Shown here: positions 1 through 64,000 of the stretch, in pieces | Layout: each line of letters begins with the position of its first letter | Numbering within the stretch: position 1 is the stretch's first letter | Origin: Craspedostauros australis | Lineage: Eukaryota; Bacillariophyta; Bacillariophyceae; Mastogloiales; Achnanthaceae | NCBI GenBank assembly: GCA_026770025.1 | Contig: JAMXDE010000042.1 | Coordinates: 1-64,000, forward strand | Direction: 5' to 3' | Length of the DNA stretch: 64,000 nt | Notes under the pieces: generated by a model | Told to the model about the DNA's origin: nothing | The model's input: the letters and a program-made list of their open reading frames with translations, nothing else | Databases searched by the model: none | Position numbers and translations under genes: made by a program

Positions 1-1991
1 CGCAGACGAGTGACTTGGTCGATGGTCCCTGTACATGTTGTAGACCCTGATGCGTGTTGGTGTGCATATCCGATGAACACCATCTCTTCTCCTCTGTTCT
101 TGAGCTTGGCGGTGATCCCGCCATAGGTAGTCTTCATCGACACCCACCTCTCCGAAAGTGCGGAGTGGCATCCGCGTATGGTGGATCGCTGCCGAAGAAT
201 TGTCGATGTGGTGACTCCTTTTGATTCTTCGCTACGGTGATGTTGGCGATGGCGGTGGCAGTGCTCGCAGCCGCTGCCCACAGGCCATGCCTATACTCTT
301 CGTCGAGTTGTGCTCCGTTGAGCATGGAGCGGATTTTGGTGTAGAGATACGCAAACTTGCGCTCGACTCTTACCGTTCTGTTGTGGCGTGTTGGACGCCG
401 TGAGCTCGAATTTCGCATTCAGTCCCAGCCTCGATGAGAGTATCTTGTGTGGCCTTGTTCTCTCCGCTGTTGTCTCCTCGGAAGATGATCTGTTGGTCAC
501 CAGTCTGTGATTTGATCGTTTGGATGAATCGTTTTGATGTACCCTGGTTGATCACTCTTGTTCTTGAGAAAGAAACTCCAGCAGTGATCCGTGCAGTCGT
601 CCACGGATCAGGGTCCAGTAGCGTTTATCTCCGAAGCTTTATGTGTTTAGTGTAACTAATTGTCAATGAACAGACGTTCGCCGCGGCGAGTTGCTCTTGG
701 AATCGTTGCCTTCGGAATGTTCTTTACTCTCGCATTTGCGATCACGCAGTCGCGACATACCGGCATCTCGCCGATAATCTTCCATCCGTATTGGGCGGCT
801 GTCCGCTTCATGGTTTCGAGTGGCGCGTGGCCGAGCATTCGATGCAAGTTCACCGCGCTGATCTCCTTGGATGGATTCTTGATGATGGCTGTGCCAAGCC
901 TTGTCGTCGTTCGTTGGCATGATGGGATGCATCTGCACTCCTGTGATGAATCGTTGGCTGTGGGGAAGACTTGGTCGAATACGATCTTCGTTCTGGATCC
1001 GTTGATGATGTCCATTAGAATGCCGTTGTTACCAAGCCTGGTAACCGTTGTACAGAGCCTTGTTTGTGGAGAAAAGGTTCACCACCATTTTCGGTGTGTA
1101 CTTCACATCGTTGAGCCGGATGATGTGGCCAGTGTTGTCTCGTTGCTTGACTTTCAAGCGAATGGATCCCATTTTGGGAGAGTCCAGCTTTGTGCTGTCT
1201 CCCACTTGGACGAATGACTTGATGTGCCGCACGTTGAAGAGAGCGGCCGTCCGAATTGACGATGTGACACGAAGCTCCGCTGTCGGCGAGCCAGGTGTCC
1301 TTGTTGACCTTGTCCTTGTATCGAGTGCTTAGCTTGTGGAGCTGCTCCACGGCTGCTGTGGCCATCTCATCCATGAGGCTGTCTGCCTCTTCATCTTCAT
1401 GCACTCCATCTTTGTTTGTATGGATTGTGGTTCTCATCCGTTTCGTCATCGCTTGGTAGTTCAGCGAAGTGCGCTGGTACTGTGCTGTTTCAATGAACTC
1501 CGGTGACCGTGTCATACGGTGTGACGCGTGGTCGCTCGCGCAGGAGCACCTGCATGCACCCTCCGAGCACGTAGTGCAAGTCCAGTTTGGAGAGTTCCTC
1601 CTCTTCGTTTGCTTGCAGTAGTCGGTTGAGGATGGCTGCGTTTGCGAGGATCTCTTCAATCGATTTGAAGTTATCGGATAAGATGGTGCTTACCATGCTC
1701 ACCCAAATGTATCGCAATGGTTCGTTCACGAACCCTGGGAACATCGGTAATGCAGCTGTTAGGACCGCGTCGTAGATGAGCTGCTTCTGCATTCGTTTTG
1801 CAGTGACCGTTGGTTCTGGGAAGGTCTGGAGTCGGTAGATGTCGTCGACTCTTCTGGGATTCGGCCTCCAGTGGGAATTGGATTCGAATTGGGTAGACGA
1901 CAGCTTCGTAGGGATTGAATGCATCGCTTGGACGGTCCTCAGCTTCGTCGCTGTCCTCTTCATCGAAGATGCCCGTTCTCTCGTTTCGCAT
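1..1991 (-). pseudogene. Copia pol remnant: protease and integrase, multiply frameshifted
   Basis: Recognisable blocks appear in successive minus-strand frames. Around 1290-1265 is the aspartic protease site WLADSGASCH. Around 880-700 is the GAG-pre-integrase domain, with the NLHRMLGHA and CRDCVIANA zinc-binding residues. Around 510-440 is the integrase-core motif RGDNSGENK. Around 330-200 is an integrase tail resembling YLYTKIRSMLNGAQ, and at 100-60 the KLKNRGEEMVFIGYA block that is usual after the integrase core. Frames shift near 1960-1860, 1490, 1235, 1015, 650, 420, 150 and 50, so no full polyprotein can be made. The frames are otherwise well kept, which suggests a fairly young loss. The rest of pol is outside the window. 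Confidence 0.85.
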
Positions 1992-3426
1992 TGCTGCGGG
2001 AGGCGGCGCCTCGCCGCGGTTTCACCCCGTCTCTGGTGTCGTCGTCGTCTCCATGTGCGCCGTCCTCGTCGGCGTCTTCGTCTGAGCCGTTCTCGTCGGC
2101 GTCTTCGTTGTCTTCGCTCATTGCCTCTTCGATGTCGCTATCGTTGGCCTCGCTGTCCATCTCGGCTGCGTCGCTGTATGGACCGATCAGGTCGTGCGCG
2201 TTGAAGCAGCATTCGTAGCTCACTTCGCGTCTTGGATCCACCTCGTGGATGATTGGCTCCTCGCTGAGCCACTCCGGGACGATCTCATCGTCCTGCACTT
2301 CGTCGTCACTTCCGACGCACTCAAAGTTATCGAAGAAGGAGTCTTCGATGTAGTCGTTGGACACCAACATGCAGAGCGGCATGTCCTTTGCCGAGAGTAC
2401 CATCTCGTGCCCGCTCTTGTCGTGTCCTTCCGTTGCTGCGTTGACCTGCTCGTCGGCCTTCTTCTTTTCGTTGAACTTCTTCTTTCGGCACTCTGCCTCG
2501 CGATGTCCGAAGATGCCGCAATAGTTGCACTTGCCGTTGAAGCCGCTTCCCTTGTTGCGGTAGTTGTTGCGCTTTCCGTTCATCTTGTTGTTGTTGTTTT
2601 TCTTGTTGTTCGATTTCTTGCGTTCTGGGCAATCGGCGGATCTGTGACCATACACACCACAGTTGTGACAAGTACCCTTGAATTTACCGGTGCTCGTGAA
2701 GCCAGTGTCGTTGCTCTTCGTGTTACTGTCTTGGAAGTCGTCGACGTACGCCTTGCCTCCTTGATGAGTGGCGTATGCAGTGCGAAGTACTCCTCTGATC
2801 GTGTTGATGGTAATCAGTTCCGGATTGAACGTGAGTTGGTGTTGGAAGTTCACGATGTGAGTTTTGTATTCATTGCTCACCGTGCTGAGGATTTGCATGA
2901 TCATCTCTTCGTCTGTGATCTCGTACTTGACATCGTGGAGACGCGATCGTAGACTCTCGAGTCGCGTGATGTAGATGTCGGGGTCCGAGTCTCTCTTCAT
3001 CTTTTCGTTGTTGAATTGGCGCTTGAGTTTGATTTTCGTCGCAGCGTCGGATGGTCGAAACTTCTCTGCGAGAACGTTCCACGCTGCGTGTGGATCTCCT
3101 TCGGGATAATCGTCGGAGATGCATTGGTTGATGTACTGGATGGCCTGCTTGCCCTTTCCTTTCTCTGCATCCATCATGAGGATCAGATCGCTGAAGCAGT
3201 CGCATCCCAGCTCGTAGATCTCCTCCATCGCTTCCTTGGCTTCACTGGCGGCTGCCGCGATCTCGCTCACTGTTGGCACTTTGGTTTTGCCCAACATCAC
3301 GTCTCTCGTCTTCTGTGCACGAGCGTATGCTTTCGCTTGGGACTCCCATGCGCTGTAGTCTTCCTGTTCACCACTGAACATCGGCGCCTTGATACGTCGC
3401 TTGTTCATGTTGGCTGATGTCGCCAT
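1960..3426 (-). CDS. Copia Gag-like protein with two CCHC zinc knuckles
   Basis: A 488-residue ORF from the first ATG in frame (3426), beginning MATSANMNKRRIKAPMFSGE; the frame stays open 22 codons further upstream without an ATG. The first half resembles a UBN2-type Copia Gag core (YSAWESQAKAYA, later YITRLESLRSRLHDV). Two CX2CX4HX4C knuckles follow in the middle (CHNCGVYGHRSADC and CNYCGIFGHREAEC), separated by a Lys/Asn-rich linker. The C-terminus is very acidic (Asp/Glu runs) and ends at a stop where the pol frame is lost. Known role of the family: the retrotransposon capsid, with the knuckles binding RNA. In an intact Copia element this would be the start of a single polyprotein; here it is a separate ORF because of the frameshift. 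Confidence 0.8.
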   Translation of the reverse strand: MATSANMNKRRIKAPMFSGEQEDYSAWESQAKAYARAQKTRDVMLGKTKVPTVSEIAAAASEAKEAMEEIYELGCDCFSDLILMMDAEKGKGKQAIQYINQCISDDYPEGDPHAAWNVLAEKFRPSDAATKIKLKRQFNNEKMKRDSDPDIYITRLESLRSRLHDVKYEITDEEMIMQILSTVSNEYKTHIVNFQHQLTFNPELITINTIRGVLRTAYATHQGGKAYVDDFQDSNTKSNDTGFTSTGKFKGTCHNCGVYGHRSADCPERKKSNNKKNNNNKMNGKRNNYRNKGSGFNGKCNYCGIFGHREAECRKKKFNEKKKADEQVNAATEGHDKSGHEMVLSAKDMPLCMLVSNDYIEDSFFDNFECVGSDDEVQDDEIVPEWLSEEPIIHEVDPRREVSYECCFNAHDLIGPYSDAAEMDSEANDSDIEEAMSEDNEDADENGSDEDADEDGAHGDDDDTRDGVKPRRGAASRSNAKRENGHLR

Positions 3427-3832
3427 GTTGATTCGTTGTTTCGTTGTTGGTGCGCTCGCGCCCTTGATTTCCGTTTGTTTCTGTGTTGTCACTTTTTTCG
3501 ATTTTCGCCTGTTGTTGCGCGGAGATTGTTTTCGTCACAAATTCTCCTCCTGGTGGTGTCTCACTTTTACCACTTCGTTTGGCTGTGCGAATGCTCTCCG
3601 TCACACCAGTCTCCTCTTGCTTGATCGCCTTGAGGATCCTCTCCTTCTCGCGATGTTGCCTTGCAGACCGTTCCTCTTCGGTCTCGTCGATCGCGCTTGC
3701 GTCTTCGCCTGATAGGACAGTAGCCGCTGCTACTTCCTTCTCTTCTCGTGGTGGAGTCTCACTCGCACCTTCTTCTGGCTTGATAGTCAGGTTGGACAGA
3801 GGGATGTCTCTCAATTCCTCTTCCTCGCTCAT
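3368..3832 (-). pseudogene. Leader/N-terminal Gag ORF, out of frame with Gag
   Basis: A 154-residue ORF starting MSEEEELRDIPLSNLT, acidic and Lys/Glu-rich, which overlaps the 5' end of the Gag ORF in another frame. It has no recognised domain. It is probably the original N-terminal region of the polyprotein, separated by an indel near 3500-3430. It could also be a genuine separate leader ORF; the sequence alone does not decide. Confidence 0.4.
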
Positions 3833-3914
3833 TCAGCCTGCTGCTCTTGAATGATGTTCGTCTTCCTCGCACGATCCGATCCGTGGGCTCGCCCTGATCT
3901 ATCGTTTATAAACG

Positions 3915-4709
3915 TGTTGGCAAGTTCCGCTCACGGTAACCTACGATCGTGGAAGATGGTGTTGGTTGATAGTCTTCTGTTTGCTATTTCATTACTTGGC
4001 TACTCCGATGCTCTCGGTGTACGCCCGTTCTCTTGCCCAATGCTCTCGGTGCTTCAATCTGTTTTGTAGATTCAGTCTCCGACTATGAGTCGGTACGCGA
4101 GATGCTCTCTCGCTCCTCTCTGTATTCTCTCTCTCTCTCAACATCATGTGCTCGCGCTACACAATACTCCGTGTTTGATACGTACTCCGCATTCGACACT
4201 CTGTTCGTTCAGTACTGGCTCCTACTCCATGAGTACTTACCATTTGAAGTTCACCTTCTGTATCCATGATGCTGATGTCCTTCGGTCATCGGATCTTCGC
4301 TTCCTGCTCTGACTTGGAGACAGATGTCGACGTGGTGACATGATGACATCCTGTCGACGTCAGTAGGCGTCCTTCTGCTCTCCAGATGTCACGTTCCATT
4401 GGTGATGCAGCAGTCTGTCAGATGATATCGTCATCTGAGGTTTAGTTGGGAAGTACCTCGAGATTCTCTTGGCACCATTGATTGATGGACGGACGATCTT
4501 CCAATTCTCTCAGAAATCGTTGATTGCAAATTTCCTCCAGAAATCTTGCTCCTTTTCGTGTGTTCCATTTCCACTGTAATTCTGACGAATCACAGTATAC
4601 TATCGACACGAATGTAGTTGTACCGTCCAAGTGCGTATGAGAGAATAACGGGTGAACGATGCACATATACACGTACATCTCGACATATACTCACATTTAC
4701 ATCTCGACA
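3915..4709. repeat. Copia LTR (type A), 795 bp
   Basis: On the plus strand it starts TGTTGGCAAGTTCCGCTCAC and ends with CATCTCGACA, giving TG...CA ends. A close copy of about the same length lies at 51327-52115, and a truncated one at 51180-51326. For the minus-strand element this is the 5' LTR. It contains a (CT)n tract near 4120-4140. Confidence 0.85.
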
Positions 4710-6900
4710 CTCAGGATGCAAAGGGAATACTCTCAGGCACACAGATGACAGTCTTCTATTGATTAGCTGTAGATGGTGTATTGCTGATACACCCCTTGTT
4801 GTGAACCAGATTTGTGTTGGCAAGTTCCTCTCACAGATACTCTTGCGACTGCTGACAATGGTGATGGTGGTGGTTACGATTCTGTTTCCTATTTCATTGT
4901 GATGTTTTTCCGATGGTTCTTGGAGTCTCCCAATGCTCTCGGTATCTCCTGACTATGACTCGGCACATGAGATGCTCTCTTGCTACTTCTTGTACTCTCT
5001 CTCTCTATCTCTCTTGCATGTTGGTACTATGTGATACTCTGTATTTGATACATACTCCGTTGTCTCATCCTCTATTGATCTAACACTCCTTGTGTAGTCT
5101 CCGATGTCTCAATTGAACTCCTCTTTGCATATCCACAATCATGATGGCGCTCTGGTCATAGAATCTTTGCCTTCCTGTTCTGATGTGGAGACATCTGTCA
5201 ACGTGGTGACAAAATGACATTGTGTTGATGTCAGCTGTTGCCTTCTATGGTCCTTCAGATTCCATATTCCATCGATGATGCGATGGTCTGGCAAAGATAT
5301 CGTCATTTGAGGTTTAGTTGGGAAAGAACATCGATTCTTGCTCGATGTCACATGTTTCAGATGGTTGATGGACAGACGAGATTCCTGATGCTCTCAGAAA
5401 TCGTTGTTCACAAATTCCCTTCCAAAATTCTGAATGATTTCGGTGCCCAAATTCGTGATGTGATTCCATTCAATCACACTTCACTCATGCCATGAATATT
5501 TGCGCCGCTAGCATGTAGAGTATAAGAGAACAATGGGTGAGCGATACACCTACACACATGCACAATCTGTCACAGATTTGGATCTGTATCTCATCCATAC
5601 GACCCTTCCAGCCCCTCCGCATGCCCCTTGTGCATTCCCACACTCCCTGGCGACACGCTGATGTATCTAGAATGGGCTGGGTGTGAATGGCACTGATGGT
5701 ACACCTCCATATGATGATGCCATTGTCTTTCTTGGCTCCCACCAACAACGACCATTCGTCAGATATGGTGGGGTGCAGCCTCTTGCAGACCGTCTCTCTG
5801 GTGCAGACTTCGCAGAATTTGTCTTGAGTTGATACTTCACACATCCTGTGTGGGTGGGTTGGCAATTGGTTGACTTGTTGATGGCGCCCATCATGGCTGA
5901 AGTCACATGGTGGGTGTGCTGCCATCCCCCCTCTCCCCCCGATTCCTGCCCACCAACTTTTCCTCTGCACGGACACCTTCCCGGTCGTCCCCAAGCCTCA
6001 CGTTTTGTGGGAGGTTTGGCCCTGCCCATATGGATGCATCTTGTTCATTCATAGGCATTGGTGTGGGCTGTGCATGGAACACGCAGGCCACATCCAATGA
6101 GCCAATCTGGCACCACATTGTGGCCTTCGTGCAGGGGCCTGCCACGGCCCCAAATCAACCGCTCTTGCAGCCTCCACTCACCCACTCACCAAGGGTTGCA
6201 TCATGGTGACGGCAATGTGCTTGGATTTCTCGCGAGACTGTTGGTTGGTGTGGTGCTGGGGGTGCCATTGAACGGCCATTGCGGAGGTTTTGTTTTGCCA
6301 TGCCATTGTTGTGTTGTTGTCTGAAGTTTCGCATTTTCAACCTGTCTCACATGTTGGGGGATGTAGAGATTCCCTCAAATTGTACCGAATGTACGAAAGA
6401 ATAATGACACAATACACTTCGAGAGCATCAATACGACTCGATCATTCCGTGGGGGCGAAACACACCTGAAGATGTTTCACATCGTGCTGTGATTGGTGAA
6501 TCATGACATCGTATCCAGTTTCGTGACGTAGATGACGGAGTGGCGAAATACAGCATAGAATGGATATAAACACGGACTCGCCGCTTCTCCCAACAAAGGC
6601 CAACACGCCGCAACTAGTGCTATCGTGGATGGACTGGTGGATCATCTCATCGGAACACCCCAGAAAGAGACCACACAAGTAAAAATTGGGAACAAACTCG
6701 CTGAAACAAAGAACAGCAAAAGGTTCAGTTGGATCGATGTAGTCGGAAGCACAAGGCTGAAACCCGAAAAAGATCGAAAAATATGCACAACCGTTAGTCC
6801 ATAACCCTGATTTTAGGAATAGGAGCAACCTCAAAACTGTCATAGATGTCTGTCTATTTATGAACTACAAGGATTACACATATGTTCTTGGTTTGGATAT
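4710..6900. repeat. Segment S3, copy 0 (start of the tandem-array repeat)
   Basis: Homologous over almost its whole length to 28686-30965, 39480-41673 and (in part) 52486-53660. It contains a solo LTR at 4815-5574, followed by about 1.3 kb that looks like decayed transposon coding sequence (for example a Cys-rich minus-strand stretch near 5760-5900, and a plus-strand frame near 6490-6780 interrupted by single stops). No intact gene is seen. The homology stops exactly at 6900, where the DNA-transposon composite begins, and resumes at 18523. Confidence 0.85.
4815..5574. repeat. Solo LTR (type B), 760 bp, flanked by GATTTG
   Basis: Starts TGTTGGCAAGTTCCTCTCAC and ends CTGTCACA. GATTTG is present immediately on both sides (4809-4814 and 5575-5580), as expected for a target-site duplication. 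It is related to the type A LTR in its first bases and in short blocks inside, but is clearly another subfamily. The same solo LTR with the same flanks is at 39594-40352, so the insertion came before the tandem duplication. A truncated copy is at 28791-29174. Confidence 0.8.
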
Positions 6901-6966
6901 CCGTAAGGAATTTTTTGTGTGGGCGTTTTCGTAAGTGGACTGGTGAGTCCACTTACGACCCCCTTG

Positions 6967-7095
6967 CATTTTTGGGCTTCGTAAGTGGACTCCTCAATCC
7001 AGTTACCGTAAGTGGACTGAGGAGTCCACTTACGACCACAAAAAAGTAGTCGAATTTCGCTCATCTGAGAAAAGACTACTTTGACCACTCCACCT
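6967..7095. repeat. Left terminal inverted repeat of the inner element
   Basis: Pairs with 11346-11476. It carries a perfect 26-nt hairpin with arms GTAAGTGGACT and AGTCCACTTAC at 7008-7033, an imperfect one at 6981-7006, and then an AT-rich block containing TCATCTGAGAAAAGACTACT. A further copy of the hairpin lies just outside, at 6931-6956. Confidence 0.8.
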
Positions 7096-7099
7096 CCTC

Positions 7100-10000
7100 C
7101 AAATTCCCTGTTTCTCTCGGTTGCGTTCTGGTTGTGATGCTGGCTTCGTATTTTGTCGCGTTGATTTACGTGTTGTCAACCGCATCCTTGGACTTCAATA
7201 GACTTGTAGACGGTAACACAACAACTTTGTGTGTAACCACAAGCTTTTTATCGTATTTGTTGTCCCCTTCAGTACCATCAACGTCTTTCATCATCAAATG
7301 TTGCTCTAATATAACACTGTTTAGGTTCCCACCAGCTTCAAGAAGCTTGTTTCATCGTGAGTACTTTGCCTGACATCGCATCCCTCATCGAGCACATAGC
7401 AGACACCACCAACCACAGCGACAATGACACCGACAGTTCATACGAAGACTGGGTTATTGATACCCCAATTGATCTTGACAGTGACAACAATGATGACATC
7501 CTTGGTGTCCACAACGAAAGCAATGTTGACGCCAACAACATCGATACTGGAGTCTACTCTGTTGGCAATGCCCATGTGGCCAACAATGCACCAGCAGCCA
7601 TGCTGATTGCTGCCATTGTTGCTGCCGCCAACATCATCATCCCCAATGATGCTCACACTAACACAACTACAACCAGCACATCTGCAACCGGCACATCCGG
7701 AACTGTTGAACAACCAGCTCTGACAGAACCAGAACGAGTGGCTTCTATGGGCCTGCAATGGAAGATGCTGGATCCCAACACAGTAGAGTTTGTGTTGCTG
7801 TGGGAAAGGTCTTGCTTGATGCAAAGGTGCACTACAAGCAGCTCACAAATGAACAAGACAACTCATTGAAATTGGAGGCCAACCTACGAGCCTCTGTTGC
7901 GCAATGGTCAGAGGATGACTGCTCAGCAGAAAGTCTGCACCTGTCTGCGCTCGTGCAACGGAAACAAGCGTCCAGCCAAGACGTTGCAAAACAAGCTCAG
8001 CCTCACCCTGAGCACCCATGGGAAGGCAAATTGCAAGCACTGCACAATGCCGCCAAACCGTTTTCAAGGGCTGTGCATGAAGCAGCTTTCAAAGGGCTTG
8101 GACATCCTCTACAAGACTGCAATGATGGCTGCTTCGACCAATGCAAACTATTCCATCCCATCTCCTAGCCAGACGACAAACAACTGCAGGATCCGCATGG
8201 CATCGCCCATGAGAAGGGAGTCAGTGTTGCCCAGGCTGCTGCAACCCAGCAGTCAAGTGATGCTGCAGCCAGCATCAACCGCAACTCTGGCAGGTATGCA
8301 ATTGCACCTAGTACATGCAGTTGTTGTGCCTCCCCTTCATTCACATCGTCCGCATTGATGTCTGCCACATCAGCTCCTCCTCCATCTACATCTACAACGC
8401 ACAGCATGAGATCATCTGCTTCTAGATGGACGAGGCCATCTCGACTCACACCAGCATCAAGGCGCACAAAGTCCGTCCACTGCCATCAAGGACAATCTTT
8501 GTCTGCTCGGCAGACTTGAACATCTACAACCTCAGTCGCCAGCACTTTCGCTCTCCCTTCATCTCCAGCTCAATCCTCCATATCTTCAAACTTCGGCATG
8601 CAACACACACCCCACTGAAGAAGCCACAGCTGCAGCATCTGTGCCCAAGACTTCAGGCTCGCCTGCCTCACAATCCACATCGTCCACATTCAACACACCA
8701 ATCCCTTGCACATCAGGCACGCCAGCTTCCGACACTGCAGCATCGAGCACATCTGCCTCTGGTCCACCCACTACTGCCACATCCGCGTCGAATGCAGGTG
8801 CTTCCAGTAGAGCAGAGGCTGCAGACACATCAGCATTCACTGACGCATGCCTACCAGATGATAGCACAGCTGTACGCAAAAATAGAGGTAGCTCAGAGCA
8901 CAGCAATCCTTCATCCCCATCCAATAATGCAGACTAAGCCACAGCAGCAACAAGGAAAAGAAACTCCAGTCTCCAGACTGATACACAAGGAGAACACAAC
9001 GAAAATGATGTGCTCAGCAATGGAAGTGATGGTACCACATCGCCCCAGTTGCTGGAACTGCAGCAACAGCTTGTAAAGATGGCTTTGCAGGCATGGTTCA
9101 TGAAGGCCTGGCATGGTAAATCCTATGCCTACACACGTCTGGGACATGCAAACGAGGAACTATTGATGAGAGCAGCCATGGACTGCGAACATGTGGGTGG
9201 AATCAACATGACCATCAAGGCCGCATTTCATGCTGGCCTCGTCCGGAACAGATCAAAACCTACGTACGTGCCTCCATCAATTTCCTGAGCATTGTGGGGG
9301 ATCCAACCAATGATGCACACAATGAGGTATTCATTGTAGAGATGAAGACGAGAACAACTCAGAACACAAAACTGAAAGGGGAGTTGCATCGGAAATGTGG
9401 AACATGTGCACAATTTCCCAACTAGCACCCATCTATATCTGAATGCACAAGATGAAACGTATCGCTCACTCTTCCGGGCAGATGAAGAAATGATTCAGGT
9501 GCTTCACCATGCATATGTGTCTATGGTGTGAGAGGAGCTCTGATTGCGATTGGTAAGTGCGCCTTGTGGCAAATGCAACACAGGTTCTCCATATCCGAAT
9601 GGCTTCACCTTGTTCCGTACCAACCTCATCTGTCTTCTCACACAACTGTGGATCCCTTTTCCACAACCACTGACTTACATGAACGCTCGATTGGGTGACA
9701 GGAGACAAAAAGGGAAACATCCTGTGCCTTGTAGGAGCGAGGTTTTCCCTTGGCCTCTTGCATCATTCTGAGAACGTTCCTGAAGATGCATCCCGTTTGC
9801 TCTTGGCGTTTGCCTTCCCCGAAATTCCAGAGGCAGATCAGCAATCATCCAAGACGCTCCATACAGAGTTTCTCAAGCTGAACCCAAAGACGAACAAGTT
9901 TTGCAGGGCAAGCAAGAACCTGCGGAACATCACAGGGGATGGTGTATTCCATCACAAGAAGATTTGACAAACCCACCACAACATTCTTGCTTTCCCAGTA

Positions 10001-11340
10001 CCTCCAGTGAAGACATTCCTCCCCTGAACTGCGCTGTATGGAAATGCCCATCCAGCAGCACAAAGCGTCCCCACTCATTGCAACAATCCATTGCATAGCA
10101 GTCGGTTGACAGCTACAAACCATGTTTGTGGCACTGCATTGATTGATTCACTACGCAACAGAGGCACACTCCGAGCGTGAAATTGAAGCAGGCCACACTG
10201 GCACCATCGAACAGTATCCCAGCAGAGTAAATCATGAGTGAAGCCTGAACAAGTTGATGGGATGAATCATTGCTCGGTTGCGCAAGTTGCTCGCAGTCAT
10301 GGCTGCAGACGAAAGAAAGGGCAAGAAACAAAAGGGAGGCACGGAGACAGCGACCCACAACACTGATATCATTCCAGCAGGCGGGTCAGCCGTCGAAGAT
10401 GGCGAGATGCAGCCACGGGGATGCCCCGAGGACCGTCAAAACAAAAAAGGAATGCTTGCCAGCCTATCCACGATGGATCCCAAGGAGGAGATCAAAACGA
10501 CCAAATGATTGAGGCAGGGTGAGCATGCAGCAAGGTACTGTCCAGACGTGAGGGGAACCTGTGTTGCCTGTTCAGTGTGTAGACACTGGATCTGTCCAGG
10601 ATGCAACTTGTATGCTTGCTGATACATCGAAGCTGACAAACAGGAGTGGCTCACGGCATGTGGCATTGCCCTAACCATGGCATTAAGAAACATCGCAAAA
10701 GGAGCGGACGCAATCATTGTTCACAACTTATGTCATCGAATTGTGCACAATGAGCCTGTCGAATGGGTAGAGAAGGTGAAGGCCCAGCATCAATGAGAGA
10801 AGCCACCACAATGAACGTCTTTATCAGCGCAAACACAGATGAGACAACCACCACAGCTACAAATGCAGTAACAGAGATAGCAAGAGAGATGAGCAACGAA
10901 AGCAATGACAACGCCGACGGTGAAGCCACCACTGCCAAGGCACATCAAACAAACACGGCCACAATAATTAGCTCAAGGGTGCCTGTCCTGAATCTGGAAG
11001 CAGCAATACAAGCTGCGCACAAGGCAGCCGCTGAAGCCAGGATCCAGAGCAGAGATATAGAGGTCATAACTCACGGTCTGCATGGAAGGAAGCAGAAACG
11101 ATGATATGCAATACAAATTATGTACACCAACGTATTCCACGCACAAGAGGCCCGCAAGGATGACTGTAGCATAACAGTAGCACAACAGTATCATAACAGT
11201 AGAAAAAGACAATATAATGCAGAGTAGAGTCAGTGTTGATTGCTGTTATTGTGTAAGGAAAGAACAGAGGAGGTGCGTCTCAATGCAAAATCGCTGTGTG
11301 CACAAGTTTACACGCAACAACACGAAGAATCCAAAAGATG
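7100..11340 (+). pseudogene. Decayed coding remnants inside the inner element
   Basis: Coding-like stretches change frame repeatedly and are low in complexity. At 7380-7870 there is an acidic Asp/Asn-rich stretch. At 7760-8165 there is a stretch containing LDAKVHYKQLTNEQDNSLKL and, later, AAKPFSRAVHEAAFKGLGHP. At 8640-8935 there is a Ser/Thr-rich stretch, and near 9075-9285 one containing WFMKAWHGKSYAYTRLGHA. None matches a family I can name. The region is best read as the remains of transposon genes; no promoter or complete frame is evident. Confidence 0.4.
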
Positions 11341-11345
11341 TGACA

Positions 11346-11476
11346 GGGTGGGGTGGTCGAAGTAGTCTTTTCTCAGATGAGCGAAATTCGACTACTTTTT
11401 TTGTGGTCGTAAGTGGACTCCTCAGTCCACTTACGGTAACTGGACTGAGGAGTCCACTTACGAAACAACAAAAATG
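11346..11476. repeat. Right terminal inverted repeat of the inner element
   Basis: Reverse complement of 6967-7095 with only a few differences. It contains a perfect hairpin at 11409-11434 (arms GTAAGTGGACT/AGTCCACTTAC, loop CCTC) and an imperfect one at about 11436-11461. Its outer end abuts another GTAAGTGGACT, which belongs to the outer element. Confidence 0.8.
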
Positions 11477-11742
11477 GTAAGTGGACTGGGACACCCGGCA
11501 AAATGGGTCGAATTAGTCAATCCGCGATGTGACTGACCCAGCCAATCAGAGCTTTCTGTAGTGGCGATGACAACTGTTTTCCCGAGAAGAAAGTTCTCGA
11601 TTCAAACTGGTGTTCTCTGGAAATCATTGTGGGTCACAGACGCCAATTTCATTTATGGTACACATGGGCAGAAACTCCGAGAATGACCCTCGCGAAGTTT
11701 GCCTTGGTTAAATCCCGAGCAATCGTGCCAACACCAAACCCT

Positions 11743-11935
11743 TGATTTATTTAGACGTCATTCGAATTAAATAGACGTCATTTGATTTATTTAGACGTCA
11801 TTAGAAATAAATAGACGTCATTTGATTTATTTAGACGTCATTTGATTTATTTAGACGTCATTAGAAATAAATAGTCGTCATTAGATATATTTAGACGTCA
11901 TTCGATTTATTTAGAAGTCATTCGATTTGTTTCAC
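11743..11935. repeat. Subterminal array of a 20-bp GACGTC repeat (left)
   Basis: About nine tandem units at an exact 20-bp period, consensus TTTGATTTATTTAGACGTCA. The AT-rich half varies (GATTTATTT, GAATTAAAT, GAAATAAAT, GATATATTT). GACGTC is kept in all but two units (GTCGTC, GAAGTC). The array flanks the outer element's gene block on its left; a second array in the same orientation flanks the right. Such arrays usually hold binding sites for the transposase or for host factors; that role is inferred. Confidence 0.9.
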
Positions 11936-12342
11936 GGGACACGCCACTTGGCTCAACTGACTAGATCGACTAAACAAGGTTCTCGCCACATCGGGATCGA
12001 CAAAGCGGGAACAGACCAACAGGCCACGAACGCAAAGGCGGGCCCGACGAGAGCAACACATGGCGCTCGCGCGTTCGTTTGGAATGGCCAAGCCATGCAA
12101 ACCACTTCACAACATCAAGTATCAACGTAGTGTAGCGAACGTGATACAATCGCAATACAAACCGATGCACGCATGTGTTACTTCCTACGTCGCTTTAGAC
12201 CAGTGTGATGGCATGCTCGTTTCGTCTGTTCTGCATTTGTCTTTGCAGCGTCAGTGAAGGTGTCTCCCTGTTCGAAGAGTAGTCGCATTGTGTTTCTCTG
12301 TGCATTGCTCACAAATCTTGCCGTCCACAAGAAGCCATCGCC
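11936..12342. other. Non-coding stretch before the first outer-element gene
   Basis: No convincing ORF or other feature is seen. It lies between the left GACGTC array and the ORF at 12343 and probably contains that gene's promoter. Confidence 0.4.
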
Positions 12343-12957
12343 ATGAGATTCCCCCCGCCCCACGCTTCCTCCTTCCAACAAAGCAAGGCTGCTGGCACAA
12401 GCAGCAGCAATGCCATTCCAATGGCTCCATCTCCCTCCTCCTCTTCCATTCTGCCTTGCAACAACTTCCTCGGCCACACCCCAGCAACCGCAACTGTCAG
12501 CCATCGCGCATCGCTCACCCCCACCCAGCACAACAGCAACCTCAACTTTGGCAATCGTCCGGCTCCTATCAACACGCATGCCAAGTTCAACAACGCGATG
12601 AAGGCGATTAGCCCTGCTTTCTTTGGTCTCCCTCATGGCCACTTTTTCGACCTGAAAAGGGGACACTTCAAGAGCGAAGAGGACAACAACGCCGAGCTCT
12701 CATTTCGCGCTGCTATTGCAGCGATTGACAAGCTGGTCAACATGAAATCGCTCATTGTGTTCTATCTTGATGGCTGCCTCTCAGGCATCTGTTTCATGTG
12801 CAGCCACATCTCATGGTTGTTGGCATACACTGCATTCCTGTTGTTCGTGCACCTCATCGTCGTCGCAAAAACTCTCGTGTTCGCAGTGTCCTCGGTGTGG
12901 GGGATGGCCAACACAGCGAAACTCACAGCAACGAACAACCACAACGCGAGCAATTGA
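12343..12957 (+). CDS. Transposon-associated protein of unknown function, possible membrane segments
   Basis: A 204-residue ORF starting MRFPPPHASSFQQSK. The first 75 residues are Ser/Pro/Asn-rich and probably disordered. Residues around 75-130 look folded (NAMKAISPAFFGLPHGHFF, then AIAAIDKLVNMKSL), and residues 135-190 are strongly hydrophobic with two to three possible membrane helices. I do not recognise the family. The hydrophobic tail may be an artefact of reading into an intron or a non-coding stretch, because the frame could leave the real gene near the GTCAACATG at about 12735. It is the first gene of the outer element and precedes a convergent gene at 13082-13609. Confidence 0.45.
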   Translation: MRFPPPHASSFQQSKAAGTSSSNAIPMAPSPSSSSILPCNNFLGHTPATATVSHRASLTPTQHNSNLNFGNRPAPINTHAKFNNAMKAISPAFFGLPHGHFFDLKRGHFKSEEDNNAELSFRAAIAAIDKLVNMKSLIVFYLDGCLSGICFMCSHISWLLAYTAFLLFVHLIVVAKTLVFAVSSVWGMANTAKLTATNNHNASN

Positions 12958-13081
12958 CGCAACCACCACAACAACGAGCCGAAATTCCATTCGTGGATAC
13001 ATCGAAAAATCACACAAGTCTAATAACACTAGGAAGAGTCTAATTATTGAAGAACTACTATTGCCTACTAGTCAGTGTTTA
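12958..13081. other. Short intergenic gap between convergent transposon genes
   Basis: 124 bp with no ORF; probably the shared 3' ends of the two converging genes. Confidence 0.4.
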
Positions 13082-13609
13082 TCATTTGTTGGTCATCGAT
13101 TGTGCTTGCTTGCGCTTGATTGCGAGATGATTCTTGAACTTATGCAGCTTGACTTGCTGGTAGATGTGCTGCTTGAACTGTTTTGCACCGAAATTAGCAT
13201 ACTCTGGCCGACTTGCCTGGAATTCAGATGGTGTCATGTGGAGGTGCTTGTTCATTTTGACATCAAAGGAAAGGAGATCTTTTGCAGGGGACAAGTGCAT
13301 CACTGGTCTGCCTTGGTTGTTGCGCCGTTTCTCAGGGTGAATGTGGCGATCGTGGTCCAATGCGCGCTCTTCGCGCGCAGAGCGTTCTCGCTGTTTGTCG
13401 AGTCGTGCGCGGAACGTTTTGAAGTATTTCTCGAAGACGGCCTGCGTCATCCCGTCCACTTTGAATTGCGGAAACATGCTGTAGTACTCCCATGCTGTAG
13501 CAGGTGCCAAATCCTCGGCATGGAATACACCTCCAACGTCAAAGTCATCTTTCATCATTGCGCTGGCTGCGCTGTTGCGCCACTTGAACTTTGGTGCATT
13601 TGCCGCCAT
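13082..13609 (-). CDS. Accessory transposon protein with duplicated W-x-S-A / RPEY-x-x-F motif
   Basis: A 175-residue, strongly basic protein starting MAANAPKFKWRNSAASAMM. It seems to contain two half-motifs of a family I recall as common in diatom genomes. The first is near residues 8-25 (KWRNSAASAMMKDDFDVG) followed by a YSMFPQFKVD/FEKYFKTFRARL block. The second is near residues 115-165 (MTPSEFQASRPEYANFGAKQF then a Lys-rich tail). Family function is unknown to me; the small size, charge and position inside a Harbinger-like element suggest a DNA- or protein-binding accessory factor for transposition. It is transcribed away from the gene at 14295. Confidence 0.65.
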   Translation of the reverse strand: MAANAPKFKWRNSAASAMMKDDFDVGGVFHAEDLAPATAWEYYSMFPQFKVDGMTQAVFEKYFKTFRARLDKQRERSAREERALDHDRHIHPEKRRNNQGRPVMHLSPAKDLLSFDVKMNKHLHMTPSEFQASRPEYANFGAKQFKQHIYQQVKLHKFKNHLAIKRKQAQSMTNK

Positions 13610-14294
13610 TGTTTCAATTGTGTGCCAACGATGATGATGGCAGCTTCTCTACTACTCAGCGTACACATCAAGAACGGCACGAGAAATGAACACACTCATA
13701 CACCCCGCCTTATATCTACTAGTACTGTCATTGCTTTCGCACGCTGGGCTGGTTGCTGCAGTTGTTGTTCGTTGAAATAGTTCCCACAGGCCTCTTCTGC
13801 TACACAAATCAGCATAGAACGGCCGGCTGGCGATGTTGTGACCGTTTTTACCGAGTCGTGTTTGAATTTCGTGCCGGACAGGCTACAAACTAGAGGCTCA
13901 CATGGTGCAACGTAGTGCGCACAACGTTCGAAAATGCAAGAGCTCTTCGCAAGCATCGGCACAGAATCAACCGCAATGTGTGCAACAAAGCAAGGCATCT
14001 ATCTACATACTATGCATCTGATTGTAGCATCATTGCTCTCTCCAGACTTTGCGGCTGCAGACAATTTGTATGTTGGCGCGCATCCATGCTTGAGACCGCG
14101 CTGATCATTCGTACGCCGCCAAACATCTGAAAGAGAAACAGACCGAGCTGCTCAATGGAGTAAGACAATGTTGTGTTGTGCGTATCAATATAGAGTAGTG
14201 CTTCTATGGCGTCGCATCAGGCAAATACAACGCCATCGCAACACTTGTGTTCAGACTCTTCGAACAACCACCATCGGCTCACAATCTACGAACA
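13610..14294. promoter_or_regulatory. Divergent intergenic region
   Basis: 685 bp between two divergent genes (minus-strand 13609 start and plus-strand 14295 start), so it probably holds both promoters. Short ORFs here have no coding character. No specific motif could be assigned. Confidence 0.4.
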
Positions 14295-15569
14295 ATGCAA
14301 ATGCAGACCGTCGACAATCTCCCAAGCACGAGTAAGTCTCTATCTCTGCAGATTGCCTCTGCTGTCGAGCGTTCAGGCAAGGCACGAAGCCAGATCAGGT
14401 TCGCGACAGACATCTGCGACAATCAGCCAGCTATGTTTGGTAAACGCGGTGATGAGCTTCGTGCCTTCTGCAGGCGGGCATTTGGAAATCTGAAGAAGCG
14501 CAGCATCAAAAGCTACTTCAAATTTCTCCGACAAAACGGCATTGCACCAGGCCCAGGATCTCTGGCTGAATTGGCACATCATCAGGGCGCCCATCCGTGT
14601 GTTGACGATTTGTGTGGCCGCGCGAGTGATCTCTCACTACAGCCACCCTTCGTTCGTTTTGCACCGACTCGTGTGTCATCACCTCACACACTGCATGTCC
14701 ACCCTGCCTATTTGCAGCCAACAGCACCAACAACACCAACAACAAACATGAAGCTCAGCTCTGATGGCCTCGCCAAACCACTTGGTATCTTTGGGAGTCC
14801 ACAAACCAAGCCTCCAAAGGCAGAGATCGAACTCCCAGATCGTGTTGGGTCTGCATCGAGCGCATCCACTGAGTCATCCATGAGCGACGAGGACAACAAC
14901 TCCTCCAGCGCTCGTCCAAGTGATGACACCTTCCATTCCTTGTTCGCGCGGAAGGAAGATGGAACAGCAACAAACCCATACACTGTTGCAATCAACCACC
15001 AGGCTCCAGAGCGCAATCGCGAATTCCTTGTTGATTTCATCAACGACATCGGTGTCACAAATGGCAACTTTGCAGGCTTTCATGTCCGTGTTCCTTGCGC
15101 CCTGCAGGATGTCAACTTGTGGAGTGCCGAGATCCCCACTCACATTCCTGGCATTGAGCATCGTTCTCTGATGATCCGCGGCCCAAGCGTGAACGCCTGG
15201 ATGTGTCGTGACGAGGCATTTTACTGCCACGACGAAGCCGCAGGAACAGCACAGACCGCCCTCTCTGCCACTGTCGCGAAAGTCCAAGCCTCTCCGGTTC
15301 GCAAGTTCTCTTTCTGGTTGTTGATCTTTCCGTCTGACATCAGCCTCGATCTCGCTTTGACCACCAAACACGGTGACAACGCGGTTGAGATCAACTGTTC
15401 TGTGCGTGACATGGTGGTCACCGAAGGTGATCAAGCGTTCACGATCCATGGTGCGGTTGCGTACTGGAAGCTCGTGTTGGCAGGTGGTCGTGTGACGCAC
15501 CAACCAGAGAAGAAGAACGTTGGCTTCTACTTGAGCAGATTGACCGCGAAAGGTGATGAAGCGGCTTAA
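14295..15569 (+). CDS. Transposon-associated protein, 424 aa, unknown function
   Basis: Starts at the first in-frame ATG (MQMQTVDNLPSTSKSL); the frame is open a little further upstream but without an ATG. N-terminal part (residues about 1-100) is basic and helix-prone, with FGKRGDELRAFCRRAFGNLKK and SIKSYFKFLRQNG, resembling a DNA-binding segment. Residues 100-235 are low-complexity, ending in an acidic Ser-rich stretch (SSMSDEDNNSSS). The C-terminal 190 residues look globular (RNREFLVDFINDIGVTNGNF; later KFSFWLLIFPSDISLDLAL; AYWKLVLAGGRVTH). I know no family for it. It sits between the basic accessory gene and the KOW gene, in the same block as the transposase, so a structural or regulatory role in the element is plausible. 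Confidence 0.6.
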   Translation: MQMQTVDNLPSTSKSLSLQIASAVERSGKARSQIRFATDICDNQPAMFGKRGDELRAFCRRAFGNLKKRSIKSYFKFLRQNGIAPGPGSLAELAHHQGAHPCVDDLCGRASDLSLQPPFVRFAPTRVSSPHTLHVHPAYLQPTAPTTPTTNMKLSSDGLAKPLGIFGSPQTKPPKAEIELPDRVGSASSASTESSMSDEDNNSSSARPSDDTFHSLFARKEDGTATNPYTVAINHQAPERNREFLVDFINDIGVTNGNFAGFHVRVPCALQDVNLWSAEIPTHIPGIEHRSLMIRGPSVNAWMCRDEAFYCHDEAAGTAQTALSATVAKVQASPVRKFSFWLLIFPSDISLDLALTTKHGDNAVEINCSVRDMVVTEGDQAFTIHGAVAYWKLVLAGGRVTHQPEKKNVGFYLSRLTAKGDEAA

Positions 15570-15927
15570 CCTGGCGAAGTCACGACACGGACAGAACAAT
15601 CACGGCAACTCGCAGCATAACACAAAAACTATTTAGGTACCTTGTACAACGCACACCAACAAGTCTTGCGCCTTCTCGTTTCCCTCTTCGTTATTGTCAC
15701 AGTCGCGCAATGATAAAACCTGTCGACCTCCACGAAAACGAACAAACGGTATTGGGCTCTACTTAACATGTACATGATTGAGACGTGTGGTGCTTTGCAG
15801 GATAAGTAACTTGACTAGAGCATGTGGCTTGTGAATGCCTTATGTTGGGCTACAGTCGTGTTTCGTTGCAGACACTGTGACACTAAATTGATGGGTCTGC
15901 ATGTGTGTCTGTTGGTGCGATTGGAGA
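15570..15927. other. Convergent intergenic gap
   Basis: 358 bp between the 3' ends of two convergent genes. No ORF or distinct motif is seen; likely the two 3' UTRs and polyadenylation signals. Confidence 0.4.
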
Positions 15928-16347
15928 CTACTTCATCGCCCCGTCATGCTTGATCGGCAAATCACTCTTGTCAACGGTGCGATACTCCGCGTCATCAAGA
16001 GCATGGAGTTTTTCGCCTTCTGTCGTCAACTTTTGGAGGAACAAGCTGTTGATGTGGGGAATGTCATGATCAGAAAACACGTTGCACTCGCAAAGCGCAC
16101 GAGCTAGTTTGTCCATCATTTTATCAATGTCTGGATGCTGTTGCAACACAGCTTCGGCAAGATTGGCGGGTGCCTTGCGGCGCTTCACGTTGTCCTTGTT
16201 CAGCTTGGTCTCCTTCAGTGATCCATCATCCATCTTGACGATCACAGGACGCTGACACTTTGTCGGCTTCTTGTCCACATTCACCCAGCCAATGTGACCC
16301 TTGTACTTTCCTCCAGTGATGGCGATGAGCTTTCCCTTCGTGCCCAT
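15928..16347 (-). CDS. Small KOW-domain protein encoded by the transposon
   Basis: A 139-residue protein starting MGTKGKLIAITGGKYKGH. Residues about 3-30 match the KOW signature (hydrophobic strand, GGKYKG, then a strand GWVNV). A second strand-rich segment (PVIVKMDDGSLKETKL) completes a small SH3-like barrel. Known family roles: KOW motifs bind RNA, ribosomes or the transcription machinery (NusG/SPT5, ribosomal L24/L26). The rest (residues 60-139) is helical and includes DIDKMMDKLARALCECNVF. Similar short KOW proteins are, to my recollection, repeated many times in diatom genomes. Its location beside the transposase suggests it belongs to the element rather than to the host. Confidence 0.75.
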   Translation of the reverse strand: MGTKGKLIAITGGKYKGHIGWVNVDKKPTKCQRPVIVKMDDGSLKETKLNKDNVKRRKAPANLAEAVLQQHPDIDKMMDKLARALCECNVFSDHDIPHINSLFLQKLTTEGEKLHALDDAEYRTVDKSDLPIKHDGAMK

Positions 16348-16791
16348 GGTGATGCTGCAATTGATGCTGCTGTTGTTGTTGTGGTGTTGGTGTTGGTGTT
16401 GTGATCTGATGAGTGATGTTGTGGGCTTGTCGTTGGATGTGTTGGTTGATCAATCAGCGAACATCGGAAACGCCAGTACCAGCGCTCGCTGTGTTCTCCT
16501 TTCTGCCGTGGTGCTTCACGACAACGCAACACGAAACTGTTTCGTCATTTTCGCGTGTCTGGGTCCAGTCGCCAAATCACGACCATCATTCACATCGACA
16601 AACAAAGCACTCTCATTTTGCGTGAAAATACTTCTTGGTTCTGAGCACATGCCATCACTATTCGCTAACTGGGCCTCGATCCATGACTGTTGTGTCGCCA
16701 AGTCGTTGTGCCGTGTTTGGTGAAGTGCTTGTTGCTGCAGGATTGGTCTCTTCGCGGACGAGATCGTCCCTTCTTGTGACAGACACGTTGC
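16348..16791. promoter_or_regulatory. Divergent promoter region between KOW gene and transposase
   Basis: 444 bp between two divergent starts. It begins with GTTGTT/GTTGGT-type repeats (16366-16400) next to the KOW start. No coding ORF was supported. Shared regulation of the two genes is possible. Confidence 0.4.
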
Positions 16792-16856
16792 ATGAAGGAA
16801 CAACAACAACTGCATCATCAATCACAACATCAGCATCAGCATCTCATCATCAATCA

Positions 16857-16891
<35 letters not shown>

Positions 16892-17817
16892 ACAACATCA
16901 GCCGTACCATGTTCCTGCGTCCTCATGATGTGCTGATGACAGGCCTCCAGTTGGTTGGGGTTCACCCATCAGCTCGGCAATCGAACGACACTGTTGCTGC
17001 GCTTTTTCGTCAGCACTACGGTTCCAGTCCTCTCGACATCGCCGAGATCTGGTTTGATCTGTGTCACACAGAGATTCCTGAGGCCAACCTCAACACAAAA
17101 GATAAAACGATGAAGGGCTTTACATTCTTCATGATTGCGCACTACTTTCTGTGGCTTTATCCCAAAAACTCCGGCGTCATTGCGTCTCGGTTCTGTGTGT
17201 GTGAGCGATACGCACGAGGAGAACACATCTGGCGATGGGTGAAAAAAATTGCCGCGCTTCGGACGAAAAAGATCGTGTGGGATTCGTCTCTGGACCACCC
17301 CGACTCCTCTGTTTTCGCCATCACGGTTGATGGCACTGATTTCCGCACTTGGGAAAAAAAGCACCCGACTCTGCCAATTGATCGCGCGCAGTACTCACAC
17401 AAGTTTAACCACGGCGCGGTCAAGTACGAGATCGCGCTTTCTGTCTTCTCTTCCAAATGCGTGTGGATCAGTGGGCCATTTCCTGGTGGCACCCACGACC
17501 GGGCTATTTTCCGTCATGGTCTCATGGACAAACTGGCAACAGGGAAACTTGCCATTGCCGATCGTGGATACCAAACCAGCGTGGCGGCTCAACGCGAACA
17601 ACTGTCACTTCCAAGCGGTACCGACTCGTGGCGGCTCGCCAAGTTCAAAAGTCGGGCACGATGTCGTCACGAAAGCTTCAACGGGCGGATCAAGAAATTC
17701 AAGTCGATGGACGACACTTTTCGCCATGGGTACGAGTGTCACATGCATGCTTTCGAAGCAGTGTGTGTCATCATACAGTACCAAATGGACAACGGATCAG
17801 AACTCTTTGCAGTGTGA
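16792..17817 (+). CDS. PIF/Harbinger-type DDE transposase
   Basis: A 341-residue protein matching the DDE_Tnp_4 (Harbinger nuclease) pattern. Candidate catalytic acids are D180 in TVDGTDF, D236 in GGTHDRAIFR, D257 in IADRGYQ, and E294 in RHESFNGRIKKF. An N-terminal helical region (residues 60-175) would be the DNA-binding or dimer part. The first 38 residues are a Gln/His/Asn tract from a (CAACAG)n run, so translation may instead start at M40. Known role: cuts and pastes elements with short terminal inverted repeats, usually with a Myb-like partner. No Myb/SANT protein is evident in this block, and the accessory genes differ. The frame is intact with no stop, so the element may be recently active. 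Confidence 0.85.
16853..16900. repeat. (CAACAG)n microsatellite in the transposase 5' end
   Basis: About six CAACAG units followed by CAACAACAA. In the transposase frame it reads as an Asn/Ser-rich tract, so length changes would be tolerated. Confidence 0.8.
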
Positions 17818-18044
17818 CCACGAACTCTTTCTACAGTCTGTTTCACATGTATACAGTAGTCACCACATTAAAACGTAGACAACAACACTCCAACTCCACA
17901 CTCGTCTCTGTTGTGATCTGTCCAGAGCAGGGCAGAGCTGAGGCGAGCCACCATTTCGTGGTCTGTTTGTGTGACCAAGTGCACTTGATTAGTTCGATCA
18001 CTTCCCGACCTTGTCTTCTTGGGTCACGAGTGACAAAATTGTGC
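17818..18044. other. Downstream region of the transposase
   Basis: No gene seen; probably the transposase 3' UTR up to the right GACGTC array. Confidence 0.4.
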
Positions 18045-18215
18045 GATTTATTTATCCGTCATTAGATATATTTAGACGTCATTTGATTTATTTAGACGTC
18101 ATTAGATATATTTAGACGTCACTCGATTTAAATAGCCCTCATTCGAATTAAATAGACGTCATTTGATTTATTTAGACGTCATTAGAAATAAATAGTCGTC
18201 ATTCGACTTATTTAG
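18045..18215. repeat. Subterminal array of the 20-bp GACGTC repeat (right)
   Basis: About eight units at a 20-bp period with the same consensus and the same orientation as 11743-11935. Two units have lost the site (ATCCGTC, GCCCTC). The two arrays bracket the five-gene block. Confidence 0.9.
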
Positions 18216-18522
18216 ATTTAGGCGCTGATTGTCATCGGTATTGACGGGACTCGGTCATTTGGGCCAGCGGCATCGATGCCTCGTTGTATTTGTCCGAAGT
18301 AGGGCCAACAGGATGTCTCACTAAGTTCTTCGAAAGGAGGTTCGTTCTTCGCCAATCGCGGAATGTCAATTGCGGCTTTCTTGTGTCTGGTGACAAAATC
18401 GGTGTTGGATGTCAAATTAGTCGTACTAGTCGAGTTTCCGTCTCCGCTGCTTTTTGCCGGGTGTCCCTGAGGAATCCACTTAGCCGTAAGTGGACTCCTC
18501 AGTCCCGAAAAATTCCTTACGG
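18216..18522. repeat. Right terminal region of the outer transposon
   Basis: No gene. Contains GGGTGTCCC and a GTAAGTGGACT half-hairpin (18486-18496), and ends with AAAAATTCCTTACGG, the inverted copy of the left end. Confidence 0.7.
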
Positions 18523-18592
18523 ATATCGGAGATACAGAGTTAGGAGGTCTATTTCAAATGATTGGTCGACTCGCTCACCGGGACCATATTCA

Positions 18593-19129
18593 TCACAGAT
18601 TCCGACTTGTATTGTACGTATGGATCGTGAGATAGTCGATGTAGTCTAATATTCCAAGATACGTTCGTGCAACGTCCGCAAGGTCGCCAAGGTCCGTGTT
18701 ATTGGCTGGCGACTTTTCTCTCGCTGTCTGTGTCCTTGTGTTGTGTCTGTTGCGGAGGTTTGTGATCCTTGTGCGCGGAATCCTTCCCTTCCTTCGAATG
18801 GTGATGTGTTCGTGTCCGTGAGTTTGTGTCTGTGTCGTCCACGCTTCCTCTGCTGGTGTCAGTGTCGGTGTTCGTACTTTTGGTGGTGCGCCGCCTTCCA
18901 CGTCCAACGTACATGGGTACAGTATCGTGGGGGCAGAAGGAGCAATTCCACGAAGTATTCGATGCGGATCGTTCCTACTTTTGACTGCGGCGATGTTGTC
19001 CTGCGTGGCGCGCGAAAACAAACACGCCATGGCATCACGAGCCTTCGCTTGACTTCCGTCTCTGTTGGGTTCACAGACTTTCCGCGAGAGCGCTCTTCCC
19101 CACTTCACCGCATTCGTGCAGCCACTCAA
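18593..19129 (-). CDS. Hypothetical 178-aa ORF upstream of the truncated gene (copy A)
   Basis: An open frame on the minus strand, without an ATG at its 5' end (the first in-frame start is TTG). It contains NRDGSQAKARDAMACLFSRA and ends near LADVARTYLGILDYIDYL. It is intact here and at 53731-54267, but a single-base difference (GTCGTCC versus GTCATC) breaks it in units B and C. It resembles no family I know. It may be the remainder of an exon of a divergently transcribed gene, or simply a chance ORF in the promoter region. Confidence 0.3.
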   Translation of the reverse strand: MSGCTNAVKWGRALSRKVCEPNRDGSQAKARDAMACLFSRATQDNIAAVKSRNDPHRILRGIAPSAPTILYPCTLDVEGGAPPKVRTPTLTPAEEAWTTQTQTHGHEHITIRRKGRIPRTRITNLRNRHNTRTQTAREKSPANNTDLGDLADVARTYLGILDYIDYLTIHTYNTSRNL

Positions 19130-19376
19130 ACCAGAGCATAGTACTTTACTTTAGATCGTACCAACAGACTGAAGGGATAGCGGTAAGCCCAACAAGGAGG
19201 CACAATCAGAGCAGAGCATCGCGCCATCGTCCGAATGTAACTCCCGTTCCTCTCTTGCTCTCTTACGATCTATTATATCAGCAGTCGTCGACTCGTACCA
19301 CTACTAATAGTCGTATCCGCATTAGTGCTGTGCTGTGATACGCTCTGCACCAGAGTACGAGCAGAGACACAGCAAG
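19130..19376 (+). promoter_or_regulatory. Promoter/5' UTR of the truncated gene (copy A)
   Basis: Nearly identical to the region before the intact gene at 54515. It includes a CT-rich stretch TCTCTCTTGCTCTC and AGTCGTATCC repeats. It is therefore a duplicated functional promoter that may now drive the chimeric S1/S2 transcript. Confidence 0.5.
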
Positions 19377-19790
19377 ATGCCCGCGTCGATGACGGAAGAC
19401 ATGCTGACGGCGACGGATCATGACCTCATGGACGCCGCAATGAAGCCGCGCTCTGCTTCCGGCGGCGGCGCAGATCCCAACGCAAAGGAAGCGGACTCCG
19501 TCAGGACGAAGTCATCCGAAGCCAAAGATAGCGATGGTTCCGACGGTGCTACGAACAGCAGTGGTAACAACGATGCCTCAAAGCAGCGGCAAGGCGACGA
19601 GGAGCAACAGGAAAGCAAGGACTCCTCCGCCAAGGCCGACGATGGCAACGCCAACAGCAGCAGCAAGGACAACGGCGCGCGCAACACCATGATCGCCGAT
19701 CATCTCGCTTGGCGCTCGTGTGCGGCATCCCTGCAACAGCTCTGCAAATGGTCCTGCTGTGCGGATCACTGCACGGTAGCTCCCGCCTGA
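19377..19790 (+). CDS. Chimeric truncated N-terminus fused to S2 (copy A)
   Basis: A 137-residue ORF. Residues 1 to about 98 (MPASMTEDMLTATDHDLMDA onward) equal the N-terminus of the 920-aa protein at 54515; the remaining about 40 residues read out of frame through the start of the S2 hydrolase (MIADHLAWRS...). The N-terminal part is acidic, Ser/Lys-rich and disordered. It is a by-product of the tandem duplication, but is open in all three copies. A splice from the donor GTAACA (exon end 19563) to the acceptor CAACAG (exon start 19740) would put the N-terminus in frame with the hydrolase. That is a testable inference, not an observation. Confidence 0.5.
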   Translation: MPASMTEDMLTATDHDLMDAAMKPRSASGGGADPNAKEADSVRTKSSEAKDSDGSDGATNSSGNNDASKQRQGDEEQQESKDSSAKADDGNANSSSKDNGARNTMIADHLAWRSCAASLQQLCKWSCCADHCTVAPA

Positions 19791-20689
19791 TCGCTCCGGC
19801 CGAGGCGTTCACACCACACCACGTCGCATTCAGAAGACAGCATGCGCTGAACCAAGGAGAAGACCCGTGGAGCAGCACGAAGGCAAGGCTACGACGAACG
19901 TCGCCGTCATCATTGGCGTCCGCTCCGCAGCCAAGCATTCCTTGCAATGACGGTGCCATCGCAGTCTCCAGATCGGACGATGTCACATTCGATCTGCCGT
20001 ACAAGGTCTTCCGACCCATGTCCCTGTCCTCGCGCAAGGCGGCGCCCATCGTTCTGCTCTGCGACGGTGACGCATCGCTCGATGACTTGATGCCGTTCCT
20101 TCAGGCCATTCCGTATCGTTGCATCGTCGTTTGCAACGGGCTGGGCGGCGATGCTGTGGACAATAATGCGGTGTCCATCGCGTTGGCGTTGGAAGATCTG
20201 CAACGCGTGCTGAACAAAGCGGGCGTGCGTCGGTACCACCTGTACGGACAGGGCGTCGTGGGTGGAATCTTGGCCTTTGAATATCTCAAGCAGATCGCAC
20301 AACAAGATGACGATGACGTTTATGACGACGGCGACGACGAGGGATGCCTATCGGTGATTCTGTCGTCGACGCCAACGAACGTGCAGAAGATGCGGGAGGA
20401 AGGCATTTTATCTGCAGCAGCAACTGCATCTTGGAAGACCAGCGACGACGTCTCAAGCTACGTCGCAAGCCCACCGTCCGAGTCGGCCAAACGGATGCCC
20501 AGCTGCATGATCGTGCGGGGCGAGGATGACATCGTGACGCAGGGCTCCATCGAGGGATGGAAAGCGCTATTTTGCAAGAGCCGTTCGGTGCGTGAGAAGG
20601 TGCTGGTCGGTGATGGCCATCACGGTCTCGTGACGAATCCCTTGGTCTACGGTGATTGCGTCGACACATTCTTTGGCGAGTATGATTGA
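19748..20689 (+). CDS. Alpha/beta-hydrolase-like protein lacking the nucleophile serine, possible plastid presequence (copy A)
   Basis: 313 residues from the first ATG in frame (MVLLCGSLHGSS); the frame is open further upstream, without an ATG. The fold signature follows the proline-iminopeptidase/monoacylglycerol-lipase type: LCDGDASLDDLMPFLQAIPYRC as the oxyanion and strand region; HLYGQGVVGGILAFEYL where enzymes have GQSWGG; LSVILSSTP; RGEDDIV with the acid; GDGHHGL with the histidine. The usual nucleophile Ser is absent, so it is probably not a classical hydrolase. The N-terminus APAEAFTPHHVAFRRQ resembles the signal-peptide cleavage A-x-A-F of plastid proteins in diatoms. An Asp-rich loop (DDDDVYDDGDDEG) interrupts the fold. 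The original 5' end was lost at the S1/S2 junction. Confidence 0.7.
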   Translation: MVLLCGSLHGSSRLIAPAEAFTPHHVAFRRQHALNQGEDPWSSTKARLRRTSPSSLASAPQPSIPCNDGAIAVSRSDDVTFDLPYKVFRPMSLSSRKAAPIVLLCDGDASLDDLMPFLQAIPYRCIVVCNGLGGDAVDNNAVSIALALEDLQRVLNKAGVRRYHLYGQGVVGGILAFEYLKQIAQQDDDDVYDDGDDEGCLSVILSSTPTNVQKMREEGILSAAATASWKTSDDVSSYVASPPSESAKRMPSCMIVRGEDDIVTQGSIEGWKALFCKSRSVREKVLVGDGHHGLVTNPLVYGDCVDTFFGEYD

Positions 20690-20904
20690 TGCAGTGGAGG
20701 CACAGACTGCAGCAGCAAGCACCGATTATATTGTAATTATCTCTGGGTCATAAAGGGATACGAGTCGCATCTTGTCCATTATATCCGTGCTCCGGCGACT
20801 GCATCAAGTACAACAACGAACAACCATGTTGAGATAGGATAGGTTGCTCTACCCTAGTACGCACACGCAAGTACGCACACGCAAGACGAGACGAGAAGAG
20901 GCAC
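20690..20904. promoter_or_regulatory. Intergenic region before the HMG-box gene (copy A)
   Basis: About 215 bp with no ORF; contains a duplicated GTACGCACACGCAA. Copies B and C are shorter here because one tandem part is missing. Confidence 0.4.
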
Positions 20905-20934
20905 ATGCGCAACGACAATTCGCACGATTCCACA

Positions 20935-21999
20935 ATGGCCGACAGCAGCGCCTTGTTCGCGGAGCTGCTGTCCGATCCTGATGATCCCAACTTTTCTGCC
21001 ACGAAGGCCCTCGTGCGGCATCTGAGGCAGGAGGCCGATCTGTCGCAGCAAAAGGCCGAACGCCTCAACGAGCAGGCACGCATGCTGTCGGTGCAATTCG
21101 GTGTCACGCAGGCCGCGCAGGATCAGTACGGTGAGTCAGACAGGGTTGTGGCAAGCAAAGCTCTGTCTTTGCTACACATTGAAATTAGCGGTTGTCGTCT
21201 TGTCTCATTTGTTTGATCTCTCATCGTACCGCAAACTCCTTTATCACTCATCACCATTTGCAACAATGAAACAACCATGGTCAACGCGTGATGTGCGATG
21301 ATATCCACCCCAACATTCCGGACTGCAGCCATCGATCCAACCCAACTGCCACCCCTCGATGAGAATGGCGTTCCCAAATACAAGGGCAAGAAACGGGGTC
21401 GCAAACCCAAGGCCAGGAAGCACAAGATCAATCCCAATCGACGCAAGCGTCAACAAACGGCGTACACACTGTTCGTGCAGGAGACGTATCCAACAGTCAA
21501 GGCGCAGAATCCAGAATTGCCCAGCAATCAGCTGATTCGCATCGTCGCTGGACAATGGAAGACGGGAGTGGATGCCGAACAGAAGCAGGCATGGAAATTG
21601 CGCGCCTTGGCCATGCGGACGGACACGACCGCGGAGGAGCATGGTGCAGAAGGAATGGCTGCCATCGACATCGAAGTTGACGAGATGGCAGGTGATGGCA
21701 ACGGCAATGGTAACGCAAACGGCAACGACGACGTTGAGGAAGAGGAGCAGGAAGACGAAGGCAACGAAGGTGAGGAGATGGCGGATGCACGAATAGAAGA
21801 CGGCGCTGATCATTCTCATCATCAGAATCAGGAAAGCGCCGAGGACCATGATGCTGACGATCAGACCAATGACGGAGTATTGGTAGATCAGAATATGGGC
21901 GATGGTGATGATGATGGTCACGATGCTGACGAAGACGGTGAAGAGCAGGTGGAAGACGACGGCGGCGAAAAGTGGATATTAACATCTCCGGCTATGTAA
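20935..21999 (+). CDS. HMG-box protein with acidic C-terminus, one intron (copy A)
   Basis: Exons 20935-21130 and 21329-21999; the 198-nt intron has GTGAGT and CTGCAG borders and splices in phase 1 (…QDQY|AIDPTQLPPL). The product is 288 residues (298 if the upstream ATG at 20905 is used, which copies B and C lack). Residues 1-65 form a coiled-coil-like helix (VRHLRQEADLSQQKAERLNE). A Lys/Arg-rich hook (KGKKRGRKPKARK) precedes an HMG box (QQTAYTLFVQETYPTVKAQN … GQWKTGVDAEQKQAWKLRA). The last about 120 residues are acidic, with His runs. Known role of the family: non-sequence-specific DNA bending and chromatin binding. The nucleus is the expected location. Confidence 0.8.
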
Positions 22000-22781
22000 C
22001 CAACTAATGCATCGCAACCCAAAGCTACACAATGCTACGCACTCGCTCTCATCATCCTGGGATCTGCCGCCACAGTGTAAAAATGGCATGCATGATTGCG
22101 GTTTCCTTCGTGATACGGAGAGAATCAACTGGATATGTGGTTCTGAGCAGTTTAGGTTTCATGGGGCTTATGCAACGCTCTGACTCTTCTCGTACTTGTA
22201 TGACGTGCGTTGAATCAGACATGCAATTTGTGCAATACAAATGGGATGGATCAGCCCAAATGCGCGTCACTGGCCGACGAAGGCTGCTCGATGACGGCTT
22301 GTCTCACCTTACCTCTTGGAAATATGAATCAGCCAAGGGACATCGACGGCACCACTCGATCACTTGCTACGCGTGCTGGAGATGGTTGACACCACACTCG
22401 ACGAACCAATTGCTCTGAGCGCAACGTCGTATCGGCACAGCCTGGATGCAGCTGCAAAATCTTTGCCAGCATTGCGTCGCAATGATCCCATCGATGGCAC
22501 CGTGATTAATTTGAGGATGGGAGACTTGTTGTTATGATTGCTTTGCGTTGACGCGTTGTCGCGGCATGCTGGAGACGGCTGCCAACAACATGATGGTCTG
22601 TCACGCAGACGATGATGATGATGATGTCGGCTGGTCGGTCAAGTGGTAAGTCTGTTGGCACCCCCTGCTTGGTCGTTGGCGAGTCTTGATGGACGTGCCG
22701 AGCGAGCAGATCACTTCGAGCAATCATCTCAGTTGGCTCAGCTCCAAACCAACACCAACATCGACGTCATCGACGTCACCA
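22000..22781 (+). other. Possible additional exons or gene remnant (copy A)
   Basis: After the HMG gene the plus strand holds one coding-like stretch near 22345-22540 (LLRVLEMVDTTLDEPIALSA, then SYRHSLDAAAKSLPALRRND) and another at 22568-22647 (MLETAANNMMVCHADDDDDD, ending at a GTAAGT donor). These may be exons of a separate small gene or of an alternative HMG transcript. In B and C the first is shifted by one base, so it is probably decaying. No domain recognised. Confidence 0.3.
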
Positions 22782-24320
22782 TCATGCCGACGAGGACAAG
22801 CACATCTGCCGCGGACTTGACAGTTGACACAGACGGAACATCTTCTTGAAGATGTTGCCCGTGCCAGCCACATGCGAGAAGCTGCGGTGCTGCCGGAACA
22901 GTTCCAGCGTGGAATTTGTGATGGAAATCAACTCCTGCGGGCTGACGAAGGGTCCATGTCGGATGTTGGGACGATCAAAGCAGCAGCTGCTCGACATGAG
23001 ATCCGGCACGTCATGCACCACGCGCTTGCCACCCAAGTCTGCGTCGTTGTACCTCTTCCTGTGCGTCTCCAAAGTCACCTGCGACACATCCGACGCAATC
23101 GAAATGGGTTGGCCACGATGCGGAATGATGACGGACGAAGAGAATCGACCAGTAGGTGCTGGCTGCAGTGCATGCCGCACCAAGTAGTGCACGTCGCGCA
23201 TGTGAGGCAGCTCGTCGGCCTCGGTGTAGTAGACGAAATCAAATTCATCCTGGCTGTACACATTCTGCCGCAGCAGCTCCTTTGCCGTGACCGATGTGCC
23301 GTACGTCAAGCGATCGAACGACCGCAGATCCTTGATGAGCTGCACGTCGTACAGATACCGATTGAGACCGCTGTTTTGCGCGACGTAGGCGTAGCCGGAT
23401 GGATCTCCCACGAATACGACAACATTTGGGAACACGGCCGTCACCGTCTTGACCGTGATGTGGAGGAACAGCTGGCTGCGTTGCTATTCCGGGCCGTCGA
23501 GCTTGACCGCGTAGTACGCTATGATCGCCAAGATGTGTCCGTTGCGTTGCTTCGAGGCGTTGTTGTAGAAGTCGTTGCGCTCGTAGTCACCCTGCATGCC
23601 TTCCAACAGCTGGATCGTATCGCCCAGCAGCTCCGCGCTCCTGCCTGTGATCTTTTCGTAGTACGACAGATGATGCACGAAGAAATCGAACATGTCGACG
23701 GCTTACAGATTCCAGCTTCTCGCGCTCATTGCGAAGTGACCATACTCTAGGTTTATGTTCTCCGCTTCGTGAAGATGCTGCAGGCTGATGCGGCCGTTGC
23801 TGAGCAAGCGGTTGACGGTGACGAGCCACGCGGCCGAATAGCCATCGCTGGGCTGTTCTCGCGTCATGCCAGCAAACCGTTGCGTGCTGTCGTCCGCTGT
23901 GGATGACGCAACAGGAAACGTTCTCATGTCGACGATCCCGTCTTCGTTGTCTTCGTATGACACCCCACGACCCTGCAGCAGATCATCCCTGCTGCACCCT
24001 GCCATGAACCGCTGCGGTCTGTGGCCTGTCGAGAAGTCGTGGATCGCGTCGAACGGTGGCATCTTCAGCACGCCCGACAGTCCTGACTGAGTGGCTTCCG
24101 GCCATTGGGAGCATGTGGCTGTGGCTGTGGCTGCGTTACCATCCCCCTTGAACGATGTGATGACATCAGGGACATCGAAGAGGTTGGATATGAAGCGGAG
24201 CGATGAGATCTGCGCAAGGCTGAGGAAGATGGCGATGGCAAGGACCGTCCGAAGGATCGGACTGACCGACCAAGGGGTCGATGATGCTGATGCTGATACG
24301 ACTACTGGTGACCTCCTCAT
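22782..24320 (-). pseudogene. Type II membrane glycosyltransferase-like gene with two in-frame stops (copy A)
   Basis: The frame starts at ATG 24320 (MRRSPVVVSASASS). A signal anchor follows at residues about 19-42 (PILRTVLAIAIFLSLAQI). Downstream are a stem and a catalytic-looking region with KTVTAVFPNVVVFVGD, FDFVYYTEADELPHMRDVHY, and FSSSVIIPHRGQPISI. The YTEADE motif resembles the acidic metal-binding site of Golgi glycosyltransferases; exact family is not certain. The single frame is interrupted by TAA at 23703-23705 and TAG near 23487, with no frame change. The TAA lies inside GTAAGC and could be removed by a 66-nt in-frame intron; no similar solution was found for the TAG. Confidence 0.6.
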
Positions 24321-25345
24321 GTTGGCATCGTCGTATCCGCGCACGCTCTTTCAGCAGTCCAGAGAGGTCTAATCACAGGCTTGTGACTGCATGTCTGTTC
24401 CGATGTGTTGCCTTGTTTGGCGCCAATTTTCGGAGACTCATTTTGTTGACTTTCGTTTGGTTTCTTTGTCGATGAGACGGCTGAAGGTGAGCCTGGTCGT
24501 TATCGGGGTGAGATACACAGCAAATCAAATACATCATACCACTTTCTTCGGAAATCGTTCTCTTCGTCACCGACATCGTCGCAGAGCACATGTTGGGAGG
24601 ATCATCGACGCAACGCTCAGAAGGAGCCTTTGGAGGTCGCTGGTGGACACGATTAGAGTGTACAGTAAAGAGGTGTATTCGCATGGCATTGCCCTCCGAC
24701 CTCCCTCTTCCGCTACCCGTACTGGACCCATCGCCTTCTGAGGGTGCGACCTAGCATGCGATCATAGGAGGGGATGTGTCTGCCTTGGCTTCTGTTTCTC
24801 TGTTTGCATCGAAGACTCATGCCTCGATGTGTCGTCGGTAGTCCGCGCTCTGTCCATCACGCCTTCCGAGGGTGCGACCTTGCATGCGATCATAGGAGCG
24901 GATGAGTACCACCTTCTTGGCTATTCCGTTTGTGTGCGTGATAGTAAAGAACATCCGCGAAGCTAGAAGGCTGATTGCAGGCACGCGCGGCAGACATCAT
25001 CGAAAAAATAATATGTGCGGAACAAGTACATCCGGGTGCTGCGAGCAAGATACTCAACAGATACGAACACGTGGCAACGTCCAACCAACAGCTTTTCATG
25101 TTGGACTTTGGCGGCGCTGGTGCGTCCAACCTTCCAGCAACGGGGAGAAGCACGAGCCATCACAAACGGCCATGTTGTGTGCAACAGAAAAACAAAGAGA
25201 GAGAGAGAGGACGTGGTTGCTGTTCCAAACAACAAAGCGAGAGCATGTCAACAACAACAACGAAGCCCGAGACGAAACAACATCAAATCAACTCCCAATC
25301 CAGCCATTGATCACTCCGCCAAACAATTTGCATACTCCATCAAGC
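24321..25345. promoter_or_regulatory. Divergent region between the glycosyltransferase-like and LRR genes (copy A)
   Basis: About 1 kb shared by two divergent genes. Contains a direct repeat of GGGTGCGACC/GCATGCGATCATAGGAG at about 24742 and 24876. The LRR frame is open from an ATG at 24902, but this extension is Arg/Gln/Asn-rich, includes a GAGAGA tract, and lacks family features, so it is more likely 5' UTR. Confidence 0.4.
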
Positions 25346-27832
25346 ATGAGTGCCGATGAAGAATTCCCAGAAGTGGAAGGCAATGTCTTCTCTACCCGTC
25401 TCCGCGTCGCGGACGGCGAAGATTCGCAAGAAACGCAACAACAGAACCGGCGATGGCGATGCTTCATCTTTTTGGCTGTCGTTTGTGGTCTCGGTATAGT
25501 GGCAGCTGTGGCAGCTGTGGTAGCTGACGTTGCCACAAGCAACAGAACAGGTGGTGGAACTGATGATACTGGTGCACCATCCAAAGCCAAAGTGACACCT
25601 TCGCCGACGCCCATGTTGAGCTCTCAACCGTCTTGGATCGCAACAACGCCATTGCCGTCATCGATGCCCTCGTCCACACCAAGTTCGAATCTGACTGCAT
25701 CTCCGACGTCAGCACCGACTGGCACACCATCCAAGGCTGAAGTGACACCTTCACCAACGCCCATGTTGAGCTCTCAGCCATCTGGGACCCCAATGGCACC
25801 ATTGCCGTCATCGATGCCCTCATCCACACAAAGTTCGAATCCGACTTCAGATCCAACTTACACCTTTGATCAATCGAATGCTTTCTTCACCATTTGGGAG
25901 GTGCTCGCGCCTGTACTCCAAGAAGAGCCTACCTTCGTCGATACAACCATACTCGCCAGCCCAACCAGCACTGCACACCAGACGTTGAACTGGATGGCAA
26001 ACAGCAACCACCCAGATCTCACATCATTGATCGCGGAAGATGCACAAGCCAATGCCACGCAGCTATTGGAGTACTATGCAGTGGTGAGCATGTACTACTC
26101 ACTCAATGGAGCCAATTGGAACGACAAGATGGGCTTTCTATCAGATGCTGACGTATGTGACTGGCACTCTTCCTCTGGTGGTGTGACATGCGTTGATGGG
26201 CATGTGGTAGAAGTAGCTTTGGGTGACGAAGGCATGCGGGGCACGCTTGATCCAGCCCTGCATCATCTCTCACACCTTGAGCAATGGTCAATGGAAATGA
26301 CTTCCAGGACTCGCGGACAGATCGATGGTATCATCTTCAGTCACATTGCCATGTTGAGTATGCTATCAGAGCTAACTCTAGTGTACATGGAACTGGAAGG
26401 TGCGTTTCCGTCAGAATTGTATCAACTTCCACAATTGACACATCTGGACCTGTCTTTCAACAACTTCGCTGGACCACTTCCATCTAAAATTGGCCAACTG
26501 ACAGCGATCGCTGATCTTCGTCTAGGACGGACCAAATTCACTGGACAATTTCCATCCGAGATTGGTCAACTGACAGCGCTCACCTATCTTGATCTGGCAG
26601 GTGCTGACTTCACTGGACAGCTTCCATCCCAGATTGGTCAACTGGTAGCACTCACAATGCTTGAGCTGAGTTACACCCGCTTCACTGGACAGGTTCCATC
26701 TGAGATTGGTCAACTGACAGCGCTCACCTATCTTGATCTATTATGGACTGACTTCACTGGGCAGCTTCCATCCGAGATTGGGCAGCTGACAGCGCTCGCC
26801 TCTCTTGATCTAAAACGGACCGACTTCACTGGGCAGCTTCCATCCAAGATTGGTCAATTGACAGCGCTCATCTTTTTCAACGTGGATTTCACCGACTTCA
26901 CTGGACAGCTTCCATCCGAGATTGGTCAGCTGACAGCTCTCATCTGGCTTGGTCTGGATTCCACTGACTTCACTGGGCAGCTTCCATCCGAGATTGGTCA
27001 ACTGACAGCGCTCACCTATCTTGATCTGGGATTGACTGACTTCACTGGACAGCTTCCATCCGAGATTGGTCAACTGACAGCACTCACCTATCTTGATCTG
27101 GGACGGGTCGACTTCACTGGACAGGCTCCATCCGAGATTGGTCAGCTGACAGCATTGGGACATCTTGATCTGAACCAGGTACACTTCACTGAGCGGCTTC
27201 CATCTGAGATTGGTCAACTGACAGCACTGAAACGTCTTTACCTGGATTCCACCGACTTCACTGGACAGCTTCCATCCGAGATTGCTCAACTGACAGCGCT
27301 CACCTATCTTCGTCTGGGATCTACTGACTTCACTGGGCAGCTTCCATCCAAGATTGATCAACTGACAGCACTCACATTTCTTGATCTGGGATCTACTGAC
27401 TTCACTGGGCAGCTTCCATCCAAGATTGATCAACTGACAGCGCTCACATTTCTTGTTCTAGAAGAGACCAAGTTCACTGGACCACTTCCATCTGAGATTG
27501 GTCAACTGGCAGCGCTCAACTATTTTACCCTGGGATATACCGGCTTCACTGGGTGTCTTCCATCTGAGATTGGTCAGCTGACAGCATTGGGAAGTCTTAG
27601 CCTGGCATGGGCACACTTCACTGGGCGGCTTCCATCCGAGATTGGTCAACTGACAGCTCTCACCTCTCTTGATCTGAGATATACCAACTTCACTGGGCAG
27701 CTTCCATCTGAGATGGGTCAACTGACAGCACTCGGCTTTCTTGCTCTGGAAGGGACCAATTTCACTAGACCACCTCCAACTCAGGTTGGCCTCCTCACAT
27801 CATTGGAAATAGCCAGGATTCCTGGAATCTAA
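25346..27832 (+). CDS. Membrane-anchored leucine-rich-repeat protein, 20 LRRs (copy A)
   Basis: 828 residues from MSADEEFPEVEGN (an upstream in-frame ATG at 24902 would add 148). Layout: short cytosolic N-terminus; one membrane helix (residues about 39-63); a Pro/Ser/Thr stalk made of two about 47-residue repeats (PSPTPMLSSQPS); a conserved domain (AFFTIWEVLAP … YYSLNGANWNDKMGFLSDADVCDW … GVTC) typical of plant-type and diatom LRR proteins; then 20 repeats of 24 residues (FTGQLPSEIGQLTALTYLDL). It ends with the cap SLEIARIPGI. There is no kinase. Expected role: cell-surface recognition or adhesion. The DNA repeat is 72 bp, so the repeat number can change by slippage. Confidence 0.85.
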   Translation: MSADEEFPEVEGNVFSTRLRVADGEDSQETQQQNRRWRCFIFLAVVCGLGIVAAVAAVVADVATSNRTGGGTDDTGAPSKAKVTPSPTPMLSSQPSWIATTPLPSSMPSSTPSSNLTASPTSAPTGTPSKAEVTPSPTPMLSSQPSGTPMAPLPSSMPSSTQSSNPTSDPTYTFDQSNAFFTIWEVLAPVLQEEPTFVDTTILASPTSTAHQTLNWMANSNHPDLTSLIAEDAQANATQLLEYYAVVSMYYSLNGANWNDKMGFLSDADVCDWHSSSGGVTCVDGHVVEVALGDEGMRGTLDPALHHLSHLEQWSMEMTSRTRGQIDGIIFSHIAMLSMLSELTLVYMELEGAFPSELYQLPQLTHLDLSFNNFAGPLPSKIGQLTAIADLRLGRTKFTGQFPSEIGQLTALTYLDLAGADFTGQLPSQIGQLVALTMLELSYTRFTGQVPSEIGQLTALTYLDLLWTDFTGQLPSEIGQLTALASLDLKRTDFTGQLPSKIGQLTALIFFNVDFTDFTGQLPSEIGQLTALIWLGLDSTDFTGQLPSEIGQLTALTYLDLGLTDFTGQLPSEIGQLTALTYLDLGRVDFTGQAPSEIGQLTALGHLDLNQVHFTERLPSEIGQLTALKRLYLDSTDFTGQLPSEIAQLTALTYLRLGSTDFTGQLPSKIDQLTALTFLDLGSTDFTGQLPSKIDQLTALTFLVLEETKFTGPLPSEIGQLAALNYFTLGYTGFTGCLPSEIGQLTALGSLSLAWAHFTGRLPSEIGQLTALTSLDLRYTNFTGQLPSEMGQLTALGFLALEGTNFTRPPPTQVGLLTSLEIARIPGI

Positions 27833-28690
27833 CTCGCTCCAATTTTCCCAGCACAACTGGCCAAGCGTATGGACTGTTTAGGGTTAATTGGAAATGATGC
27901 ACTGTTGAGATGTAGCATCAAGAGCAGTAACCAAAGTCAGTGGCCTTCTTGTTTGAGACTGAGCACTGAACTAGTTGATTTGAACAAGACTCATCACCCA
28001 CAAACCGTGACAGCTGGTATTAGCGCAACGCTAAATCTCTAACAATAGCGACACCCGTCAACCAATCAGAAATCTCCACTTTTCTTCCTTTTTCCGTTCC
28101 GAACGGAAATTTTGGTCGAAAATCCGTTGTGTCAAATTTGTGTCACATTTCGCGTCGCAAGAACCGTTTTCCCGTCAATCACAGATTTCGGATGTCGCGG
28201 AAATGAATTTCTTGCCAAGATGAACCTCTCTGCCCAATCAGGACAGACTTCGGTCTTGGGTGCGACACGTGCGAATCTTGCCATGACCTTCTCAAGTGAA
28301 TACGATCAATCGTGTGATCGTACTACTAGCAACATCGTGAGAAGACGTAATTCACAACACGGGGTATCGCGGTGTTTTGTTCATTGACTTTTGCAAATCT
28401 TCTTCACGCAGTAACACGCACATTTGTCGTGTTTTCTCCGTGTTAATTTCATCTGCAATTGCATGAGATCATGTCATGCCTCTCTCATGCTCACAGTTCT
28501 CAAGAAATCATCTTGTGAGCTTGCCCGCATTCTACTACTCATACGAATAATACTCAATAACAACACTCATCCTCACCCCAACAACGATCTGATCACTCTA
28601 CGTTTCGGTGCGGAATCCCATCCCTGATTTCATTCTAACAGCTGGTATTGTCCATTCTTTCGAATCATTCTGACAGGCTTGGGTGCTCAG
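27833..28690. other. Region after LRR gene A with a 616-bp insertion
   Basis: The first 180 bp are shared with B and C. Then ACAGCTGGTATT occurs at 28010-28021 and again at 28638-28649, bracketing a unique insertion that B and C lack. The only ORF (28112-28387, 91 codons) has no family resemblance. Confidence 0.6.
28022..28649. mobile_element. Small insertion with 12-bp direct-repeat flanks
   Basis: The 12-bp duplication ACAGCTGGTATT marks target-site duplication. Its left edge carries a perfect hairpin TTAGCGCAACGCTAA (28020-28034). There are no matching inverted termini and no poly-A tail at the right edge, so the class (MITE, truncated retroelement, other) is undecided. Confidence 0.5.
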
Positions 28691-28790
28691 GATGCGAAGG
28701 GAATACTCCCAGGCACACAGATGACAGTCTTCTATTGATTTGCTGTAGATGGTGTATTGCTGATACACCCCTTGTTGTGAACCAGATTTG

Positions 28791-29174
28791 TGTTGGCAAG
28801 TTCCTCTCACAGATACTCTTGCGACTGCTGACAATGGTGATGGTGGTGGTTATGATTCTGTTTGCTATTTCATTGTGATGTTTTTCCAATGGTTCTTGGA
28901 GTCTCCTGATGCTCTTGGTATCTCCTGACTATGACTCAGCACACAAGATGCTCTCTCACTATTTCTTGTATTCTCTCTCTATATATCCCTATCTCTCTTG
29001 CATGTTGGTACTACGTGATACTCTGTATTCGATACATACTCTGTTGTCTCATTCTCTATTGATCTAACACTCCTTGTGTAGTCTCCAATGTCTCAATTGA
29101 ACTCCTTGTTGCATATCCACAATCATGATGGTGCTCTGGTCATAGAATCTTTGCCTTCCTGTTCTGATGTGGAG
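28791..29174. repeat. Truncated type B LTR
   Basis: Matches the first half of 4815-5574 and stops at GATGTGGAG, where unrelated DNA begins. Confidence 0.8.
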
Positions 29175-29800
29175 TGATAGAACGATATAGGAAACAAGGG
29201 TAACTTACTGAACGCCGAAGGGTGATCAAGCCAAGGTAGGACAGTAGGTTGATGCGTTTGTGTGTGTGAGTGTGTGTCTTAGTCTTAAAGCTGTAACTAA
29301 TCCAAACTAGACTTTTGAAAGGATTGTGAGCAGTTGATGAGCAGCATCCATTATAGTTGGATCTGCAAAATCTCTATTACTAGTGGTATCGTGGAGCATT
29401 GAGTCTCCCATGTGCAATCATCGCGGTGTTGATGTTGCCATTCGAGAGAGGAGATGTAAATTTTGTGATGGCCGGAGAGAGAGAGAGTTTGGTGTTCACT
29501 CTCTTCCGGTCGCTTTTGGGGAATGATGTTCATTCAACGGTCTGGTACGTTTGTCCATCCAGGACAACCCACACCACTTATTAGTGGTGTGGGATGGCAC
29601 GATCGCTCAATCCCCAATTTGGTCAGACGAGCGATTTCGTCCTAAGTCGAGCATGATTTGTGGGGAGGGACCCTGTGGGACCCCATCCCACCGACATCGA
29701 CTCATGCTTCAATCTCGCTCAAACATTCTGAGCAGTCAGACAGTTGACTAACTCAACTAAATCTTAACATGACTAATGGGAATACTAGTTTGAGCTAATA
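29175..29800. mobile_element. Insertion of unknown class replacing half of an LTR
   Basis: Starts TGATAGAACGATATAGG and ends TTGAGCTAATA. Contains an 11-bp-arm hairpin (29568-29593) and a GAGAGAGA tract. The TG start suggests an LTR of another family, but no matching CA end was found, so the class is undecided. Its second half (from 29434) reappears in unit C directly after an LTR. Confidence 0.4.
29568..29593. repeat. Perfect hairpin CCCACACCACT / AGTGGTGTGGG
   Basis: 11-bp arms around a TATT loop. It is repeated unchanged in unit C near 52254-52279. Confidence 0.75.
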
Positions 29801-30910
29801 CTTGGCTCCCACCATCAACAACCATTCGTCAGATATGGTGGGGTGCAGCCTCTTGCAGACTGTCTCTCTGGCACAGACCTCGCAGATTTTGTCTTGAGTT
29901 GATACTTCACACATCTTGTGTGGGTGGGTTGGCAATTGGTTGACTTGTTGATGGCACCCATCATGGCTGAAGTCACATGGTGGGTGTGCTGCCATCCCCC
30001 CTCTCCCCCCAATTCCTGCCCGCCAACTTTTCCTCTGCACGGACACCTTCCCAGTCGTCCCTGAGCCTCACGCTTTGTGGGAGGTTTGGCCCTGCCCATA
30101 TGGATGCATCTTGTTCATCCATAGGTGTTGGTGTGGGCTGTGCATGGAACACACAGGCCACATCCAATGAGCCGATCTGACACCAAATTGTGGCCTTCAT
30201 GCAGGGGCCTGCCGCGGCCCCAAATCAACCGCTCTCGCAGCCTCCGCTCACCCACTCACCAAGGGTTGCATCATGGTGACAGCAATGTGCTTGGATTTCT
30301 CGCGAGACTGCTGGTTGGTGTGGCGCTGGGGGTGCCGTTGAACAGCCATTGTGGAGGTTTTGTTTTGCCATGCCATTGTTGTGTTGTTGTCTGAAGTTTC
30401 GCATTTTCAACCTGTCTCACATGTTGGGGGATGTAGAGATTCCCTCAAATTGTACCGAATGTACGAAAGAATAATGACACAATACACTTCGAGAGCATCA
30501 ATACGACTCGACCATTCCGTGGAGGCGAAACATACCTGAAGATGTTTCACATTGTGCTGTGATTTGTGAATCATGACATCGTATCCAGTTTCGTGACGTA
30601 GATGACGGAGTGGCGAAATACAGGATAGAATGGAAATAAACACGGACTCGCTGCTTCTCCCAACAAAGGCCAACACGCCGCAACTAGTGCTATCGTGGAT
30701 GGACTGGTGGATCATCTCATCGGAACACCCCAGAAAGAGACCACACAAGTCAAAACGGGAACAAACTCGCTGAAACAAAGAACAGCAAAAGGTTAAGTTG
30801 GATCGATGTAGTCGGAAGCACAAGGCTGAAACCCGAAAAAGATCGAAAAATATGCACAACCGTCAGTCCATAACCCTGATTTTAGGAATAGGAGCAACCT
30901 CAAAACCATC

Positions 30911-31066
30911 ATGGATATCTGTTTGTTTATGAACTACAAGGATTACGCATATGTCCTTGGTTTGGATATCGGAGATACAGAGTTAGGAGGTCTATTTCAA
31001 ATGATTGGTCGACTCGCTAACCGGCATCATATTCATCACAGATTCCGACTTGCATCGTACGTATGA
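30911..31066 (+). CDS. Short conserved ORF or last exon spanning S3/S1 (copy A/B junction)
   Basis: 51 codons from ATG (MDICLFMNYKDYAYVLGLDI), ending with RLASYV. Just upstream (30885) is TGATTTTAG, a good splice acceptor in frame, so it may be a last exon. Copies at 41619-41774 and 53606-53761 keep the frame. Several differences are at third codon positions (GTC/GTG/GTT; TTG/CTA), which hints at coding. The same frame in copy 0 is split by the transposon at 6901. No family recognised. Confidence 0.35.
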   Translation: MDICLFMNYKDYAYVLGLDIGDTELGGLFQMIGRLANRHHIHHRFRLASYV

Positions 31067-31571
31067 ATCGTGATGTAGTCGATGTAGTCTAATATTCCAA
31101 GATACGTTCGTGCAACGTCCGCAAGGTCGCCAAGGTCCGTGTTATTGGCTGGCGACTTTTCTCTCGCTCTCTGTGTCCTTGTGTTGTGTTTGTTGCGGAG
31201 GTTTGTGGTCCTTGTGTGCGGAATCCTTCCCTTCCTTCGAATGGTGATGTGTTCGTGTCCGTGAGTTTGTGTCTGTGTCATCACGCTTCCTCTGCCGGTG
31301 TCAGTGTTGGTGTTCGTACTTTTGGTGGTGCGCCGCCTTCCACGTCCAACGTACAAGGGTACAGTATCGTGGGGGCAGAAGGAGCAATTCCACGAAGTAT
31401 TCGATGGGGATCGTTCCTACTTTTGACTGTGGCGATGTTGTCCTGCGTGGCGCACGAAAACAAACACGCCATGGCATCACGAGCCTTCGCTTGACTTCCG
31501 TCTCTGTTGGGTTCACAGGCTTTCCGCGAGAGCGCTCTTCCCCACTTCACCGCATTCGTGTTGCCACTCAA
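31036..31571 (-). pseudogene. Frameshifted copy of the 178-aa ORF (unit B)
   Basis: Same sequence as 18593-19129 but one base shorter near 31279 (GTCATCACG), splitting the frame into 31036-31356 and 31281-31571. Confidence 0.3.
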
Positions 31572-31818
31572 GCCAGAGCATAGTACTTTACTTTAGATCG
31601 TACGAACAGACTGAAGGGATAGCAGTAAGCTCAACAAGGAGGCACAATCAGAGCAGAGCATCGCGCCATCGTCCGAATGTAACTCCCGTTTCTCTCTTGC
31701 TCTCTTACGATCTATTACATCAGCAGTCGTCGACTCGTACCACTACTAATAGTCGTATCCGCATTAGTGCTGTGCTGTGATACGCTCTGCACCAGAGTAC
31801 GAGCAGAGACGCAGCAAG

Positions 31819-32232
31819 ATGCCCGCGTCGATGACGGAAGACATGCTGACGGCGACGGATCATGACCTCATGGACGCCGCGATGAAGCCGCGCTCTGCTT
31901 CCGGCAGCGGCGCAGATCCCAACGCAAAGGAAGCAGGCTCCGTCAGGACGAAGTCAGCCGAAGCCAAAGATAGCGATGGTTCTGACGGTGCTACGAACAG
32001 CAGTGGTAACAACGATGCCTCAAAGCAGCGGCAAGGCGACGAGGGGCAACAGGAAAGCAAGGACTCCTCCGCCAAGGCCGACGATGGCAACGCCAACAGC
32101 AGCAGCAAGGACAATGGCGCGCGCAACACCATGATCGCCGATCATCTCGCTTGGCGCTCGTGTGCGGCATCCCTGCAACAGCTCTGCAAATGGTCCTGCT
32201 GTGCGGATCACTGCACGGTAGCTCCCGCCTGA
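31819..32232 (+). CDS. Chimeric truncated N-terminus fused to S2 (copy B)
   Basis: 137 residues, same structure as the copy at 19377, with several substitutions (for example GSGADPNAKEAGS). The frame stays open, and the possible in-frame splice donor and acceptor are kept. Confidence 0.5.
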   Translation: MPASMTEDMLTATDHDLMDAAMKPRSASGSGADPNAKEAGSVRTKSAEAKDSDGSDGATNSSGNNDASKQRQGDEGQQESKDSSAKADDGNANSSSKDNGARNTMIADHLAWRSCAASLQQLCKWSCCADHCTVAPA

Positions 32233-33131
32233 TCGCTCCGGCCGAGGCGTTCACACCACACCACGTCGCATTCAGAAGACAGCATGCGCTGAACCAAGGA
32301 GAAGACCCGTGGAGCAGCACGAAGGCAAGGCTACGACGAACGTCGCCGTCATCATTGGCGTCCGCTCCGCAGCCAAGCATTCCTTGCAATGACGGTGCCA
32401 TCGCAGTCTCCAGATCGGACGATGTCACATTCGATCTTCCGTACAAGGTCTTCCGACCCATGTCCCTGTCCTCGCGCAAGGCGGCGCCCATCGTTCTGCT
32501 CTGCGACGGTGACGCATCGCTCGATGACTTGATGCCGTTCCTTCAGGCCATTCCGTATCGTTGCATCGTTGTTTGCAACGGGCTGGGCGGCGATGCCGTG
32601 GACGATAATGCGGTGTCCATCGCGTTGGCGTTGGAAGATCTGCAACGCGTGCTGAACAAAGCGGGCGTGCGCCGGTACCACCTGTACGGACAGGGCGTCG
32701 TGGGTGGAATCTTGGCCTTTGAATATCTCAAGCAGATCGCACAACAAGATGACGATGACGTTTATGACGACGACGACGACGAGGGATGCCTATCGGTGAT
32801 TCTGTCGTCGACGCCAACGAACGTGCAGAAGATGCGGGAGGAAGTCATTTCATCTGCAGCAGCAACTGCATCTTGGAAGACCAGCGACGACGTCTCAAGC
32901 TACGTCGCAAGCCCACCGTCCGAGTCGGCCAAACGGATGCCCAGCTGCATGATCGTGCGGGGCGAGGATGACATCGTGGCGCAGGGCTCCATCAAGGGAT
33001 GGAAAGCGCTATTTTGCAAGAGCCGTTCGGTGCGTGAGAAGGTGCTGGTCGGTGATGGCCATCACGGTCTCGTGACGAATCTCTTGGTCTACGGTGATTG
33101 CGTCGACACCTTCTTTGGCGAGTATGATTGA
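32190..33131 (+). CDS. Serine-less alpha/beta-hydrolase-like protein (copy B)
   Basis: 313 residues from MVLLCGSLHGSS. Nearly identical to copy A. The altered elbow GQGVVGG, the acid RGEDDIV, the GDGHHGL histidine and the APAEAFTP presequence are all kept. Differences include an Asp-rich loop with Asp replacing Gly, and VAQGSIKGW in place of VTQGSIEGW. Retention of the same altered elbow in all copies shows that Ser was lost before the duplication. Confidence 0.7.
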   Translation: MVLLCGSLHGSSRLIAPAEAFTPHHVAFRRQHALNQGEDPWSSTKARLRRTSPSSLASAPQPSIPCNDGAIAVSRSDDVTFDLPYKVFRPMSLSSRKAAPIVLLCDGDASLDDLMPFLQAIPYRCIVVCNGLGGDAVDDNAVSIALALEDLQRVLNKAGVRRYHLYGQGVVGGILAFEYLKQIAQQDDDDVYDDDDDEGCLSVILSSTPTNVQKMREEVISSAAATASWKTSDDVSSYVASPPSESAKRMPSCMIVRGEDDIVAQGSIKGWKALFCKSRSVREKVLVGDGHHGLVTNLLVYGDCVDTFFGEYD

Positions 33132-33327
33132 TGCAGTGGAGGCACAGATCGCAGCAGCAAGCACTGGTTATCTTGTAATTATCTCTGGGTCAAAGGGATA
33201 CGAGTCGCACCTTGTCCATTATATCCGTGCTCCGGCGACTGCATCAAGTACAACAACGAACAACCATGTTGAGATAGGATAGGTTGCTCCACCCTAGTAC
33301 GCACACGCAAGTACTCACGATTCCACA

Positions 33328-34392
33328 ATGGCCGACACCAGCGCATTGCTCGCGGAGCTGCTGTCCGATCCTGATGATCCCAACTTTTCTGCCACGAAGG
33401 CCCTCGTGCGGCATCTGAGGCAGGAGGCTGATCTGTCGCAGCAAAAGGCCGAACGCCTCAACGAGCAGGCACGCATGCTGTCGGTGCAATTCGGTGTCAC
33501 GCAGGCCGCGCAGGATCAGTACGGTGAGTCAGACAGGGTTGTGGCAAGCAAAGCGCTGTCTTTGCTACACATTGAAATTAGCGGTTGTCGTCTTGTCTCA
33601 TTTGTTTGATCTCTCATCGCACCGCAAACTCCTTTGTCACTCATCACCATTTGCAACAATGAAACAACCATGGCCAACGCGTGATGTGCGATGATATTCA
33701 CCCCAACATTCCGGACTGCAGCCATCGATCCAACCCAACTGCCACCCCTCGATGAGAATAGCGTTCCCAAATACAAGGGCAAGAAACGGGGTCGCAAACC
33801 CAAGGCCAGGAAACGCAAGATCAATCCCAATCGACGTAAGCGTCAGCAAACGGCATGCACACTGTTCGTGCAGGAGACGTATCCAACAGTCAAGGCACTG
33901 AATCCGGAATTGCCCAGCAATCAGCTGATTCGCATCGTCGATGGACAATGGAAGACGGGAGTGGATGCCGAACAGAAGCAGGCATGGAAATTGCGCGCCT
34001 TGGCCATGCGGACGGACACGACCGCGGAGGAACATGGTGCAGAAGGAATGGCTGCCATTGACATCGAAGTTGACGAGATGGCAGGTGATGGCAACGGCAA
34101 TGGTAACGCAAACGGCAACGACGACGATGAGGAAGAGGAGCCGGAAGACGAAGGCAACGAAGGTGAGGAGATGGCGGATGCACGAATAGAAGACGGCGCT
34201 GATCATTCTCATCATCAGAATCAGGAAAGCGCCGAGGACCATGATGCTGACGATCAGACCAATGACGGAGTATTGGTAGATCAGAATATTGGCGATGGTG
34301 ATGATGATGGTCACGATGCTGACGAAGATGGCGAAGAGCAGGTGGAAGACGACGGCGACGAAAAGTGGATATTAACATCTCCGGCTATGTAA
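33328..34392 (+). CDS. HMG-box protein, one intron (copy B)
   Basis: Exons 33328-33523 and 33722-34392 with a 198-nt GTGAGT…CTGCAG intron; 288 residues. Same layout as copy A: helix, basic hook, HMG box (RQQTACTLFVQETYPTVKAL), acidic tail. The aromatic Tyr at the start of the box is Cys here (QQTACTLF), which could weaken the HMG fold. The upstream ATG of copy A is absent, which supports MADTSALLAELL as the start. Confidence 0.8.
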
Positions 34393-35167
34393 CCAACTAA
34401 TGCATCACAACCCAAAGCTACACAATGCTACGCACTCGCTCTCATCATCCTGGGATCTTCCGCCATAGTGTAGAAATGGCATGCATGATTGCGGTTACCT
34501 TCATGATACGGAGAGAATCAACTGGATAGGTGGTTCTGAGCAGTTTAGCTTTCATGGGGCTTATGCAACGCTCTGACTCTTCTCGTACTTGTATGGCGTG
34601 CGTTGAATCAGACATACTATTCGTGCAATACAAATGGGATGGATCAGCCCAAATGCGCGTCACTCGCCGACGAAGGCTGCTCGATGACGGCTTGTCTCAC
34701 CTTACCTCATGGAAATATGAATCAGCCAAGGGACATCGACGGCACCACTCGATCACATGCTACGCGTGCTGGAGGTGGCTGATACCCCACACTCGACGAA
34801 CCAATTGCTCTGAGCGCAACGTCGTATCGGCACAGCCTGGATGCAGCTGCAAAATCTTTGCCAGCATTGCGTCGCAACGATCCCATCGATGGCGCCGTGA
34901 TTAATTTGAGGATGGGAGACTTGGTATGATTGCTTTGCGTTGACGGGTTGTCGCGGCATGCTGGAGACGGCTGCCAACAACATGGTGGTCTGTCACGCAG
35001 ATGATGATGATGATGAGGATGTTGGCTGGCCGGGAAGGCGGTAAGTCTGTTGGCACTCCCTGCTTGGTCGTTGGTGAGTCTTGATGGGCGTGCCGGGCGA
35101 GCAGATAACTTCGAGCAATCATCTCAGTCGGCTCAGCTCCAAACCAACACCATCATCGACGTCACCA
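34393..35167 (+). other. Possible exon remnant region (copy B)
   Basis: Homologous to 22000-22781. One extra C (GATACCCCACAC) shifts the frame of the coding-like stretch relative to copy A. No intact gene. Confidence 0.3.
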
Positions 35168-36709
35168 TCATGCCGACGAGGACAAGCACATCTGCCGCGG
35201 ACTTGACAGTTGACACAGACGGAACATCTTTTTGAAGATGTTGCCCGTGCCAGCCACATGCGAGAAGCTGTGGTGCTGCCGGAACAGCTCCACCGTGGAA
35301 TTTGTGATGGAAATCAACTCCTGCGGGCTGACGAAGGGTCCATGACAGATGTTGGGACGATCAAAGCAGCAGCTGCTCGACATGATATCTGGCACGTCAT
35401 GCACCACACGCTTGCCACCCAAGTCTGCGTCGTTGTACCTCTTCCTGTGCGTCTCCAAAGTCACCTGCGACACATCCGACGCAATCGAAATGGGTTGGCC
35501 ACGATGCGGAATGATGACGGACGAAGAGAATCGACCAGTAGGTGCTGGCTGCAGTGCATGCCGCACCAAGTAGTGCACGTCGCGCATGTGAGGCAGCTCG
35601 TCGGCCTCGGTGTAGTAGACGAAATCAAATTCATCCTGGCTGTACACATTCTGCCGCAGCAGCTCCTTTGCCGTGACCGATGTGCCGTACGTCAAGCGAT
35701 CGAACGACCGCAGATCCTTGATGAGCTGCACGTCGTACAGATACCGATTGAGACCGCTGTTTTGCGCGACGTAGGCGTAGCCGGATGGATCTCCCACGAA
35801 TACGACGGCATTTAGGAACACGGCCGTCACCGTCTTGACCGTGATGTTGAGGAACAGCTGGCTGCGTCGCTATTCCGGGCCGTCGAGCTTGACCGCGTAG
35901 TACGCTATGATCGCCAAGATGTGTCCGTTACGTTGCTTCGAGGCGTTGTTGTAGAAGTCGTTGCGCTCGTAGTCACCCTGCATGCCTTCCAACAGCTGGA
36001 TCGTATCGCCCAGCAGCTCCGCGCTCCTGCCCGTGATCTTTTCGTAGCACGACAGATGATGCACGAAGAAATCGAACATGTCGACGGCTTACAGATTCCA
36101 GCTTCTCGCGCTCATTGCGAAGTGACCATACTCTAGGTTTATGTTCTCCGCTTCGTGAAGATGCTGCAGGCTGATGTGGCCGTTGCTGAGCAAGCGGTTG
36201 ACGGTAACGAGCCACGCGGCCGAATAGCCATCGCTGGGCTGTTCTCGCGTCATGCCAGCAAACCGTTGCGTGCTGTCGTCCGTTGTGGATGGCGCAGCAG
36301 GAAACGTTCTCATGTCGACGATCCCGTCTTCGTTGTCTTCGTATGACACCCCGCGACCCTGCAGCAGATTATCCCTGCTGCACCCTGCCATGAACCGCTG
36401 CGGTCTGTGGCCTGTCGAGAAGTCGTGGATCGCGTCGAACGGTGGCATCTTCAGCACGCCCGACAGTCCTGACTGAGTGGCTTCTGGCCATTGGGAGCAT
36501 GTGGCTGTGGCTGTGGCTGCGTTACCATCCCCCTTGAACGATGTGATGACGACATCAGGGACATCGAAGAGGTTGGATATGAAGCGGAGCGATGAGATCT
36601 GCGCAAGGCTGAGGAAGATGGCGATGGCAAGGACCGTCCGAAGGATCGGACTGACCGACCAAGGGGTCGATGATGCTGATGCTGATACGACTACTGGTGA
36701 CCTCCTCAT
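35168..36709 (-). pseudogene. Glycosyltransferase-like gene with two in-frame stops (copy B)
   Basis: Same as the copy at 22782-24320. One codon is added (PDVVITSF), and the two stops are at the same places (TAA at 36089-36091, TAG near 35873). YTEADELPHMRDVHY, signal anchor and all frames are kept. Frame preservation between stops suggests that the stops are recent relative to the gene, or that they are bypassed. Confidence 0.6.
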
Positions 36710-38026
36710 GTTGGCATCGTCGTATCCGCGCACGCTCTTTCAGCAGTCCAGAGAGGTCTAATCACAGGCTTGTGACTGCATGTCTGTTCCGATGTGTTGC
36801 CTTGTTTGGCGCCAATTTTCGGAGACTCATTTTGTTGACTTTCGTTTGGTTTCTTTGTCGATGAGACGGCTGAAGGTGAGCCTGGTCGTTGTCGGGGTGA
36901 GATACACAGCAAATCAAATAGAATATAATATATCATACCACTTTCTTCGGAAATCGTTCTCATCGTCACCGACATCGTCGCAGAGCACATGTTGGAAGGG
37001 TCATCGACGCAACGCTGAAAAGGAGACTTTGGGGATCGCTGGTGGACACGATTCGAGTGTCCAGAAGAGAAGTGTGTACTCGCATGGTTGGCATTGCCCT
37101 CCGACCTCCCTCTTCCGCTACCCGTACTGGACCCATCGCCTTCTGAGGGTGCGACCTAGCATGCGATCATAGGAGGGGATGTGTCTGTCTTGCCTTCTGT
37201 TTCTCTGTTTGCATTGACGACTCATGCCTCGATGTATTGTTGGTAGTCCGCACCCCACCCATCGCCTTCCAAGGGTGCGGCCTCGCATGCGAACAAAGAA
37301 GCGGGCGGGGATTGCCGCTTTGGCTATTCGGTCCGTGTCCCATGATAAAGAACATCTGCGAAAATAGAAGGATGAGTGTCAGAGTGTGTGGTACAAGTAC
37401 AAACATTCGGAGGTTTTGATTTCTCCGAGTACAGCGCCTGCGATGGAGGATGATACAGCATCAATGCGTACGAAACGGTACGAAAGAGCGCGATGATTGG
37501 GAGACGATACAGATGTGTGTGTGTGTGCGTGTGCGCATGTGTGTGGCGCGCGAGAGACGAGATTATCATGGTTTCTCTGTTTGTCTCTGCAGACGCTGTG
37601 AACATGGGGATTTGGTGCTGCTCCGTCTGTCATCCGACCGTACACCAACACCGGCCACCACCACCAATGGTTGACACCTCAGCTGCCCACTATCACCGCC
37701 ACGGATGCAAATGACAAACGTGGTGCAAATGCCACCACGACCTCACTGACGAGTGCGATCAAGGGACTGTTGCTGCAGAGAAGCGAAGTTGCTCTCTCTG
37801 CCTCTCCCAACATTGATCTTGTCGACATGCCTGAAATCGTTTGGAGCATCTTATTTCCTCGCCCTCACAATCCATCAACACCGTAATCCACAAACCACCA
37901 CCACACACAATCTCGAGAGAGAGCCAAGTTGCGCAGGTGCCATTCACATCTTCGTCACTGGCGCGACCGACACAAAACCCACCAACACAGCCGCAGCCGC
38001 AGCCGCAGCCACATTCATACCCAACA
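36710..38026. promoter_or_regulatory. Divergent region before LRR gene B
   Basis: First about 270 bp match unit C; beyond about 37000 it diverges from A and C. Contains a TG microsatellite (37514-37545) and a run of CCGCAG near 37991-38010. The LRR frame is open from 37841 but has no ATG before 38027 that looks like the family start. Confidence 0.4.
37514..37545. repeat. (TG)n microsatellite
   Basis: ATGTGTGTGTGTGTGCGTGT and continuing, in the 5' region of LRR gene B. Confidence 0.8.
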
Positions 38027-39253
38027 ATGGATGACGAGACAACATGTGATTCGTCTGCTACACTGCCGCCACCAATCCCTGCTGTTCCCTCTGCGCCAGT
38101 AGCGTCTGAAGCAGGATGGACCTGGAAAGGTGTTGGGACTGTGGTGTTACTCGTCGTCGGTGTAGCCGGTGCCATTGCAGCAAGAGTAGTGTTCCTTCAA
38201 AGTGACAAGAGCAGCTACGGCTTCGATCAATCGGATGCTTTCTTCACCATTTGGGAGGTGCTCGCGCCCACACTCCAAGAAGAGCCTACGTTCGTCGATA
38301 CAGCCAAACTCGCCAACCCATTCAGAACCGCGCATCGAACGCTGGACTGGATGGCAAACAGCAACCACTCAGATCTCACATCAATGATCACGGAAGATGT
38401 CCAAGCCAATGTCACACATCTATTGGAGTACTACGCAGTGGTGAGCATATACTTTTCACTCAATGGAGCCGATTGGAACGACACGATGGGCTTTCTATCA
38501 GATGCTGACCTGTGCGACTGGCACTCTTCCTCCGGTGGTGTGACATGCGATAATGGCCATGTGGTACAAGTAGCTTTGGGTGATGAAGGCATGCGGGGCA
38601 CACTCGATCCAGCCCTGTATCATCTCTCGCACCTGGAGCGATGGTCAATGGAAATGACTTTCAGCACTCGCAGACAGATCCATGGTATCATCTTCAGTCA
38701 TATTGGCATGTTGAGCATGCTCTCAGAGCTAACTCTAGTGCACCTGAGACTGCGAGGTGCGTTTCCGTCAGAATTGTATCAACTTTCGCAATTGACACAT
38801 CTTGACCTGGCTTTCAACGGCTTCACTGGACCACTTCCATCTGAGATTGGTCAGCTGACAGCGCTCACCTTGCTTGATCTAGAATGGACCAGATTCACTG
38901 GACAGCTTCCATCTGAGATTGGTCAGCTGACAGCGCTCACCTTGCTTGACCTGCATTCCACTGACTTCACTGGATCACTTCCATCCGAGATTGGTCAACT
39001 GACAGCACTCGCCATTCTTGATCTAGAATGGACCAAGTTCACTGGACCACTTCCATCCGAGATTGGTCAACTCACAGCATTGCGATCTCTTCGTCTAGCA
39101 CTTGCTGACTTCACTGGGCAACTTCCATCCGAGATTGGTCAGCTGACAGCGCTCACCTATCTTGATCTGGAATGGACCAAATTCACTCAACCACTTCCAA
39201 CTCAGCTTGGCCTCCTCACATCATTGGAAATAGCCAGGATTCCTGGAATCTAA
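38027..39253 (+). CDS. Membrane-anchored LRR protein, 7 LRRs (paralogue in unit B)
   Basis: 408 residues from MDDETTCDSSATLPPP. A Pro-rich N-terminus, a membrane helix at residues about 33-57 (GVGTVVLLVVGVAGAIAARV), then the same FFTIWEVLAP and WHSSSGGVTC domain as the copies in A and C. Only seven leucine-rich repeats follow, ending with the shared cap SLEIARIPGI. The long Pro/Ser/Thr stalk of A and C is missing. Likely a surface protein with a much shorter ligand-binding solenoid. The 3' flank is again homologous to A and C. Confidence 0.85.
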   Translation: MDDETTCDSSATLPPPIPAVPSAPVASEAGWTWKGVGTVVLLVVGVAGAIAARVVFLQSDKSSYGFDQSDAFFTIWEVLAPTLQEEPTFVDTAKLANPFRTAHRTLDWMANSNHSDLTSMITEDVQANVTHLLEYYAVVSIYFSLNGADWNDTMGFLSDADLCDWHSSSGGVTCDNGHVVQVALGDEGMRGTLDPALYHLSHLERWSMEMTFSTRRQIHGIIFSHIGMLSMLSELTLVHLRLRGAFPSELYQLSQLTHLDLAFNGFTGPLPSEIGQLTALTLLDLEWTRFTGQLPSEIGQLTALTLLDLHSTDFTGSLPSEIGQLTALAILDLEWTKFTGPLPSEIGQLTALRSLRLALADFTGQLPSEIGQLTALTYLDLEWTKFTQPLPTQLGLLTSLEIARIPGI

Positions 39254-41673
39254 TTCACTCCAATTTTCCCAACACAACTGGCCGCATTTATGTACTGTTT
39301 AGGGTTAATTGGAAATGATGCACTGTTGAGATGTAGCATCAAGAGCAGTAACCAAAGTCAGTGGCCTCCTTGTTTGAGACTGAGCACTGAACTAGTCGAT
39401 TTGAACAAGACTCATCACCCACAAAACTCTCCAGCTGGTGTTGTCCGTTCTTTCGAATCATTCTGACAGGCTTGGGTGCTCAGGATGCGAAGGGAATACT
39501 CCCAGGCACACAGATGACAGTCTTCTATTGATTAGCTGTAGATCGTGTATTGCTGATACACCCCTTGTTGTGAACCAGATTTGTGTTGGCAAGTTCCTCT
39601 CACGGATACTCTTGCAACTGCTGACAATGGTGATGGCAGTGGTTACGATTCTGTTTCCTATTTCATTGTGATGTTTTTCCGATGGTTCTTGGAGTCTCCC
39701 AATGCTCTTGGTATCTCCTGACTATGACTTGGCACATGAGATGCTGTCTCGCTATTTCTTGTATGCTCTCTCTCTCTCTGTCCCTATCTCTCTTGCATGT
39801 TGGTACTATGTGATACTCTGTATTCGATACAGACTCCGTTGTCTCATCCTCTATTGATCTAACAGTCCTTGTGTAGTCTCCAATGTCTCAATTGAACTCC
39901 TCTTTGCATATCCACAATCATGATGGTGCTCTGGTCATAGAATCTTTGCCTTCCTGTTCTGATGTGGAGACATCTGTTGACGTGATGACAAAATGACATT
40001 GTGTTGACGTCAGCTGTTGCCTTCCATGGTCCTTCAGATTCCGTATTCCATTGATGATGTGATGGTCTGGCAAGGATATCGTCATTTGAGGTTTAGTTGG
40101 GAAGAACATCGATTCTTGCTCGATGTCACATGTTTCAGATGGTTGATGGACAGACGAGATTCCTGATGCTCTCAGAAATCGTTGTTCACAAATTCCCTTC
40201 CAAAATTCTGAATGATTTCGGTGCCCAAATTCGTGATGTGATTCCATTCAATCACACTTCACTCATGCCATGACTATTTGCGCCGCTCGCATGTCAAGTA
40301 TAAGAGAACAATGGGTGAGCAATACACCTACACACATGCACAATCTGGCACAGATTTGGATCTGTATCTCATCCATACGACCCTTCCAGCCCCTCCGCAT
40401 GCCCCTTGTGCATTCCCACACTCCCTGGCAACATGCTGATGTATCTAGAATGGGATGGGTGTGGATGGCACTGATGGTACACCTCCATACAATGATGCCA
40501 TTGTCTTTCTTGGCTCCCACCAACAACAACCATTCGTCAGATATGGTGCAGTGCAGCCTCTTGCAGACCGTCTCTCTGGCACAGACTTCGCAGAGTTTGT
40601 CTTGAGTTGATACTTCACACATCTTGTGTGGGTGGGTTGGCAATTGGTCGACTTGTTGATAGCGCCCATCATGGCTGAAGTCACATGGTGGGTGTGCTGC
40701 CATCCCCCCTCTCCCCCCGATTCCTGGTCACCAACTTTTCCTCTGCACGGACACCTTCCTGGTCGTCCCTGAGCCTCACGTTTTGTGGGAGGTTTGGCCC
40801 TGCCCATATGGATGCATCTTGTTCATTCATAGGTGTTGGTGTGGGCTGTGCATGGAACACACAGGCCACATCCAATGAGCCAATCTGGCACCAAGTCGTG
40901 GCCTTCGTGCAGGGGCCTGCCATGGCCCCAAATCAACCGCTCTTGTGGCCTCCGCTCACCCACTCACCAAGGGTTGCATCATGATGACGGCAATGTGCTT
41001 GGATTTCTCGCTAGACCACTGGTTGGTGTGGCGCTGGGGGTGCCGTTGAACGGCCATTGTGGAGGTTTTGTTTTGCCATGCCATTGTTGTGTTGTTGTCT
41101 GAAGTTTCGCATTTTCAACCTGTCTCACATGTTGGGGGATGTGGAGATTCCCTCAAATTGTACCGAATGTATGAAAGAATAATGGCACAATACACTTCGA
41201 GAGCATCAATACGACTCGACCATTCCGTGGAGGCGAAACACACCTGAAGATGTTTCACATCGTGCTGTGATTGGTGAATCATGACATCGTATCCAGTTTC
41301 GTGACGTAGATGACGGAGTGGCGAAATACAGGATAGAATGGAAATAAACACGGACTCGCCGCTTCTCCCAACAAAGGCCAACACGCCACAACTAGTGCTA
41401 TCGTGGATGGACTGGTGGATCATCTCATCGGAACACCCCAGAAAGAGACCACACAAGTCAAAACGGGAACAAACTCGCTGAAACAAAGAACAGCAAAGGG
41501 TTCAGTTGGATCGATGTAGTCGGAAGCACGAGGCTGAAACCTGAAAGAGATCGAAAAATATGCACAACCGTCAGTCCATAACCTTGATTTTAGGAATAGG
41601 AGCAACTTCAAAACCATCATGGATATCTGTTTGTTTATGAACTACAAGGATTACGCATATGTGCTTGGTTTGG
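39254..41673. repeat. LRR 3' flank and segment S3 of unit B
   Basis: The S3 copy closest in structure to copy 0 at 4710-6900: it has the complete solo LTR (39594-40352) and lacks the insertions of A and C. Only decayed ORFs. Confidence 0.8.
39594..40352. repeat. Solo LTR (type B), 759 bp
   Basis: Same sequence, ends and GATTTG flanks as 4815-5574, so it was inherited with the tandem unit. Confidence 0.8.
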
Positions 41674-41774
41674 ATATCGGAGATACAGAGTTAGGAGGTC
41701 TATTTCAAACGATTGGTCGACTCGCTAACCGGCATCATATTCATCACAGATTCCGACTTGCATCGTACGTATGA
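41619..41774 (+). CDS. Short conserved ORF or last exon spanning S3/S1 (B/C junction)
   Basis: 51 codons, as at 30911-31066, with GTG in place of GTC (Val) and FQTIGRL in place of FQMIGRL. Upstream acceptor TTTTAG kept. Confidence 0.35.
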   Translation: MDICLFMNYKDYAYVLGLDIGDTELGGLFQTIGRLANRHHIHHRFRLASYV

Positions 41775-42279
41775 ATCGTGATGTAGTCGATGTAGTCTAA
41801 TATTCCAAGATACGTTCGTGCAACGTCCGCAAGGTCGCCAAGGTCCGTGTTATTGGCTGGCGACTTTTCTCTCGCTCTCTGTGTCCTTGTGTTGTGTTTG
41901 TTGCGGAGGTTTGTGGTCCTTGTGTGCGGAATCCTTCCCTTCCTTCGAATGGTGATGTGTTCGTGTCCGTGAGTTTGTGTCTGTGTCATCACGCTTCCTC
42001 TGCCGGTGTCAGTGTTGGTGTTCGTACTTTTGGTGGTGCGCCGCCTTCCACGTCCAACGTACAAGGGTACAGTATCGTGGGGGCAGAAGGAGCAATTCCA
42101 CGAAGTATTCGATGGGGATCGTTCCTACTTTTGACTGTGGCGATGTTGTCCTGCGTGGCGCACGAAAACAAACACGCCATGGCATCACGAGCCTTCGCTT
42201 GACTTCCGTCTCTGTTGGGTTCACAGGCTTTCCGCGAGAGCGCTCTTCCCCACTTCACCGCATTCGTGTTGCCACTCAA
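41744..42279 (-). pseudogene. Frameshifted copy of the 178-aa ORF (unit C)
   Basis: Identical to the broken version in unit B, with the same one-base difference. Confidence 0.3.
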
Positions 42280-42526
42280 GCCAGAGCATAGTACTTTACT
42301 TTAGATCGTACGAACAGACTGAAGGGATAGCAGTAAGCTCAACAAGGAGGCACAATCAGAGCAGAGCATCGCGCCATCGTCCGAATGTAACTCCCGTTTC
42401 TCTCTTGCTCTCTTACGATCTATTACATCAGCAGTCGTCGACTCGTACCACTACTAATAGTCGTATCCGCATTAGTGCTGTGCTGTGATACGCTCTGCAC
42501 CAGAGTACGAGCAGAGACGCAGCAAG

Positions 42527-42940
42527 ATGCCCGCGTCGATGACGGAAGACATGCTGACGGCGACGGATCATGACCTCATGGACGCCGCGATGAAGCCGCG
42601 CTCTGCTTCCGGCAGCGGCGCAGATCCCAACGCAAAGGAAGCAGGCTCCGTCAGGACGAAGTCAGCCGAAGCCAAAGATAGCGATGGTTCTGACGGTGCT
42701 ACGAACAGCAGTGGTAACAACGATGCCTCAAAGCAGCGGCAAGGCGACGAGGGGCAACAGGAAAGCAAGGACTCCTCCGCCAAGGCCGACGATGGCAACG
42801 CCAACAGCAGCAGCAAGGACAATGGCGCGCGCAACACCATGATCGCCGATCATCTCGCTTGGCGCTCGTGTGCGGCATCCCTGCAACAGCTCTGCAAATG
42901 GTCCTGCTGTGCGGATCACTGCACGGTAGCTCCCGCCTGA
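42527..42940 (+). CDS. Chimeric truncated N-terminus fused to S2 (copy C)
   Basis: 137 residues, same sequence as copy B. Confidence 0.5.
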   Translation: MPASMTEDMLTATDHDLMDAAMKPRSASGSGADPNAKEAGSVRTKSAEAKDSDGSDGATNSSGNNDASKQRQGDEGQQESKDSSAKADDGNANSSSKDNGARNTMIADHLAWRSCAASLQQLCKWSCCADHCTVAPA

Positions 42941-43839
42941 TCGCTCCGGCCGAGGCGTTCACACCACACCACGTCGCATTCAGAAGACAGCATGCGCTGA
43001 ACCAAGGAGAAGACCCGTGGAGCAGCACGAAGGCAAGGCTACGACGAACGTCGCCGTCATCATTGGCGTCCGCTCCGCAGCCAAGCATTCCTTGCAATGA
43101 CGGTGCCATCGCAGTCTCCAGATCGGACGATGTCACATTCGATCTTCCGTACAAGGTCTTCCGACCCATGTCCCTGTCCTCGCGCAAGGCGGCGCCCATC
43201 GTTCTGCTCTGCGACGGTGACGCATCGCTCGATGACTTGATGCCGTTCCTTCAGGCCATTCCGTATCGTTGCATCGTCGTTTGCAACGGGCTGGGCGGCG
43301 ATGCCGCGGATGATAATGCGGCGTCCATCGCGTTGGCGTTGGAAGATCTGCAACGCGTGCTGAACAAAGCGGGCGTGCGCCGGTACCACCTGTACGGACA
43401 GGGCGTCGTGGGTGGAATCTTGGCCTTTGAATATCTCAAGCAGATCGCACAACAAGATGACGATGACGTTTATGACGACGACGACGACGAGGGATGCCTA
43501 TCGGTGATTCTGTCGTCGACGCCAACGAACGTGCAGAAGATGCGGGAGGAAGTCATTTCATCTGCAGCAGCAACTGCATCTTGGAAGACCAGCGACGACG
43601 TCTCAAGGTACGTCGCAAGCCCACCGTCCGAGTCGGCCAAACGGATGCCCAGCTGCATGATCGTGCGGGGCGAGGATGACATCGTCACGCAGGGCTCCAT
43701 CGAGGGATGGAAAGCGCTATTTTGCAAGAGCCGTTCGGTGCGTGAGAAGGTGCTGGTCGGTGATGGCCATCACGGTCTCGTGACGAATCCCTTGGTCTAC
43801 GGTGATTGCGTCGACACCTTCTTTGGCGAGTATGATTGA
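42898..43839 (+). CDS. Serine-less alpha/beta-hydrolase-like protein (copy C)
   Basis: 313 residues. Same motifs as A and B (GQGVVGG, RGEDDIV, GDGHHGL, APAEAFTP). Differences from B include GDAADDNAASIAL in place of GDAVDDNAVSIAL and SRYVASPPS in place of SSYVASPPS. No disabling change. Confidence 0.7.
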   Translation: MVLLCGSLHGSSRLIAPAEAFTPHHVAFRRQHALNQGEDPWSSTKARLRRTSPSSLASAPQPSIPCNDGAIAVSRSDDVTFDLPYKVFRPMSLSSRKAAPIVLLCDGDASLDDLMPFLQAIPYRCIVVCNGLGGDAADDNAASIALALEDLQRVLNKAGVRRYHLYGQGVVGGILAFEYLKQIAQQDDDDVYDDDDDEGCLSVILSSTPTNVQKMREEVISSAAATASWKTSDDVSRYVASPPSESAKRMPSCMIVRGEDDIVTQGSIEGWKALFCKSRSVREKVLVGDGHHGLVTNPLVYGDCVDTFFGEYD

Positions 43840-44037
43840 TGCAGTGGAGGCACAGATCGCAGCAGCAAGCACCGATTATATTGTAATTATCTCTGGGTCA
43901 TAAAGGGAGACGAGTCGCACCTTGTCCATTATATCCGTGCTCCGGCGACTGCATCAAGTACGACAACGAACAGCCATGTTGAGATAGGATAGGTTGCTCT
44001 ACGCAAGTACGCACACGCAAGTACTCACGATTCCACA

Positions 44038-45117
44038 ATGGCCGACACCAGCGCCTTGTTCGTGGAGCTGCTGTCCGATCCTGATGATCCCAACTTTTCT
44101 GCCACGAAGGCCCTCGTGCGGCATCTGAGGCAGGAGGCCGATCTGTCGCAGCAAAAGGCCGACCGCCTCAACGAGCAGGCACGCATGCTGTCGGTGCAAT
44201 TCGGTGTCACGCAGGCCGCGCAGGATCAGTACGGTGAGTCCGGCAGGGTTGCGGCAAGCAAAGCCCTGTCTTTGCTACACATTGAAATTAGCGGTTGTCG
44301 TCTTGTCTCATTTGTTTGATCTCTCATCGCACCGCAAACTCCTTTATCACTCATCACCATTTGCAACAATCAAACAACCATGGCCAACGCGTGATGTGCG
44401 ATGTAATCCACCCCGACATTCCACATCGCAGCCATCGATCCAACTCAACTGCCACCCCTCAATGAGAATGGCGTTCCCAAATACAAGGGCAAGAAACGGG
44501 GTCGCAAACCCAAGGCCAGGAAGCGCAAGATCAATCCCAATCGACGTAAGCGTCAGCAAACGGCGTACACGCTGTTCGTGGAGGAGACGTATCCAACAGT
44601 CAAGGCACTGAATCCGGAATTGCCCAGCAATCAGCTGATTCGCATCGTCGATGGACAATGGAAGACGGGAGTGGACGCCGAACAGAAGCAGGCATGGAAA
44701 TTGCGCGCCTTGGCCATGCGGACGGACACGACCGCGGAGGATCATGGTGCAGAAGGAATGGCTGCCATCGACATCGAAGTTGACGAGATGGCAGGTGATG
44801 GCAACGGTAATGGCAGCACAAACGGCAACACAAACGGCAACGACGATGATGAGGAAGAGGAGCAGGAAGACAAAGGCAACGAAGGTGAGGAGATGGCGGA
44901 TGCACGAATAAAAGACGGCGCTGATCATTCGCATCATCAGAATCAGGAAAGCACCGAGGACCATGATGATGATGATCGGATCAATGACGGAGTATTGGTA
45001 GATCAGAATATTGGTGATGATGATGATGATGATGGTCACGATGCTGACGAAGATGGCGAAGAACAGGTGGAAGACGACGGCGGCGAAAAGTGGATATTAA
45101 CATCTCCGGCTATGTAA
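44038..45117 (+). CDS. HMG-box protein, one intron (copy C)
   Basis: Exons 44038-44233 and 44432-45117; the acceptor here is ATCGCAG. 293 residues. HMG box keeps Tyr (QQTAYTLFVEETYPT). The acidic tail is five residues longer through extra Asn/Gly/Thr and Asp codons. Otherwise as copies A and B. Confidence 0.8.
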
Positions 45118-45879
45118 CTAACTAATGGATCACAACACAATGCTACGCACTCGCTCTCATCATCCTGGGATCTGCCGCCACAGTGTAGAAATGAAGTGCA
45201 TGATTGCGGTTTCCTTCGTGATACGGAGAGAATCAACTGGATATGTGGTTCTGAGCAGTTTAGCTTTCATGGGGCTTATGCAACGCTCTGACTCTTCTCG
45301 TACTCGTATGGCGTGCGTTGAATCAGACATACTATTCATGCAATACAAATGGGATGGATCAGCCCAAATGCGCGTCACTCGCCGACGAAGGCCGCACGAT
45401 GACGGCTTGTCTCACCTTATCTCTTGGAAATATGAATCAGCCAAGGGACATCGACGGCACCACTCGATCACTTGCTACGCGTGCTGGAGGTGGCTGATAC
45501 CCCACACTCGACGAACCAATTGCTCTGAGCGAAACATCGTATCGGCACAGCCTGGATGCAGCTGCAAAATCTTTGCCAGCATTGCGTCGCAACGATCCCA
45601 TCGATAGCGCCGTGATTAATTTGAGGATGGAAGACTTGGTATGATTGCTTTGCGTTGACGGGTTGTCGCGGCATGCTGGAGACGGCTGCCAACAACATGA
45701 TGGTCTGTCACGCAGACGATGATGATGATGATGTCGGCTGGTCGGTCAAGTGGTAAGTCTGTTGGCACCCCCTGCTTGGTCGTTGGCGAGTCTTGATGGA
45801 CGTGCCGAGCGAGCAGATAACGTCGAGCAATCATCTCAGTTGGCTCAGCTCCAAACCAACACCATCATCGACGCCACCA
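45118..45879 (+). other. Possible exon remnant region (copy C)
   Basis: Homologous to 22000-22781, with the same extra C as copy B. No intact gene. Confidence 0.3.
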
Positions 45880-47418
45880 TCATGCCGACGAGGACAAGCA
45901 CATCTGCCGCGGACTTGACAGTTGACACAGACGGAACATCTTCTTGAAGATGTTGCCCGTGCCAGCCACATGCGAGAAGCTGCGGTGCTGCCGGAACAGC
46001 TCCACCGTGGAATTTGTGATGGAAATCAACTCCTGCGGGCTGACGAAGGGTCCATGTCGGATGTTGGGACGATCAAAGCAGCAGCTGCTCGACATGAGAT
46101 CCGGCACGTCATGCACCACGCGCTTGCCACCCAAGTCTGCGTCGTTGTACCTCTTCTTGTGCGTCTCCAAAGTCACCTGCGACACATCCGACGCAATCGA
46201 AATGGGTTGGCCACGATGCAGAATGATGACGGACGAAGGGAATCGACCAGTAGGTGCTGGCTGCAGTGCATGCCGCAGCAAGTAGTGCACGTCGCGCATG
46301 TGAGGCAGCTCGTCGGCCTCGGTGTAGTAGACGAAATCAAACTCATCCTGGCTGTACACATTCTGCCGCAGCAGCTCCTTCGCCGTGACCAATGTGCCGT
46401 ACGTCAAGCGATCGAACGACTGCAGATCCTTGATGAGCTGCACGTCGTACAGATACCGATTGAGACCGCTGCTCTGCGCGACGTAGGCGTAGTCGGATGG
46501 ATCTCCCACGAATACGACAACATTTGGGAACACGGCCGTCACCGTCTTGACCGTGATGTTGAGGAACAGCTGGCTGCGTCACAATGCCGGGCCGTCGAGC
46601 TTGGCCGCGTAGTACGCTATGATCGCCAAGATGTGTCCGTTGCGTTGCTTCGAGGCGTTGTTGTAGAAGTCGTTGCGCTCGTAGTCACCCTGCATGCCTT
46701 CCAACAGCTGGATCGTATCGTCCAGCAGCTCCGCACTCCTGCCCGTGATCTTTTCGTAGTACGACAGATGATGCACGAAGATATCGAACATGTCGTCGGC
46801 TTACAGATTCCAGCTTCTCACGCTCATTGCGAAGTGACCATACTCTAGGTTTATGTTCTCCGCTTCGTGAAGATGCTGCAGGCTGATGCGGCCGTTGCTG
46901 AGCAAGCGGTTGACGGTGACGAGCCACGCGGCCGAATAGCCATCGCTGGGCTGTTCTCGCGTCATGCCAGCAAACCGTTGCGTGCTGTCGTCCGCTGTGG
47001 ATGACGCAGCAGGGAACGTTCTCATGTCGACGATCCTGTCTTCGTTGTCTTCGTATGACACCCCGCGACCCTGCAGCAGATTATCCCTGCTGTACCCTGC
47101 CATGAACCGCTGCGGTCTGTGGCCTGTCGAGAAGTCGTGGATCGCGTCGAACGGTGGCATCTTCAGCACGCCCGACAGTCCTGACTGAGTGGCTTCCGGC
47201 CATTGGGAGCATGTGGCTGTGGCTGTGGCTGCGTTACCATCCCCCTTGAACGATGTGATGACATCAGGGACATCGAAGAGGTTGGATATGAAGCGGAGCG
47301 ATGAGATCTGCGCAAGGCTGAGGAAGATGGCGATGGCAAGGACCGTCCGAAGGATCGGACTGACCGACCAAGGGGTCGATGATGCTGATGCTGATACGAC
47401 TACTGGTGACCTCCTCAT
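45880..47418 (-). pseudogene. Glycosyltransferase-like gene with two in-frame stops (copy C)
   Basis: As copies A and B. The first stop (TAA at 46801-46803) is kept. The second is TGA one codon later (GGCATTGTGACGC in place of GGAATAGC), so the second stop was changed but not removed. The rest of the frame is open from MRRSPVVVSASASS to the end. Confidence 0.6.
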
Positions 47419-48453
47419 GTTGGCATCGTCGTATCCGCGCACGCTCTTTCAGCAGTCCAGAGAGGTCTAATCACAGGCTTGTGACTGCATGTCTGTTCCG
47501 ATGTGTTGCCTTGTTTGGCGCCAATTTTCGGAGACTCATTTTGTTGACTTTCGTTTGGTTTCTTTGTCGATGAGACGGCTGAAGGTGAGCCTGGTCGTTG
47601 TCGGGGTGAGATACACAGCAAATCAAATAGAATATAATATATCATACCACTTTCTTCGGAAATCGTTCTCTTCGTCACCGACATCGTCGCAGAGCACATG
47701 TTGGGAGGATCATCGACGCAACGCTCAGAAGGAGCCTTTGGAGGTCGCTGGTGGACACGATTAGAGTGTACAGTAAAGAGGTGTATTCGCATGGCATTGC
47801 CCTCCGACCTCCCTCTTCCGCTACCCGTACTGGACCCATCGCCTTCTGAGGGTGCGACCTAGCATGCGATCATAGGAGGGGATGTGTCTGCCTTGGCTTC
47901 TGTTTCTCTGTTTGCATCGAAGACTCATGCCTCGATGTGTCGTCGGTAGTCCGCGCTCTGTCCATCACGCCTTCCGAGGGTGCGACCTTGCATGCGATCA
48001 TAGGAGCGGATGAGTACCACCTTCTTGGCTATTCCGTTTGTGTGCGTGATAGTAAAGAACATCCGCGAAGCTAGAAGGCTGATTGCAGGCACGCGCGGCA
48101 GACATCATCGAAAAAATAATATGTGCGGAACAAGTACATCCGGGTGCTGCGAGCAAGATACTCAACAGATACGAACACGTGGCAACGTCCAACCAACAGC
48201 TTTTCATGTTGGACTTTGGCGGCGCTGGTGCGTCCAACCTTCCAGCAACGGGGAGAAGCACGAGCCATCACAAACGGCCATGTTGTGTGCAACAGAAAAA
48301 CAAAGAGAGAGAGAGAGGACGTGGTTGCTGTTCCAAACAACAAAGCGAGAGCATGTCAACAACAACAACGAAGCCCGAGACGAAACAACATCAAATCAAC
48401 TCCCAATCCAGCCATTGATCACTCCGCCAAACAATTTGCATACTCCATCAAGC
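47419..48453. promoter_or_regulatory. Divergent region before LRR gene C
   Basis: Nearly identical to 24321-25345, including the GGGTGCGACC direct repeat. Confidence 0.4.
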
Positions 48454-50940
48454 ATGAGTGCCGATGAAGAATTCCCAGAAGTGGAAGGCAATGTCTTCTC
48501 TACCCGTCTCCGCGTCGCGGACGGCGAAGATTCGCAAGAAACGCAACAACAGAACCGGCGATGGCGATGCTTCATCTTTTTGGCTGTCGTTTGTGGTCTC
48601 GGTATAGTGGCAGCTGTGGCAGCTGTGGTAGCTGACGTTGCCACAAGCAACAGAACAGGTGGTGGAACTGATGATACTGGTGCACCATCCAAAGCCAAAG
48701 TGACACCTTCGCCGACGCCCATGTTGAGCTCTCAACCGTCTTGGATCGCAACAACGCCATTGCCGTCATCGATGCCCTCGTCCACACCAAGTTCGAATCT
48801 GACTGCATCTCCGACGTCAGCACCGACTGGCACACCATCCAAGGCTGAAGTGACACCTTCACCAACGCCCATGTTGAGCTCTCAGCCATCTGGGACCCCA
48901 ATGGCACCATTGCCGTCATCGATGCCCTCATCCACACAAAGTTCGAATCCGACTTCAGATCCAACTTACACCTTTGATCAATCGAATGCTTTCTTCACCA
49001 TTTGGGAGGTGCTCGCGCCTGTACTCCAAGAAGAGCCTACCTTCGTCGATACAACCATACTCGCCAGCCCAACCAGCACTGCACACCAGACGTTGAACTG
49101 GATGGCAAACAGCAACCACCCAGATCTCACATCATTGATCGCGGAAGATGCACAAGCCAATGCCACGCAGCTATTGGAGTACTATGCAGTGGTGAGCATG
49201 TACTACTCACTCAATGGAGCCAATTGGAACGACAAGATGGGCTTTCTATCAGATGCTGACGTATGTGACTGGCACTCTTCCTCTGGTGGTGTGACATGCG
49301 TTGATGGGCATGTGGTAGAAGTAGCTTTGGGTGACGAAGGCATGCGGGGCATGCTTGATCCAGCCCTGCATCATCTCTCACACCTTGAGCAATGGTCAAT
49401 GGAAATGACTTCCAGGACTCGCGGACAGATCGATGGTATCATCTTCAGTCACATTGCCATGTTGAGTATGCTATCAGAGCTAACTCTAGTGTACATGGAA
49501 CTGGAAGGTGCGTTTCCGTCAGAATTGTATCAACTTCCACAATTGACACATCTGGACCTGTCTTTCAACAACTTCGCTGGACCACTTCCATCTAAAATTG
49601 GCCAACTGACAGCGATCGCTGATCTTCGTCTAGGACGGACCAAATTCACTGGACAATTTCCATCCGAGATTGGTCAACTGACAGCGCTCACCTATCTTGA
49701 TCTGGCAGGTGCTGACTTCACTGGACAGCTTCCATCCCAGATTGGTCAACTGGTAGCACTCACAATGCTTGAGCTGAGTTACACCCACTTCACTGGACAG
49801 GTTCCATCTGAGATTGGTCAACTGACAGCGCTCACCTATCTTGATCTATTATGGACTGACTTCACTGGGCAGCTTCCATCCGAGATTGGGCAGCTGACAG
49901 CGCTCGCCTCTCTTGATCTAAAACGGACCGACTTCACTGGGCAGCTTCCATCCAAGATTGGTCAATTGACAGCGCTCATCTTTTTCAACATGGATTTCAC
50001 CGACTTCACTGGACAGCTTCCATCCGAGATTGGTCAGCTGACAGCTCTCATCTGGCTTGGTCTGGATTCCACTGACTTCACTGGGCAGCTTCCATCCGAG
50101 ATTGGTCAACTGACAGCGCTCACCTATCTTGATCTGGGATTGACTGACTTCACTGGACAGCTTCCATCCGAGATTGGTCAACTGACAGCACTCACCTATC
50201 TTGATCTGGGACGGGTCGACTTCACTGGACAGGCTCCATCCGAGATTGGTCAGCTGACAGCATTGGGACATCTTGATCTGAACCAGGTACACTTCACTGA
50301 GCGGCTTCCATCTGAGATTGGTCAACTGACAGCACTGAAACGTCTTTACCTGGATTCCACCGACTTCACTGGACAGCTTCCATCCGAGATTGCTCAACTG
50401 ACAGCGCTCACCTATCTTCGTCTGGGATCTACTGACTTCACTGGGCAGCTTCCATCCAAGATTGATCAACTGACAGCACTCACATTTCTTGATCTGGGAT
50501 CTACTGACTTCACTGGGCAGCTTCCATCCAAGATTGATCAACTGACAGCGCTCACATTTCTTGTTCTAGAAGAGACCAAGTTCACTGGACCACTTCCATC
50601 TGAGATTGGTCAACTGGCAGCGCTCAACTATTTTACCCTGGGATATACCGGCTTCACTGGGTGTCTTCCATCTGAGATTGGTCAGCTGACAGCATTGGGA
50701 AGTCTTAGCCTGGCATGGGCACACTTCACTGGGCGGCTTCCATCCGAGATTGGTCAACTGACAGCTCTCACCTCTCTTGATCTGAGATATACCAACTTCA
50801 CTGGGCAGCTTCCATCTGAGATGGGTCAACTGACAGCACTCGGCTTTCTTGCTCTGGAAGGGACCAATTTCACTAGACCACCTCCAACTCAGGTTGGCCT
50901 CCTCACATCATTGGAAATAGCCAGGATTCCTGGAATCTAA
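48454..50940 (+). CDS. Membrane-anchored LRR protein, 20 LRRs (copy C)
   Basis: 828 residues from MSADEEFPEVEGN. It differs from copy A by only three residues over the open frame (Thr/Met in GMLDPALHH, Arg/His in YTHFTGQ, Val/Met in FFNMDFTD). Same membrane helix, Pro/Ser/Thr stalk, conserved domain and 20 repeats. The near identity over about 3.5 kb, including non-coding flanks, indicates very recent copying. Confidence 0.85.
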   Translation: MSADEEFPEVEGNVFSTRLRVADGEDSQETQQQNRRWRCFIFLAVVCGLGIVAAVAAVVADVATSNRTGGGTDDTGAPSKAKVTPSPTPMLSSQPSWIATTPLPSSMPSSTPSSNLTASPTSAPTGTPSKAEVTPSPTPMLSSQPSGTPMAPLPSSMPSSTQSSNPTSDPTYTFDQSNAFFTIWEVLAPVLQEEPTFVDTTILASPTSTAHQTLNWMANSNHPDLTSLIAEDAQANATQLLEYYAVVSMYYSLNGANWNDKMGFLSDADVCDWHSSSGGVTCVDGHVVEVALGDEGMRGMLDPALHHLSHLEQWSMEMTSRTRGQIDGIIFSHIAMLSMLSELTLVYMELEGAFPSELYQLPQLTHLDLSFNNFAGPLPSKIGQLTAIADLRLGRTKFTGQFPSEIGQLTALTYLDLAGADFTGQLPSQIGQLVALTMLELSYTHFTGQVPSEIGQLTALTYLDLLWTDFTGQLPSEIGQLTALASLDLKRTDFTGQLPSKIGQLTALIFFNMDFTDFTGQLPSEIGQLTALIWLGLDSTDFTGQLPSEIGQLTALTYLDLGLTDFTGQLPSEIGQLTALTYLDLGRVDFTGQAPSEIGQLTALGHLDLNQVHFTERLPSEIGQLTALKRLYLDSTDFTGQLPSEIAQLTALTYLRLGSTDFTGQLPSKIDQLTALTFLDLGSTDFTGQLPSKIDQLTALTFLVLEETKFTGPLPSEIGQLAALNYFTLGYTGFTGCLPSEIGQLTALGSLSLAWAHFTGRLPSEIGQLTALTSLDLRYTNFTGQLPSEMGQLTALGFLALEGTNFTRPPPTQVGLLTSLEIARIPGI

Positions 50941-51179
50941 CTCACTCCAATTTTCCCAACACAACTGGCCAAGCTTATGGACTGTTTAGGGTTAATTGGA
51001 AATGATGCACTGTTGAGATGTAGCATCAAGAGCAGTTACTAAAATTGGTGGCCTCCTTGTTTGCGACTAAACACTGATCTAGTTGATTTGAACACAACTC
51101 ATCACCCACAAACCGTGACAGCTGGCATGGTTGTATCCTACATTCTTTCGAAATATTCTGACAGGCTTGGGTGCTCAGG

Positions 51180-51326
51180 TGTTGGCAAGTTCCGCTCACG
51201 GTAACCTACGATCGCGGGTGACGATGTTGGTTGATAGTCGTTCGTTTGCTATTTCATTATGTTGGCACTCCGATCCTCTCGGTGTCCGTTCTCTTGCCCG
51301 ATTCTCTTGGTGCATTTGACTGTTTC
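51180..51326. repeat. Truncated type A LTR
   Basis: The first 147 bp of the LTR, followed directly by a complete LTR. Confidence 0.75.
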
Positions 51327-52115
51327 TGTTGGCAAGTTCCGCTCACGGTAACCTACGATCGTGGAAGATGGTGTTGGTTGATAGTCTTCTGTTTGCTATT
51401 TCATTAGTTGGCTACTCCGATCCTCTTGGTGTACGCCCGTTCTCTTGTCCGATGCTCTTGGTGCTTCAATCTGTTTCGTAGATTCAGTCTCCGACTATGA
51501 GTCGGTACGCGAGATGCTCTCTCGCTCCTCTCTGTATTCTCTCTCTCTCTCAACATCATGTGCTCGCGCTACACAATACTCCGTGTTCGATGCGTGCTCC
51601 GCATTCGACACTCCGTTCATTCCGTACTGACTTCTACTCCATGAGTACTTACCATTTGAAGTTCACCTTCAGTATCCATGATCTTCATGGGTCATCGTAT
51701 CTTCATCTCCTGCTCTGACTTGGAGACAGCTGTCGACGTGGTGACATGTTGACATTCTGTCAACGTCAGTAGGCGTCCTTCTGCTCTCCAGATGTCACGT
51801 TCCATTGGTGATGTAGTAGTCTGTCAGATGATATCGTCATCTGAGGTTTAGTTGGGAAGTACCTCGAGATTCTCTTGGTACCATTGATGCATGGACGGAC
51901 GATCTTCTGTTTTTCTCAGAAATCGTTATTTGCAAATTTCCTCCAGAAATCTTGCCCCTTTTCGTGTGTTCCATTTCCGCTGTAATTCTGACGAATCACA
52001 GCATGCTATTGACACGAGTATAGTTATACCGTCCAAGTGTGTATGAGAGAATAGCGGGTGAACGATGCACATATACACGTACATCTTGACATATACTCAC
52101 ATATACATCTCGACA
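51327..52115. repeat. Type A LTR, 789 bp
   Basis: Near-complete match to 3915-4709 with TG...CA ends. It is followed by GATGTTGCC, not by CTCAG, so a deletion has joined it to sequence equivalent to 29434. Confidence 0.8.
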
Positions 52116-53605
52116 GATGTTGCCATTCGAGAGAGGAGATGTAAATTTTGTGATGGCCGGAGAGAGAGAGAGTTTGGTGTTCACTCTCTTCCGGTCGCTT
52201 TTGGGGAATGATGTTCATTCAACGGTCTGGTACGTTTGTCCATCCAGGACAACCCACACCACTTATTAGTGGTGTGGGATGGCACGATCGCTCAATCCCC
52301 AATTTGGTCAGACGAGCGATTTCGTCCTAAGTCGAGCATGATTTGTGGGGAGGGACCCTGTGGGACCCCATCCCACCGACATCGACTCATGCTTCAATCT
52401 CGCTCAAACATTCTGAGCAGTCAGACAGTTGACTAACTCGACTAAATCTTAACATGACTAATGGGAATACTAGTTTGAGCTAATACTTGGCTCCCACCAT
52501 CAACGACCATTCGTCAGATATGGTGGGGTGCAGCCTCTTGCAGACTGTCTCTCTGGCACAGACCTCGCAGATTTTGTCTTGAGTTGATACTTCACACATC
52601 TTGTGTGGGTGGGTTGGCAATTGGTTGACTTGTTGATGGCGCCCATCATGGCTGAAGTCATGTGGTGGGTGTGCTGCCATCCCCCCTCTCCCCCCGATTC
52701 CTGCCCACCAACGTTTCCTCTGCACGGACACCTTCCCGGTCGTCCCTGAGCCTCATGCTTTGTGGGAGGTTTGGCCCTGCCCATATGGATGCATCTTGTT
52801 CATTCATAGGCATTGGTGTGGGCTGTGCATGGAACACACAGGCCACATCCAATGAGCCGATCTGGCACCACATTGTGGCCTTCGTGCAGGGGCCTGCCAC
52901 GGCCCCAAATCAACCGCTCTTGTGGCCTCCGCTCACCCACTCACCAAGGGTTGCATCATGATGACGGCAATGTGCTTGGATTTCTCGCTAGACCACTGGT
53001 TGGTGCGGTGCTGGGGGTGCCGTTGGACGGCCATTGTGGAGGTTTTGTTTTGCTGCGCCATTGTTGTGTTGTTGTCTGAAGTTTCGCATTTTGAACCTGT
53101 CTCACATGTTGGGAGATGTAGAGATTCCTTCAAATTGTACCGAATGTACGAAAGAATAATGACACAATACACTTCGAGAGCATCAATACGACTCGATCAT
53201 TCCGTGGGGGCGAAACACACCTGAAGATGTTTCACATCGTGCTGTGATTGGTGAATCATGACATCGTATCCAGTTTCGTGACGTAGATGACGGAGTGGCG
53301 AAATACAGGATAGAACAGGATAGAATGGATATAAACACGGACTCGCCGCTTCTCCCAACAAAGGCCAACACGCCGCAACTAGTGCTATCGTGGATGGACT
53401 GGTGGATCATCTCATCGGAACACCCCAGAAAGAGACCACACAAGTCAAAACGGGAACAAACTCGCTGAAGCAAAGAACAGCAAAGGGTTAAGTTGGATCG
53501 ATGTAGTTGGAAGCACAAGGCTGAAACCCGGAAGAGATCGAAAAATATGCACATCCGTCAGTCCATAACCCTGATTTTAGGAATAGGAGCAACCTCAAAA
53601 CCATC

Positions 53606-53761
53606 ATGGATGTCTATCTATTTATGAACTACAAGGATTACGCATATGTTCTTGGTTTGGATATCGGAGATACAGAGTTAGGAGGTCTATTTCAAACGAT
53701 TGGTCGACTCGCTAACCGGCATCATATTCATCACAGATTCCGACTTGCATCGTACGTATGA
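53606..53761 (+). CDS. Short conserved ORF or last exon spanning S3/S1 (before gene at 54515)
   Basis: 51 codons; relative to the copies at 30911 and 41619 it has I to V, C to Y and silent changes (CTA for TTG, GTT for GTC). Confidence 0.35.
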   Translation: MDVYLFMNYKDYAYVLGLDIGDTELGGLFQTIGRLANRHHIHHRFRLASYV

Positions 53762-54267
53762 ATCGTGAGATAGTCGATGTAGTCTAATATTCCAAGATAC
53801 GTTCGTGCAACGTCCGCAAGGTCGCCAAGGTCCGTGTTATTGGCTGGCGACTTTTCTCTCGCTGTCTGTGTCCTTGTGTTGTGTCTGTTGCGGAGGTTTG
53901 TGATCCTTGTGCGCGGAATCCTTCCCTTCCTTCGAATGGTGATGTGTTCGTGTCCGTGAGTTTGTGTCTGTGTCGTCCACGCTTCCTCTGCTGGTGTCAG
54001 TGTCGGTGTTCGTACTTTTGGTGGTGCGCCGCCTTCCACGTCCAACGTACAAGGGTACAGTATCGTGGGGGCAGAAGGAGCAATTCCACGAAGTATTCGA
54101 TGGGGATCGTTCCTACTTTTGACTGTGGCGATGTTGTCCTGCGTGGCGCACGAAAACAAACACGCCATGGCATCACGAGCCTTCGCTTGACTTCCGTCTC
54201 TGTTGGGTTCACAGGCTTTCCGCGAGAGCGCTCTTCCCCACTTCACCGCATTCGTGTTGCCACTCAA
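53731..54267 (-). CDS. Hypothetical 178-aa ORF (copy D)
   Basis: Intact version as at 18593-19129, divergent from the gene at 54515. No ATG at the 5' end and no family recognised. Confidence 0.3.
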   Translation of the reverse strand: MSGNTNAVKWGRALSRKACEPNRDGSQAKARDAMACLFSCATQDNIATVKSRNDPHRILRGIAPSAPTILYPCTLDVEGGAPPKVRTPTLTPAEEAWTTQTQTHGHEHITIRRKGRIPRTRITNLRNRHNTRTQTAREKSPANNTDLGDLADVARTYLGILDYIDYLTIHTYDASRNL

Positions 54268-54514
54268 ACCAGAGCATAGTACTTTACTTTAGATCGTACG
54301 AACAGACTGAAGGGATAGCAGTAAGCTCAACAAGGAGGCACAATCAGAGCAGAGCATCGCGCCGTCGTCCGAATGTAACTCCCGTTTCTCTCTTGCTCTC
54401 TTACGATCTATTATATCAGCAGTCGTCGACTCGTACCACTACTAATAGTCGCATCCGTATTCGTGCTGTGCTGTGATACGCTCTGCACCAGAGTACGAGC
54501 AGAGACGCAGCAAG
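54268..54514 (+). promoter_or_regulatory. Promoter/5' UTR of the 920-aa nuclear-type gene
   Basis: The source copy of the promoter duplicated in units A-C. CT-rich just upstream (TCTCTCTTGCTCTC). Confidence 0.5.
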
Positions 54515-57500
54515 ATGCCCGCGTCGATGACGGAAGACATGCTGACGGCGACGGATCATGACCTCATGGACGCCGCGATGAAGCCACGCTCTGCTTCCGG
54601 CAGCGGCGCAGATCCCAACGCAAAGGAAGCGGACTCCGTCAGGACGAAGTCATCCGAAGCCAAAGATAGCGATGGTTCTGACGGTGCTACGAACAGCAGT
54701 GGTAACAACGATGCCTCAAAGCAGCGGCAAGGCGACGAGGAGCAACAGGAAAGCAAGGACTCCTCCGCCAAGGCCGACGATGGCAACGCCAACAGCAGCA
54801 ACAACAGCAAGGACAAGCCCAATACGCTGGTCCCCAAACGCAAGGTCGCCCTCACAACAACGGCAACGGCAACAGTAGCAGGAGATGCCAACGCTGGAAC
54901 CACCGATGGCAACAACAAGAACAGAAGCAATAGCATCAGCAGCAATGGCAAGAGCAACGACAACAAGACCTCTGCTGTTGTTGCTACTACCAACACAAAC
55001 ACAAACACAACGACAGTCACAACCACAAACAACAGCACAAAGATGAAAGACATGAACAAGGACAAGCTGAGACGCAAGAAGAAAAGGAAGAGCAAGCGAT
55101 CGCGATCTCGGAGGAGGCTCCTGTTCAGCGACTCCATCTGCGTCTACATTCCTCTCAATGTGACGGCCGACATGCGCGTGCCGCTGGAACGCCAACGCAA
55201 GAAGCGCATCCGACGCATCTACCAACGGTATCCCGCTCTGCTCGAGGAACGCAAGAGAGCGCTGCAGCGCAGGAAGGAGCAGGACGGCGACATGGATGCC
55301 GACAGCGACAAGGGCAAGGATGGCGTGCTGCTTCCGGCGGCCGATGATGAGGCACAGGACAACGACAACGATGCGGATAATGGCAACGACAACGCCAACG
55401 CCAACAGCAAAAAGGTGACGAAGCGCAAGCCCGTGCTCACCAACGTCCCGCAACCCGATCAGTTCGGCTCCGTCATTGATTACCTCGAGGCCAAGTACAC
55501 GAGGGGCGTCATGCTCAATGACGATGAGGACGGCATGGGCGGCACCGACGCGGACAATGCCGAAGCCGATGGTGCCGCCGCGTCTGCCCCTGCTGCGAAT
55601 CAAGGAGACGGGGAAGGCAGCGTCTACTCGCAATCCTCCTTCCTCGACGACACCGATCTGCGCCGCACGGTCGCCGAGCAGGTCATGGCCAACGCGACGC
55701 TCACGAAGCTCGAATTGGAGCACGATGACAACGACTTCTTCGTCAACGTAGGCAACCTCGAAGTGGAGAACGATGAGTACGTGCGGGATGATTACGATCC
55801 GCTCAAGGATGAGAACGACGAGACCAAGAAGAAAAAGAAGAAGCAGACCAAGAAGAAGCTGCCCGCGTCGTCGACTCCCAAGAATGCGGCGGCTGCCGGT
55901 GATACCATTGATGCCAAGTCCAGCAAAAAGACCCAGACACCGTCGCAACCAAATGGCAACAAAAATGATAATGCGGCCGCCACCGCGAAGGCGAAGGGTG
56001 GCAAAGGCAAAGGACGAGCGTCGCTCGGTGCGCAATCCATCAAGTCGGCCAAATCCAGCAAGAGCAACGCCACCGTCAACAGCAAAAAGAAGACGACCAA
56101 GGCAGACAGCGCAGATGATGAAAGCGCCGATCACAGCGCAGCGAAGGAGGAAGACCCACAAAACGACGATGACGACAACGATGGCGACCAGGAAGTGGAC
56201 GATACGGAGGAGATGGATGAAACGCAGCAGCAGCTGCGTCAGAACGTGGAGAAGTGCGACGCCAAACGCATCGAGATGCGCAAGCAGCTATCTGCGGCCA
56301 TCAAGGCGCTCACCGATGAGGAGCTTCCGCGTTTCAAAACCAAGCTGAAGGTCACCGTCGTCTGCCCACCTGACAAGAAGTCGGGAGACTATGTCACCTT
56401 CACGTACGTATCAAGTGTTCGCGTGTCCTATGTGGTGCAAATACGTGCGTTTATGTTCCCACCAAACTGTGTCGTTCAATCCCAGTCAACATCATTCGAT
56501 GCCATTCGATGCTTCCATCCAGCACGACACATATTGCATGCTCTTATGTTGTCTCACATCATGTGCTTACATATGCAACGCGTCGCTCTTCTCCAATACG
56601 CATTCCAATCATGTAACATGCCTCCATGTACGCTCCACGTAAACTCCACGTAAACTCCATTCACATTCCACAGTAACCCGCACAATCCAGGACAGAAACT
56701 CCGTGTCAAGGTCCCTAAAGACTGCACGCCTGGCACCAGCTTCAAGGTCACCGTCCCAGCCAAACGTCCGCCGCAAACGTCACCGACGACGGATCTCAAC
56801 AAATTCTCAAGGGAGTTCCAGGAACTCCTCGACGATTACGCGCACGCCCACGATGACTGGTGCGTGGCGATGGGCGATTTCGACCCGGACTTCTCAACCT
56901 ACAAGGAGAAGGTCAACAAGTACGAATCGTTCGCCAAGCTCTTCCCCAAGAACCTCCTCACGACTGTCACCGAATCCTACATGAAGCGCCTCATCCGACG
57001 GTCACGGCAGAACAGGCACAAGCGCATCAAGGCGGCAGCCAATCGACAAACTCAGCTGGACGAGACGGCCAAGTCCGTCAACGTGGAAGGCGCCGACGGT
57101 GCGGGTACGAAAGATGGCAACGTCCCGGATCTGACGCAGTCCAGCAGCGACGCAAACAAAGAAAAGGATGGCGCCAAGCCCAAACGCGCCCGAGACGCCG
57201 ATGGTGATGCACCCGCCAGCAAAAGACGTGTCAGAAGGGTGGAGCTGATGTATCCAACCCAAGGTTCCATGTTCCCGGCCATCCCATTCCAGTCGGACGA
57301 CTTCACGATACCCAACGGCCCCGCACCGCGCCCAGTACCATCCACACCACGATCCATGCCCAGCGCGCAGTCTACACCGGCGTCCGCGCAAAGATCACCA
57401 AAGTCAAAAGCCTCCAGTGCCAGAAAACCAGTCAAGAAGGAAAGGTCGTCGACGCCACCGCCGCGTACCGACGTGCTGCATTTTCCATCATCTGGTTCCA

Positions 57501-57547
57501 CATTCCAAAAGCTCAAGTTCTTGGAGACCCATTTTGTTAGGAAGTGA
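54515..57547 (+). CDS. Low-complexity, highly charged protein, 920 aa, one intron; intact parent of the chimeric ORFs
   Basis: Exons 54515-56403 and 56674-57547; the 270-nt intron has GTACGT and CCACAG borders (…DYVTFT|NPHNPGQ). Residues 1-200 are Ser/Asn/Thr-rich. Then come a basic cluster (KLRRKKKRKSKRSRSRRR, a likely nuclear signal), a conserved-looking block (SICVYIPLNVTADMRVPLER then IRRIYQRYPALLEERKRAL), long acidic and Lys-rich stretches, and a beta-rich motif around residues 610-650 (KVTVVCPPDKKSGDYVTF, KLRVKVPKDCTPGTSFKV). The C-terminal part has WCVAMGDFDPDFSTYKEKV and further basic patches. Function unknown; a chromatin or nucleolar role is possible from composition only. Its first 98 residues and promoter are what S1 duplicates. 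Confidence 0.75.
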
Positions 57548-58219
57548 GAAGGCGACTTGGTAACATATGCAATAAGATTTTCCCATCGACTCGTACGCAC
57601 TGCTCTATGTTATGCTATGTGTTGCGTTGGCAGTCTACGAGTGTGTGTAGAGTAATCGTCATCGTCTGTGACAAATTTCATTGGTGCGATTACACACACC
57701 ACATGAGTGGCCCCTGTGCAGCATTGAGGCTTTTTCGTTTGTCGAAGTGACAGACCTTGGACACGTCATTTTTCGCCACCCATCGGTTCGTCCGTTGGTG
57801 TCGCCATTTTCCGCATCTTTTGTCACACAAGAGCGCAATAATTGTTGCGTCGTGATGTGGCAGAGCGGGTGGCGCCTGCTCAACTCACCTCTTTTGAAAC
57901 CAACCAGGCCAACTTTGTGATGAATGTCTCATCGGTGAATCATTGCGCAACACTGGTGCCTCCACACATAGGTCATACCCTACTGCGGCTCGTCGAGTAT
58001 CTGATTGTCGCCACTCACTTCCGAATACGCTGTGTGAGCTCAAGCAACAGGCCATCTCAACGATACAGCACGGTTGCTCGGACGCTGATACTCGCATTGT
58101 AGTCGTACAATACCGGTTGAGGTCTCCTTTGGTCAAACGAACCATAACATGCTGAGAGTAATTTGCACATCGGCCAACACTAACACTCACAATACCAACG
58201 CCAACAACAGCAAAACACG
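57548..58219. other. Intergenic region
   Basis: 672 bp. Short ORFs (for example 57681-57920) have no coding character. Likely 3' UTR of the 920-aa gene and promoter of the next; nothing else seen. Confidence 0.4.
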
Positions 58220-59953
58220 ATGTCAACAATGGAAGAGGCCGGCACGATCGTGGAGCAACTGGTCAACACCAACATCGATGTGAATCTGAATGTGAATGTG
58301 AATGTGGAAGATGTGAGCGCGGCCTTGTCCATGACGGCAGCATCGGTGGCGGCCGCTGCCTCCTCCTTGACGGAAGATGCCGCAACCATCATCCAAGCCA
58401 ACACGGAGGAGATCATCGCCAGCGCGACGATCGCCACCTCCACTTCTTCCAACGCTATGTCCTACGGCTGGGCGGCCGCCGCCTTCGCTGCTCTGTGTTA
58501 CGGTTCCTACGGCGTCCCCATCAAGTACACGACGGACGTCGACGTGCATCCCTTCGTCCTGCAATCCTACAAGACCTGCGTCATGTTCTGTCTGGCATGG
58601 ATGGTGCCCATCCTAGGATACCGCATCGCCTTCACGCCGTGGGGCATCCTGTCGGGCTTCCTCTGGGTCGTCGGCGGCACGGGCGGCATCATCGGGATTC
58701 GCACCGTCGGCATGGCGACCGCCGTCGGCACGTGGGCGTCGACCATGATCCTCGTCAACTTCTCGTGGGGCATCCTCATCTTCCAGGAACCGGTGCATTC
58801 CTTCTCCAGCACGTGCATGTCCTTCGTCCTGCTCATCATCGGGTTGGTGGGCATGAGCAAGTACTCGTCGCCGACGACGGCCAAGACGAGTCGCACGAAA
58901 GATGAGCAGGATCATCCTTTGAATGGCAAGGGCAACAGCAATGGCACCAACGGCATTGGAAGAATAGCCAGGGGCCTGCGTCGCAAATCGAAATCCGACG
59001 TTGTCATGAATGGCACGGATATGGACGTTGGCATCGAAATGGGCATGAACATGGATTCTGAGACCACCGCTGATGGTGACACGAACAGGGGCAGCGCGAT
59101 GGATCGCATGGATGCCACGTTGCTCAAGTCGAGAAAGAAGACGCACCTCAGTATGCTCGATGTGATGGAAAGCAACGATGGTGCAGGATATGCGTCGAAT
59201 GCCACGCGCAATGGGATAGAGGCAATCGGCGAATCGGGCTTTGAAAAGAATAAGGCGCATGACATGACTGCGGCATCACCGAGCGCAGCTGCGTCGGGGA
59301 AGGATTGCGGCCACGGCGGCATGAGTAAGATCGCCATGGGCACCAGCGCCGTTATCACCAACGGCGCCAGCAACAACAAGCACGGCGCCTCCCAAATCAG
59401 TATCAACGGCCATCACCATGACACAAATGATAAGCACAAAGATGATGGATCCGCCAGATTCTTCCAGAACAAACGACAGATCGGAATCTTCTTCTCAGTG
59501 TGGAACGGCCTCTTCGGTGGCTCCGCTCTGATTCCGTTGCATTATGCCAAGAAGCACGGCTACGGCGGCGTGCAGTACATCCTCAGCTTCGCGTGCGGCG
59601 CTCTCATCTCCAACCTCCTGCTCTGGATCATCTTCCTCACCACCATCTACACGACGCAGTCCAAACCCGTCTTCCCACAATGGCACGTGCGCCGGTTATG
59701 GAAACAGGCCGTCCTGGCGGGATTGCTGCTGGGCTGCGGTCAATTCTCCGGTATCCTCGCCACGACGGCGTTGGGACAGGCTGTGGGCAACTCCCTCGTG
59801 CAGTGCAAGATCCTCGTCAGCGGCATTTGGGGCATCCTTTTCTTCAAGGAGATCGGCGATCCGAAGATGATCCGGCGGTGGTTCCTGTCGGCCATCATCT
59901 GCGTCGTCGCCATCATCTGGTTGAGTTGCGAGCGGTTACTGGCCAAGACGTGA
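58220..59953 (+). CDS. TMEM144-family membrane transporter with long central loop
   Basis: 577 residues, no intron seen. About ten membrane helices as two groups of five: residues about 82-215 (YGWAAAAFAALCYGSYGVP; ILSGFLWVVGGTGGIIGIR; GTWASTMILVNFSWGILIF) and about 419-575 (IFFSVWNGLFGGSALIPLHY; GALISNLLLWIIF; LLLGCGQFSGILATTALGQ; ILVSGIWGILFF). CYGSYGVP and the W-G-x-L-x-F elements are typical of TMEM144 and the drug/metabolite-transporter superfamily (bacterial GRP/GlcU sugar uptake). The family is thought to move sugars or related solutes; the substrate here is unknown. A 200-residue hydrophilic loop (residues 217-418), rich in Asn/Gly/Met and His, separates the halves and is unusually long. 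An 80-residue N-terminal extension precedes TM1. Confidence 0.85.
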   Translation: MSTMEEAGTIVEQLVNTNIDVNLNVNVNVEDVSAALSMTAASVAAAASSLTEDAATIIQANTEEIIASATIATSTSSNAMSYGWAAAAFAALCYGSYGVPIKYTTDVDVHPFVLQSYKTCVMFCLAWMVPILGYRIAFTPWGILSGFLWVVGGTGGIIGIRTVGMATAVGTWASTMILVNFSWGILIFQEPVHSFSSTCMSFVLLIIGLVGMSKYSSPTTAKTSRTKDEQDHPLNGKGNSNGTNGIGRIARGLRRKSKSDVVMNGTDMDVGIEMGMNMDSETTADGDTNRGSAMDRMDATLLKSRKKTHLSMLDVMESNDGAGYASNATRNGIEAIGESGFEKNKAHDMTAASPSAAASGKDCGHGGMSKIAMGTSAVITNGASNNKHGASQISINGHHHDTNDKHKDDGSARFFQNKRQIGIFFSVWNGLFGGSALIPLHYAKKHGYGGVQYILSFACGALISNLLLWIIFLTTIYTTQSKPVFPQWHVRRLWKQAVLAGLLLGCGQFSGILATTALGQAVGNSLVQCKILVSGIWGILFFKEIGDPKMIRRWFLSAIICVVAIIWLSCERLLAKT

Positions 59954-60037
59954 GCTGCACGAATGCAATACTTGCATTGCGCGAAGTGTAATAGGAGCTA
60001 TGGTAGAATCGCATGTCATCGAAGTTATTGCATTCCA

Positions 60038-62313
60038 TTACTCTACTCTCTTGTGTTTTCTAGTCCTGGACGGCTTGGCATACCGAAGACCGAGCAGATC
60101 CTGATGGAACAGCTTCTCTTCGTAATGCGCACGACCTGCCTTGAACTTGTTCCACGCCTTGAAGATGGCGCGCGCACGTTTGGAGGCGTCTGTGCCAAAC
60201 TCGTCCGATCCGAAGGGAATCTTCTCGATGCGGAAGCGCTCATCCTTCTCCACCTTGAGCTGCCGGGCCAGACGTTCGCCGACCTCCGATCCCAGGATCG
60301 GTCCCGACGCATCCGGGATGAGGTGCTCCATCTCGACGCCTTCCAGCAGGTAGTTACCATACCTGGCCACGAACTTGGCCCTGTCAGTGTGCTTCGTGTA
60401 CTCGTCGGATAGTTCACGGATGGCGCCTAAGCTCACCAGCTTCTTCAACTGCACGTCGTACGGCAAGTCCCAAAACAGCTTCTCATCTTCGGTTGCGGAA
60501 TCCGGTGGGCCGTTCTCCAAGAGGCGGTTCAAGAGCACTTCCGCTGCCGTTTCATCACGGATGCTGTTCCAGAAGCTGTCGGAGTCCTCCTTCGTCTGTG
60601 GCGGCGATGCCAAAAGCGATTGCCTGGTCGCATCGAAATCGACATCATTCAGGGAAGCATCTGGCGAGATGGCAGTGACGTACTCCGCCATCCAGCCCTG
60701 TTGAGGTTGGCGCAGACAACGATGAAAGGAGGGTGGAGGTCAGAAATGTGAGTCGGTTTACCACACGAAACAAAAGGAGAGCAGAAGTGTTGAGTATGAG
60801 CATGACAAGATGTGAATGAAACCGAAGTATATGCACCATTTTGGCACTACACATGAGAGTAGAACATAGTCCACCAATGCAATTGATGCAATCGATGCAT
60901 ACGCCCAGCAAGGAGGCAATCACACGCAAGCGCATTTTCAGTTCTGCGTTGAATGGGTGAACTCACATCGAACTTTTTCTTGCGTTGACTTTGCCATTGG
61001 TCGTACGGAGAGTTCATGTTGACGCGACGCCATTCCTGCAGCTCCTCTGTCAAATCAAGTATCTTCTTCTCGCGTTCCTGATCTTCGTCATAGGCAGGTG
61101 CCTCCGGGGCAGGAGCTGGCGAATCCTCGGATGGATCGTGCCAGTCCTGCAATGCCTTGAGCAGGCTATCGATATCCTTGCCCTCGAGGACGTCTGGCTT
61201 GGAAGGTGTTGCGATGCCGCCAGTGTCATCTGCGTCATTGAGGTCGCCATCCATTTCCTCCTCGTCGTCAAGGAGGCTCGCATCAAGGACTGTCTCTGGG
61301 AAGAGGGCATGCCGGGCCGTGACGATATCGCGTCCTTGCCCCAGAAGGCTTGCGTCTTCACCTTCCAACAACGACAGCCAGGTTTCTTCGGACATGCCCA
61401 GGACCTTCTTGGCGATCCAATGATCCAGCGCCGTCGACGCGCCTACGGTCCATTCGGCGTAGGGCACGGATTGCAGCCGGTATGTCCAGCTGATCATGCC
61501 CTCGAAGGCGCGCTGGTCGTTGGAGTAGAGCAGCGAGAGGTAATCCACGTTTGTCATGTCGTTTGGTTTGGACGTCTTTCCATCGGGGAAGAACCGCTGC
61601 GCGGTCTCGGTTGGCGTTTCCTCCGTCGCGACACGACCGAGCTGCCTGCGCTTGGACTGCAAGGCGCTCGCCTTGGTGCGGGCGTTGCGTCGCTCGGCCG
61701 CGGCATCCTCCCGCAGCATGTCCTCCACCGAATCCAGCGCATCCTGCTCGCTGATGCCGTGCATGCGCATGACCTCGTTCTGCTTGATGGCGAACGCGTA
61801 GGCCTTGTTGACCGCGGCGCTCTTCTGTCCCATGGCGGAGTCCACGCGAGGCACCTTGTCGGCTCCCAGCAGCTTGCGGTAGTACTCCTCGGACGATGCG
61901 GCAGCGCCGTTCTCGGATGCCTGTCGTTCGTGCAGCCGCTTGAGGTACTTCTCGGCCAGCCTGTCCGTGGGACGGTGCTTCTTGACGTACTCTTTGGCCA
62001 TCCTGCGCTGATCCTTGACCGGAACGAACGGCCGGAAGGGCATGGGAGGATTGAGCGTCATGGCTTCGTACTCGAAGGGGTAATCTTGGATTTGGCTGCC
62101 ACGCTGCACGTTCCACCGGATGCGTCGCTCCTCGGTGGGATTCTCCGACATCTCGCGGTTCATGTCGCGGATCTCCTCGTTGGTTCGGTACGTGCCCGAC
62201 TTGACCGACTTCTGTATGTAGGTCAGCAGGTCCGGCTTCTGCTTCAGGATGCGCTGCTGTCCATGGCGGTTGGACACCGCGCCGCGGCCCATGGCCACCC
62301 TCGTGGCTTGCAT
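60038..62313 (-). CDS. Conserved protein of unknown function, 668 aa, one intron
   Basis: Exons 62313-60967 and 60697-60038; the 269-nt intron has GTGAGT and CAACAG borders in phase 0 (KKKFD|GWMAEYVT). The start is MQATRVAMGRGAVSNRHGQQ, whose Arg-rich, acid-free N-terminus could be a mitochondrial presequence. Then KPDLLTYIQKSVKSGTYRTN, ENPTEERRIRWNVQRGS, and the Pro-rich block YEAMTLNPPMPFRPFVPV. The middle is helical with ISWTYRLQSVPYAEWTVGAS. The C-terminal exon has EKLFWDLPYDVQLKKLVSLG and ends in a basic tail (PSRTRKHKRVE). I do not recognise the family. Even composition and low repetition show that it is a real conserved gene. Convergent with the TMEM144 gene, 84 bp apart. Confidence 0.8.
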
Positions 62314-63011
62314 TTTGGTGGGAAGTAGTTGAGTGGACTAGAGTGGACTAGAGTGGATTGGTATTGCCAGGATTACTGGGAAGGACGCTGGCCGTGCATA
62401 CACCACAACCATTCACCCAGTCTCTGCTCTGTTGGGACCAAAGAGTGTGTACGTGGTCGCCTTGTGTCACCGTATCTCAATGCGTTCCGACACATCATCA
62501 ATTACCATCACCATCTCCACAACCGTTCCACCACCACCGCCGTTGTCGCCATCAACTCGAGAACGAGTTTGAGACGACCAAACGATCGAAGGACTGACGG
62601 TGAGATTTGATTGTAGCCTATCAAAATAAGACTAGACTAGAGAACGCATGGAACAACATTGTCAGCACACCGTTGTTGTGTTTGCGATGAACGTCAAGGC
62701 TGGAGACAAGCGATGGACTTTGCACCAGAGGACAGCTAAGTATGCTCTGGAGAGTGCTCTACAAGGAATTCGTAGTGTTAACAATGGGATTAATTGTTGT
62801 TGTGAACATGCACGCATTGACGATGGTCGTGATTCTACGATCTTGCTTGGTTGGTTGGTTGCGATGATCCAATCAATCCGCAACCAAGCAACACAGATGC
62901 GTATTCGCCCTGCGGGTTTCAAGCGGTAGCTCGTATGTATGCGTGCCTCGACGATGACGTTGGGGGTTGGTGCATGTTCATCCGATGCACATGTACACGC
63001 ACATGTACATG
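62314..63011. other. Intergenic region
   Basis: About 700 bp. It begins with two to three copies of GAGTGGACTA just upstream of the previous gene. An ATG ORF at 62648-62929 (93 codons) has no recognisable domain and is not proposed as a gene. Likely promoter of the minus-strand gene at 62313 and 3' UTR of the next. Confidence 0.4.
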
Positions 63012-64000
63012 TTAGATGTTTCCAGTGGCCCTTCTTCGGTTGTTCGTGTACTTGCTGCGCACGTAGCTGCGCAAGTCGCCACCGGACCTCCTGGATTGAC
63101 GGCTGCTCAGGGATTCCCCACCTCCTCGGCTGTTGGATTCGTGGGCAGATCCCAGAGATTCATCCATGGCGCTGTCGTGAGAGTCGTTCGACTCCTGACC
63201 TCTCGCCTGGCCTTCCAGGTAGCTCCCGAATTCGCTGCCGCTGCGTGCGCTCTCCGGCGAGAATGATTCCAAGTCGAAGTTCAGGTTCTTGGGTGGATTC
63301 ACTGAATCTGGGTTGGATGAGTAGCTCCTGCTCACAGTGAAAGTTGCCTGCGTGTTGTCGTCATTGTCAAAGAACTTCTGAGGTTGGGACTGCGGCTGCG
63401 GCTTTGACTGATGCCGTGGTTGGTGTTTGGAGTCATACTGACGCAGCGTTTCCTTCAGTCTGCGGCTGGACGTGGAGAATGTGGCAGAGTTGTTGGAGAA
63501 CGTTGATATGTCGTCGCCCAAACCTCTGCCGTCGATTTGTCGCAGCTGATCTGTGAGCCGTTTGCACTCAAAGTTCTTCTCCTTCAGCTCGCGTTCCAAC
63601 GTGTTCATTTTGCGCTCCATCATCTCCCTCTGCGCGGTGAGGTCGTTCAGCGCATCCTTAAGATCGTCGATCTTGCATCCATAGGATGCCTGCTTCTCCT
63701 CGATCTCTTTGTTGAACTTCTCACGCAGCGTCTTGGCTGTCTCCACTGCCCTGGTGGCCAAGACCTTGGCGTGCTCCAGTTCTCCCTCCTTCCTGTCGAG
63801 CTCTTCGCGGAAGTAGGCGATGTCCTCGTCACGTTCTGACATCGCTGGGATCATGTTTTCGAGCGCAAGAAGTATTTGCTGCTTTTCGTCTTCGACATGG
63901 GCAATCTCCTTCTTGAAGCGTTCGTTCTCTGCCATCGAGGTTTGAAGCTGTCGTTCCATCTCATCTAGCTGCCCTCCTCTGCCGGAATCAGCGTCGCGAG
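63012..64000 (-). CDS. Coiled-coil protein, C-terminal part (5' end outside window)
   Basis: The frame is open from the window edge, so the gene starts beyond 64000; the first ATG inside is at 63959. Visible: about 165 residues of continuous coiled coil (QLQTSMAENERFKKEIAHVE, then EELDRKEGELEHAKVLATRA, then TLERELKEKNFECKRLTDQL), followed by a Ser/Gln/Asn-rich, probably disordered tail with HQPRHQSKPQPQSQPQ and a basic C-terminus RSKYTNNRRRATGNI. This fits the tail of a kinesin or another cytoskeletal or centrosomal protein, but no diagnostic motif is present in the visible part. Confidence 0.75.
   Translation of the reverse strand, partial: RDADSGRGGQLDEMERQLQTSMAENERFKKEIAHVEDEKQQILLALENMIPAMSERDEDIAYFREELDRKEGELEHAKVLATRAVETAKTLREKFNKEIEEKQASYGCKIDDLKDALNDLTAQREMMERKMNTLERELKEKNFECKRLTDQLRQIDGRGLGDDISTFSNNSATFSTSSRRLKETLRQYDSKHQPRHQSKPQPQSQPQKFFDNDDNTQATFTVSRSYSSNPDSVNPPKNLNFDLESFSPESARSGSEFGSYLEGQARGQESNDSHDSAMDESLGSAHESNSRGGGESLSSRQSRRSGGDLRSYVRSKYTNNRRRATGNI

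Follow-up and report, generated by a model that had tools for sequence, protein, structure and literature searches.

A five-gene PHIS transposon with CWG target duplication, whose two ends apparently change in concert with part of one extra gene

The window (the whole 64,000-nucleotide stretch of DNA analysed here) holds, at positions 11489-18466, a DNA transposon of 6978 bp with 15-bp inverted repeats, a CTG target duplication and five conserved genes. It is a genuine DDE element that moves by cut and paste and belongs to the PHIS (PIF/Harbinger) superfamily, and what is new here is that its relatives carry two types of repeat array near their ends, with both ends of one copy being of the same type in 20 of 20 copies. 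Judged from sequence comparison, the two ends appear to have changed together with part of one extra gene, P2. The best joint explanation, to which we give a probability of about one half, is a five-gene PHIS transposon with CWG duplication in which the N-terminal domain of P2 reads the arrays at both ends. Such a matched change hints at how these elements recognise their own ends, and would amount to a natural experiment in which a transposon changes its recognised sequence without losing mobility while the non-autonomous copies keep pace.

The element and its insertion site

An earlier note on this DNA had proposed a Harbinger-like element of five genes with borders at 11477 and 18522. The five-gene element is real, but its borders needed correcting, the true ends being 11489 and 18466 (Table 1). 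Its insertion site occurs uninterrupted at 13 other places in the genome, 11 of them exact. The CCGTAAGG ends that had been assigned to it are actually those of an outer element (6902-18520) in which it is nested. GGATATC stands on either side of this outer element, two or more paralogous copies of its site lie uninterrupted in the 64-kb window, and the palindromes at 11409-11461 are part of the outer element.

A CWG duplication was found at both ends of 17 of the 20 copies (13 CTG, 4 CAG), counting as CTG the copy L015, whose left tip has a changed base that allows two readings; no matching duplication was present at L009 (right end shifted), L019 and L028. The C13 copy has CAG on the left and CTG at its presumed right end. 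One derivative is nested in the transposase gene of another copy, and the window provides the empty site for it. Perfect 15-bp repeats with a short, 3-bp duplication agree with the PHIS superfamily, whereas the 17 matching copies read CTG or CAG and not the TWA of PIF/Harbinger in the narrow sense. The 13 uninterrupted sites and the nested site prove a CWG duplication, as in NuwaI.

Table 1. Positions of the features in the window
Feature	Positions	Strand	Remarks
Outer element	6902..18520	.	about 4.6 kb without the nested element; palindromes near ends; CGTAAGGAATTTTT ends; duplication GGATATC
Left target-site duplication	11486..11488	.	CTG; 13 uninterrupted sites hold one CTG
Left terminal inverted repeat	11489..11503	+	15 bp, perfect, GGACACCCGGCAAAA
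GGTCGAATTAGTC box	11506..11518	+	possible end box; short BLAST matches, E 0.02
Left subterminal array	11744..11932	+	20-bp units GATTTATTTAGACGTCATTA
P0	12343..12957	+	204 aa; hydrophobic segment, Kyte-Doolittle 19-residue maximum 2.46
Stretch missing from 17 derivatives	12449..17772	.	one shared junction
P1	13082..13609	-	175 aa; pI 10.0; two weakly similar W-x-S-A modules
Block over P2 5' region and N-terminal part	13738..14987	.	limits set after profile inspection
P2	14295..15569	+	424 aa; basic N-part, pI 10.7; conserved acidic C-part, pI 5.7
KOW-like protein	15928..16347	-	139 aa
Transposase	16909..17817	+	302 aa; DDE_Tnp_4, Pfam PF13359
Right subterminal array	18045..18216	+	unit and orientation as in left array
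Right terminal inverted repeat	18452..18466	-	
Right target-site duplication	18467..18469	.	CTG; 13 uninterrupted sites hold one CTG

Five conserved genes

The genes follow one another as P0, P1, P2, KOW-like and transposase (+, -, +, -, +), and this alternating orientation of five conserved genes bears out the convergent and divergent pairs described earlier. The transposase matches PF13359 with 46 bits against a cut-off of 24.8 (E 5e-12), confirming the DDE_Tnp_4 domain first read from the sequence, and 4 of 4 aligned transposases match it as well. Residues D141, D197 and E255 are invariant across these four, which represent four families and are 37-77% identical to the protein of the window, and are candidates for the DDE triad.

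The KOW-domain protein of the earlier note is indeed a conserved gene, but its assignment is weak: it scores 16.7 bits with KOW5_SPT5 against a Pfam cut-off of 27 (E 0.005) and reaches E 0.12 with ribosomal L24, and a KOW match at E up to 0.1 is found in three of four members of its family. P1 is basic as had been claimed; its two-fold repeat is weak, and the idea of two clearly repeated halves was dropped (hhalign E 0.0012 with a probability of only 19%). We also rejected P1 as a recognisable Myb/SANT protein, as the window protein has no Pfam match and the PDB offered only a weak match to a chain named mt-LAF7 (E 0.5). For P2, no match was found in Pfam, nor in the PDB with the full profile up to E 1; its N-part matched an antigen-receptor chain only (E 0.02), which we regard as chance. 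Alignment A6 omits the P2 of L036 owing to frame breaks. P0 is probably a membrane protein, judging by its hydrophobic segment. P1, P2 and P0 represent conserved protein families without assigned domains, spreading with transposons.

Families and linkage to the transposase

P1, P2 (or a P2-like gene) and the transposase co-occur in five diverged families (A, B, C, E and F). Between families A-C and E/F, the N-parts of P2 align at E 4e-8 (probability 95%) and the C-parts weakly (E 0.023, probability 2%). Family A and family B both have P0, which also occurs at two loci outside the assigned families (C53, C66). Terminal repeats of like kind were seen in two family B copies, on the left in one and on the right in the other, and on the right in one family C copy; a left end of family C was searched for and not found. 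The GGTCGAATTAGTC box recurs in family B, near the left end of L029 and the right end of L040.

A transposase match lies within 7 kb of 18 of 22 P2 loci and 19 of 20 KOW loci, the coverage expected by chance being 2.2% or less. The P2 loci without one nearby are C13:1606444 (a split copy), C1:532595, C1:1136440 and C53:396935. For this test overlapping pieces were merged by hand, taking the transposase from 119 rows to 116 loci, P1 from 67 to 62, KOW from 21 to 20, P0 from 14 to 13 and P2 to 22 loci. Two of the searches scored 118 of 393 and 40 of 65 candidates, and counts taken from them are lower bounds. This linkage rules out that the accessory genes are host genes standing apart from the transposase, an objection that the earlier note had raised against its own proposal. 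Its suggestion that the gene families spread with the element was upheld, since they are multi-copy and mostly tied to the transposase, and so was the idea of a Harbinger-type element with genes beyond the usual two.

Transposons do pick up genes, and one might therefore see here a Harbinger-type element of the ordinary kind, with extra genes that travel along as passengers and contribute nothing to transposition. That KOW was not found in families E and F, nor P0 in family C, would agree with this. However, dN/dS between the window and the copy L018 is well below 1 for all five genes (0.07-0.22), the order and orientation of four genes are constant in families A-C, and P1 and a P2-like gene persist in families at only 36-38% transposase identity, so that we consider passengers very improbable.

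A viral origin was also rejected: viral contigs were scanned with the transposase alignment and with the P2 and P1 of the window, and no relatives were confirmed, the scans with single proteins detecting close relatives only. About 20 further copies, family D, have P1-like and transposase matches, most with stops; this family was examined at one locus (L032) and excluded from the analysis. PF03842, the silicon-transporter family, gives 88 match rows in the host genome, of which about 32 are near full length, and by this measure the genome is diatom-like; silicon transporters also occur in some eukaryotes besides diatoms.

Comparison with known elements

NuwaI of the PHIS superfamily is described from 16 animal genomes as an element of about 4.5 kb with a CWG duplication, two ORFs and a Myb/SANT partner, in the passages of PMC4482050 devoted to it. 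Like NuwaI, the present element has a PHIS-type DDE transposase with a partner protein beside it, and a 3-bp CWG duplication confirmed by empty sites. Its terminal repeat has a G-rich start (GGACACC after the CWG or, counting the shared G, GGGACACC), which may correspond to the GGG start of NuwaI. Unlike NuwaI, the element resides in a diatom-like genome, has five genes in 7 kb and carries subterminal arrays; moreover, 6 rows of P1 and 10 of P2 showed no Myb/SANT domain at Pfam E up to 0.1, though a diverged fold is possible. We use 'NuwaI-type' here for the 3-bp CWG duplication, set beside the published description; this type of insertion, known from animals in a 2015 survey, is now seen in a diatom-like genome.

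Repbase may already list a relative from a diatom: Harbinger4_TP, whose suffix presumably stands for the diatom Thalassiosira pseudonana, is described without its gene content and may already hold some of these genes. Together with its neighbours it is described among Harbinger-like families near Nuwa with 3-bp duplications, as sister to TET+ Puccinia families (PMC12730594). The same source presents HarbingerS (SET) and TET+ PHISTA as members of the Harbinger superfamily that carry more than the two usual genes; unlike in the window element, these extras are SET or TET epigenetic enzymes, the TET+ elements have in addition a third protein that lacks Myb/SANT, and its passages describing them mention no KOW-like, membrane-like or P2-like protein (PMC12730594). 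Among literature titles and the starts of abstracts, with Repbase and most subscription journals outside this scope, no Harbinger element with a KOW, P2-like or membrane protein was noticed. The earlier description of an undescribed system must nevertheless be tempered, as both CWG-type PHIS elements (PMC4482050) and Harbinger-like elements with extra SET or TET genes (PMC12730594) are in print.

Arrays, derivatives and exchange of termini

The matched GACGTC arrays noted earlier were recovered as arrays of 20-bp units, about 250 bp in from either end of the element. GACGTC occurs in both 500-bp ends of 9 copies and in neither end of 11. The second array type, with a TCCGTC core, reads CGATTTATTTATCCGTCATT or shifts of it, in L018, L022 and L023; between subfamilies the unit differs by two bases throughout both arrays, with CGTCA kept in both types. 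At least 17 short deletion derivatives of 1.54-1.76 kb share the ends of the element and have no gene whole. Array units are kept at both ends of 17 such gene-less derivatives; by a strict pattern one unit only is seen at the right end of L016, L019, L025 and L028 and at the left end of L028.

The inner sequences group the window with L018 (100/100) and reject its grouping with the A1 derivatives (p 2.4e-6), whereas the termini group the window with the A1 derivatives (100/100) and reject L018 (p 5e-53), both p-values being optimistic because the groups were picked after inspection of the data. Because the inner and terminal trees conflict, we infer that both termini were exchanged between lineages. 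The trees omit L009, a duplicate locus of the window, and L013 is identical to L014 over the columns used.

Within the interior, only one block is strongly diverged between the window and L018, namely the P2 5' region and N-terminal part, with 11.4% divergence against 3.4% for the rest (141/1240 vs 162/4737 sites; Fisher p 5e-25, again optimistic because the block limits were chosen after the data had been seen). The link between P2 and the arrays is proposed from one contrasting full-length copy, L018, whose P2 carries an in-frame TGA. Since synonymous changes are frequent as well across P2 residues 1-250 (7-11 codons per 50), simple recombination, or rapid evolution of a low-complexity region, could also account for the block. 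The arrays might alternatively be sites of a host factor driving the element genes, for example a bZIP reading CGTCA, with P2 unrelated and the block a product of chance recombination. bZIP proteins are linked to CGTCA, the very motif kept in both unit types, and one recombination event could explain the block. A conserved host factor, however, would not explain why two bases changed throughout both arrays, and the 17 gene-less derivatives retain units at both ends, where a promoter array would be useless; we therefore regard this explanation as unlikely.

Another alternative is anti-silencing, in which P2 (or P1) would bind the arrays to keep the chromatin of the element open and not to join its ends, with array and protein co-evolving as in the VANDAL elements of Arabidopsis. 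VANC targets are described as short motifs in same-orientation arrays, often non-coding tandem repeats, whose units diverge together, and the VANC protein has conserved and highly variable regions (PMC5735166); P2 likewise combines a variable N-part with a C-part that hardly changes. The present arrays, too, are same-oriented at both ends, which is unusual for end-recognition sites, as these should mirror each other, and their unit differs throughout both arrays between subfamilies. However, VANDAL elements belong to the MuDR lineage of plants, whereas the transposase of the window is DDE_Tnp_4, and the passages on them in PMC5735166 place the arrays in introns or other non-coding regions, do not describe them as an end pair, and give loss of DNA methylation as the function of VANC. 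One array would suffice as an anti-silencing target; here arrays stand near both ends, and the two ends are exchanged together, gene-less derivatives included. Anti-silencing thus appears improbable to us.

If, as we prefer, the N-terminal domain of P2 reads the arrays, the transposase would cut at the 15-bp repeats, and P1 and P2 would be DNA-binding partners replacing the single Myb-like partner of ordinary Harbingers. At both ends, the basic N-terminal domain of P2 would bind the subterminal arrays of 20-bp units, and its acidic, conserved C-part would contact the transposase or P1, so that array type, end sequence and P2 N-part would change together. KOW and P0 would be optional accessories, the former perhaps for contact with nucleic acid or transcription, the latter perhaps as a membrane anchor. 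Ping/Pong and Harbinger3 are reported to need a DNA-binding partner as well as the TPase (PMC2836001). The gene-less derivatives would be moved in trans, keeping their mobility only by adopting both ends of the current type. We advance more tentatively, at somewhat less than even odds, that end recognition is a separate exchangeable module, in which the P2 N-domain, both arrays and the tips switch as a set and the derivatives follow by replacing both ends; if so, autonomous copies and their parasites would be engaged in an arms race that can be read in one genome. Two observations fit the preferred explanation less well: the left end of L018 is still about 19% diverged from the A2 derivatives, and the right tip of L015 is intermediate.

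Element borders and gene content

The five-gene transposon carries a perfect 15-bp inverted repeat, GGACACCCGGCAAAA, at its two tips and CTG on either side, and an uninterrupted site with a single CTG was found at 13 other places (11 exact, two with one mismatch), because the element landed close to the right-hand end of a different repeat. The CCGTAAGG ends which the earlier note had assigned to the five-gene element in fact belong to an outer element with at least two uninterrupted paralogous sites within the window itself. The palindrome of this outer element, allowing up to two mismatches, has 52 forward and 50 reverse matches across the genome (74.8 Mb in 90 contigs, with the window on contig C40).

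Features of the five-gene transposon and the surrounding outer element (window positions; gene starts were picked by comparison with family B)
Feature	Position	Strand	Size	Remarks
Outer element	6902-18520		~4.6 kb without the nested transposon	26-27-bp palindromes near both ends; GGATATC on both sides
Transposon	11489-18466		6978 bp	
P0	12343-12957	+		
P1	13082-13609	-		
P2	14295-15569	+		
KOW-like protein	15928-16347	-		
Transposase	16909-17817	+		

The transposase matches the Pfam domain DDE_Tnp_4, and the KOW-like protein stays below threshold (E 0.005 to SPT5 KOW5 and 0.12 to ribosomal L24). P1 is very basic, its two halves are only weakly alike, and a Pfam search with the window protein gave no match; nor did the full P2 profile match anything in Pfam or PDB. 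The N-terminal part of P2 (residues 14-95) has a pI of 10.7 and the C-terminal part (221-424) a pI of 5.7, and P0 contains a hydrophobic stretch (19-residue average up to 2.46).

In protein searches of the own genome, gene order and orientation were kept in family A (the window element and its close copies) and in the diverged families B and C, whose transposases are ~72% and ~62% identical to that of the window. In families E and F (38% at locus L031 and 36% at L038) P1 and the transposase are accompanied by a P2-like gene spread over two frames, and the same searches found no KOW gene there; P0 is present in families A and B as well as at two loci without a family assignment. A transposase match lay within 7 kb of P2 in 18 of the 22 loci found, of KOW in 19/20, of P0 in 9/13 and of P1 in 46/62, against a chance expectation of at most 2.2%. 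Codon comparisons between families gave dN/dS of 0.07-0.48 where dS was computable (it was saturated in six pairs), and the window compared with L018, a full-length copy with a second array type, gave 0.07-0.22. Family D (L032 and ~20 related loci) has a transposase ~41% identical and a P1-like neighbour; many of its copies contain in-frame stops, which may reflect either introns or an old dead family that was amplified.

Copies and short derivatives

With a left-end query of 1001 bases the genome yielded at least 75 match rows, 40 of the 65 candidates having been scored; 20 other stretches were fetched for comparison. CWG (CTG or CAG) was identical on both sides in 17 of the 20 copies with both ends readable, the window included (13 CTG, 4 CAG), the exceptions being L009, L019 and L028; L010, whose stretch is without the right end, was left out of this count. 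L009 (C29:709756-719755) is the window locus 11301-18697 duplicated with its flanks at 94.9% identity; its genes have several frame breaks, so that it is either a duplicate that has decayed or a second haplotype whose assembly is poor.

Seventeen copies are short (1.54-1.76 kb), lack 12449-17772 with one common junction and appear to descend from a single deletion event. Since these derivatives are without any whole gene, they should need help in trans. One of them interrupts the transposase gene of another copy, for which the window's own gene is the empty site. At C13:1602663-1642924 (L010, L020) a family A copy is apparently split by ~25 kb of other sequence; a short derivative is nested in its transposase gene, and its presumed ends read CAG and CTG, duplications that do not match.

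Subterminal arrays and the P2 block

Tandem 20-bp units lie at both ends, ~250 bp from the tip, and all units found share one orientation, both ends included. GACGTC is present in both 500-bp ends of nine copies, among them the window, and in neither end of 11, among them L018; thus 20/20 copies have one array type at both ends. The unit in L018 and two further copies, L022 and L023, is CGATTTATTTATCCGTCATT or a shift of it, and the subterminal repeats of one locus each in families B and C differ from these in sequence. At the edge of the right-hand array in the window, one unit retains TCCGTC.

The inner sequence (~11990-12448 plus 17773-18040) places the window and L018 as sisters (100/100), rejecting the window with the A1 group of short derivatives (p 2.4e-6), whereas the termini (~11488-11940 plus 18045-18466) group the window with A1 (100/100) and reject the window with L018 (p 5e-53), p-values that are optimistic because the groups were named after distances were seen. 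Distances outside the array agree with the termini grouping at each end separately, the right tip of the copy L015 being intermediate and the left tip of L018 lying some way from the A2 derivatives.

Between the window and L018, the four 250-bp end windows differ by 10-27% and the interior by 0.8-7.6% per window, apart from one contiguous block, 13738-14987, whose limits were set after seeing the divergence and which differs by 11.4% (141/1240 sites; 7.6-18.7% per window), against 3.4% (162/4737) for the interior without it. This block spans the P2 5' region and N-terminal part. Amino-acid-changing P2 codons number 14 in residues 51-100 and 11 in 101-150 (one a stop) against three in 251-400; synonymous changes are frequent too in residues 1-250.

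Discussion

Paired ends that switch together, and a basic P2 N-terminal part within the sole strongly diverged internal block, suggest that P2 may read the arrays. This is the simplest account of these two observations, and we give it about even odds because the link comes from a single full-length copy with second-type arrays, L018; the reality of the element and its multi-gene make-up are considerably more certain. Alternatively, the arrays might serve an anti-silencing role like that of the Arabidopsis VANDAL protein VANC; they have the same orientation at both ends and resemble VANC targets (PMC5735166). In ordinary Harbinger elements the transposase depends on a second protein that binds DNA (PMC2836001), so a division of labour is to be expected, and P1 and P2 may share the partner role here.

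The CWG duplication is the hallmark of NuwaI, a group of the PHIS (Harbinger) superfamily described from 16 animal genomes with mostly two ORFs (PMC4482050), and the window element shares it. However, no Myb/SANT partner was detected in the window element, and we therefore do not file it as NuwaI. In PMC12730594, the families near Nuwa that have 3-bp duplications include Harbinger4_TP, and some Harbinger-like elements are described as carrying SET or TET genes.

Other features of the window and genome

Large near-identical duplications (95-97%) occur across window positions 4710-54804, pairing for example 20908-28017 with 44010-51125 and 29801-37382 with 40509-48088, and hold 72-bp repeat arrays. 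The silicon-transporter family PF03842 gave a match in one of 14 control genomes, below the cut-off, and 88 match rows on many contigs here, ~32 of them near full length, so that the genome is very probably that of a diatom. Diatoms have a handful of silicon transporters, and 88 match rows seem far more.
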